Shown here one piece after another: positions 1-64,000 of a stretch of DNA of 64,000 nucleotides. A program made the position numbers and the translations under genes. The first letter of the stretch is position 1, and each line of letters starts with the position of its first letter. Location: NCBI GenBank assembly GCA_964036045.1, contig OZ038387.1, positions 57,134,427 through 57,198,426 on the forward strand, given 5' to 3'. A model generated the notes under the pieces. The model saw only the letters and a program-made list of their open reading frames with translations, was not told where the DNA came from and did no database searches. Origin of the DNA: Eutreptiella sp. 'Long Island Sound 2002' (taxonomy: Eukaryota; Euglenozoa; Euglenophyceae; Eutreptiales; Eutreptiaceae).

Positions 1-3000
1 GGAATTGTGCTGGATGGCAGGGCCCTTGACCCAGGGCTGATGCACCCCCGCCGACCCGATGACCCACCGGCCCTCGACGCTGAACTTGTCTCCCACGCCC
101 CAGCCCGCGACCAACGCGCCCACGGAGGGCAGGTGCCGGCTGTACCACACGTCCTCCGGGGTCCCGTCCCATTTGGGGCCTTTACTGAGGCATTCCAACA
201 GTTTGGACTTGCTGCGGATGGACAGGCCCCCGTTGCCCCCGGTCATGGGCAGCCAGCCCGCCCCTGTGAACGGGGGATAGTGGCTCCAGACCGCCCCGAC
301 CCAGTCGTACTGCAGGAAGTCGTCGACAAAGTATCGGGAATTGGAGCATAGCATCGAATCGGACTGGAATACCAGCAGCTTCTCCCCCTGGGCAGCAGCA
401 AACAACAAGAAGCGACAGGCAGCGCATGACAGCCCCAGCTGCAGCCTCAGGCACATCCTCAGCCCCAGTCCCAGCTTCAACGTCAACCCCATCCTCAGCG
501 TCAGGTCAGCATCAGCTTGAGCCCCAGCTACCCTCAGCCTCACCCCTGGCCTCAGCCCCAACCTCCCACAGCTACAGCCCAGTCACCAGCAACCAGCCTG
601 CACCAAACGGCGGGTGCTCACCAGCACCCCGCATGCACCGGACAACCAGCAACACCACCCAGGCATGGGGAGACGGAGGTGAATGAAACACAAAGCCGAT
701 GGACCACCAAATACTTCCGGCATTACGCGACTTATTGTTTGAGTTTTGGGGAGGAAACTGTCCGCACTGTGGGCGGCTGATGCTGAGCGGTATATCAGGT
801 GGTTTGGGAGGGGGCGCGGCGGGGGGGGGGGGGGGGCGCGAACACCGGAGCCCTCGGGCCAGACCGCGGAGGGCGTAAGGGAGCGGATTTTGTGTTAAAC
901 AAACCCAACCCGGAAGTGATGGATGTGTTGCGCAACGCTTGTAGGGGACGATTGATGCGGTTTTACGCAGTTTTGTGGGTGAATGCCGAATCCTGTGTTG
1001 GTGGCCTATCGTGTTGGGGCCTGCTTCACGACAAAGAACACAAAACCAAACCTGCCGATGTCAGTTATGCGTACAAACAGACAACCCCTTTTTGAAGAAC
1101 GACACCCAAGTCCTGCATGAGGCGGCACGTTTGAGCTGCATGCCAACCGACCCCCCTGTCCCGGTGCACATGATGTGTGCCGCATGTCGGCATGTGCATT
1201 GCTCCCACGCCACACACAGCGCCTAAGCGCCCATGCTGCTCCATCCCACAGTGCCTCGGCCCCAGCCCCCCATCCCACGCATCCCTATGAGGCTTCAGCC
1301 TAGGGCGCACGAATCTATTTGGTGAGCTCAAGCGACATGGTTCTCCAAGGCAAAGGGTGAAGACCTGACACGCACTCCAGAACTCTTTCATGGTCCACAG
1401 CTGATTGATTGCTCCCACTTTGGCCCAGTTGATGGCGAACTTCAGGGGGCTCAGCACCAGCCGCTTCGCTGCGATGTACACCTGCAGCTTCGAGGCCTTT
1501 GCGCTGTTCAGCGTCTGCTCCGACCCGAATAATTGGATCACCCAATCATCCCCAAGAAGCGTAAAGAACATCTGCACCGTTGCCACAAAATTCGGGGGGA
1601 ATCGCGACTCGATCAGGATTCCCGTCTTCTGCCCGACATTTCGCGCATGCTGCAACCGGCACTGCTCCGCGTGCTCGTGGTCTGTCATGGGCGGCGGCGG
1701 GCGCATCGTCACGCCCGGCAGCTCCGGCGGCGCGTCGCGGGCGCAGGTGTACTCCTGGTTCCAGACCGGGAGGGTCGCGTTCGGCGCTAGGGCGATGCCA
1801 TTCCCGCGCCCGGAAAGCGTGACAAGGAACGCCGCGAGTTTGCGGGGCCCCCTCGGCGCCGGCGCCGCTGCGCCCTCGTACTGTACTGTGGCCCAGTTGA
1901 TGCCTGACGACGCGCGGTACCCGCGCAGCTGCGCCGCCAGGCTCGCCCCCACCGGCTGCGGGAGGGTCCCGGTCTCGTACGCGGCGACGAACAGCGGAGC
2001 CTCGCTGCCGCCGGAGGACAGCAGCTGCAGGAGGTTCCCGGTGCCCAGGAGGCCCCCGTCCGTCGGGCTTGGCAAGTGGTACACGCACAAGAAGGGTCCG
2101 TATAGGCTCGCCATCTCGGCCACGAACTGCGCGTCGGACAACACGCCATTAGCACGGAGCACCTTCAGAGGGGAGTAGCAGCGCAAAAATGAACATGGAG
2201 CGCCACTGGGCGGTATCGGGGGAGGCATAGTACCACCAGGAGCAGTTGTGGAGGGGTATGGTATGGTACAGTACGGTACGGTATGGCATGGCATGGCATG
2301 GCATGGCATGGCATGGCATGGCATGGTGTGGTGTGGTGTGGTGTGGTGGTCCACCGCCTCCTGGTGGCCCTCCTGGGTATCCAGGTGCAGGTGGATGCGC
2401 CACTGCACGCCGAGCTGTGGGGCGATCACCGACAGAGAGTGTGGTGTGGTGTGGTGTGGTGTGGTGTGGTGTGGTGTGGTATGGTGTGGTGTGGTGTGGT
2501 GTGGTGTGGTGTGGTGTGGTGTGGTGTGGTGTGGTGTGGTGTGGTGTGGTGTCAAGTCAGGCCGGCCGACGACGCCGCCACCCACCCCGGGCGCCCCCCG
2601 GGGTCAGCGGTGCAGCCTGTGAGGGGCAGACGCACCACTGCCTCACCAAGTGTGCCTCGAGTGCGCGCGTCGACCGTCTAAGGTGAGACCCACCAGTTCC
2701 CAGAAAGCCGGGGCCTGTCGGCGGGACTGGTGTTTCTGAGCGTCCGCTCGCCTGCCCGTGGTGGACCTTGCTTGGTCCGGGCGCCTCTCTTCTTCGCGCC
2801 ATGCATGGTACTCTCGGCCCCCCCTCACCTGGGGCCCATTCCATCAAAGGTGAGACCCACCAGTTCCCAGAAAGCCGGGGCCTGTCGGCGGGACTGGTGT
2901 TTCTGAGCGTCCGCTCGCCTGCCCGTGGTGGACCTTGCTTGGTCCGGGCGCCTCTCTTCTTCGCGCCATGCATGGTGCTCTCGGCCCCCCCTCACCTGGG

Positions 3001-6000
3001 GCCCATTCCATCGGAGTGCGTGTGTGTGTAACGGCTAGACGTTCTGCCGATGGACGCCCACTGGGCGGGCCAGCGGACGATGGCTCTAGCGCTCCATGAC
3101 ATGACATGACATGGTGTGGTGTGGTGTGGTGTGGTGTGGTGTGGTGTGGTGTGGTGTGGTGTGGTGTGGTGTGGTGTGGTGTGGTATGGTGTGGTGTGGT
3201 ATGGTATGGTGTGGTGTGGTGTGGTGTGGTGTGGTGTGGTGTGGTATGGTGTGGTGTGGTGTGGTGTGGTGTGGTGTGGTGTGGTGTGGTGTGGTGTGGT
3301 GTGGTGTGGTGTGGTGTGGTGTGGTGTGGTGTGGTGTGGTGTGGTGTGGTGTGGTGTGGTGTGGTATGGTGTGGTATGGTGTGGTGTGGTGTGGTGTGGT
3401 GTGGTGTGGTGTGGTGTGGTGTGGTGTGGTGTGGTGTGGTGTGGTATGGTGTGGTGTGGTGTGGTGTGGTGTGGTGTGGTGTGGTGTGGTGTGGTGTGGT
3501 GTGGTGTGGTGTGGTGTGGTGTGGTGTGGTGTGGTGTGGTATGGTGTGGTGTGGTGTGGTGTGGTGTGGTGTGGTGTGGTGTGGTGTGGTGTGGTGTGGT
3601 GTGGTGTGGTGTGGTGTGGTGTGGTGTGGTGTGGTGTGGTGTGGTGTGGTGTGGTGTGGTGTGGTGTGGTGTGGTGTGGTGTGGTGTGGTGTGGTATGGT
3701 GTGGTGTGGTGTGGTGTGGTATGGCATGCACCCTGCACTATTGAAGGAGATTGCACCATCGTCTTCTGGAGGGCACTGTTTGCTGCCCCTAGGGTGGTGG
3801 TCCATTTTCCTTGACCATTATGGCCTGATTGGTATAGGCACTTGTTCCAGTTTGTGGAGAGAATCCTTTGTGCACTGTGGATGGCTCACGTTGAGCAAGG
3901 CAGCATGGGGCCTGGTCTCCTTTCTGTGGCTCTGGTGCAGACCCATGTGCAGATGTGTTGGTGGGGTGAGTAAGCCATAAAAGCGGCCCGTTGCACATGC
4001 GTCGAGCGTCCCGAACCGGGTCGTCGGGAGGGGTCCGAAGGGGGGTGGGGGGGCGGACGTAGGGTTTGCCTGGAAGGGACGTGGGGCGAAGGGGCGGGAC
4101 GCAGACTACGCGCACCTTTGCAGACGCCTCCTCGCCGTACCACACCGAGCGGTATTGCGACCACGAATCCACCGCCACCACCGACAGCCCCTGCGCCTCG
4201 AACCCGCGCACGACGAGGGTGCCGAGCCGCGACTGCGCTCCGGTGACCAGGACCCGCGGCTCCCACGGGACCGAGGGCTTGGGCGCCGAGCCCTTGGACT
4301 CGCACATGCAGAGCTTCGGCACGTTCAGGATCGGGTCGCCGCCGAAGGCCCCGTTGGTGCAGGCGATCGAGCCGGTCACCTCGCGGGAGAACAGGTACTC
4401 GCCCTGGCCGTACCGCACAGTCCCGTCGCAGGCGCACGGCTGCCCCTCGTGGGCGCACACGCGGCCGCCCTGCGGGGCCTTGGGGTGCGCGTCCCACTCC
4501 CCGGGCTTGAGGTGCGGGTGCGGCTCCGTGCGGAACGCGCGCGCCATGGGCTTCGGGTCGTAGATGCCCACCATCTTGTACTCCGGGCACCAGCCCTCGA
4601 CGCGCGCCTTCACCGACTGCGGCTGCACGTGGTAGGGGCGGTACACGGCCAGGGGCTGCGCCAGCGCGACCTCCGCACGGAACGCGAACTCGTGGGCGGT
4701 GGCGGGGGGCGGCAGTTGGGCGTTGAGGGCGCGCAGGCCCCGCAGGAAGTACGCCTCCTCGGGCCCGGCGAGGACGGGGAGGGTCTGCAAGACCTGCAGC
4801 ATCTTGGCGCGCGTGCGGAGGGAGAAGCCCCCGTAATACTCCGGGGGGGCAGTGCTCGGTACGACGGGCCCGATCATGTCCCACTTCAAGAAATCGTTCA
4901 CCTGCAACGGCAGTCAGGGCGGTGCGGGGCTGAACGGCGTTGAAGAGCAATGGCGGGGCATCGTGCGAGGCTCGGTGCGGGGGGGGGGGGGATGTGCCAC
5001 AAGGGCTGGTTGGGTGTGGGAGGCGGTGGGGGTCCGCTGAGGCGGCGGTTGCCGTGGCACTGCAGGCCTGGGCGGGGCATCGGCCAAAAAGTTGTTCGGG
5101 GCCTGTCGAGACAGATGCCATTCTAACGGGTCGACGGCCCTGTCCATTGATTCCCGGAAGCCGCCCAGTTTTGGGGGTGCTCCGCCCGCAACTGAGGGCG
5201 CCCCATGGCATAATGGGGGATTCCTGTCCCCTTCCCCTTTTCGGTGTTTCGCAACCCCTTTTGCATTTGACCCTGTCGGCCACACGTTGGCCATCGGCTG
5301 CCATGGAGGTCTACCGGTGATAGTTGGGGGCCCGCAAAAAACTCTGCTCACCAGCACCTGCTCTGCATCGGTGCGTACTGCCGCGGAAGCAACCCCCGCC
5401 CCCGCCCCCCCCCCCCCCCCCCGCGGCCACGGGGGGAGGCGGGCGCCGGGCCCGGTCCGTGATCGCGGACCCCCCATTCCCCGAGGGCTGTACGCATACG
5501 CGTATACACGCGTATTTGTACAGTACGCTTGTACGCGTATACACAGCAGGACCCGTGCACAAGACGTGTCACGGATGATACGGACGATACGGGACGAGGG
5601 TTGACGCCTGTGTTCCTGTGGCCCCTCTGGGGGCTCGCTCCATCGCACGGCTTTGCAGGGATGCTGAACGGTGGGTAGACCGCACACGGTCCTGTCTGGA
5701 TCACCAGCCCGCAGGGGCCCTGTGCTTGTGCCTCTGCTTGGGTCGGCAGGTGCGCCCACAATCCACCAAGTCGTTGGCGTCACCGGCAGAGGCCGGCAGG
5801 CAGGGACGGGCACTGCAGCACAGCAACGGGCACGGACACAGGGACAGGCAAGGGCATGGGCAACACGTACAGGCACTGACACCTGCATGGCACTGGCATG
5901 GGCGGGGGCATTGGGACGAGGACCAGTGCAGGCACGTCACAGGTCCTGCAAGGGCACAGGCACAGGCAAAGGCAAAGGCACAGGCGAGGGAACAGGGATA

Positions 6001-9000
6001 ACCACTGGCACTGGCGGGCACTGGGCATGGTCATTCCTATTCTCAACCGAAAATTCTCAGATTGTCGCCGACTCTCTCCCTGATGAGCGTGGTCTCTACG
6101 CGAGGACGACACGATGAAAGTATCACATTTTTGAAGCATTTGTATGTGTAGTCCTTTTTTTTCCTCTTCGAGACCTTTCCAGTTGGTGGAGACCAACGGT
6201 CGAAAAATTCTTGTTGTCGAGTAAGGCATAGGCCTGGGCAGTGGCACAGGCACAATACCGATCGCTGGGAGTTGGAGCACATCACGCTGTCCAATTGGAA
6301 CAGCAAAACTTTGTCGCCGGCGCACTGTTCCCAAAACTCCACCGTCTTCAGCAAATGGTCCCGCAAATTGGGCATGTCCCGCAGCAGAGACTGAGGGATA
6401 GTGCTCAGGAGGATGCGGCCTGTGTCCAGCCATTTGCGGAGCTTTGAGATGCGGATCAGCAGCTGCACGTCTCGCGGCACGAAGATCTGAATCTGCGAAG
6501 GGGCACATGTGGGAGGCGGCATCAGAGGCAAGCGGGGGGCTGTCCAGGGCCACTGGTATGGACGCAATTCTTGTTTCAGGCCGAGTTTGGACATGTGTCG
6601 AGCAACGGGCGCAATGGGACGGGCAGACTTCCACTTCATTTGGGGGGTTTGAAAGGGGGCGGGGGGGGAGTGGACCTGAAATCTTGCAGGACATTTCTTG
6701 GGCCAGTCCAGTGGTGCATTCACCCCAAAACCACCCGCTGCCATGCGGTGTTGCACAATGTCACAAACGGCTGCCGTCTGGAGAGTCCGTGAAGCGGGAA
6801 ATAGGCTCTGATATTTTTGAGATTTCCGTATAACAACGTCCGGATCAATGATATTAGAATAGTTTTCAATGGCTCCTCCACGGAACCGCTCTAGGGGCTG
6901 TGGCTGGAATTTCGGCGGACTGCCATAGCGATCGGCAAGCTGCAAGATTTGATCTCAAGATAAACCAGTGAACAACAGCCTCATACTCAGGCTTCTCACC
7001 AGCAGTGACAAGGTTTGGTGCATCTATGAAGAACAGCTCCAGTGTTGGCATTGCACTCATGCATTACATTACAACAATACCGCAATTGTTCTGGCATCCG
7101 CCAGCATTCAAGTATTCGGTACCATGAATGGGGGGGGGGGGGGGGCATTAGAGCAGGAGCTTGAGGGAAGGGGACAGACCTTCCAGGCTGGAGGTAAATT
7201 GTTCAGGAAATTGATCACCACTGGCACAAAGAGGGTGTGCAGCTGTGTCTCCACCAGCACTGCCACTTTGCTCTGCACGGCTCCGTCCGTAGGGCTCAGG
7301 CGACACGGCGGCATGGCCGGGGGGTCACTGCCGCGCGGCAGATCGCGGAACGGCAGCACCCGGTCCCCGGTGCCGGAATGTCCCTGCACCGCGTCAACGA
7401 CGGGCCGGCCCAGCGCTATGTCATGGAGCGCGTCGGCGTCGGCGGTCAGCACGAGCCACTGCAGCGCGTGGCTCTTCCCCCACGCCTGCAGCTGCGCGCG
7501 CAGAGCCCCCAGCGCCACGGCGGCCGTTTGGGCAACGCTCAGCTCGGCCCCGGGCGCCGGGCCCGGCAGCGCGACGTCCGTGACGACCGCAAAGCGCGCG
7601 GCTTTGGACACGACCGCGTGATACGGCACCGGGGCCCCGAGAAGCCCCGGCGCCGCGGGGCCGCCGCGCACCACGTGATACACGTGCCGGAACGGCCCGC
7701 GGTCCGCGAACAGCCGCGCAACGAAATCCGGATCCGCCACGTCCCCCGGGACCACCGACACATGCGGCGACTCCAGCGGCACCCGCACCTCCGACCACGC
7801 GGGAAACAAGTCCACGGCGACGACGGACTGCGCCGGGCCCGCGAGCGCCTGCACAATCGCGGCCGCGAGCGGCGTACGAGCCCCGGTCACCAGGACGCGG
7901 ACCACGCCCGGCACGACAGCGCTGGGCTTCGGGGCCGCCGGCAGTGTGCACAGGGGCAGCGGAGGGGGTGCGGCGCGCAGCTGGTCGGGCAAGGGCGGCA
8001 GCGGAGGCGAAGGCGAAGGCGCAGGCGAAGGCGAGGGCGCGGGCGCGGGCGCGGGGGCGGGCACGGCAGCAACAGAGGCAGGGGAGGGGGTGGCCGGGGG
8101 GCGGCCGGGAGGCGCGTGCGACGTGTTGACGTAGAGGTACGCGAGGCGCGGCGCGATCAGCCGGTATTCGGGGCAGTCGTCATCGACGCTGCGGAGGAGG
8201 GCCTCTGCGGCCGCCCCCGGCGCGAGCGCCCCCGCGGCTCCGAACGTCCCGGTCGCGCCCGGTGCGGTCACCACGAACTGGCCCACGACATCCGGCCCCG
8301 CTACGCGTGCCCCGAGGGACGGCAGGTGCTGCGCGAAGAACGCGGCGGCACGGGCCGTGCCGGGCGGGTAGAAGTTCAGCGCCTTAATCATGTGGGCCTT
8401 GGAAACCAGCGCCAGGGCCCCGGGGCCGGCCACCCGGTGAGCGGCGTTGGCCGGGGCTGGAGCTGCAATGTAGTCCCACTTCAAAAAGTCTTGGATTGTG
8501 AAGTTGGACTGGGAGCACAGGACCGAGTCCGCCGCGAATACCAGCAGCGTCTCGCCCTGGCACGCCTGCCAGAAACTGACATTCATGAACACGTGGTCGA
8601 CGTCCGCCGGGTTGCAGTCAAAAGCCGTGAGGAGTACTTTGCCCGCGGCGATGAGGTCGCGTAGGCGCGACGCGCGAAGCCGGTCCCGGACGGCGGCGGA
8701 GCAGCACACGATCTGCAGCCCCCACTCTTGAGGCAGGTTCGCGATGAAACTCTGGACCACCGGGAAGAGGGCCGGGGGCGCGGCGGGGGCCACCATGACG
8801 GCGGTGTGCGTACTGTTGTGGTAGGGCATGTGCGGTCGCACCGGCTCGCCCTCGCCACCGACCTGGGGGAGCGCACGACACACAGTGCGGCACTGCAGCG
8901 GGGCGCAAAAGCATCCATCACAATCCAGACTGCCAAACATAGGCTGTCCTTCCGATGCACTTACCCTCAGCCCAACAGACCTTGCTGCCCCTCTCACGCC

Positions 9001-10185
9001 CTCTCGATGCATCGAAGGCGTCACACGAAATGCCAGTGAGCGTTGCAAACGGGCGGTTTGTGCGCATGCTTTGATCGGCTGCCGTTAGTAAGTGGTGAAG
9101 GCAACTGAAGGAAACAGCTGTTGTCGGCAAGTATCGCAGGTAAGTGAGTGGAGTGAACGCCTGCATTGAGCATCTGGATTCACAGTCTCGGCACATCCGC
9201 CATTCTACCCTCAGCTTTGATGATAGGGGCAGGGCTTGCTTGAGCAGGAGGGGGAGGGGGGGGGGGTTCAGGGGGGAGGGGACCCCCCCCTACTGGAACA
9301 TACCCAATACCCAGCAAATAGAAGCAGTGTTGGACAATGACCCAGTCAGTGCATGAAAATGTCATGTTATCGACAGGAAAGAAAGCAAGATCATTTTTGC
9401 AGGGGAATTCAGGGTCCACTCACCCAACCAACACACAACAAACATAAGAAAATGGGGCATTGCACATCCCCAACCAAATCACGGTGATCTCAATTGTCAA
9501 TCGGAAGTAGATTCCCCTGGATTGGAATCCACACCATCACCCCCATCTGAGGTCGAAGTGGAGGTAGAAATTTGATGAGGAATCCGAACCCATTCCTGAA
9601 TTAGAGGCGTTCCACAAAGTGAAATTGCTGTCGGCGATGCATTGATATGCATTGTGCACTTCCAACGGTGAACCGGTCGCTGGGTTTGCAACTTCTTTAC
9701 GCTTCTTACCAGCTTTTGCCAACGGGCCTCAAGCGTTTCCTGTGTTGTTGGCGTCGACGCAGCTGCCTGGATGGTCTAGGGTTTCCTGGATGTGGTTGCG
9801 GTCCTGTGTGCAACACAATGAACATAGAGGACACATGGAACAAGAAACAAACACTCTTTGATACCCGCCCAAGGCGCGGAGAACAGTTTTGTCCAGTCGG
9901 TGAAAAAAATTCCCAAACCCAGGTCTACAGCTGATTTTGAGCGGAGCAGGGAGGGGCGGAGGGGGTGCAGGGGGGAGGCCCCCTCCCCCCCCCCTGCCGG
10001 AATGAAGATTATCGCAATGCCCTGTGACAGGGGGCACCCAATCCACCCAATCCACCCAATCCAGGGGGTGCGTCGGGTTCAGGGGGGTCAGTTGCAAGGG
10101 GAACCTGGAATGAGTGCATCATCATCCGCAGCAGCATCATGATGGCCAGGAAGAAGATGAACACCAGCCATCTCCGCACCGGCAT
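1..10185 (-). CDS. Multi-module type II membrane protein: alternating DUF5672 glycosyltransferase-like and Rossmann (SDR-like) modules, partial at the window edge
   Basis: Not a known named gene. Proposed exons, high to low: 10185-10105 (start ATG at 10185, signal anchor MPVRRWLVFIFFLAIMMLL), 9766-9710 (stem), possibly 9078-8965, then 8892-7180, 6492-6259, 4901-4116, 2162-1365, 387 to <1. All joins from 8892 on are phase 0 with GT-AG sites and restore family continuity, e.g. FWSACQ joined to GEKLLVFQSDS. Order of parts: GT module A (about 8820-8270; LLVFAADSVLCS), Pro/Ala-rich linker, Rossmann A (about 7905-7330; VTGARTPLA), GT module B (7265-4600; LLFQLDSVMCSNS), Cys-rich insert (4455-4295; CACDGTVRYG ... 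KLCMC), Rossmann B (4265-1900; VTGAQSRLG), GT module C (1640 to 60; QSDSMLCSNS, GGNGGLSIR, EDVWYSRHL). DUF5672 proteins are thought to be GT-A-like glycosyltransferases. The anchor implies a Golgi or ER lumenal enzyme. N-terminal exons between 9710 and 8892 are uncertain, and the C-terminus lies outside the window. Confidence 0.8.
388..1364 (-). other. Intron of the multi-module gene (inside module C)
   Basis: Donor TGTCAG|gtctt ends the exon at 1365. Acceptor gctgcccag precedes GGGGAG at 387. The intron splits the GT core between FWSACQ and GEKLLVF. It contains a G16 run at 821-836 (C-run in the sense strand). I see no gene in it. Confidence 0.8.
2440..2551 (+). repeat. (GTGGT)n pentanucleotide satellite, short block
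   Basis: About 110 bases of GTGGT units with one GTATG variant, preceded at 2281-2345 by GCATG units grading into GTGTG. It lies in the intron 2163-4115 of the minus-strand multi-module gene, so the sense strand reads ACCAC. Confidence 0.97.
2681..3014 (+). repeat. Recent 167-bp tandem duplication
   Basis: Two adjacent copies, 2681-2847 and 2848-3014, both beginning AGGTGAGACCCACCAG and ending near CCCATTCCATC. I see only about one internal mismatch (GGTACTC against GGTGCTC) plus the last bases. It sits in the same intron as the flanking pentanucleotide blocks. Near identity implies a young duplication. Confidence 0.95.
3106..3725 (+). repeat. (GTGGT)n pentanucleotide satellite, long block
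   Basis: About 610 bases (some 120 units) of GTGGT with scattered GTATG variants. A 5-base period without stops makes long false ORFs in all frames on both strands (VVWCG and HTTPHH repeats). It is intronic in the minus-strand gene. Confidence 0.98.
4902..6258 (-). other. Intron of the multi-module gene with GGCACA/GGCAAA-type degenerate repeats
   Basis: Donor CGATCG|gtattg ends the exon at 6259. Acceptor ccgttgcag precedes GTGAACGATTTC at 4901. Contents: alternating pyrimidine-purine DNA at 5488-5545 (cgcatacgcgtatacacgcg), a C-run near 5407-5420, and a purine-rich degenerate hexanucleotide region at about 5780-6030 (aggcacaggcaaaggcaaag). I see no coding sequence. Confidence 0.7.
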
Positions 10186-11875
10186 GGCACGCAGCAATGG
10201 TGGCCACTAGGAACGGGCACGGCTATGACACAGCCACAAGGATGGCCATGGTCCTGAAAAAAGAGTGCGGCGGAGCTGGTTCAGGGCCGGCATGTGGGGC
10301 TTGCTGCACATGAACAGTCTGGAGGGCTGGGCTGGACCAAACCTGCCGTGTCACCTTCGGTTGATGTATTTTCTGCAACATGAGCATGTGAAATTTAAGC
10401 AGTCTAAAGGCCCACAAGGTCATGCAAGTACATCTGCAACAACTGCCTTTCTGCAGGTCTGGTGTGTCGGCCACCAGGAGACCATTCCCGTGGGCTATTG
10501 CGATTTTGATAATCACAGACATCTTGGGGCACGCGCATGTGCGCAAGTGCTGTTTCTTGTCAGCTTTCAAAATGTTGTGCAACCACCCCCATGATGATCT
10601 CCATGGAAAGGCAGGTGGTGATTACCGTGCACTGTAGTTCACCTGGTACTGGTACTCAATGGCAAATGGACTTCATCGACTTCTTGAATGCTGCTGCAAG
10701 AATCTTACCTGTGGGCTTATGAAAGGGAGAGTTCAGCAGCAACTGTAACAACAGAACGTGGTCCACACCAGATATTAAACAAAGGTCGCGTGTCGCTGTG
10801 CTTCAAGCTGAACGACGCTGATCCTTCACAGGCTCTTGGTAACCCAAACTGTGTCTCTATTTGTCTCCTCTCGCTCACTCCCTCCCTCTCTCCCTCACTC
10901 ACTCGCTGACTCAATTCGTCTCTCTCCTCCCCCAACTCGCTCCTTCTCTCTCTCCGCCTCCCCCCTCTCTCTGTCTCTCTCTGTCTCTTACTTTCCCATC
11001 CCCGTCGTCTCTCAGTCTCTGTCCCCTGCCCACTGGGATTGGCTGGCAGTTGCTGTACTAATGCCAAGAGAGAGGACACGCCCAAAAATTGTTTCCTTTC
11101 GTTGCCGCATAGGCTGTTTGGCGGGCCAATTTCTTTTTTGGGAATCCATTGGGATCACTTATGAGCTGTCCCCAATGTGAAGGTGCCCTCCAATGCCCCT
11201 CCCTCCAATGCAAGATCCTGCGGTGGTTATGTAAAAGATTGCACGAAAGGAGGCATCTAAAACAAGTCAGGAGACAGTCCAGGAAACTAGTATGACGGCT
11301 GCGTTCCAGAGAGACCTGCAATGCTAGGGACGGATTGGGCTGTGAATGCCTGCAGCGAAGTCATACAAACACTACCTACACAACTTCCTAAACCCCGCGT
11401 CAGCGAAGGTTTTGGTCCTGTCTGAAGTGGCATCTTTGAGTTGCCGCTGTCGGCCACGGACCATGCACCCCCTCCCTGATTTATAGCCATCCCCCTTGCG
11501 CAAGTACGGCCGAAGTGTGGAACACGATGGGATGATGGGTGGCCGTACTTCACCAAGGCAGTTACTGCGCACGACCCATGGTACTACAAAGCAGAGACAC
11601 CAAAAACCTGCCCATACTTCACGCAAAACAAATCCGGCACCACAACACAACGTGCAAGCAAATACTACCATGCCCTTGATATCTTCACTCCCCATCAAGG
11701 GAATCATGATATATATATAAATATATATATAGGCTCTAGGATGGCTAGAGTAGAGTAGAGCCCAGAGCGATGAGGCCGAGCAATGGCCAAAACGGAAAGG
11801 AGAAGTGCTTGCTTGCTTGCTTGCTTGTTGCTTGCTTGTTGCTTGTTAGCTAGTTTTAAGGGGAGAGGGGTGTAG
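10186..11875. other. Region upstream of the multi-module gene; no gene recognised
   Basis: Contains the presumed promoter/5' region of the minus-strand gene starting at 10185. There is a strong pyrimidine tract on the plus strand at about 10860-11005 (CTCC/CTCT repeats), an AT repeat at 11709-11732 and TTGC tetranucleotide repeats at 11805-11850. Short open frames here have no recognisable domain. Confidence 0.6.
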
Positions 11876-11883
11876 TAATATAT

Positions 11884-12488
11884 GGCATAACCGGAGCAGA
11901 GTATCACGCCCCTGTACCCACTACCGGGTGCGTGTTCAAGGGGAAGTAAGGACACCCCACCCTACTTTGAGGGTGGGGAACTCAAAAAAAACATGTTTTA
12001 CAACGTATTTAGATGGCTAAGTTTGGGTTTTGGGCCCTACAACGGCGTTGAGAGGGCTAAAATTAGGGTATGATATCACTCTTTGTTGGATCCTACCCAG
12101 ACTGCTAAAAATAGCCATTTTACCCCTAAAAACTGCCCTTCCCCACACTATACCATGAAAAATGATCGAATACCGCGATGTTTTTTTCATTTTCCCCCTT
12201 CCCAATCACTTTTTGGGTTGCATAATGCTACATGTTATCAATGTTGTCCCTAACATGCCTATTTTAGGCTATCTGGGGAAGATACTGTCATCAGTGATGT
12301 CATACCCTATTTTTAGTCCTCCCTACCCCTTTGTAGGCCCCAAAAACCAAACTTAGCCATCTAAATACCTTGTAAAACATGTTTTTTTGAGTTCCCCACC
12401 CTCAAAATTGGGTGGGGTGTCCTTGCTTCCCCTTGAACACGCACCCGGTAGTGGGTACATGGGCGTGATACTCTGCTCCGGTTATGCC
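11884..12488. mobile_element. 605-bp fold-back (long-TIR) transposable element with 8-bp target duplication
   Basis: The left end GGCATAACCGGAGCAGAG is repeated inverted at the right end (12488 backwards). The inverted repeat runs about 190-200 bases per arm with few mismatches, including the segments around ACTACCGGGTGCGTGTTCAA and AACATGTTTTACAA. The flanking octamer TAATATAT occurs on both sides (11876-11883 and 12489-12496). No coding capacity is visible. Known families: non-autonomous hAT elements make 8-bp duplications, so a hAT-type MITE is the best guess. The AT-rich flank weakens the duplication slightly. Confidence 0.85.
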
Positions 12489-14849
12489 TAATATATATAT
12501 AGAAGCCCTGTCCAACCTTGCGCCTCATCCTGAACAATTGTACACAATTGCCCTTTAGGACAGGCTTTGGAGTGGCCTTGGTTGCAGGTGTTGCAAACGG
12601 TTTGGGCTTCTGTTCTTTGGTACAAAATTTTCAGCAACAATATATTCTGTGAAGTACAGCTTGTCCTCAAAACATGGCCAAGGGCACTAGGACAGGCTGT
12701 GGCTGTCTCGACGTTGATGTGTTCCTCGACGTGGCGGCTTGGCACACATCACAGCTACCAACCGAATTCTAAATATTCGCGGAATCCTAATTTTTGCGTT
12801 GGGTGTTTTGAATTAATAATAAGCAAAAATTTTGCGACAGCATCCAAAATGGGCAAAAATGGGCAAAAATATTTATTTTTGCAACTTTTGTTTGCGGAGC
12901 CCATTTTTGCGTCAGGCATGACGCCAAAAATTAATGCTTTTTTGCGTTTTTTTTTGCGTTTTGGGGATTGGGGTTGATTCATTTTGTTGCTCCTGCAAGA
13001 AACCGTGCGTACCTTGGACTCTGGGAGTCTTGCAGTCCATTCCTACACAGGCATACAAATGTCGATCAGTTTGACTCTGGGATTGCAGTCCATAGCACAG
13101 ATAAGCAACAACAAGCATGATTGAGGTCTACCAGTTTTTCAAAAAACCAATTCCAAACTAGTCCATAACTAGCCCCTTTATCTGCTTTGGAGCACATTAG
13201 CATCGTGATTCATCATTCTTTGAAAGCAAAGCAACATGCACAATGGGGCATGAGACAGGGAAGAGGGGGGCAACAAGCAGTGGGACACACACAGCATCCC
13301 TCCCGCGAATCCGGCATTCTTGCAAAAGGGGGGGGGGGCAGGGGGGGAAATTGTTTTATTTTTGCGATTTTTTTTGCGGAACCCATTTTTGCGTAAGCCA
13401 TGACACCAAAAATTAAAATCTTTTTTGCGTTTTTTTTTTTGCGGACAACAACACCTTGTGCCGGGAATTAAATATTTTTTCAAATCTTTAGGATTCGGTC
13501 GGTAAGGATATAGCGTTCCACATAGTGGTGAAGATGAGAGCACATGTAATTGTGTTGGATCAGGGCCATGGTTTGAGGCACTCCTGGGCGGTCAGAAAAA
13601 CGGCTGGGATCACCATAATTAGACAAAGCCGTTCTTGCGCAAGAAGCTTGGGGGTGTAGTGCTGCGCAGTGGCAGGGTCGTGACATTTGAGGCGGTTGCC
13701 TTTATAGACACGGTAATGAGCGGCTGTAGGCGGGAGTTCTGCGATTTGTAGACGAGAGGTGCCAATATATGGGAAGGGCCCCCAAGGTCCTCTTCCAAAC
13801 GCTGCTCTCTGCAACAGCTTTACCTGGACCTCATCACCATTTGGCATTCAAATGTTGTGTCAAACCCGCTTAACAGCATATATATGCATTTGCTCCCAAG
13901 CCCACCTGCACACGGAGCCAGGGCAGTCCTTAATGCCAAAAACAAAACTAGCATCCGGTTTGCTTGGACCTCAGCACAAGTACTGCTGTCAAGCAGCAGC
14001 CAACCGGCATTGGTTGCACATCAACTGCCGTCGGTTGAAAGCCGTTGGTGAACTACCCACTACTGCCTTCGATTGACGGACCACCCAACTCCTCAGGCTG
14101 TCCTTTGTGCTTCTCATTCCTGAAAGACTCCCCTTGCATGGAGCGTAGGGCATGGGGGTCCTTAGGCTCAGATCCTGACCCTGACCCCCCTTTAAGCATT
14201 TGGGCCCTGTGGGGGGTGGGGGGTGGCCAAGGGGCTGGGGCCCTGGATACCCCAACATACATACCTCAAAATGATCCCCTCATTGCACTGCCCATTTTGA
14301 CTGCACATATGTGGGGGGTTTTTGAAAAAAAATACCCCCTGGGGGGTCCAGTCCCAGCTGCTAGGTTTGGGGGGATGTCAGGATGGGGGGGGGTCAGGGG
14401 TCAGAAAAAGTTTCATGTTTTGCATACATATTTGGATTCCCCATAAATTTCTGAGCATCTTGAGTATACGCACAAGGGGTAAAACTGAAAATTTACCCCG
14501 CTCCTCAACGTTTTGGACCTCCTTTTGGGGGGGGGTTCTCAGGTCTGAGCCTGAGTAGCCCCCATGGCGTTGGGTTGATTCAACAGTCTGTCAAGGGACA
14601 TGTTCTAAAAGGGGGCGGCATGTTTCCACCTCGACATCTGAGACTATACCCAGGCAACCGCTGTGTCCCAGTGCATACCTCTTGTGCCCAAGCCCCGTCC
14701 CAACACCCCCTTTATCCTCAACCTAACTTGGCCCCCGCCCATTCCCTTGTGTCTGATCACCCCATCTCCCGCACTTCGAGTACCAGAGCCAGCCCTCAAG
14801 CCCGATCACGAGCCCTGACCCCTATGCAACGACCACAGCCGCCGCCGGG
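12489..14849. other. Intergenic DNA with TTTTGCG-rich repeats; no gene recognised
   Basis: Two direct copies of an approximately 85-base AT-rich repeat lie at about 12875-12957 and 13358-13443. They share TTTGCGGAGCCCATTTTTGC-like cores, then ATGACGCCAAAAATTAA, then a run of TTTTTTGCG. A partial copy of the core is at 24221-24240. The open frame 13847-13563 (minus) starts with a true ATG (MPNGDEVQVKLLQRAAFGRG) and looks mildly protein-like, but I cannot assign it to a family. Confidence 0.6.
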
Positions 14850-17800
14850 TCAAGGCCTCCTGTTACCGCTTTCAATTCGTATGCCGGGCACGTACTTCAG
14901 CCGCATTTTGCCCACTTGGCTCGCTTCGAGTGCGGGCGGCATGGACAGCGAAAACAGCCACGGAATGTACTTGTTGGCAACAGCGACGAGGTCCGCAGGG
15001 CTGCAGCCAACCCGCTTGCACATGGTCGAGTAGTATCCCAGAAACGCGATGTACACCTGGTTAATAGCAAAAGAAAATGTCAAGCACAGAAATATAGAGT
15101 GCTGTGCGTGGAGGTTTGAGTGGTATGTGGTGTGTGCGTGGGCAGTATGGTGTGCACTTTCGTGCTGCATTTGCACAGTAATTGTGTGTGTGGCTTGCAT
15201 CATTGCTTAGAAGGTGGTACAGGGGTGCATCAGGCTGGCAGGAGGGATTCAATCACATTGTCCCTGATCACAGGGCAAACACTGTCCGAACCGAACTGTG
15301 CTTCATGAGTACTTGGAGAGGGGCTTTACAGCAACTCCAAAAAAAAAATTCAACCATCGGCTTTTCGGCTTGCAGGTTCACGTACTGGTCACAACAATCA
15401 AAACAAGGCCGTACGTGGGGGTGTTATTGCACGGTGCGTGCACGATGCAGCACCTTCTTGACGTTTCCAGAGCTTCTACCCAGTTGACAGGCCTCTCAAA
15501 ACCACTATGGCAGGTGTTCCTAGAGGCTTGTGGATGGTTCCTCGACGCTCTTGGACCGTTCCTGTTACTTCTTGGTGGCTTCCAGTTGGTTGCATCTACT
15601 TCCTCGTGACTTGCTGCGGGTATTTGGGTGGTTGCGGGTAATTCTTGGTGACTTCTGGTTCCTTGTAGATGGTGGACGCACAAAATCTCTGGGCCGTGGT
15701 GAAGGGCCCAACACAATGGCTCGAACTCAATCATCCATACTCATGCAATGGTGGAAAACATACGGACCAGGGGTGACCCAGGACACGGACGTAGTAAATC
15801 CAATCTGAGGGAAAACATTCATGACAATTATGTACACAACAGCATGCAGAAATAGGTGGTAGAAGGTAAGATGCAGTTGCAGGCACCCCAGCACACAACA
15901 CTGTGCCTTTGACCCTACAATGTGGCAAAAAGCAGCACCCATGTAAGTTGACATGTAAAAACTTTGCTCGCACTGTGATCACAAAGAGCGTGCAACACCC
16001 TCTATTTTCATGAACCAAAAAAACCCGAAAGTGCAGAAACATGCAAAACACATGCCATCCCCTCCTGGGCAGAGAGAGAACCACAGGGCAAAATTACTGC
16101 AGAAAAAATTTTCTAACTATTATCACTATTCCAAGACTGTCTTGGTGACGTGCCATTTGTCTTTGTGTCTTTCACTTTCTTTTGTTTTTGGCTACCTCAG
16201 TGTCCTTCACGGCCAAATGCTCATGAAAATCTTGTGGATCATCATGCAATCCATGTCGATTTGTTTCTGCACAGAGCCACCCACAGTCCCTAAACGAAAG
16301 TTGCGGAAACTGGGGCTTGCGCACAAGGGGATAGAAAGCGTTTCCGAGGGGCGTACCTGGACCGCTGTTACCCCCTTGTCCCCAGCCAGCGCCTTGCGGC
16401 ACAGCTGCACTGCTCCGGCCTCCGCCGCAGCGTTGGGCGGGGGCACGTCCTTGACCCCCAGCGATCGCAGCGACGCAGCCCCCGCTGCCTCGAAATCGCT
16501 CAGGAGGAGGATTGCGTGGCCTGCATCTGCAGTGCCGCGGGCCGTGCGGCCCAAGCGGTGGATATATTGGTCCTGCGATGAGGGCATCCCCACTTGCACG
16601 ACGCACGTGACATCAGGGTAGTCCATCCCCCGCGCAGACACGTCCGATGAGAACAGCACAAGCCCCGACCCCGTGCGAAAGTGCTCACTGACTCGGTTGC
16701 GGTGCGACTGCGTTTTGCGCGAGTGGATCTCGAGAACCGGGAGGCCGGCAGCGTTGAAGGCCTCGGCCATGCACTGCGTCTGGCGCGCCGTCGTAAAGAA
16801 TACCATGACCTTGTGCGACGGCCGCTGGGTCTCACAGCGCACCAGCGCCAGCAGCACCGCCAACTGGTCAAGTACCGGGGTCACCATGACCTGCGGCAGA
16901 TGAGAAGAAATGGGTCACGGGATCACGGGGCACGTCTTGTTCACGCTCCCTCTCCCGCCATCAACGCGTCACTCTCACTTTCTGCGTCGGACAGAGAAGG
17001 GGCCAAGACAGATGGAGGGAATTAGGACTGAAGGGGGAACTGAGGGAGCAAAGGAGTGAGCGAGGGCCTCGTTTCTCCCAATATACACAACGAATCGTTC
17101 AGATAGCCCCTTTTCCTTTTCGGCCCATTCGAAGGGGGCGGGGGGGGGGGGGGGCTGGCACAAGGCCTTGGTGGTTGGCTCTGTTAGCCTGTGGCGGCGC
17201 CTATTGGCCTCTCGCCCTTGAACCTTCTGCCATGGCGGTGGGGGGGGGGGGGGGGGTTGGCACAAGGCCTTGGTGGTTGGCTCTGTTAGCGGTGGGGGGG
17301 GGGGGGAAGGAAAGCCAATGTGTACGTCCTGTCCCGCACAGGTACCACCGAATTTTCAGATCAGGCCCTCCCTCCCACCCTCCCTCCCACCCTCCCTTCC
17401 TCCTTGCCGCCCTCCTGCATCCCATGACATCCCAGCCAACAACACGCCATCCAAAGCTGCCACCCAACATGCCACCTCTCTCCCGCAGCCCCGGAACGAG
17501 AAAAGGGTATGAAAGGGCGTTGGGGGAAACCCTAATTAAGGTGAGCTAACCATGAGAGGGGGGGTGGGGGGCGAAGATGAGGATGAAAGGACAGGTTTGG
17601 GGGGCATGCTTTCGGTCAGTGGCCCCGGTTGGCGTGGGTCCGCTGGCTGACAGACAAACGCTGCAGCCTCTGGCAGACTCCCCTTTTTGACAGATTGGTC
17701 GATACACTGAAACGCCAAAGACGATGTTGACCAGGGAAATCTGGACGTTCGTCATGCACAACCGCGTTGCCTGATGCACAATGCTCATGATCGCTACAAA

Positions 17801-18911
17801 CAAACACCGGAGACCCGACCCTGTGCAGCGACTTGGGGTCCTTATCAAATCTTCGTGTGCCTGGAGGACAATGCAACGACAGCACAGCAGAATGACCCAA
17901 CAACACAGTGGCATGCTTCCGTGTGTGAGGGTTCACCCAACCTCAGGCAACATGGCGTGTTCAGTCTGCTCCAAAAAGTGACAGGGCATCCCACACATCC
18001 ACTCCAATGCCCCTGCCCCCAACCCTGTCCCTAACCGAGAGGTCCCAATCCTGAACCTGCTGCCCCACTTGCTGGTGCACATTGGTGTCACTCTCCTGCA
18101 CCATCTTGTGCACGACAGTCTGCCCGCTCCGCGTCACACGCGCTGCAATGTCCAGAACCGACTTGGGCACCGTCGCCGAGAACAGCAGCGTCTGCCGCTT
18201 TCGGGGGGGCGGCAGGGCCCGGAGGATGCCCTCCACTGCGGGCCAGAAGCCCTCGTCCAGCAGCCGGTCCATCTCGTCCAGCACCAGCACCCGCACACAC
18301 CCCGCGGCCCCGTCGTGTGCTAAGAGCCCCTCTGACAAATGCTCCTGCAGCCGTCCAGGCGTGGCCACCAGGACATCAGGCTTGCTCGCCAGTGTCGCAG
18401 CGTCCTTCCCCTTCGCCCGCCCCCCCACAATCAGCGCCGCAGTGAGGCTGTGGAATGCCGCCACTCTTGCAAATTCCGTCTGGATCTGCATCGCAAGCTC
18501 CCGCGTGGGCGTCAGCACAATCGCGTTGGGGCCAGGGCCAGGGCCGGGGCCGTGCCACTCCAGCGCCTCGATGATGGGGATTAGGAAGGCAAGGGTCTTG
18601 CCGGTGCCCGTCTTGGCCTGCCCTATGACATCGCTGCCGGCCATGGCCGTGGGGACGCATGCCGCCTGCACCTCCGTGGCATACTTCAGCTGCATCTGAG
18701 CCAGCCCCTTCTGCGTGGCGTTGGACAGGGGCATGGAGGCGAACGCCGTATCTGTGAGGCACCGGTGACTGCTGGGGCCGTCGGCTTTGTGCCGCTTGGT
18801 CTGCGGGGGGCCGTCTGCAGGGGCCTGTGCCGCGCGCTTGCAGGCTGCATGGTGTGCCATGTGGGACTGCGACGTAAACATGGTAGCCCTCATAGCTACA
18901 CAGCTCATCAT
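14850..18911 (-). CDS. DEAD-box ATP-dependent RNA helicase, RH25/RH26/MSS116-like
   Basis: ATP-driven RNA unwinding or RNP remodelling; plant relatives of this type are mitochondrial or nucleolar. Three exons: 18911-18057, 16890-16357, 15056-14850, all phase 0, giving 531 residues. Helicase motifs: Q region near 55-85, motif I AKTGTGKT (99-106), PTRELA (135-140), TPGRL, motif II DEMD (212-215, in place of DEAD), SAT (246-248). Exon 2 carries SDVSARGMDYPDV and HRLGRTARG. Exon 3 has a C-terminal region (YIAFLGYY ... GKMRLKYVPGIR) that resembles the plant RH25/26/31 tail LGYY ... KMGLKNVPGL, which fixes the subfamily. Junctions: GGGCAGCAG|gttcag to gccgcag|GTCATG, and GTCCAG|gtacgc to ttaaccag|GTGTAC. 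The start could be either of two adjacent ATGs or a downstream one; the first 55 residues are low complexity. DEMD is a conservative change and probably active. Confidence 0.93.
15057..16356 (-). other. Helicase intron 2
   Basis: Runs between donor gtacgcccctcgg and acceptor gctattaaccag. It contains an A/T-rich middle and no recognisable gene. Short open frames on the plus strand are shadows. Confidence 0.85.
16891..18056 (-). other. Helicase intron 1, rich in G-runs
   Basis: Holds three long plus-strand G-runs (about 17141-17153, 17239-17256, 17293-17306), i.e. C-runs in the sense strand. A near-duplicate phrase GGCACAAGGCCTTGGTGGTT occurs at about 17157 and 17259, so this part arose by local duplication. 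Confidence 0.8.
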
Positions 18912-21628
18912 GCTGGCAGGCCTCCCTATTGGGGCAGGATGCTTTGACCTGGTTGTGGTGGGCCCTCTTTGACACAGGGAAGAAACTAATCAACATTGGA
19001 AGCCCAGGTGGTGTCATTTGGTAGCAGCAGGGAATTCGAACGGGACTGTTGAAGGAAGGTGCTGGTGAAAAATTCCAGATTGGTTCATCTGCTTTCTTTT
19101 CCTGTGAGGGCTACTTGTGGCATATGCTTGGCAATACAGCATGTGGGCTAGCTGCACAGGCACACTGCTTGCAAAGAGCCCCAGACCCTGTGGAGGTGAG
19201 GAGGAGGTGGTTGAACTATGATGAACGGATAGGTGTGTGTGTTCTGTATCTGTGGGATGGGCAGGGGGGAGGGCGTCAAAACCCCCAAAAATCTGTCCAC
19301 GAGCGGGGTTTGAGGAGTCACATGGTGAGGGGACCTGTCCCCCCCATTTTTTGCGGGTGGGAAGTCCACATTTGACAATTTTGGAGCCTGTCCTAGCGTC
19401 CTCTTCGCAGAACTTTTGATTCTGTGTGTTTTTTGCCATGTTTTCACCAACGTCTGGCCAGGCTGCATAGGGTGGGTCTCAACCTTGCGACTCCTATTCC
19501 TTCAACATATTGCCACTTGGAGGTCAAATCAGGCAGGGTGGATTTGTTGCATTTGATGTGTAGAATCCATGCGCAAAGTGACTCCCTTCAACTCAACAAT
19601 ATGTTGGCTCAGAGCAATTACTGGGCTACATGGGGGGTGTCTGGGGTGGTCATCGCTCAATGAGCCAACATATCGCTGAGTTGAGGGGAGCCACTTTGCA
19701 CCTCACATTAAACCCACCCTAATGACTTGACCTCCAACTGACAATATGTTCCCACCCTATGCAACCTGGCTGGCAGCAAGCCTAAATGTTGAAGAGTTCA
19801 AAAGTTCGCGTTCGGGACTCAGAAATGTGGCCTCATAACCCCACCATGACCCACACCTCTCCGAATAGCCCTTTTCTTGGAGATTTCATAAGGTGTCCCC
19901 CCCCCCATGTGACAACAATTTTGCGCAATTCCGCGGAAAATTTGAAAACCCTAGATTAGCCCCCCCCCCCCCCCAAAAAACCCAGGTACTAATGCTATCA
20001 TCGGTTGTACTAGCGCCATGTCTTATGTATGACCTGCCTGTTGGTTGAGGTCATTTGGTGGGGGGGGGGGGGGGGATCCTAGAGGGTGATGGTCAGAAGG
20101 GGAGAAATGGAAGATACCCTTGTCTTTGGTGTGAAGAAAGGGGAAACTTGTATCTGATACAATTGTCCTCTTTCAAAGCACCGAACACAAGTGTTATGTC
20201 AAACAAAATTTTCTCGCTGCTAAGCATAAGACACAAAGGGGGTCTTTGCAATGTGCGCTACTTTGGAACATACTTTTCAAAAAAAAGCCTCCAAATTGCC
20301 CCCCTTCAAATGCCCACAAAACAAGCTCCCATTGAAGCCCACATTAAAAGACTAAGTCCAAGTGTCCCGGTAGCTCCCAAACCCAAGGCAGGAGCATGAA
20401 GATGCTCATGTTTGCACCCAATGGCAGAACCCACAATATGGCTTGTGTTGCAACACGCAACAACATGAAAAGCATCCATTGTACAGATTTTCAGCCCATC
20501 GGACAAACATTCGAAGGCACCTTCCATGATGAAATGAAAAATACTGTGAGAAATGGGTATCAGAAGACAAAAGAAATGGGGAGGAATGTGGGAGAGTTAC
20601 ATCAATACGCGTGCCCATTGTGTTTCATGTGCCCCCCCATCGGGGGATAGATATAATGAAAAGATTTGCATGCAATTGGCGATAGTGAAATGTGCAAAAC
20701 AACCAATGTACAACATCTTTGAGTGGTGGTTGGCGAACACATTAGGACTTTGCCCACAATTGAGTCAACCAATGGGTGCTTATACACTCTACAAGAACAC
20801 CGTGCTAGGGCCTCCCGGCTTCTGAGAATTGGGCACAGGGGTCCTCATCACTAATTGCTTGGAATGCTGGACCCCCGCCCCATTTGTCTTAGCGCCATAC
20901 ACTGTGGGTTAAATTTTCCCTGCTTGCATTGGTGAGGACTGGGCCAAGTACGAGTTGGCTGAAAAATGGCGATTCCTAGGTGACCTCGGACAACCCCTGG
21001 GGACCCTGGGCTGTTGTTGGGTTCAGATAAAAGAAAAAAGTGGACTGGGTCCGGGGTCTGGATCGACGCACAGTGGCGACTACCCACTCTAGCGCAAACA
21101 ACCACAAAACGGCGCTTTTGAGTGCCAATAAGCCCCACTAAGAGGGTCCAGTTGGTGCTACATAGCTCACCGCGGGTTTGAATGCACCCCCGTTGTCACC
21201 AAATGATCATTCAACAACAGCCCAAGGGTCCCTGGGGGTTGTCGGAGGTCGCGCACAAATCGCCATTTTTTAGCCAACCCATGTAGGCCACTTTTAAACG
21301 ATCATTTTGTGTCTTTTACATGGCATTGACAAGCCCATGGCACGGCTAGGCTGTTCAGTGGCACCTCAAACTTTTGGGACCTCGCGCCACAGAGGTTGTT
21401 AGATCAAAACCATGTGTGCCTGTTTTTCGGCGTATATGCGTGCACTACACCAAGCGGTTGGATTGTTGGTGTAATGCTTTGTAAAATCCTTATTTCGTCC
21501 AATAAACACATGCCCCAATGAATTTTTGGTCGGGAGCCCCATAGCCCCGTCCCCCACTTGAAACCCACTTTTTGAGGGGGGGATCAGTTTTTTGAGGGGG
21601 GGGAGTAGGGTGGGGGTTAAACAATGTC
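18912..21628. other. Intergenic DNA upstream of the helicase; fold-back element, no gene recognised
   Basis: The first 100 bases should hold the helicase promoter; no core element is evident. Apart from the fold-back element at 19407-19810 the DNA is unique-looking, with C- and G-runs at 19961-19974 and 20059-20075. Frames here are short and lack family motifs. Confidence 0.6.
19407..19810. mobile_element. About 400-bp fold-back element (MITE-like)
   Basis: The left arm (about 19407-19620) and right arm (about 19655-19810) are imperfect inverted copies. Shared phrases in order are GAACTTTTGA, GGCTGCATAGGGTGGG (right arm reads GGTTGCATAGGGTGGG), ACATATTG, TTGGAGGTCAA, GCAAAGTG and CTCAAC ... 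ATATGTTGGCTCA. Arms diverge by roughly 15-20 percent. No coding capacity, and no clear target duplication was found. Confidence 0.75.
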
Positions 21629-21835
21629 GTAAAACTCAAGCCGGTAATTTACGGGGGTTTACACTCGTTTTGGCCCCCGGCCACCAGGTTGTGTAAATGG
21701 GTGTAAATTTTTCCCCAAACGGCGTAAATTCCCAAGAAAAGTGGCGTAAATTCCTAAGAAAAGTGGCGTAAATTCCCAAGAAATGGTGTAATTCTTTAGT
21801 AGAACGGACGGTGTCACTCAACAGCTCAACCAACC

Positions 21836-23206
21836 TCAAAAACTCAAAATAGAGAAACTCAATGTTTTGAAAGTTGGTTGCTTCGGCGCACGGAGGAGGC
21901 TGACCAAGCCAGAAGTTGTTCCTACCATGACATTTGCCCCATCCGTGCAAAGCCAAACAAGCCGACGGACCCAAACCTCCAAAGGGATGGCGGCCTGCTC
22001 AAATGCAGCCTTGTAGGCTCTCAGAATTGACTTTGCGCCCCCCCCCTCCAATGGTTGAAGTGAAAAAAAGTGTGTCACTACATGATTGGGGAGGGGATAT
22101 CGGACATACAGCATCTCTTCTTTCTTTGTTGACCGATCGGTGCAACTGTCCGAAGTGAGAGCAAAATATGGGGCTTGGAAGAGGGGTTTGGCCTCCTCCG
22201 TGCGCACATCAACAGCAACATGCTCCCGAATTTCAATGGCGGACGGATGGCATCGATGTGTCTTGATGATGCTTGCACCATTCAATTCACCGGCCTCAGC
22301 GTCCCCAGCCACATCGCGAAGCATACCGCGCCGTTTCACGGCATGATACACAAGGCGGAAGAGCGCCCGAATAGCTTGCCTTGTCTCAAGCGGGAGGGTG
22401 TGAGTCACCTTCCTCACCTTACCAGCAGAATTCCAGAGAGCCAAAGAAACAGCATGGCAGCCAGATTGTTGATGCTTTTTAATCTTGTCCCATTTGCAAT
22501 TCTCAATTCCCGAAATCCACTCAGGGTGGGCTCCGAGCTGGGGTCAGGTACGGCATGCCGCACAATGCATCATGCCATCTTCGTATTTAAGCCAAGGGCG
22601 GCTAGACTGCCACGAAGTGTGGAATGGACGCTGCTCTCTACGGGGTTCTGCGACCTGCTCAGGTGCGGGCCGAGCACAAGAGAGGCAAGCACCATCATTA
22701 ATGCACGTGACATGCACATAGCAGTTACATCGCATGCACTGTTGAGTGTCAGTGTCCCCTGGAGGCTTGGCACACCCCCGACATGCACATGCGAAACACC
22801 ATCGATGATCTCCCGACTCGCCCTCCTCATCCACCTCCACCTGTCCAGTGTTTCCCTTCACAACAACGAAGCACTACTCATGCACCCCCCGTTGACACTG
22901 GGAGCATGCAGCAGTGACCCCGCATAGCCGGCCGCGGCAACTCGCACAGTACGATGAGCTGAGGACGTCAACGTACGAGGCGACCGATGCGGTGTAGGCT
23001 GTCGTTTGCGCGGGCTTGGGTGGTGCCTTGGGGGCTTCAACCGAGAACTCGAAACCATTGCGCGCTTTCGAATTCTTCGCCGCACGCTCAATCTGCACTT
23101 GCTGCAAATTTGAGGGGGCACCTTCGGACTTGATGTAGCGGAGCGCGGCTGCCGGAGTAGCAAAGTGTTGCCACACGGCATCACCGCCTTGCTTCCGCAC
23201 CCACAT
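21836..23206 (-). pseudogene. hAT-type transposase remnant (ZNF862/DUF4371-like) with two in-frame stops
   Basis: One reading frame runs from ATG at 23206 to 21836 and is interrupted only by TAG at 22876-22874 and TGA at 22546-22544. Before and between the stops are Cys-rich zinc-finger segments (CASCRGRLC ... CSQCQ; CFACACRGC ... CMRCNCYVHVTC ... CLSCA), then a KYEDGMMHCAAC segment. After the second stop come KIKKHQQSGCH and a DUF4371-like core (LTSDSCTDRSTKKEEMLYVR, FFSLQPLEGGG, LVWLCTDGANVMVG). This matches the vertebrate ZNF862/KIAA1586-type hAT-derived family. The C-terminal catalytic/dimerisation half is missing: after SLLR the frame runs into subterminal repeats. It is probably dead. 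Confidence 0.75.
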
Positions 23207-23261
23207 TTACATGACAAAGCTAGAACAGCGTGAACAGAAGGAAAGCAAGGAAAGAAAGAAA

Positions 23262-23800
23262 GTCCCTGAATGCCTCCTTCTCGAGCCGGGGAAAAGCTCG
23301 AGGCAGGGATCTTCAAGCCCCTGAATGCCTCCTTCTCGAGCCGGGGTAAAGCTCGAGGTAGGGATCTTCACTCGTCTTGCCTGATTCGGTCTAGTGTTCT
23401 CTAGCATAGGAAACGGGCATCAACAAAGTTTGCATTTGACAAAGGACACAAATGTTGTTCACAAATATTGGTAAGTGCAGGGAATGGCACGCAAAGCACG
23501 AGAAAGCAAAGGAAGGAAGAAAGCCCCTGAATGCCTCCTTCTCGAGCCGGGGTAAAGCTCGAGGCTGGGATCTTCACTTGTCTAGCCGCATTCGGCCTAG
23601 TGTTCTCTGGCATAGGAGACAGGCATCAACAATGTTTGCAGACGACAATTGACACAAGTCTTGTTCACAAATATTTGTAAAGACACGGAATGGCACGCAA
23701 AGCACGTGAGAGCAAAGAAAGAGGGATGCCCCTAAATGCCTCCTTCTCCAGCCGGGGAAAAGCTCGAGGTAGGGATCTTCACTCGTCTTGCCGGACTCGG
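23262..23800 (+). repeat. 205-bp tandem repeat array
   Basis: The phrase CTGAATGCCTCCTTCTCGAG recurs at about 23266, 23321, 23527 and 23732 (last copy with two changes), giving one 55-base and two 205-206-base steps. Each unit includes a hairpin-forming CTCGAGCCGGGG-TAAAGCTCGAG core and a shared tail (ATGGCACGCAAAGCACG). It lies inside the decayed hAT-like element upstream of the transposase frame. Confidence 0.9.
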
Positions 23801-24074
23801 CAAATTGGCTACACAGCCCCAGCAGACTCTGCCACAGGGAAGGGGCATTTACACAATTTACATTCCAAAATGGACAAGAATCTAGCTCACAAATATTTGC
23901 AACTGCCAGCAATGGCAAGGAAATCATGTAAAACCCCGAATTTACGCCGAATTTACAAAAATTTACGTAAATTTACGCCACTTTTCGAGGAATTTACAAA
24001 AATTTACGTAAATTTACAGCGTAAATTGCTCCGGCCCCCGGCTCCACCCCCATTTGTTACCGGCTTGGTAAAAC

Positions 24075-27000
24075 TCCCCCCCTTTTTGGGTCGAAAATCA
24101 CGAATCTTTTGGTTTTTTTCGATTTTGAACCGAAAAAGTGTTTTCGGGTCCTGAGTGCTTATGCAATTCATTCAATTTTCAGTCATTTTTGCTATGTCGG
24201 CGTTTTTGAGACCTTAATGACTTTGCGGAACCCATTTTGAGGGGTGCATGGGGATATTGTGGCAGTATGCACATAGTAGGACAAAAGGACGTTTTTTGCA
24301 GTCAGAACTGACAGTGAGTTCCATGCTGACACAGGGCTTGTGTGGGCAAACACTACTTGCGTTGTGTGGGGCTTGGGGCACAGTTTTGGGGACACATTGC
24401 ATTGCACGAGGGATAGGCCTGAAAGCAAGTGGGTTCCCAAAGGCCTGCTGGCTTTCTTCCAACCCTCTTGCCAAAAGGGCCAGATGTGACCAAAGGCTTC
24501 CTGTGCACAGTGGTGACCACATTTAGAGGTTCAAGGAGTTCAACTCGCCGTCATTTGCCATTGTGTTTCAGTGGAGTCTTTGCGAACACCAATATTTGTG
24601 TACAATAGTGGTGCCATTCCCCCATTATCCTGCTACCCCCCGGGAAACTGGGGGACCGTCACTTGGTGGCTTTCCCCCAAGGGGTAGCAGGGGCTGTACT
24701 ATGGGTGGGATATGATAAGCTCCCCTTGAGAAGCAGGTGAAACATGAGGGCTGTCAGAGTACTTTTGGGGGGAATCCTTGCACTGCACGCGCACTGCGCT
24801 ACATTTTTTAGACTAGAGAACCCCAGAAGAGCGCCAGACACACCCTTTCCAAATGCCCTCAAAATCAGGCCACCCCAGCTTGAAACTCCACAATTGTCCA
24901 CTCATGCAGCATACCCTTCCCAAGTGCCCTCAAGACTGTCAAATCAGCATCATACTTAAACTCAAGGCGGCGAGTGGGGTTAGAGGAGTGAGAGGAATGG
25001 GGCTAGGTTCGAGGAATCGGGTGAGGCTGGGTCAGAGGCTCTGCACATGAGCTGCTTGCACCTCACACCTGTGACCTGACCTACGAGGCTACATGATCCA
25101 AATCCTCATCACCATTGTCCTCGTCCACAGCCTCACCCATCCATACTGTGATGTCTAAAAAGAGGACAAACAAATTGAAGCCCTTTAGAGAGCACCCTAG
25201 TAAAGTGTGAAAAGGGTGAAAACAGGTGAAAATAGGTGAAATTGTCCGAGAACCGAAATATGCCATATCTCCAATGCGGAAGAAGCATCAAAATACCTGT
25301 TGTCAACCAACAATGATACCCCTAGTATCACAAAGTATGGGTTTCTAGTACGGCTGGATGTCCAAATAGTTGCACTGTGCGCGCACTGCGCAAAGGGCGC
25401 CCCCTTGGAAAAGAGATTACCAAACACAGTATTTTGTGCCATTTCCGGAGTTGAGGTAACCCATTTGCGAAATGCAGTTTTGGCATTGATTCAGTGATGG
25501 CGACTGGTAATGATGTTCTCAGTGTGGATTATTGCCAACAGTTACCCTGTGCCGTTTGCCCCTAAGCTCAGGAACACTGGTCAACCAGCACCTCAGAATG
25601 GTCTGCTGCAAGAAGTCCGTTCCTGCACTGTTCAAAATACGTGCAACCCAGCCCCCCACCAAACCTACCACAAACACAAATTGTCGTTAAAACAAAAACA
25701 GTTTTGCAGCAGGGGTTATCTGTACGGTGCTAAGAGATAGAAAAGAGTCGCAACATACAGACACACAAGCACAGCACTGACACCCAATTTCTGGTGCTTT
25801 GACTAAGCACAGATCCGCATCGTTCCTCAGTCTCCAGCCATCAGTCTCTTCAGCCTGCTGTGCCTTGGTGTCAGGCAAACCCCTTCCAACTCCACATTGA
25901 AGTGAGGTAGGGAGGCAAGTGCACCTCAAGGCCCAAATCTATTGCTTGTGCAATAGTTTCAAAAGAAGAAGCAATGCGGCGGCCACATCCCGAACACTCT
26001 ATGATGGGTACGCCCTTGGCCACAGATAGGGAGCCGGAGAGCACCTCAGATGAGAGGTGCTGAGCCTATTACTGGCTTTATCGGCAGCACAAAAGTGCGA
26101 TCCAAGCAACAGAAATACATTACCCCGACATTTGGTATTAACAAAAAAAACTCAACACCGATGGACATGGCACTATGGGGGATGCAGCGAGCCCAAGGAT
26201 GGTGCAGACACATGTAGTGTCCGAAGACGGTCCAAACTGTGATGTCATCATAGATATCACCTGAAATCTCACCCATATTGGAACTTCCCTTGGTACATGG
26301 CCATGGCTGCCAAGCCTCCTGCTGCCTTATGCTTGCTGATGCTTTTGGCCGCCTGCGGCTGGCTGCTAATTGCTGCCGAATATTCTGCTTTCCGACTACG
26401 TGCTGTAATTGCATATCGATTGTGAATGGCGCACAACTGCGACCCTGAACCACGTCAGACTTCAGTCGAATGGACAACGCCTTCGCTAGCTGTCGCTGCA
26501 TTCAAGTGTGGTCGAGCGACAGACAAAAGGCCCCGGTCACCACGTGCAGATTCCATTCCGAAGCTATCAATGAGAGAAGCCAATCGAAATCGTTGACGAG
26601 GTGGATGGCTATAATGGCACAAGAGGGCATTTCAAGACAGAGAGAGAGGGTTCGAAGGAGCCGATAGAGACTCTCTTGAGAAAATCCAGATGCGCAATGC
26701 AGAAAGAAACCAAAATCAAAAGCTACGCTCCGGCGGTGCCATACACCCATCGCTCTTCCGTTTGTCCCACTACAGAGGGGGTCGTTGTCAGTTCTCCTGG
26801 CCCCTCAGCACGTGGGCAAGCCCCCCACACTGATGGTTTGGTGTGCCGGGCCCAGACCAAAACACCGTCCGTGCATTGCACATTGCAAACCCCATTTTTT
26901 GACAATGTCAGCCAGTCTCAGAGCTGGAATACTTCCGGAGGATACGGGGGGGGGGGGGGGGTGAGAAATGAATGAAACAGGGGGGCAGGGGATAAGAGCG

Positions 27001-28483
27001 CAACCGCCCTTCCGTCACCCCGCCGTTTTCATCGCCCCCCCCCGCCGCGCCGTCCCCTATTCTCAGTACCTGCCGCCCATCCTTCCAGTATTCCACTATC
27101 TTCCCCCCGATCTTCGTATACTCCGCTGTTCAACGTTCCGATGACGTTAGCATCTCAGTGCAATATGGGGACTGCCCCTTCAAGATGCTTCAGAGCTGCA
27201 TGACATTGGCTCGAGTCCGTGGCGCATGTACCCGGAAGAATTTTGTTGCAGCCCGATCCGCTCCAGGGGCCACAAAATGAAAACACAAAATCACACCCCC
27301 CAGCACCACAATTCTACCAACTGCAACATACTCCTGCAATGCTATCCCCCACGACGACCAGATCAACAGAGTGGCCGTTCCTCCAAGCATCCATCCAAGG
27401 CATGCGATCCATGCCCTGCGGACTTGATGGAAGGAGTGTTCGATGCCACCCGTACTGATCACATCCCACACACAACCGGCGGTCTGCTTATGCGCAGGCT
27501 CCGCGAGGGCTTTAAGCTTGCTCGTGCCGAAAGTAAGGGCGAGCAGATGGCCCCACGACCCCCCCCCCCCAGACCCAAATCACCTGAACCTGCCAGGGCC
27601 TGCCAACGGCAATGTCTTACAACACTCGGCTTCGGGGATCGCAGGGAGCATGGCTGCGGCTCGGGAACAGCAGTAGACCGGTCCACCATCCGCAACCGCT
27701 GCAGCCAGGTACCAGGCACCTGGCCAACCGTCAACTGGCGTGGGTGCTGGGTGCCGGTCTTCATTCTCTTGCCCCTGCCCTTTACTTTGCCCCTGAGCGA
27801 ACTCCGGTTTGCTCGGATGTTCTTCCAAATATTGGGGCACCCAAGGGGGTGTCCGAGGGCCCAAATTGGGGCATGGGGTGCCAACGGCCCCTGAGGCGGG
27901 TCTGCGCTGCAGGGAAGAAGCTGGGTCTGAGACATGGTTACAAAGACGGTTGCCAGAAGTTGAGAATACGGTTTGGGGAGTGCAGGGTGGCGTCGTGTGC
28001 TGAAGGAACTGACACTCAGGCCCAACTTGCGCGTCCACCATGGGCTCAGCGGCGCCAGCGAAACGCAAACTGCGAACGCTGCAACATCATGACACCACCA
28101 ACTGAGGCGGTTGTGGCACGCCACCGTGGGTACAAGAGACACTGCATCTGATACAAAGCTGCATCTCCACCTCCACACTTGTAGATGTAGTTAGTACATG
28201 GCAGTAGATGTAGGCAGATGGTAGTTGATAGCAATCTCAGCAGACGGTACACGTCGACAGATTGCATCACATAATAGACAGTAGATGGTAGAAAATAGTA
28301 CGTAGATGCTTTGCTACGTACGCCACCGGCAATCCCTCAAAATACTTCAGGAACCAACCCACACACGCTCCGGGCTACTACTCCCTTTGGAGGTGAGCGG
28401 GTGCCTCACTCGCCTGCCCCGTTGGAGTATCAAATCAGAGCAGACTGCTGCAATCCCCAGGGCTCTCAAATGGGGGTGGCGCA
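24075..28483. other. Intergenic DNA downstream of the EF-hand gene; no gene recognised
   Basis: Open frames up to about 240 codons (for example 28178-27462 minus) show no family motif and overlap antisense frames of similar quality, so I do not call genes. Poly-G at 26944-26960; a degenerate GTAGATG-rich repeat at about 28183-28312. The 3' UTR of the EF-hand gene must lie just below 28484. Confidence 0.55.
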
Positions 28484-31400
28484 TTAACCCTGCATCTGTT
28501 GCCACTGGTCCAGGTACTGCTCCACGAACTCATGCTCTTCGATGGTGCCACCGCCATCGTTGTCGAAAGTGTCAAATACGATCTGTGCGTCCTCCTCGCT
28601 GTACCCGAGGCCAAGCTCGCGCATCGCGCCCACAAACTCCTTCAGCTCCATCAAGCCGTTGCCGTCCTCGTCGTACTTGCGGAACATGGCCTTCGCCAGC
28701 TGCACGGGGTCTGTGTTGGCTTGGATGGTGGCATAGTTCTGAAGGTAGTACTCCATGAACTCCTGAAGATGGTGGAACCAAATGGTCTTGCAGAGCTTTG
28801 CTGGAACGTAAGCATCATGCAGTACCCCCCCCCCCCCTTTGCAAGAGCACCACTGAAGTCCCAAAATTTGAGGGAAGCAACACCTCCTGTTGCTCTGACA
28901 AGGGGGGGGGGGTGAAATTTTAAAGGGCAAAGTAAGACATGGTTCCAAAAAATGCGGAAACAACACCTACTCTGACAAGGGCGTTGCTCTCACAGGCAGG
29001 GGGGGGGGGAGGTCTTCGCAACTGGAAAGGGGGCAAACATGGGGGCATTCTGATTCGCCAATAATGAAAAAAACTGCAGTCATGGCATATTTTTCGCACA
29101 TTTCGTCCCATTTCCTCCAATGACTGTCCTGAAACCCTCGCCAGATTTGCCGCACTTTCGGCCCCAGATGGCCTTGTCCCCCTTTGGCTACTTGACATCA
29201 TTCACGCCAACCAGGCTTCTCCCTCAGATCCGGGTGCCCAGGTCTCCCTTTTGCTCTGCCCGGGTTCACACGGATGGAGGGTCATGTGCTGCAGGGTCTG
29301 CCCTGCAGGCCTGTCTTTGAGCGCGGGGAGGGAGGAGGGGAGGGGGTCTGAGGGGAGGGGGGGGGAGGACCTGCTCCTTGCGGACCCAACGAAATCAGTG
29401 CAGAGCTTTGCTGGGCTGGGCTGTGTTGTGCTGTGCCTATCGAACCCGTTGATCCTGCTCAAAAGGCTAGACAACCTCTCACATTCAACACTGCTGGGGC
29501 ACAGGTCCAATGCACAGCGTAACAACGCAATCCTGGGAAGTAAGCCTTGCCCTTCACCACTGCCAAAACAGTATCCACCATGACGGCTTGTTTTGTGACA
29601 AGTGTCTATTGTTGCTTGAGCACTCATGTTTCCGTGTTTTGCTGTACCACGTGCATTCACCACAGCAGTGTTTCACGTCCATTTTCAAAATTGGGGATGC
29701 GGAATTGGTACTATGGTGACATTCCGCACCCTGCTATGGGGCCCTGCTATGATGAGGAGGAGACATTCTGCAGACCAGCGCCGGAAAAAAAATGTACCGG
29801 CTGAACATGAAAATTTTGATTTATTATTTTGGTTGGAGGCCGGAAGTCACAAAATTAATTAATTTTGGCATTTTTTTTATTTTTGTGCTGTCTATTTATC
29901 CTATGCAGGAGCCATAATTAATTAAATTGTGGAATAATTTTGTTTTGTTCCACTTCCAGAATTTGAGTTGCACAGGTAGAGACGCACAGAAACCCACTGT
30001 CCACCCCAAAAAATGTCATACCGTTGACCCTATGTGACAAAAAAAAGGGTACTCAGAACGAAGCTCAGTGATCCAGCGGTCGTACAGCAGACCTGGGTTC
30101 AAATCCCGCTGGCAGTAAACTTTTTGCTGGCGCTAACTTTTTAATGTGCCTGAGAGTCAACCCAGAGTCAAAAAGGAGGTCGTGTTGAGGGGGTAACTTG
30201 GCGCCACTGTTTCTGTTCGTGGCGCTTTTTTTTTCATGTGCACGGGAAAACTGTGCACTTTCTGAATATATTGCTTGTACTTATTGAGTGCACCATATTT
30301 CGGAACTCCTGTACCATTTCTTGCCAGGGTCACCCGGAAAACTGACAGCCTGAGACTCAACCCAGAGTCAAAAAGGAGGTCGTGTTGAGGGGGTAACTTG
30401 GCGGGAATGTACCCGGCGCATTGACGCATTAATTTATTTTCGTAATTGATTATTTTTTGTACACCAGTTTTGTGTGCCACCGCCTAGCCAATTAATTGAT
30501 ATTGGTATTTATTTTCGTTTTGGATATGGGATCTTTTAACCACGTTCGAGCAAATATTTAATTATTTAATAATAAATTTCACGTTCAGCCGGTAGGGGTC
30601 GGGGGAGAGGGGGGAGGGGGTGGGGGACCAGGGGGCTCCTCTTTCCACTTTTTTGATTCAAAGACAACCTGCTGCCCAGGCAATGGGGTTGGAAGGTCTG
30701 TGTGGGTCGGCGGCGGGTTTTTCTCTGGCTGGATGGTTTCCACTTTCCCTGTCCAAAACTGCCCGGATACGCCCTCTGCCCCTGCCATCGTCTGCCCAAA
30801 CTCAGCCCAAATCCTGCCCGGATACCAGGGAGAAGCCTGACGCAGAACCATGAAAAATATGCAGAACAAAGGCGGGAATAATTTGATCCACTGACCAGTA
30901 TGAAACTTACTCCGGAGAGCTACTCCAATTCTACATCACCCACTTTGGTAGACTTGCGTTGCTTGACGAAGCCACCTTCCAATTGCTCTGCATTGCAACC
31001 CAGGCAGATAACGTCAAATTGGAGTGGCAATAGGAGGGAATCGAAGGGAGGAGGTGAGATGGTGTCGTGCAGTGTTCACGGCCTTGGCCGTTGCTGTTAC
31101 CCTGGGCTCGACCCCTTCCCGCCTGCCAGTGCACTCTTCTTGGTTGAAGAGTTGGAGGGTGCAGGAGGGGGGATGGCACAGGGGGGGGGGGGTTGAAAGA
31201 TAAAAGCAGGTACCCCCCCCCCCCCATGTCGTTGGCCTGGGCCATAATTCTCACTTCTGAAGGGGGGGGCCAGCAGCTAGGGGGGCCAGCAACATGCCCC
31301 GGGGTACCATTCCAAGGCCTTCCAAGAATTCACAACCATTGCCCTCTAAGAATTGACACCTGTCATCTCAAACCCTCAACAATACACTTCTACGCATTAA

Positions 31401-33384
31401 GTATCAATTGTACGAGCAAAGAAATTTTGCATGCCCATCCTCTAACAATGTGGAGCCAAAAAATGCACGGCATTGGCTGCTTTTAGGCAAAAAGCCGGGG
31501 GGGGGGGGGGGGGATGATTCTCACTTCTGAAAAGGGGGGGGGGGCAGCGGCTGGGGGGCCATGTTTCTTTGTTCTGCAAGGGGGGGCCAGCGACAAGGGG
31601 GGGCCAGCGACATGGCGGGGGGGTGGTAGTGCCTCTGCTGGAATGGCTTCTTCCTCCCATGTAGAGCATATGTCTCGTCCTGCTTTGCAAGGAAGCATCC
31701 TAGTCGCACCAACGCTGTATTGCCTCATGTGTGCTAAGCACCACCACTAAGCTGCGGCATGGGCAGGACCTAAAGCCTAAAGCCGTGGTGTTGGCCCCAA
31801 CCCTGAGGCTTGTATCGAATGTGGGGTAGTGGCAGCCCCGCACTATGGAATTGAGGGTCCGTCGCGTCTCAACTACTACCGTACGTCCCCCGCCGTCCAG
31901 TGCATGCTTCTTGCCACGTGCATGTAATTTGGGCAGTGGGAGTCAGTCTCGTGGGGGATGCGTTGTGCGGGCAGTGTTCGCAGTCCACTGCAGCCAGCCT
32001 GTTGCAGCTGCTGCGCCTGGTGTCTCCAGTCTCCAGTCCACCTTCAAAAGTGCATAGTAGTAGCACCACAGATGCCCTTGATACAACTGCCTAATTTGCT
32101 GCAGTGTTGGTGAGGCCCCCCAACGCGCGGGCGTCGGTTTTGCAGGTTGAGGATGGGGTGGGACGACATGCAACTTTCCCAGCCAGAACAATGCTGTACT
32201 GCAAATAGGCAGTGCAAGGTGCGTCATGCCTGCTCTTCGATGGAGCCGCCCCCATCGACGTCGATCTGGGAGAAGATGTTCTGGGCCTCGCCGAACGTGG
32301 TCCCCATCCCCAGCTCCTTCATGGCCGCCATGAACTCGTAGATGTCCAGAAACCCGTTGCCGTCTCCGTCGAACTTGCGGAACGCCTGCCTGGCCACTTC
32401 CCCAGCGTCGGCACCACCGCCCTGTGGAGGCATGGTCTCGGGCACATCGTAATACTCCATCATGCGGCTCTGTGGACGGAACTCGCTCTCGCGCTGGTAG
32501 CCCTGCTGGGGCTGGGCCGAGGGCTGGTATGGCAGCTGGTAAGAGTTCTCGTACGACTGCCGGGCCTGACGGGTGATGTACTGCGGGGTGTCGTAGAAGG
32601 ACTTCTTCGTGCTTGCAGTCGCGCTGACCCCAGCAGCAGCAGCCTGCCGCCGCACCTGACTGGGGCTCACGAACGAGCTCTCGTACGTAGCGGCGGTGCT
32701 CTTGCCGTACGGGGAGAGCTGCGGCCGGGCGGGCTGGGAGGGTGGGTAATCGTGGGAAGCGGCTGAAAGGTCCCTCGTCACTGAGGGCGAGTAGCCCCCC
32801 CTCGTAACTGAGGAGGAGTAGCCCCCCCTTGCAACTGAGGAGGAGTAGCCTCCGTCGTTCGACGGAGCTGCGATCCGTTGGCCAGTGCTTTGGTCGAAAT
32901 ATTCCACGGAAATCACATCGCCTTCGCGATGGGTGGTCCCGTAGGTGTGAGAGGGGGCGGTCTCGCTGTAGGTGCGAGTGGGGGCGGTCTCGGTGTAGGT
33001 GGTCCCGTGGGTGCGAGTGGGCTCGGTGTACGTCGCACCTATGTACGTTGGCCTAGAATACGACGTTTGGTAAGGGGATGCGTATTCGGTGGAGGTGTGG
33101 TACTGGCTCGGATAAGAAGATGTGTGGTATGTCGGCGCCTTGTAAGTACTAGGAGCTGAGTAGGTGGTGGCTGGGGTCGAGTAAGTGGGTGGCGCCGCGT
33201 AGGTGTGCGTAGGTGGTGCTGCGTAGGTGCGCGTGCCTGGCGCGGGGTAGGAGGGAGTGCCGTGGTAGACTGGGGCCGGGGCTGGGGTGTGTGGTCTAGA
33301 TTGATTGAGCTTATAAACGGGTAGAGGTTGTTGTTGGCCAGCGGGCCTCGCAGGTGGGGCGGGGGCTGGTTGCTTGTTTCCCAT
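28484..33384 (-). CDS. Four-EF-hand calcium-binding protein with Tyr/Pro/Thr-rich N-terminus
   Basis: Probably a calcium sensor or calcium-regulated structural protein; the partner is unknown. Two exons: 33384-32230 (385 codons) and 28762-28484 (92 codons plus stop), 477 residues. The start ATG at 33384 is in good context (CACCATGGGAAAC). Residues 1 to about 300 are low complexity, rich in T, Y, S, P, and include GGYSSSV/GGYSPSV repeats. Then four canonical loops: DGDGNGFLDIYE, DVDGGGSIEEQE, DEDGNGLMELKE, DNDGGGTIEEHE. The last Glu of loop 2 is the first codon of exon 2, which strongly supports the join. EF1-2 and EF3-4 are duplicated pairs (AFRKFDGDGNG / MFRKYDEDGNG). The intron (32229-28763) starts GAGCAG|gcatga and ends accatcttcag, so it would be GC-AG. 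Gly2 could permit N-myristoylation, but residue 6 is Pro, which makes it weak. Confidence 0.88.
28763..32229 (-). other. 3.5-kb intron of the EF-hand gene, apparent GC-AG
   Basis: No GT occurs near the end of exon 1 that would keep loop 2 intact; the first intron bases read GC. The interior holds C/G runs (28827-28838, 28897-28908, 28999-29008, 31179-31191, 31498-31514), AT-rich DNA at 29815-30580 and the tRNA-like/duplicated segment at 30055-30405. No internal exon is needed, since the two EF-hand halves fit together exactly. Confidence 0.75.
30055..30405 (+). repeat. tRNA-like promoter boxes followed by a duplicated segment (possible SINE remnant)
   Basis: A-box-like AAGCTCAGTGATCC at about 30060 and a perfect B box GGTTCAAATCC at about 30098-30108 are spaced slightly too closely for a functional tRNA: the anticodon arm is about 9 bases short. 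CCAGCGG ... CCGCTGG can pair around the B box. Downstream, an approximately 54-base sequence (AACCCAGAGTCAAAAAGGAG and following) occurs twice, at about 30151-30204 and 30350-30403. A tRNA-derived SINE relic fits, but no poly-A tail or target duplication was found. Confidence 0.4.
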
Positions 33385-36300
33385 GGTGTTTGGTGGACTC
33401 GCTGTGCAACAACAACACGGAGCAGAAAAGAAAGGGTGCGCAATTACTGCAAAAGTGATGGTGCAGCTTTTCCTAGCTTTTCCTACAAATGAGACACAAG
33501 CTGCGAACAAGTGAACCCATCCGTTGTGACATACGTTGGCTTGTGACCCGTGGTTGCATATTGATGCGAGTGGCACCTTAGTGATAACAACACGAGGGTT
33601 TGCACCTTGCCGGAGAACGTGAGGTGAGAATAATGGTAAACCGGGTGACCCTTTGTCCTTGTTCTCTATCAACAACTTGGTCAATCTTACCTTTGCAACT
33701 CAATGTAACAATTCAACATGTGATCTAGGGTTCTATACTATAAGGCTGAGCTAGACACTATCGTTAACGCATGAATCAATCAAGAAGAAAGCAACCCGAG
33801 AAATCCACATCTCGAGCAACAAAGTGCAAGCACGGGGAGAACACAAACCCGAAGGATCTACGTGTACAAACAAGAGCATTGTCTTTCCTCCAAATGCGGT
33901 GCTTTCCGTTTTGATTGAGGTGGACTCGGTACCATTCAGACACGATTTTTCTCGGGTTCCAACTTTGCCATTCTCATTTCATTTGAGGAGTGACGCTAAT
34001 CATTCTTGTTATCTTATCACTGCACGCCTACGTCTCACACCAACGTGAAACTATCACGTGTAGCAGCGAGGAGGACAATGCTTTGCGCACTTGGACCCAA
34101 GAAAGTACTGCCCAAAATCGCAATACTACGTAATTGAGCCAAGCATGCAATCACCATGAGTAGCGTTGCGTTGTCAAATGATCATGAGACCGCAACAAAC
34201 CTGTGCATGTGTGCATTTACGGGTCATTGGGGTGTCATGGGCTCAACTTGTTTATTTGCTGCTCCAAGTATGCGCTGTGCTGTCAAGTGCTATGAACCCC
34301 CGTGCAGCTCGCGCGGTGTGCGCACCAATCCATCGCCGAGGAAATGGTTGCTTGCGGCTTCAAAAGATTCTCAAGCTTTGTGCACGGGCCAAAGCTCAAC
34401 GAAGCGCGCCAAACAAAGGATGTCCAAATCATACTTAGTGAACGGCATTTTAAATGCTCGCAAACACCCGTGTTCTCAAGTTCGCGAACTTATTCGTGGG
34501 TCCTCGTGGCTTTGCTTCTAGCAACAAGATGCCAGTGTTCTTCAAGGTTTGAGATGCTTGTGCATTTTTAATCTTGCGTCAACAACCTTTAGTGAGACAA
34601 CCAAAAGTAGCAACTAAGCTACTCCTTGCCGTTTGCTACTTTCTCACGTGATTCCTCAAAGTTGAATCAAGGGATGCTAGCTTCCCCAAAGGATGTTTTC
34701 GGATCCTCGTGCTTGCTCGGCTACGTGTCCTCCAACCTTGCGGGAGTTAACCTGAGGGTGCACGAAAAATTGCACAATTCGTTCATCGTAGCCTTGGCGT
34801 AATATGTTGGCGCATCACATGCATGGTGTTATAGCGCGCCCCCGTTGTAGTGGGGCATCATGTGTTGGTGTGTAGCGGCGGCATGGACGCCATAAGTTTC
34901 GGAGGATGATGCGGAAATACGACGTCGGCGCGATCAACGGGTTTCTATCTATCTTGTGGTGTGTAAACTCGAGCGGTAATCGGAGTTTGAGCACCATGTG
35001 GGATACCAGGAGGACCTCAACGGAACCCTTTACTTTGGGCTTCCTATCTCCATCCACCGCAAGCACGTGTAGCCGATGCCCCTCAAAAGCAAAAGAGCTC
35101 GTCCGTGTTGCATGCCCTTGTAGACCTTTTTCCTCAAGAGTCGCAAGCGGTCGTGGGCGGTGGGCACCCCCATATTTTCCTACCTACACCTCAATAGTCC
35201 GACGACATGCAAGGAAGACGAGATGATTTTTTCTCGACTTGAAATGTCAAATCCATCCAAAACACCAAACTTCATGCACGACCCGCCGAGTTTCTCGGTG
35301 CTTTTTGGTGATAGGTGCCAAAGTAGCTAGAGCTAGAGACGAGGGATGTGGTGCCAAGATAATAGAAGGGGCACACAAAGCAACCGTTTCTGGCAACACA
35401 TGTTTGATGCACTTCGACATGACTTCGTTGCGCATAGCGTCCTTCCGCTACTAACCATTCCTCGAAACACAAAGTTCACCGAATAAGCCATGGTCCAACG
35501 GGTTGATGTAACTCCAAGCTCTTTGGTGTGGGGGGCATGTAACTGTGCAAAGACAGTCAGTTCCACTACTTTGCCAAAAACAACAAGAGCGGGAACAATG
35601 GTTGCTCCCACCACCGTATGGAAGGCTTAAAACTTTTCGGGGATTGTAAGGCCCCTCACATTGCAAATGATGCTCACTGGCCTTATTGTTGGTTGCTTCC
35701 CGATTGCGTTCCCCGTCTGAGGCAACAGACTCATTACTGGGGCTTGCAAGCACGTAGGGCTTGTGCAGATTGCGGGAGGTGGGATGTTCCACACTTGGTG
35801 CCGAAGTTTCGGAAAAAATTGTCCAAGAAGGATCGTGTCCGCTCCCTCCCGATTAAAAGTACCCTGAAATAGTGATTACGGACAACTCTTTAACTTCTGA
35901 ATGCAGCTGATTTTCCGTTTGGAATCCATGCTACCTATGTCACCCCAAAACCTATGGAACAAAATGGTTCACCAATGAGACACTCAACAAGTTGAACGAA
36001 CCGATGCGCCCTTTGAATGCTCGCTGATTTCAGTTTTTCCTTGGGGGTGCTCGTTATTTGCACCGCAAGCGCCGCAAGTTGCACCGCAAGTTTTCCGTAG
36101 AACTTGCATATTCTACGGATGAGGACCTTTTCTGAATTGAGCAACAGGCCCAGGAGTCCACCGCGTGAAAAATATCCTGCCAATACAAAATTTCCAGAAA
36201 TTACTGGTTGGCACAATGAAAATTGTATGCAGGCAGTCAACCTGCCCAAGAATTTGCCTTACGGTCCTCCACAGTAAACAAATTCCGCAAGAGGACGCGC

Positions 36301-37634
36301 GCACATGATGAGGCACCGAAGCTGCAAACACAAAGCCACCAGCGTGGTCTAAATGTCAAGGCGCGCCATGTGCCACAGCTGCGTTACCCCCGTAACCTGA
36401 ACAAGGATCTATTGGTGGTATCCAGCAGCTTGGAAAGGTTGCGAGGAGCATGGATGACTGACGCAGCGCAGGGCGTGGCACGGCTAGTTACCTACTTTAC
36501 CTTACTACTTTACCCTACTTTACCGCCTTACTACTTCACCCTACTTTACCTTACTACTTTACCCTACTTTACCGGCCACAGCTTAGGTCACTACTTTACC
36601 TTACTACTTTTCAGCTTTACTGCAAATAGCAACCAAATCCTCGCTTTGTAATTCATGCTTGTGTGTGGTGTACACCAATGCCTGCCATGAACCACAAAGG
36701 CAATTTGTTTCAAACATCAAACCATTCATCGCCCAAGGTGTGCTTCTATTTTTATCCACCACATTAAAGCAAGAACATGTGCCATGGATCCTTAAAGACC
36801 AAGTGTATCCGATGAGCCACCTACCCCGGAAAGGACAACGGTAACCGCACAGGTTACGCTCAACACCAACGCGAGTCTGTACATAGGTGGTGTTTCTGCC
36901 CATGCAATTCCCGATTCTCCACATGGTTGGAGACCAAGGCAGGGCTCTCGAGCTTGATTGCCCCCGTCCCCATGCGATAAGGTTCTGCTTGTGGCCTCCT
37001 TTGCCATGTCGTTGTCGGGCCCGCCGACTCAAATAGTTGTGTGGCTCCCCGATCACCTTTGCAACATCTTGTTATGTGTGCCCCATGTCCCGGGTCTGTT
37101 CCGTGGTGCATATGCCTTTGCCTCTACACGCCCCGTGAGCCTGTTACTGCCACCTATGCGCCTCTCCTTGATGTCACCAAGCAGCAGGAGGACTACGTGG
37201 ATACAAGGGGGATTCTCCGCTTTGTGAAGAAAATTTCGAAATGTCCTTGAAACTCCCAACCAATGGTGGGAAATTTCGATTGGTTGAGATGCTGAGTAAT
37301 AATCCGTGCAAACAAAGCAGTGGCATCCGCGTGGCACCATAGCAAGGATGGTAATCGCGTGTCAAACCCGTCCACATGCACTCAACAAGCTAGCACACAA
37401 TGCGGGAGAACGCAAAAGCATAGCCAACTCAAGAGCAGGCTCAGCAGGCGGAATTTTTTTTTCTGCCCGTTGACGTGTTTCCGGGTTGGGCTCTCGCCGT
37501 TGAAGTCCTAAAGTGTTAAAGTGTGAGGGAGTCACATTCACTGCTACGATCTTGGAAATCACCTCTCAAATAACATTTGCCACCAACCATACACACATAC
37601 ACACACACACGCATGGATGTTCCCCTCTTTTCAG
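33385..37634. other. Divergent strand-switch region; no gene recognised
   Basis: Lies between the minus-strand EF-hand gene and the plus-strand RT-like gene, so it should hold both promoters. Less GC-rich than the gene regions. Open frames at 34156-34521 (plus), 35614-35333 and 37056-36604 (minus) have no family motif. A minisatellite sits at 36487-36575. A short protein-like segment (YAPLLDVTKQQEDYVDTRGI, about 37150-37210, plus) might be an upstream exon of the RT-like gene, but I cannot connect it. Confidence 0.55.
36487..36610 (+). repeat. TACTTTACC minisatellite
   Basis: Imperfect units of CTTACTACTTTACCCTACTT repeated about five times with variants (CCGCCTTACTACTTCACC, CCGGCCACAG). It does not match common telomere motifs. 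Confidence 0.85.
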
Positions 37635-39594
37635 CGCTGATGTTTTGCGCACTGAGATTCAGAAATATCGCCAGTCGTTCCAGGCGTCCACATCTGCTTT
37701 GGACAGTGACCTTTTTGACGTCATTAACGACCGCCTGCGTGATCTGTGTTTGGCAGCGGCCACATGGGATAAGCAACCGTGCCGTTTGCACGCGGTCTGC
37801 GCAATCCACGCCGACTATGCCCTCCTTTCCCTCACAGTTTTATGCCCTTCTTTTACACTCATTGGTGTGCAAGTTGAGCCTCAACAGGCAGGTAAGTTTG
37901 TTCTTTCCAAGATTCTTTTTTCTGCTCTGGAATATGGTATCCTGGGTTTCGCTAACAGGCAGGGTTTCTGGAAAAAAGCGATGCTAGACCCCGTCGAACT
38001 GCGCGGTTTTCTCCATCTCAATCAACATAAGTTTCGTGCCCCATCCGCCTTCCGTCTCCTCAAATGGAAGACCAACGAGGGGATAGATGATTGGAAGTGG
38101 CGCCTGGCAGTGACACATAAGCATCACCCCCTCAGGCAGATTTCCAGGCTGGTGGGCCGCTGCCTTAGTTTGCTTCTACGCGAGTTCCACATCGCTTTTC
38201 CGATGTGGGGATCCCCCTCCATGCTCATCACACGAGACATGCATAATCTGGTTCGCACCTCGCAGCCTGATCGCCTCGTCCTGTGGGAAAGGGATATAGA
38301 CAATGCATTCTGGGAGCTGGATAAGGATACGATCGTAGAGGGAATTAATACTGCAGTCCGCGTTGTCCGTGATTACAGAAAAATTCGTGGCGATTTCTGG
38401 TTTAGTATTGCAAAACCAAATTTGAAAAGCCTGGACCGCGTAGGGAAGGCGTCAGGGAAGGATTTCCGTCTGGTCCCTCTGGAGGACCTGTTGAGTTTTG
38501 TTCGCTGGGATATGCATTCGAACAATCTGTTTGTTGTCTGGGGAATAATTATTAAACAACAGGAGAAAGGTGTTCCCATTGGAGGGTTCCTCAGTGCACA
38601 ACTGATGTGCCTGTGCCTCTTAGGCATCGAATATCGGTTCGTTGACAACGCTGAGCGTCAGGATGTGCTACGCCCTGCCTTGCAGGATTGGCCCCAGGAG
38701 TTGGAGTGCCCTGTGCTAAAATGTGGCACATCCCTGTCTTTCCCCTTCACTGCCTTTGTCCCACGTGATACGGCCCTCTTCCATGATTCGGGGATGGACG
38801 GTTGGTTCAGTCAAGACCGACACTTGCTCTTCCGTGCACAGTTTGAATCGTTTTGCCTCCCTTTCTTTGCAGCTGGCCTCTGGGATAGTCACCCTGAGGG
38901 TCGTGTTGGTATGATCATAGACAAGTCCCTGGCAAAGCAGCGCCCTTTTTTAACCTCCTACTTTCAGTCTTTCCAGCCCATAAAATGCATGTCTGCTGAG
39001 ATTCTGCGGGTACAGGACCCCTCTATAGACCCTGCTGTGATCCTGTCCCGGTACATGGATAACAATTATGTTTGTCTGTTTAATATCCCAGAAGATTCCA
39101 TTGACGCTGTGCGCGAATTGTTGAAGCGTTTTTTCGCTACTATCTATTGCATTCCCATGAAATGGGAGCCTGAAGGCCCATCTGTCACCTGGTGTGAGGG
39201 TTCCCTATCCACTGCGGGCTCGCTTGTTTTGAAAGGAGTCCCTCACTCTCCCCTGTCCCCCCAGGACATATGTGCTATGTGGGCACGCTGGCCTGACCGA
39301 TGGTCGCCCAACTGCCCTTTGGTGCTCCAGAGCATGCTCCCCTCTATCGTTAACAAGGCCTTGGTGCTATGCTCAGCACCCTTTTTCAGAGTCCTGAATA
39401 TCCAAGCACTGGTCCAGGGTTGTGGCTTTAAGTCATACCCATGGGCATGGTGGTGGATGACTCTCCGGGTTCGATTACGTACCCTAGGCCTCATCTCAGA
39501 AATTCCGATTCACAGAGTCAGAATGTGGTACAACGAAGGTCAGCAGAAAGCAGGGAGGCCGAGGGAGGGACCATGTGACTTTTGCTTTACCTAA
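37635..39594 (+). CDS. Reverse-transcriptase-like protein with YMDN in place of YxDD
   Basis: The longest uninterrupted frame outside the satellites, about 650 codons. There is no ATG for the first 120 codons, while a strong acceptor (tgttcccctcttttcag) ends at 37634, so an upstream exon is inferred; the CDS is 5' incomplete here. RT-like motifs in order: RDIDNAFWEL (motif A, near 38291), long insert, QEKGVPIGGFLSAQ (motif B, 38560-38600), ILSRYMDNNYVCLF (motif C, YMDN at 39052-39063), then MKWEPEGPSVTWCEGSL (motif D/E position). Overall layout recalls Penelope-like or group-II-type RTs rather than LTR RTs, but I do not recognise the clade. No endonuclease, RNase H or GIY-YIG domain is visible. 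The YxDN box replaces the second catalytic Asp by Asn. It may be a domesticated or inactive RT, or a retroelement ORF. Confidence 0.7.
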
Positions 39595-39639
39595 CGTTTG
39601 CATTGTGCAAGTTTTGATCTAGTTGTGGCGAAAATCGAA

Positions 39640-40630
39640 CACCAATCACGTTGTTGTTGCAGATTATGCTTTTTTGAGCTGTTGAGCCTCTGCTGTGCAT
39701 GCTTGCATTGTGTTGTATGCACGCACGCACGCACTATGCAACCCACCGAACCACTAAATTGCGCGGTTTTTGACACTAGTAATCTCCATTCTGCTATTTT
39801 GATGCTCCCCATGCATTGGCTTTGTCTTGGCATTTGGCATCGAGACACACGCAAACTACACTAACCACACACACGGCCTAGTATTCATGATGGTGAATAG
39901 ACGGAAAGACCGGAAGGGACTCACTCCGTTGCACACGTCTTGCTTCATCAGGTGGACTTGGGGCACGGCATAGCACAGACAGGGAGGGCCAAAAGAATGC
40001 CACAAATAATTTCTGCAAAGTGTGTGCAGCAATAAACGAGGAATCTCTTGTGCGTGGGTCCATTGCATGCGCATGCATGTACTGCATTTCACTGTTTAAT
40101 TATTCACCTCTCTTTACTTGTATTGTGGACCGAACACATAACCAACACTATTATACACCGCACGCACAACGACACCACAGACAGTAGTGATTCTGACCCC
40201 TCAACCCCACTAGTGGTGGTTGGCCCCAAGGTCCCAGCCAATGATGAAGCCACATTACGCCAGTGGTGGCGCGAGGAGATGAGCCGTGGATGTCCATCAT
40301 TTTGGGATGCGGCCCTTAGAGTCGCTAGTGCAACACGTAGCGAAGGCACAAAGAGCAAGCGTTCTCAAACAGCCATAACCCGGTGTGAGTACAGCGTGTT
40401 CTCATGGTCGGCTTACTATAGTTTGCGGAGACGTGCAGATGCATGAATGCAATGCGCATGGGAACACATTGTTTCAACGCACACACCCTTCATGGTGTGT
40501 ACGGGCGCCCCATACAAAGGCCCCTGTACATCAGTCTGGGCTTCCACAAACACCAATCACGTTTGTTGTTGCAGATTATGCTTTTTTGAGCTGTTGAGCC
40601 TCTGCTGTGCATGCTTGCATTGTGTTGTAC
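39640..40630 (+). repeat. 78-bp direct duplication flanking a short ORF
   Basis: The copy at 39640-39717 (ACCAATCACG ... GCATTGTGTTGTA) is repeated at 40552-40630 with one extra T near the start and otherwise seemingly identical, including GCAGATTATGCTTTTTTGAG. The copies are about 911 bases apart, begin 45 bases downstream of the RT-like stop codon, and enclose the ORF 40048-40443. They could be terminal repeats of a small element or a duplicated 3' end of the RT element. Confidence 0.85.
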
Positions 40631-41474
40631 ACACTTGCTGTAGACGACCCCGGGCAGCCCGGGGCAGGAGCCGCCCAGCACTAGAGAGAGTGACGGCCCT
40701 CTGCCACAGGTGCACCACACACTACACACAGCACGCGTTGAGACACACAGGGGGAGCTTAGCGCGCGGTGCGATGCGCGGTGCGCTGTTTTTTGGTGTTG
40801 CCTTTTTCTCGTGTTCGGGTAGCACTCATATATCTACCCCTTGTGCTTTTTCTCAGCACCTCACCAGCCATGAAACCCCCTGGTGAGCCCGTCTGCCGTG
40901 GCTGCGGGATAGGGCGCCAAGCCTAGTTGTGATGGTTGTTGCGATGGTGGACAATAGCCACGGGTGCCTCAACCCCTCCCCTTTTGGAAAGCAGTAACCC
41001 ACAATCAGAGGCACAAACGGCCGTGCCATAGAGTGCATCTCTCTCCTCTCATCATCAACCTATGGCCTGCCCTTCCAATACCGTTGCCTCGTGGGACTGG
41101 GCACCCTACATGGAAGCGATGCGAAATGCAAAACGACCGAAACGGTACCTTGTGGGATTGTGACGGCCGTGCCAAAGAGTGGATCTCTTTCCTCTCATCA
41201 TCATCGTGCGGCCTCCCTTGGCAGGGTTTGTGGGCGGCTACAACCACCATTGCATTGGCGAAGAGGTGGAGTGGAGGCCTCTGTTGTTGTATGCTTACCC
41301 CTTAGGCCACTGCGTCCTTGCCAGCCTGAAAATTCTTGGAACATGTGAGGAACAGCCCACAAAACATAGCACGCGGTGCGCGCGTGGTGCCATGCGCATT
41401 GCACTAGGCTCCCTCGCAGCCCTCCCGTTTTGCATTATCTGTCTGCAAGGCATCCCGGCCATTGCCATTTGGTA

Positions 41475-41619
41475 ACACACCACACCACACCACACCACAC
41501 CACACCACACCACACCACACCACACCACACCACACCACACCACACCACACCACACCACACCACACCACACCACACCACACCACACCACACCACACCACAC
41601 CACACCACACCACACCACA
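41475..41619 (+). repeat. (ACCAC)n pentanucleotide satellite
   Basis: About 145 bases of uninterrupted ACCAC units. This is the reverse complement of the GTGGT satellite at 2.4 and 3.1 kb. Because neighbouring genes here are on the plus strand, the sense-strand motif (ACCAC) is the same at both loci. Confidence 0.98.
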
Positions 41620-42904
41620 CACGGCACAGGGCAAGAGAGGGGAGCTCTATGGATTCATTTCCCCAGAAGATGTATGCGGTGCGCAGGCAGTGCAGCATTC
41701 CCCCATGGGGTCCTTCCTGGTTCCCTGTCTCAGTTATACCTTGGCTTATGCTATGGCTATGGCAAGCACTAAATTTAAATGGGATGGCTCTGGCACCATC
41801 TCACCCAGTCCTGAAAAGAAGGGGAAGGGTGAGTTGGGCAGAGGTGTTGCTGCTTCCAAGTATTGCAACATTTGGTGGCCTCACACGTGGTGCAGTGCCC
41901 AATTCAACCTTTTGAAAACTGTTTGCACTGGCCAAACAACCCAATTGTGTTGGTCTTGCGCAATTCACCTAGAATGTTGCATTGGATGCCTCCTTGCTAA
42001 CTGCTGAGCCAATCTGCTCCAGTACTGTGTGTTGTTAGGGAGGGGGTGAGGGCAATAGTGGAACAAACGCCAAAGAGGTTGTGAGCAATGAGCGGAAAAT
42101 GAAGTCCAGCGGTTGCTGGCCGAGGGATGTAAAGTGTTGTTCACTGTCGGCACATCGAAAGTGTTGTGAACAAGGGCCTCTGGTCGTTGGGGGGGGAGTA
42201 TAGGTTGTATGCGTACCCCATTTGACTCTCGCCTGCATTGGAGGTGACAGGATATCTGCCAGTGGAATTCGCCAGACGAATGTTGTGGCGCAGCTGTATG
42301 CGGCAGTAATGGACTGGGGCCGGTGGCAAGACAATGTAAGACAATAACGTAGGGGAGATGCGGACCAAAAAATCAACCCTTGTTGATGTGCACTCTCGCT
42401 CTTGTCCTGTCCAACTATGCAAGCCAGCACTTTCTCTGGACGCTCTGGTATCCTCAGAGTGTGTGAGGATGTGCAGTGAAGGATCATGTGCAAGAGCTGT
42501 GGTGAGGGCTCAGGGCAATGCTCTGCCCTGAGCTGTTGCACAGAGGGGGTTTGGGCTCCTTTGGGCCCGGATCAGGACCCTGGACTTTCAAGTGCATGTT
42601 CAGCGCTAGCCCTCCAACACACCGGAGCCGCATGTGGCAGGAGCCTTACAGGATCTTGCGCCGACTGATTGTACTTAGCCGAGCAAACGAATAATAGATT
42701 TGCTCCCCTGACTGCGCGTACCGCAATGAGACCTGTGGTGGATGCATTTGTGGTAATGCTGAGGGGTGAACGCACAATTGTGTTCCCCCATGGGCGTGTG
42801 GTGAGGCCGGAGTATGGCTTCGACCGCCGTGGGAGACATTTAATCAGGGCGATGCCTTTCACTGCACGTCCTTTGCTGCATCACTGCATCACAGGCCTGT
42901 GTCC

Positions 42905-48733
<5,829 letters not shown>

Positions 48734-51700
48734 GGGTGCCCGAGTGGCTGCAGCTACCCCTGTTGCTGTTCCTGTTGCTGCTGCTGATGCTCTTGTAGCT
48801 GGTGCTACTGCAGGGGTAACAGATGGGGCGCGCCAGCATTGCATATGGCGGTACATGGTGCATGTTTATATTGCACGGGGTGGTGCGTGGCAGGTACGTC
48901 CATTGCATGCGGCAGTACCAGGGCGCCCCCTTACCCTTGACCCCTACACAAAGCGGGCGGTGACACACCCTGACACGCCGGCGGCAGGTGCCCGTCTCTG
49001 TGCAGCAGGGCAATCACCCGCCGCAGGGGATCGGACCTCCCCTGGTGGTGTGCGTCTGTACTCAGCTGAAGTACAAGCCCGTGTGCCTGTTCGCAGGCTC
49101 CAGGCGTGGTGTTCCTCACAGGAACGGAGGAGAAGAAGCGCGCGGAGACCGCTTCATGGGGTTGATCAAACCCACAATAGTCATGGGCAGGCAGAGCCTG
49201 GCAAGAAGATGGACTACGTGTGGGGTGGGGTGGGGCAGTGCTGCGGAGTGCGGGTGCGGTGTGTGTGTTTGTGTGGGTGTGTGTGGGTGTGTGGGAAGGG
49301 GGGGGGGCAGTGTCTGGCTGGCAGTGCGTGCGTGCGTGTGTCCGTGTGTGTGTGTCTGTGTGTTGCGCAGTGTGTGGGGCACAGGGACACGTGTGCCCCG
49401 CGGGCTTTGCGTTGTCCTGTTATATATTGACTGACGGGCCTATCTCATTCGACGTGATCCATGTCTTGGGCCAACATTTGTGCTTGGCTTTCCGCCCAAA
49501 AGTGCGATGGCACAGCGCCTCGCACAAGACTTGAGTGCGCCCAAAAGGATGCCCCATGGCGCTTTGGGTAGTGCGTGCGAATGCACGCTTAGCCCCGCAC
49601 TGCACGAGCGTCGTCGCGTACTGCACACGTATCCGTTGCATCGCGATGTGCCGTGGCAGCTCAGGGGGTACCCGGAGGAAGTCTAGGCGGCAGTTTGGTG
49701 TGTGTAGGCTCTGGGGTGTGTGTTAAGGGACGGGGGCTGGCGTGCACGCGTACTCGACGGTTCATCGGTTGCAGTGCGACCGACGCTGTCTTGGCACTTG
49801 GGCGTCACACTCCGCAGCGGTGCCGATGCCTGTAATGCTGCCGTGCATCTGGGCCTCATGGGGCGGTGCGGCCCCCTTGTCTGCAGTGCACCGAGACCGT
49901 GCTATGTTTGAGGGAATGTGTCACTCAGTTGACTGCCCCCTTATATATCAACGACACACCGACAGCGCAGGCGCATCTTCCAAATGCTCCGCCTCGGGTC
50001 ATTTGGGTTCGGGTGAACAGCACGTGATGGTATTACGGACGTGCAGTTGCAGGACTGTGAAGTGTAGTGACTGACAGGGCTGCCTCCTACCGGGTGCTGG
50101 GGTGAGAGTTGCGCACAGCATAGACTCCAGTCCTCCGGAAACGATGAGTGAGGCTGCAGATCATTGTTGGCACTTTGGTGGTAGCTCAGGTGCAAACGAT
50201 TTTGATGGACTTTTGCCTGGCCCTCTGGGCATATGGAGCGTACAATTTACAACGATTGGTGCAGAATGCATGGGATTGATGTGTGCAGGGGAAATATACA
50301 TGTGCAGGCCATCTGTATGCATGCGGGGTGTTTATGTGGACAGCATTTGTTGGTTTGTGCTTGCAGGGCATTTGTGTGTGCGGATTAATTTTTCGTATGC
50401 AGCGGGTTGTTGCGTGTGCAGGGCGTGTATGTGTGCATGTGTGCCGGCGTGTGTGCTTTTGCATTAAACGTTCTCAGCATAGTTAATTTACTGCACTTCG
50501 TGCAGGTTTGATGTGCCCGCGACCCTTGACATTTTCTTTGCTGAACCCAACTCCTTCGGCTCCAAGACCCACACCCCAAGCAACTCCAGTTCATACCCCC
50601 CCCCCCCCTTGCCTAAGCTACGGCCCTGTCTAAACTACAGCGGGCGTAGGGACCGTATTAATTCCGTACCTAATTGAATTCGGTACGAAATGTAGTGCAA
50701 CCGCATAAGACATGGTTTTGGTGGCAAATCTGCCAATTACATAGGGTCATGGACGTTTGTTGTGACTGTTTGCCCACTTGAACCCACAGAGCTCTGATTT
50801 TGGGGATATTCGTGCATTATCTTCCCCTTTCTTGGTGGCGGCGTGTGTGCCGGTAGTTGTATGTGTCGCGCGCAAGCCACGGCCTTGTCTAAGCCACAGT
50901 AGGCGCAGGGACAGCATTAATTGCGTCTTTTTGCGTAGCTGAGGCAAGGGGCGCGGGGGGGTACGTTGCGACCAACAAATCGCAATCCCAATTGTTGGTC
51001 TGGGGAGCCTCTCATAAATGTGGTGATGTAGTGTCCAGTGGTGCCTCGTCCCCGTGGGTACCCACGCTGCCCTCGCCTCGATCAGCATGGCCTGACGGAC
51101 ACCCGAGTCCAACCACCCCAACGTGACTCGCCCAGGGACGCGGTGGCCCAGAAAGCGCCCGACTGCTCAGAACCGACACACAGCGGTGGACCCTGCCTTC
51201 CCGAGGCATGCCCCCAAAGGAATTGATCGCAAGGCTCTGTGTGGGATTGAAACTGAAGGCCAGCCCTCCATCCCCGGTTGCATTGGCGCGATCTGTCCGA
51301 AAAGGACAGCTTTTGGGGGATTTAGTGCCCCCTGACCCCAGCCTGCATGTCGGACATATTGTTGTGGTGTGCGGGGGCCCGCCAGAACCTCCAGCTGGTG
51401 CTACCAAAACCATTCCACAGGGCATCGAAATATTCTTGCCTCCGGCCCCTGCCCACAGGGATCCGTTGGCAGTGCAACGTTGATACTTTGGAAGGGACCA
51501 AGCAACTTTTGATCTGGCCTCAGAGATTCATGGGGTCCACCGACGAGGAAAGCCTAAATCCCCATCTGAAACCCAGGCATAACGGCAGCCGAAAGTTTGC
51601 TGCAGCATGCAGCCCACGGGAGAGTTGCTGGACGCCGAAATAGAGGCGGGCAACAGCGCATGAGCGACCTGGTCGGCTCAAGCAAGAAGATGTAGCGTGG

Positions 51701-52709
51701 GGCTCCTCAAGGGGGCAATGGGCAGTCGAACCTTCCTGCAGTGTCCCCGAACTCAACACACCATTCAGTATATTGGCAGCCTGCAAACATTCAAACACAT
51801 ATGACGACAGCTGGTAGAACAATCTGATTGAATTCAAGTGATTTGTTGATCATGTTGATCATGGCCTGCCAAACGAGATGGCACTGGGCGCCGGTTGTGA
51901 CCAGCCTTTCTGAAACAACCCGCCGCCAAAGCCCATGCCAGGTTTTTTCGAGCTACAGTATTTGAGTGCTCATGCCTTTGCTGGCTGCAAGGTCAAATTG
52001 TCAAACTGGTGACATTCATTGGGGATTGGCACGACGCGAAGGGCTGGTGTCCTGTAGCGAGTCTCAGGGGCTTACAAGGTCGACAGTGTGTGCATTTCTT
52101 CACCACTCACAAAGACTACACCTTCGGGGCAAAACTGGGATATGGGAGTCCTGAGCGGCATTTTAGGAATAGCCCCCACACAGGAGTCACAGTATGGGAG
52201 GTGGTTGAGGAGCAGCACCTCATGTAGGGGCGATGTTATGGGAGGCATTCAAGTCTAACGCCGGAATACAAGGGCAGCAGTATGGGAGGTATTTTAGCAG
52301 TACCACCGGGATACATAGCTGACAGAGTGGGAAGTAGCACTGAGATAAAGGAGGTAAAGGAGGTAAAGGAGTAGGCCCAAGAAGCAGGATTCAGGGAGTG
52401 TCGTATGGGCTACAGCATTGGTGGTACAGGGCGCGACTTGAAAACATTGGTATGCAGCAACACCAACAATTGGGACCGTCTGGGAGATCTGCTGTGGGCA
52501 ATCGGCAGAGTAGCAGACGTTCGAGGGCAGGGGTGCAGCAGGCGAGGCATCGGGAATGGAACGAGGAGGCAAATGGGGGGGAGGGGCTACTATTCTTTGA
52601 TGCTCTCTGCTCCAGAACTCACATGGCCCTGTGCAGCCAAACGATGTCCGGTTGCGCCAGTTGACTGACTTGAGGCTCTCCTGCGCACCTGCGCCCAGCG
52701 GGGGCTCTG
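48734..52709. other. Intergenic DNA between TGT and the glycosyltransferase gene; no gene recognised
   Basis: Contains GT-rich low-complexity DNA (49250-49390, 50270-50460), a C-run at 50597-50607 and a near-repeat of the phrase CTAA(A/G)C(T/C)ACAG(C/T) GGGCG/AGGCG at about 50629 and 50889 (GTCTAA-CTACAGCGGGCGTAGGGAC / GTCTAA-CCACAGTAGGCGCAGGGAC). The frame 51966-52227 (TFIGDWHDAKGWCP) is open but unassigned. 52190-52375 is rich in degenerate GTATGGGAGG and AAAGGAGGT repeats. Confidence 0.5.
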
Positions 52710-55700
52710 ATGGTGCAAGCCTCATGCTGGCACCTCGTGCCCATTGCACTGGCTGTGCTGGCGCTGCTCCTGGTCGCCGCCCTGCGGCATGAGGCCCGCA
52801 TGGCCCGCGCTGAGGCACATATGATTGGCATCAAACGGGACTTGGTGAGCCAGGTCTGCCGACGAACCGCACTGTGACCCAGACCCGACCACGAGGGATC
52901 GATGTGCTGCCAGTGACTGTGCCCAGATGCGCATTCCTGACCTTGGGCTGCCCTGCACTAGGGCTGTGCCGCCACTATGGCCAATGCGACTGGGGCTGGG
53001 GCTGGGGCTGGGGCTGGGGCTGGGGCTGGGGCTGGGGCTGGGCTGAGGGCCAAGGGCTGGGACTGGAGCTGGGCTGGGCGGGCCTGTGCCGTGCTCGTGG
53101 ATGCTGCAGAGGCTCTTGTCGGGACAAGTGAAAGGTCTGGGCTGGAGATATGGAGGGGGCCAGGGTTTCTCTGGCAGCGACACAGGCGCACACACAGGCT
53201 GGCTCATGTCGCAGGTGGACAAATTGTCTGCAAATATGATGGAGTTCAGCGACGTCACTGCCCCTCTCTTGCACGGCATCCACACGTCCACGGCGCTAGA
53301 CCAGGCCCGCCAGGCCCCGAAGCCTCACACCAGCCCGCCCCTCCCGCCCCCGCCAGCCATAGCACACACTGCCGTGCCGATCCCCGGTGCGTTTCCTCCA
53401 CGGCCTTCAGCCGTGCAGGCCCCCTCAGCGGACAGGGACCGTGCCACTGCCGCGCCGGCCCGATGGCTCGCACCCGAGTATCTGCTGCAGCGGTGCCGCA
53501 ACGTCAGTCAGAACACGCGGCAGTTGGGGCTGCTGAGGCGTCCTCTGGAGATGCAGGGGCAGCTGACGACGGAAGTGGATGTGCCACAGGAGCTGCACGT
53601 GTGGTACAGGCTATCGCCCCGCAGCCACAAGCCAGGTCTGGCCAGGGGGTGTCAGGCAGCGCGTGGTCCAGAAGGACAGGCCCCAGTCCTTTCATTTCGT
53701 GTTGGGGTGGTGCTTGGGCTTTGGGGGTGGCTTCCCTGGCCAATCACGCACCTGGACCCCGGAGCGGTGCATGCTTGGCCCTGGTGCTCTGGAAGTGGAG
53801 GCCGCGTGCGCTGGCCCATCGAATAGGTCGGCCCGAAATGGGTCCAAAATGATTTTGAAATATCATCGTCTCACTTGAGATGTTCAAGCAGGTGCTTGTA
53901 GCTCGAGTCTGTGTTGGTACTGCGCGACACGATGACATGGGGGGCACTGGGTGACGACTGGGAGGCCTGCCAGCATGATGAGCTATGTAGCTATGTGGCT
54001 ACCATGTTGACGTCGCAGTCCTACATAGCACATAATGCAGCCTGCAAGCGCCCTGCATGGGCCCCGCAGACGGGCCCCTGCAGACCAAGCGGCACAAAGC
54101 CGATGCATGACCATGACATCCTGCGCTGCGCTGCCCAATGCCGCCTTGCACCTGCCCACCAAATCTTCACTGTCACCCCCACTCCTAATCACACACCCCG
54201 TTTGCCGGCGGCAGGCAGACCGCAACTGGGGACCCGCCCCTTTCCCTCTTGCAGGTCAAGACCGCAGGCTGCACATGGTCGTGCCCATCATCGGGGTCTT
54301 GTCAGCCCTCAACGCTCTCATGCGCTTATCCACTGGGCAGAAGGCCATCACCGTATTACATGTGCTTTTCAGTGGCTTTAAGGATCCTCGGCCTTGGGCT
54401 GACTGGGTGTCCAATCATACAAGGTCTCTGCAACGCAGCAGCATAAGGGCCTGAGCAGCTTGAGTTTGGGCAAGGGTGTGTTCTGAAGTCAGGAAGGAAG
54501 TATGGGGAAGAGTGGAGCCTGCTGTCTGCGTTCTGTCGGTGGGTCGATCTGCCTGTCAGGCTGCTCGACACCCCCCCCCCGACCACCCGGAGGTGCACCA
54601 TCCCTGAAGTTGATTGCCTGTACCACCACGTGCTTTGCTGCCCGCACCAGAGGACCCGGATTTCATTGGTGCACCAGGGACTGTCATGCCTCCAGCCGTC
54701 GTCCTGAAGTTGCATTGTCGTCCACATGAAGGTACGCAACAAATTACAGACGCGCAGGGCGCGCGAGCAACCCCCCGAAGGCGCTAGGCGACGTACAACA
54801 ACAGACGCAGCTCCGGAGCTCTGTTGGGCTTCACTGCGCCTGGGTCGACCAGTGGCCTTGTAGCCCCGAGTCCATTGCGGGGCAGCCTGAGACGACCTGA
54901 CAGGTCTGCCATAGTACCCTCGGGGACACCTCATGATCCGTTAAGACTGGTGTAGGACACACTCCCATCCCATCCCATCCCCCCGGCCACCCTTCATACC
55001 CTCCCTCTCCGCTGCCTGTCTGCCTGTTGGTGTGTCGGTCCGTCCGCTTGGAACGGAATGTGCGATTTGCCATGTGGGCGTCATTGTTTTTGCGGAGGCG
55101 GGCAGGGGGCCTTGGGAGCAGCTTTGGGATGCTTTTTCAAGCTGTTGCCTGAGCCATTGCTGCCCATGCTCCTTGCCTTGGCTCTCGTCCTGGGGGCAGA
55201 TGGCCCTTCTGAGTGCTGTCAGTTTGTCTTCGGATGCCGCAGTTGTGGGTCGTTCTGAACCGCCGCAGCACAGGGCTCGCTGCCTCCACACTGCCGTCCT
55301 TGCAACGAATGCGTTCAGATGGCGGTCGATGGATCACATCAGACGGCCCGGAAAAGGTAATGGTCGTCAGCAGAACAATTTGTCAGTCGGCTTTGGTTGG
55401 GATGAGGCCGGCCATGGGCAGTGGGGCGTTTTCCCGCCATTTCAACTGGTCAAAGCGCTTCGAATAAAAAAGGTGCCACAAGCCTTACCGATGGGCCAGC
55501 CAAGACCGCACTGAGCTCCGCGCCTTCGCAGGATTCGTACCTTCGTCGCGGCCGCAGGCCCTGTGCGTTGCCCGACGTAGCTAACTGGGGATCCCTCATC
55601 GTAACGAGGGCACCGGCCTGTTAAGGCCCAAAGCGCTCATGTAACGCGGTCATGGCGTGTGAGAGGGACGCATCCTGTGCAGGAAGGTGGCCTCCTGCTT

Positions 55701-58700
55701 GCTCAGGGGTGTGTGCCCTCGTGATCGGCGGTGGGTCCTACAAGTAGGTCCTCTGGTTGTGCCGCACCGCTGACGGTTCTGTGGACAGGAGCCCCACCAG
55801 ATCCGACCGCCTCCAAATACCGGCACCTCTGAGGGCAGTGCTGTGCATTTGGATACTCCAGAGCTTCCTGCGTGCGACTCCCCGTGCAGTCAAGAGCGCC
55901 CGTTTCCGTTCCTCAGGGACGCAATCTTTGGGTCGGTGTTGCTCCATGACCAACAACAAAGAGCGCAGGAGTGGCAGGGCCTGCAATGGTACGACAGGGT
56001 CGTTTGTGGTGTTTTTCTCCATTTGCCATTGGTGAGTGTTGCGTGCGCTGTACGCCCCATTGCGTCGTACAGCCTTACGCTGCTCCGCCTTTGACCTTGT
56101 CTCACAGGGAGCACCTCCCACACGTGGATCTGGATGTGGCATGTCCTCCGGGGAATTGGAGGTATTCGCATTCGTATTCGTATTCGTTCTGCATGTGCTG
56201 CTTCAGTTCAGGATTGAGTACAGTATTCAGGTTCAGGTACCTTTGTATCCCGAGGACCCACATCGGCCACACGCCGCGTTTCCGGGGCAAGTGGTGCCCC
56301 GGCCCCCCCCAAAAAAGGCGCGATTTTTTTGTGCTGGGTTTTGGTGCGGTGGACGTCTGCATAACGCGGTGGGCGGCTCTGCTTCAGGGACAGCATCATC
56401 CGGAACGGGCCATCAGTCTAGTCCGGTGAGTGGCATGTCCCCGGCTGTGCTCGACTCCAACAAGAAGTGATGCGCAATGCCTTAGCCGCGTCAAAAGGTG
56501 GGGTCAATGGTGGGTCAATGGCGCGCTCCTGGGCGTCAAGGGCGGCGCGCCTCCTCATGGATGCCACACGCTTCGCACATGCCTCTCTCGCCGGTAGTTT
56601 CGGTGCGACGGGGCGATAACACCGTTGCATTGCAGCCCCACCTTTGCTTTGCACACCTGAGGGGCATGGCCACACATCGCCAGCACGAGCCGCGGGTGGT
56701 GTTGCTGCCCTCGCTCCACTGGCCTGACGGAGAATGGGCGTAGCATTGCCATGTACCCCCCACGGCAGACAGCAGACACTCCAGTGGCCTGACCCACGGG
56801 CTGCCCAGGACACACCCACTCTGCGATCGGTGACGGGCTTTTGCCTTCCATCGGTGCTTGGGGGCTGCGGAAGTGGATCGGTCCCAGGAGCCCATTGGCT
56901 GCCCAGCGTGCTGATCCTGCGCCTCCCCCCCGCCATCGGCAGGTCTGCTCATGGGAGACGGGCCGGCCTTACACGAAAACCGCAAACAAACCATAAACCA
57001 AACCCGGACCACAAATGTCGTGGCGTAAGGCCATGGCCATGGTCCGGGTCTTGCGCAGCCCCTGTCTCGTGCCCTTCCCAGAGGGACAAGCCACTCCCAC
57101 GAGACAGTCGCACCCGCGACCCTAAAGGCCAGTACTGATCCTCGCGGTGGTGATGGTGGGCGCCCTGTGCACTACACTGCGCAACGAAACAGCAGTTTGC
57201 GCAGCGCCGCACACACTCCGTTCAGGGGATGCGGTGCCAGCCCAGGCGGATACCACCAAAATGCAAGCCAGAAAGGCCCGTCAAAGATCTGGGTGCCGGA
57301 AGCAAAGAGCGAAGGAGCCGGAGACGCTTGCAGAGATCACACGGCCGGCCGTCGAACGCGTGCCTGGGCTGGTCGGAAACTGGGAGCGCAGGTCGCGTAG
57401 CTATGAGTGTATTGTGCGTAAAACATTGATCAGAGGCAGAGAAAGAGGTTCAATGATATGACAAACACTGAAGCACATGCCCCCTACCTGAGGCCCTGCC
57501 TCTCATGTGCGTCATTTGTGGGTTTGCATCCGCTCTTCTGTACGTTGCAGATCATATCTTCATATGAAGTCTCGCATTTTTCAGCTGAAGAACCCCAGGT
57601 CCTCTTCGCATTGCTTTGTTCGTCGCCGTTGTCTTGCCAACCCCCGGCCTGGGATCCGAACTTTTCGCTGGCTTTCGACTCAGGGCACCCTCAGTTCAGC
57701 GTGTGCTGAGATGCTCTGTTTGGCAGCCAGGGATCGCGTTGGGCGCGTGACCCCTGCCACTCCATGAGTGTGCCTGTACCTGCCTCACTTGTCCACGAAT
57801 GTCAGCGAATGTAGCATGCGAAAGTTTGGGTGCCGGCGGTGGCTGCACTGTGCACCTCCCTGCACCTCCCTTCGCGTTGGAGGAGACGTGGGGGCTGGGT
57901 GAGCAGATTTGGGAGGGGGATTTGTTGCATACGATCCCACTGCACATTCGTTCTCCCGGGCGTGCGGTATGATGCCGGGGCTGGTAAGTAAGCTGTGTTC
58001 CTTCTTTGATGCGAATGGTTCTTAACAACAGCCCTCTGGACCGGCGGTTGCTCTCCAACCGCGAGCATTTTGTGCGCAAACCGGCGGTAGTTAGTCGCTG
58101 ACTGATGTTGTGGTGGAGACAGTTCAGGTTTGGATGGGGATGAGATGGCGATGGGGACGCCCTTCATTTTGCGATGGGAGCGTTTTAGATTGCGAAGGGT
58201 GCAGCAGAACGTGTCGTCGGGTATGCCCCAACCGTGAGCGAAGCAGCAAAGCGGCATGTCATGGGAGCGTGTGAGGGGTATGATGTGGTGAGCAGACTTG
58301 GAGCTAGCACTTGTCCCGTACATCCAGAAATCTTCTTCCCGCGTCCCACACAACAATGATGTGTGTGTTTGTGGATGTGGATTTGCTCTATTTTGGGGGT
58401 TGTTGTGGCTGTGTGAGGGCCTGTGGTGCGTTGCGACCCAATACAGTGCGGCCTGTCCCCGCTTGCCTTGAAAAGGGGTGACGCCCGTCCCCGCTTATCG
58501 AGCCGAGCGCTAGCTCCGAGGTGAGGGCTGTTTGCGAAGACACGGGGTAGGGCGTCGGGGGACCACCAGACAAGGGTTTGTCGTGGAGAACACTAGGGGC
58601 GTCCTCCGCGGAGGCTTCTTTTTGGTCCTTCTTGCAATCAACCGCCATCGCATCAGGACCGGCCGGAGCGTAAATGAATTGTGTGCCCCAACCCCTCCAT

Positions 58701-59604
58701 GGGGCCGGAGATATTGGGGCACATCCCCCCTCACTGCATGCCTCACCTTAGAAATTCAGAACCATTCATTGCGAACGATGTGGCACAGGCAGCTTTCACG
58801 ACTGAACGGTGCCTCAATGCCCCTACTTTCAACTTGGGACGACTCACAGGAAGAGTGCATTGCAGTTAGGCTTGTGCTTAGTGTGGAGGACACCCTACCC
58901 CCTGGGGGGGGGGTGGGGCACAGGCCAAAAAAAACGTTTGTGTACCTAAGATCGGCCTCCAATGTAAACTGATGTGGGAGGGTCCGTTGGCTCCGGTTGG
59001 CCAGGGCCCCAAACGCCCCCCCCCCCCCCCTCCGGGGGGTCACTCAGCACAAGTCTGCAGTGTCGCTGACGCTCGGCGGTCCAGTTGCGCTTTGCAGCAC
59101 CCCTTCGATATCAGGAACATCAGACGAAACCTGTCCAACTGTGGCGGTCGCTCATCTTCCCGCTTGCTTTCCCACCGCAGAGCCATTATGTTCCTTCTGG
59201 AGGATGACTACGCTTGCCATCCGGACATGTTCGCCGAGGTGATTGATTTGTTCTACACACACGACGTGTGTGCGGCAGTGCCCTATGATTACATGGACAG
59301 GTCTCCGTCAGGGCTGCCCGATGGTTGGGGATGGGGCATCAGCATGCCAAGCAGAACACAAGCAACCACGGCAGCCAGACGTGCAACGCTCAAGAAAGCA
59401 TTGAGCAAGCAAACGGCCAGAGACTCTGCCAAAAGAGTGTGCAGCTCAAGCAGCGCTGAAATACAGCAGATGGAACGACACAACCAGACAGACTTCCTGG
59501 ATACTGACCTGGTTGATAAGGCTGTTACAGTGCCTCCTTCTGTGCCGGCACCCTACAGCTGGAGTGGGAAACGGGAGAAGGATGTGTGTGTGGTGTGTGT
59601 GTGT

Positions 59605-59657
<53 letters not shown>

Positions 59658-61953
59658 TTGCATCCCCTCCCTTCATCCCGCCCTCCCTGCCTCACTCCCT
59701 CACTCCCTCCTACCTCTCCCCTGCTTCCCTCCCTCCCTTCATGCCTTTCCGGCCTACGTGTCCACGTGGTCGGTGGATTCGGTCATACGGAGCGCATCGC
59801 ATTGGTACCCCAGCTGCACATTCGTACCGCAGGTACGCCCGGGACGATAATATCGACGACGGCCACATTAAGGTGATTGCAGGCCGCAACCGACACTGGC
59901 GCACTGTTGAGAGTGCCACAGTGACGTACGCCAGCAGGCTTGAAGTGATGGCAACAGTGAAGGTGTGTGGCATGGGACGTGTGCCCGGTATGAGAACCAG
60001 TGTTTTGTGTATCTCAGTGCCTCCCTGCTGATTGCCCACCCATCCCACCGGTGTTGATGATTCACACCCTTTGGCAGTATCCCCACGGGTCTGTGCAAAC
60101 ACGCGTTTGAGCCTCTTAGAGCCTTGGAGCTTGTACCTTACACAGTTGATTGCAGCTGTAGCCGCAGTACGGGTGTCAATTATGACTCTAGCTCTCATGC
60201 TTTGGCTGGAACCCTGTTGCCATCTACGATTCTCATTGTTTGCTTGCTGTCTGCAGCTAGTTCTAGCTTCCAACCTGTTTTTTTATCCCGCCAGCCCCAA
60301 GTTGAGGAATGTTGGGCTTTTTTGAACGTTGCATATGGGCGGGATGCAGCTTCAGTCGTTTCGTTCCGCTTGGTGTTGCAGGATTGCTTTTGATTGCGTG
60401 TATGTCCGCGCTGCCTATGGTACTCTGTGGGGAGTCGGGCTGGTGGATTCTACTACTGTGGACCAGCATTGGAGGGATGTGTGATCAGGGGCCTCACGGG
60501 ACGGAAATGGGGATATAGGGTGGGCTGGCTCACAGTGCCTTTCAGGGAGAGGGTCTTGTGGGGCGGTGAGGTGTGTGCCTTGGGGCGCGGCAAATGCACA
60601 CGTGATCAGAAGGTGCACAGAAGGGGCAGGGCACATGAGCAGGCGTTCTGCGGCACTGGTAATCGCATTTGTATGACCGCCTCCGGCTGTAGCTCTGTAG
60701 CTCTCGCCGCCGCTCATCTCTTTCCAGCTCTGCTTCAGTGTGGCCCAGATGCACTGGTTTGGGGGGGTGGAGCCCTGCAGCCTTTGCTTCATTCATCGGT
60801 GCCACCCATAATGCGTCGGGAAGGTCGCAGAAAACCTGGAAGATTTCGGGGGTCGTCACCAGTTTTCACTCTCACGATGGGTATTTTTCAAGGCATTCTG
60901 CAATTTGGCGGGGGCACGAACACAAACAGGCCAAACAGCGGGTGCTCAAGGCATAAACACGCCGTTTTGGGCATCCCACGAGGTCTAAGTTCCGTCAGGC
61001 AACAGCCGTTTCTGCGCAGCTGTTTTCGGAGCCCCCGCGCGCAGACACCGCCACTCGTTACGCCGGCGGGGGCAGAGGGGCTGCACACGCTGCGTTCCAG
61101 GCCACCCCACGTGCCCATTCGCCCCCCTGGAGGTGCTGGAGCGTGCAGAGCAGTCAACAGTGGGCGGCTCCCAACAAAAGAGGTGGTGGCCCACGATTGG
61201 TATTGGGCACGACACTGTGGAAAACAGTGCTATTGTTGCGACTTGTGCCTTTCCACTGGAAAGTGGACATTCTTCTGCTTCAACGTGCCTTGGACCACCG
61301 TGTCTTTGCGTTGCCACCCCACGCCATGAAGGTCGTGGTACCACTGGCGGTGCGGTGCGGTGCGGGGCGGGGCACCTCCTGCCTGGCGAAGGGGCCCTGC
61401 ACCACACTGCACCGCACGTTGTGTACGTACTGTTTACTGTGGAGGAGGTGGTTGTTTAGTCCCCTGACATGTTCTTCTGGATGTCCGCAGGCGTGTTCAG
61501 GCGGCCCCCCACCCGAGTACCGAAAGCAGCAAAGCAGGCCTGAACTTCCCAAAACCGAAAACCGTCGCACAACCTCAGGGCAGGGAAGTGGCCGGACAAA
61601 GGAGTCCTGCCCACTGTAGGTCCGTCACTCATCCCACGGTGGCATTTCTCCGGAGTCCTCACTATCCTCGTTTGTTGCCCTCATGTGTCGGCATTTTGCC
61701 TTTTCCTCAGGACACACTGCCCGCTCCATGGAGTGACCGGTACCGCTGTTATGAAATGCGCAGGCGCGGGGTGGAGTTCTGGGGCCCAATGCCGGGCCTG
61801 GCCACCCACTTCAACCATGGCTTTTCTCTGCAGTCGTGGCAGGGCCCGTACACCGATTGGATGGGCTTCGGGGCCCGGGTGCTGCGGCAGTCGCTGCAGC
61901 TCCCTCCTCCCATCCCAGAATGGCACACTGTGGTGCGCAGCCTGGGCATGTAG
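52710..61953 (+). CDS. Type II membrane glycosyltransferase (GT-A fold, EDD motif)
   Basis: Probably a Golgi sugar transferase; donor and acceptor unknown. Proposed exons: 52710-52844, 53215-53635, 54255-54423, 55917-56031, 56388-56425, 59181-59300, 59833-59962, 61711-61953; phases fit throughout, 456 residues. Residues 1-25 form a signal anchor (PIALAVLALLLVAAL) after a short cytoplasmic tail; then a charged, helical stem (ARMARAEAH, VDKLSANMMEF) and a Pro-rich linker. The catalytic part begins near LHMVVPIIGVLSALNALM; FLLEDDYACHPD carries the metal-binding EDD (300-302); PYDYMDRY; RNRHWRTVESATVTYAS; and WGPMPGLATH precede the end. The last features match family-2-like bacterial and protist enzymes (EDDY, YDxPDRY, RHWRTxxSTTxTF, PGLATH). 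Exons 1-3 and 6-8 are strong. Exons 4 and 5 rest on phase, gtgagt donors and position only. Confidence 0.8.
52990..53043 (+). repeat. (GGGGCT)n hexanucleotide repeat in glycosyltransferase intron 1
   Basis: Eight or nine tandem GGGGCT units. Sense-strand runs of four G every six bases could form a G-quadruplex in the pre-mRNA. Confidence 0.95.
53960..54103 (+). pseudogene. Duplicated 5' fragment of the DEAD-box helicase gene
   Basis: About 145 bases in glycosyltransferase intron 2 match the start of the helicase exon 1 and about 16 bases upstream of its ATG (sense of 18927 to about 18785). The phrases GGGAGGCCTGCCAGCATGAT, GACGTCGCAGTCC, ATGCAGCCTGCAAGCGC and AGACCAAGCGGCACAAAGCC are shared, at roughly 88-90 percent identity. 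The match starts sharply at GGGAGGCC and fades after CACAAAGCCGATG. The fragment is in sense orientation within the host intron and has no helicase motifs. Confidence 0.9.
56426..59180 (+). other. Glycosyltransferase intron 5
   Basis: Between GTCCG|gtgagt and cccaccgcag. It contains unassigned frames, e.g. SYLHMKSRIFQLKNP at about 57549, which could be a cassette exon, and G- and C-runs at 58902 and 59018. No other gene is recognised. Confidence 0.55.
59583..59655 (+). repeat. (GT)n microsatellite in glycosyltransferase intron 6
   Basis: GT dinucleotides with few interruptions inside the intron 59301-59832; again GT on the sense strand. Confidence 0.97.
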
Positions 61954-64000
61954 GGCCTGTGGCCTGTGGAGCTGGGCTTCCCTGACGAAAGCCCTTTCTG
62001 GGGCTTCAGGGCGGCATCGGGCGGTGGCTACAGGCAGCTGTTTGCGGGGTCTGGGTGGCTGGGCCCCATGTGGGGACGCTTTGTTGGTTCAATGGGTTGG
62101 TGGATGTCGGCCTTTGAACCATGCCCCAACCGTCGCCTGGGCAGCACACCAAAGTTGGATAGTATATTGCACGAAGTCAACCCCCCCCTCCACACACACA
62201 CGCACGCACGCACGCACGCACGCACCACAACCCCCCCCCGCCCCCCCCAAAAAAGAAAAGTCTCGTCTACAACGTGCAGGCAGTATGTACAATCACCAAA
62301 CAGCGTCTACTTACAGCAGATAGTGTGTACAAACCACGGACAGTATGAATGTAACCCCTCTCACTTCCCCAACCCCAACCCCCACCTCCCGCCTTCCCCC
62401 GACGCCTCAAGTGTGGGGTGGCAACTTCTTGCAATATTTGGACGTTGAGTTGGGGCTGCTTGCTATCAGTTGAGGTCTGCAGCAAAGAGTGGCTTCGGGC
62501 GGCCCGGATGGCAGGTCACACTGAGATCCAGGGCTCATAGTGGCATTGCTTCGGGGGGCTACACACGATTCCACGTGCTCGTGGCCTACATGCCCACGGC
62601 CAATCACCTGTAAACACATGCCCTCACAGGGATCACAGTCCGCCAGAAAGGACTCCAAAGTGGGTGCACATCATTTGCACGCCACGCTACCCTGTGCCGC
62701 ATTTGGGCTTGTCGTTATATATATTCGGGGTCCGGAGCACGTGAGCATCCTGCGGGGGTGCTGACATATCCCCTGCGGCCCCCATCGTGCGCGCTGCTGA
62801 GGGCGCGCACTCCGTTTCCCTGTGGGGTGGGTGGATCGGGGCCCCCACAAACCATTGTTCACCATGGTGCCCCCAGAAGGTACCACGCGCTGTCTCAGCA
62901 GCCGTGATTCATTGCAGAGTTCCACGTCTCCCCATCATCCGGGTGTTGCCTTGACTCGCGTTTTGGAGGAGGGGTGACCGCGTTTCCATCGAATTTGCGA
63001 TGGACCACACACAGCCCATTGCTGAGCGATGACGATGCCCCAGAAGTTTGCGTACCTCAAATCCGCTTTCATTTTCAGGTTCCTTCCGTAGATATTTTCC
63101 CTCCCAAGGAAACCCTTTGATTGGCAAACTGCCTCGATGAACCCCCCCACACGCACTTCTGTGGCCTGCATGCCCGTGTCACCACTTACATGTCCACACA
63201 CGCAACAGCGGGCCTGGGATAAATCCGCATGGGCACGCCCAAGGCGCACTGACTTGGGCTAATACTGTGTTATGGCGGACGGCGGCTGTTGCGCGTGTAT
63301 TGATGGAAGAGAATTATGCAAAGTGATGGGGTAGGGACCTCCTATGGGATCGCAGTGGTGGGTGTGGGAGGGATGGGGTATGGGTAATGGTGTAGAAGTG
63401 ATGGCACAGAGGTCAAGCGTATGGGTGACAATATGCCAGGGGTAGCATTTGAGTGATTTCTTGGGGGTTGTAGTGAATTCCGACGCCCCGATTTGAGGAA
63501 AGAGGTCGCGCGTGATCCTGTGAGGGGACACGGCGTGACCCAATTGAGGACTCAGGGGTCGGGACGCCACAGAATACATGCATTACGTCAGGTGCCCTGC
63601 TGGGAATCTCCCCCTGCGTGCCTGCGGGTGCATTGACTGTGCATGGTTTGTTGTAACAACAGGACAAACGCAAAAAGCATTCTCAATGCGCCGGCGAGGG
63701 AGTTCCACCAATGTGCACAACAAGCACTGCAGATGCACCCGAATTGGGGCGTTGGGGGGTAGGGATATGTTGTGCTGAGTGGATGTGCTGGACCCTGGAA
63801 TAGCCACAATCGCCCTTCACCATTAGAATGACCAGACGAAATGCCTGTCCCTGAACTTTTTTTTTCAAAATTGACACTGGATGCAACACAATTTGCCACA
63901 GGCTTTTTTTGGTCCTCCCCAAACTCCGTCTCTCTTGCAAAGGCCAAGGCTTTGCCCTACCATCTTCTTGAGCTGAGATAAGCTAGACAATCCGAACCAC
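61954..64000. other. Region downstream of the glycosyltransferase gene; no gene recognised
   Basis: The first few hundred bases should hold the 3' UTR. An (ACGC)n tract sits at 62196-62224. Minus-strand frames at 63249-62935 and 62658-62407 contain Cys/His pairs but no recognisable domain. Confidence 0.5.

Follow-up and report, generated by a model that had tools for sequence, protein, structure and literature searches.

The question raised by this locus is whether a series of DUF5672 and Rossmann modules, encoded at one end of the window (the entire 64 kb stretch of DNA that was analysed), belongs to one polypeptide, and if so, which of these modules might still be working enzymes. The original prediction had strung a signal anchor, three DUF5672 modules, two SDR-like Rossmann modules and a Cys-rich insert along a single minus-strand transcript. 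Our gene model and Pfam comparisons bear out these modules, their order and their strand: positions 1-10185 of the minus strand hold a single spliced gene, modeled with 7 exons and 1335 codons without a stop, whose product comprises, from the N- to the C-terminus, the anchor, DUF5672-A, SDR-like-A, DUF5672-B, a six-Cys insert, SDR-like-B and DUF5672-C, and then continues past the window edge. This order on one chain is conserved in a second species, and four of the five DUF5672 and SDR-like modules have lost their signatures. On such sequence evidence we consider it fairly probable that one active C-terminal DUF5672 domain is mounted on eroded pseudo-modules in a type II membrane protein. The features of the locus are:

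10105..10185, minus strand: exon 1, with the start codon and the single N-terminal hydrophobic anchor (residues 1-27; putatively type II)
9710..9739, minus strand: tentative exon 2, 10 stem codons placed by splice consensus alone, with no similarity to the relative P0001
8862-7180, minus strand: exon with DUF5672-A, SDR-A and the start of DUF5672-B
8131..8808, minus strand: DUF5672-A, residues 56-281; Pfam 1.6e-8 on the exon ORF; eroded
7906..8130, minus strand: Pro/Ala/Ser-rich linker, from the translation of the model
7330..7905, minus strand: SDR-like-A, residues 357-548; Pfam Epimerase on 360-434; PDB SDR chain 3tpc, E 0.0037
4557..7269, minus strand: DUF5672-B, residues 569-791, spliced over exons 8862-7180, 6492-6259 and 4901-4110; eroded
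6492-6259, minus strand: exon with the middle piece of DUF5672-B
4901-4110, minus strand: exon with the end of DUF5672-B, the Cys insert and the start of SDR-B
4296..4499, minus strand: Cys-rich insert, residues 811-878; six Cys with spacing identical in P0001
1698..4259, minus strand: SDR-like-B, residues 891-1095, on exons 4901-4110 and 2162-1365; adh_short 0.0062 on the full model, under its cut-off; weak NCBIfam SDR matches in the corresponding part of P0001
2162-1365, minus strand: exon with the end of SDR-B and the start of DUF5672-C
1..1628, minus strand: DUF5672-C, residues 1119-1335, on exons 2162-1365 and 387-1; Pfam 3.1e-20 on the last exon ORF; full signature
387-1, minus strand: last exon in the window, with the rest of DUF5672-C, running off the window

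The introns reach about 2 kb, and one of them contains repeat arrays. A search for RNA genes gave neither an Rfam family nor a tRNA.

The sole full-length relative that we found is EG_transcript_488 (P0001), a protein of 1405 aa with 41% identity over 96% of the model (E 3.1e-258), which is assigned to Euglena gracilis by its id, written in the style seen in PMC6366073. It shares the anchor and the module order with the window protein, with the modules in register, but differs in being a predicted protein whose transcript id is its only name in the source. Modules of the same rank pair between the species (B with B, 100/100; A with A, 91/92). When EG_transcript_488 was compared with the 64 kb window by tblastn, collinear minus-strand matches were recovered from 8886 to 4, along with cross-module matches, and the reversed sequence, used as a control, gave zero matches at E<=1. 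SDR-A had no tblastn match of its own at E<=1e-3 and was aligned in the full-length comparison. The latter alignment is gap-free and clearly similar where exons meet at residues 598, 676 and 1206, and gap-free with low similarity at residue 940; it lends no support to exon 2 or to the exon boundaries at residues 27 and 37.

The covalent links between modules are carried inside three long exons (8862-7180, 4901-4110 and 2162-1365) and need no splicing assumptions. As these exons bridge modules, and an E. gracilis transcript contains all of the modules, we rejected separate genes; the single transcript that had been proposed is supported. An artefact, in which a wrong splice model fused adjacent genes, would accord with the long introns between exons, including the one with repeats, but three single exons each bridging different modules, and a transcriptome-derived protein in the same order, make it extremely improbable. 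The C-terminus falls outside the window. P0001 ends about 50 residues past the last aligned residue, the ends of P0003 and P0005 lie a few residues at most from the same Pro/Cys motif, and by this comparison the chain probably extends little past base 1.

In both the window protein and P0001 only one 19-residue stretch, residues 7-25, has a mean hydropathy above 2.0. The resulting short N-terminal tail followed by one transmembrane anchor is the arrangement of Golgi type II glycosyltransferases. Together with the N-glycosylation sequons (5 and 6 in the two proteins) and the conserved Cys spacing, this anchor fits a lumenal protein, and we infer that the modules lie in the lumen. At its full length of about 1400 residues, this would be a type II membrane protein that probably resides in the Golgi of the euglenid.

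Pfam DUF5672 (PF18922) recognized three stretches of the full model (167.4 bits, 2.7e-49). On single ORFs modules A and C score 34.8 and 72.9 bits, above the gathering cut-off of 24.4 bits, and the pieces of the intron-split module B score 18.3 and 23.8 bits, each under it. From 19 aligned DUF5672 members we defined a family signature of 17 near-invariant positions, which module C retains in full both in the window protein and in P0001 (17/17 and 17/17), and which A (5/17 and 9/17) and B (9/17 and 7/17) do not. The same holds at the 9 of these positions not covered by the patterns with which the viral loci were retrieved: the counts there are 9 and 9 for C, 3 and 4 for A, and 4 and 3 for B. 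Identity to P0001 is likewise highest in module C (64.5%), followed by DUF5672-B (54.5%), the Cys insert (43.3%), DUF5672-A (39.2%), SDR-A (37.2%) and SDR-B (34.6%). With module C alone having the conserved family residues, the protein looks like one working enzyme in a frame of worn-down ones, and DUF5672-C would be its sole catalytically competent unit, presumably a glycosyltransferase.

The eroded motifs do not prove that DUF5672-A and -B are inactive; E. gracilis DUF5672-A, for example, retains the PED and SLR motifs. Two or three active transferases per chain, with A and/or B using changed residues and a different donor, would accord with the Asp of the FQxD motif being kept in DUF5672-B of both species, and with B being second in conservation. 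However, this same module is broken, in both species, at its NGG motif, its ED motif and the G and H positions of its C-terminal part, and we consider additional active transferases quite unlikely.

The assignment of the Rossmann modules as SDR-like, also part of the original prediction, is upheld by sequence profiles. Pfam Epimerase matches the full model at 2.5e-4, with 21.0 bits against a cut-off of 20.9, and P0001 with 21.6 bits; on the modules alone it gives 16.6 bits (A) and 11.1 bits (B), both under the cut-off, and adh_short on the full model (0.0062) is likewise under its own. A profile of the four SDR copies from the two species produced 75 matches at E<=1 in the Protein Data Bank, the best at 4.7e-4, and the best 60 of these 75 look like SDRs by name in all but two cases. 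Used by itself, SDR-A of E. gracilis retrieved no SDR from the solved chains. The two modules, SDR-A and SDR-B, are homologs of each other (hhalign probability 97.4 over 186 columns). A non-SDR Rossmann domain is disfavoured, the profile matches listed being nearly all SDRs by name and XdhC_C on P0001 (0.13) falling under its cut-off.

Both modules thus resemble the SDR superfamily, which includes UDP-sugar epimerases, in their first half, but they differ in that none of the four copies has the cofactor loop (TGxxGxxG or TGxxx[AG]xG), their glycine motif being eroded, or the YxxxK catalytic pair. Three residues are invariant across all four copies: the Asp that follows beta-2 (VAVD), another Asp further along, and a His. 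Among the 60 PDB matches listed, of 75, one extends to position 150 and the others end by 92. Given these invariant residues, the lost YxxxK and the short PDB matches, the cofactor half is recognizable and the catalytic half is not.

These losses bear on the two mechanisms first offered for the chain, a lumenal assembly line, in which SDR modules alter a sugar nucleotide and successive sugar transfers are made by the DUF5672 modules, and a scaffold of dead enzymes around one active transferase. GAE, UXE and UXS are SDRs. As far as the accessible text of PMC8636097 goes, these plant sugar-nucleotide epimerases/decarboxylases are found at the Golgi, a likeness that favors the assembly line as does the alternating module order, but they are catalytically active and no transferase fusion is described for them. 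With YxxxK and TGxxGxxG missing from all four SDR copies, and with DUF5672-A and -B retaining no more than 9 of the 17 signature positions, the assembly line is very improbable, and the scaffold is the mechanism that we favor.

Under the scaffold reading, the two upstream DUF5672 and two SDR-like modules would go back to a transferase-SDR unit that was duplicated in tandem long ago, and would since have lost their active-site signatures. They could form a long non-catalytic stem keeping the active domain clear of the membrane, and may bind the acceptor glycan, a sugar nucleotide or a partner. Should they instead be drifting relics, serving as a stem by length only, one would expect the low conservation (35-39% identity) of SDR-A, SDR-B and DUF5672-A. 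Two species whose proteins are 41% identical, however, both retain these modules in frame, unshortened and in an unchanged order, with identical six-Cys spacing and with the VAVD Asp and the His invariant in all four SDR copies, and we find the relic version unlikely. A more specific proposal has two transferases and two SDRs, all dead, retained along with a disulfide insert for sensing and binding: in the Golgi lumen the SDR modules would track levels of sugar nucleotide or NAD(H) and gate the one active DUF5672 transferase. This proposal is doubtful; if true, it would be a new way of building and controlling a glycosyltransferase. Similar Cys motifs occur in algal proteins. For the insert itself we found no solved or viral relative. 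Pfam gave nothing over its cut-off either: the window copy matched Metallothio_6 at 0.031, and the P0001 copy had no match.

Each chain offers a natural internal comparison of one intact with two eroded DUF5672 copies, which points to the likely catalytic residues, and the role of the retained pseudo-domains could be tested in E. gracilis, which grows in culture. Several transferase-type domains per type II Golgi protein are also present in EXT, chondroitin synthase and LARGE, which belong to families other than DUF5672 and are without SDR modules.

In the full-text literature searched, mostly outside subscription journals, a single paper names DUF5672, one time, and PF18922 was not found; we found no established activity for the family. 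A known fold was also rejected, since the DUF5672 profile had no credible relative among solved structures, the best match being a designed protein (E 0.001). No PHROG was matched by the 8 members tried, nor any NCBIfam model by the 5 single-domain members tried. Relatives come from a euglenid transcriptome, a fungus, many viral contigs, eight phage records and two Synechococcus MAGs. The family had been described as single-domain, which is usually so (the length is at most 304 aa in 73 of the 82 other ORFs) but not always: P0002 has two DUF5672 copies, and seven of the nine longer ORFs carry a GT2, GT9 or methyltransferase domain, the rest having no further Pfam domain (E 0.01). These nine differ from the window protein in lacking SDR modules, and no DUF5672-SDR fusion was seen among the 82 other loci, on ten of whose ORFs Pfam was run. 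The N-terminal part of P0004 is SDR-like by eye, but Pfam and hhalign (probability 0.2) gave no support, so it was dropped as a second such fusion. Across the 82 loci a GT2 domain is joined to DUF5672 in 2 and a GT9 domain in 3. Such fusions suit a role in glycan metabolism and suggest, for a family of glycosyltransferase-like proteins, that DUF5672 may be a transferase.

The window has a eukaryotic appearance, with genes split by GT-AG introns and long simple repeats. The minus-strand gene was modelled from splice sites and long open reading frames (ORFs) as seven exons, every one of phase 0, that together give 1335 stop-free codons.

Exons of the minus-strand gene (ORF/splice model)
10185-10105, minus strand, exon 1
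9739-9710, minus strand, exon 2
8862-7180, minus strand, exon 3
6492-6259, minus strand, exon 4
4901-4110, minus strand, exon 5
2162-1365, minus strand, exon 6
387-1, minus strand, exon 7; the gene extends past the window edge

In Pfam comparisons DUF5672 matched three stretches of the model (modules A, B and C; 2.7e-49), Epimerase scored 21.0 bits against a cut-off of 20.9, and adh_short (0.0062) fell under its cut-off. The sole strongly hydrophobic stretch is the anchor at residues 7-25. Three single exons each span at least two modules, so that the covalent pairing of modules is independent of the splice model. These exons, together with an alignment to a full-length relative that is in register throughout, bear out the original prediction of one linked chain (anchor, A, SDR-A, B, cysteine-rich insert, SDR-B, C). 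The large exon 5/6 intron contains ACCAC-type pentamer arrays at 3112-3724 (613 bp) and 2439-2552 (114 bp), and a tandem pair of 167-bp copies matching at 99% (2680-3012); a further long array of the ACCAC type lies at 41476-41620.

This relative, P0001 (EG_transcript_488, 1405 residues), was the one match at E<=0.01 to the whole model (E 3.1e-258, 41% identity, 96% coverage), and the sole full-length relative among the 8000 candidates sharing most words with the query that were scored from about 5.8 billion proteins, a procedure by which relatives may be missed. Its identifier follows the style of the Euglena gracilis transcriptome in PMC6366073; the organism that carries the window is thus probably another euglenid and not E. 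gracilis. All modules are in register in the full alignment; three of the six exon joins fall within gap-free, clearly similar sequence, that at 940 is gap-free with weak similarity, and the first two receive no support from it. With the last DUF5672 domain of P0001 as query, proteins of similar length (1748 candidates) yielded P0001 itself and P0002, which has two DUF5672 copies and no SDR (Pfam, E 1). A search of shorter proteins gave 14 matches at E<=0.001, including P0003 and P0005, close to module C. In a family of proteins with 571-600 residues (P0008-P0016), an N-terminal DUF5672 is followed by roughly 300 residues that make up the C-terminal half; P0008, P0010 and P0016 were scanned, and none of them showed a second Pfam match at E 1.

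The DUF5672 signature comprises 17 invariant or near-invariant positions, the start methionine excluded, in an alignment of 19 reference proteins. Five of these came from protein searches, 13 are ORFs at IMG/VR loci and one belongs to a Synechococcus MAG, so that 14 of the 82 fetched loci are represented. The reference proteins retain 15 to 17 positions, and both positions missing from P0005 lie in an intron-like stretch. Module C has 17/17 in the window protein and in E. gracilis; module A has 5/17 and 9/17, and module B 9/17 and 7/17, respectively. The patterns used to fetch loci fix eight of these positions, but at the remaining nine the counts for window and E. gracilis are 9/9 and 9/9 in module C, 3/9 and 4/9 in module A, and 4/9 and 3/9 in module B, and the result is thus independent of the fetch patterns.

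A profile of the four SDR copies, two each from the window protein and P0001, matched 75 solved chains at E<=1 (best 4.7e-4). Among the 60 of these listed, all except 1o89 and 1tt7 are SDR-looking by name and, one exception aside, the alignments end by position 92, in agreement with the SDR-like character originally proposed for the Rossmann segments. As single queries against solved chains, window SDR-A found four SDRs (best 0.0037), window SDR-B weak SDR matches (best 0.27) and E. gracilis SDR-A no SDR; both P0001 segments gave weak NCBIfam SDR matches, far under cut-off. SDR ancestry of both modules is well supported by these sequence comparisons; SDR catalysis is not. By motif check all four copies lack the glycine loop and YxxxK; they retain two Asp residues, the first of them following beta-2, together with a His.

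Two mechanisms had been put forward. An assembly line of SDRs and transferases is disfavoured, since every copy lacks the SDR catalytic pair. The other, a scaffold of dead enzymes around one active transferase, agrees with the complete signature of module C, and we consider it rather probable that one active C-terminal transferase is carried on a stem of pseudo-enzymes. Module C, with its full signature, would be that transferase; the pseudo-modules may provide reach, acceptor or nucleotide binding, or partner docking.

Starred support was reached on just 4 of 13 inner branches of the DUF5672 tree, in which the two species' copies pair for module B (100/100) and module A (91/92), while window module C joins P0005 (98/96) and then E. 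gracilis C (80/78); the fungal, long-branched P0007 is placed near module C. SDR-A is homologous to SDR-B (hhalign 97.4), and identity between species ranges from 34.6% in SDR-B to 64.5% in module C. In the simplest history, a DUF5672-SDR unit would have been duplicated in tandem before the two species diverged, and a third DUF5672 would close the chain.

Elsewhere, DUF5672 was surveyed at 82 loci: 80 viral (the best 80 of at least 92 matches) and two Synechococcus MAGs. At 73 of these the ORF is at most 304 residues long, and these were checked for SDRs by length and motif, except L081, which was examined further. None of the nine longer ORFs has an SDR domain (Pfam); at E 0.01 two of them match nothing in Pfam beyond DUF5672, and seven are fusions.

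DUF5672 fusions in viral-contig ORFs (Pfam)
L033, L072: DUF5672 with GT2
L038, L057, L068: DUF5672 with GT9
L045, L054: DUF5672 with a methyltransferase (Methyltransf_24)

Among the present observations, it is the GT2 and GT9 fusions that best support an action of DUF5672 on glycans. In the literature searched, the sole mention of DUF5672 was in work on Streptococcus suis secreted effectors, and PF18922 was not mentioned. Synechococcus phages RN05-S, S-B05, S-B43, RB11-B and S-H68 have a DUF5672 relative labelled just "hypothetical protein".

Other genes in the window
16210-18989, minus strand, split gene for a DEAD-box RNA helicase (Pfam DEAD 4.7e-44, Helicase_C 6.2e-23)
32227-33699, minus strand, protein rich in Tyr, Pro and Thr with C-terminal EF-hands
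37504-39594, plus strand, 696-codon ORF, the longest among those listed; Pfam at E 0.1 gave no match
58882-59850, plus strand, ORF unmatched in Pfam (E 0.1), with an acidic LLEDDY stretch reminiscent of transferases
42770-47679, plus strand, split gene for a queuine tRNA-ribosyltransferase (Pfam TGT 8e-18 and 9.7e-39)
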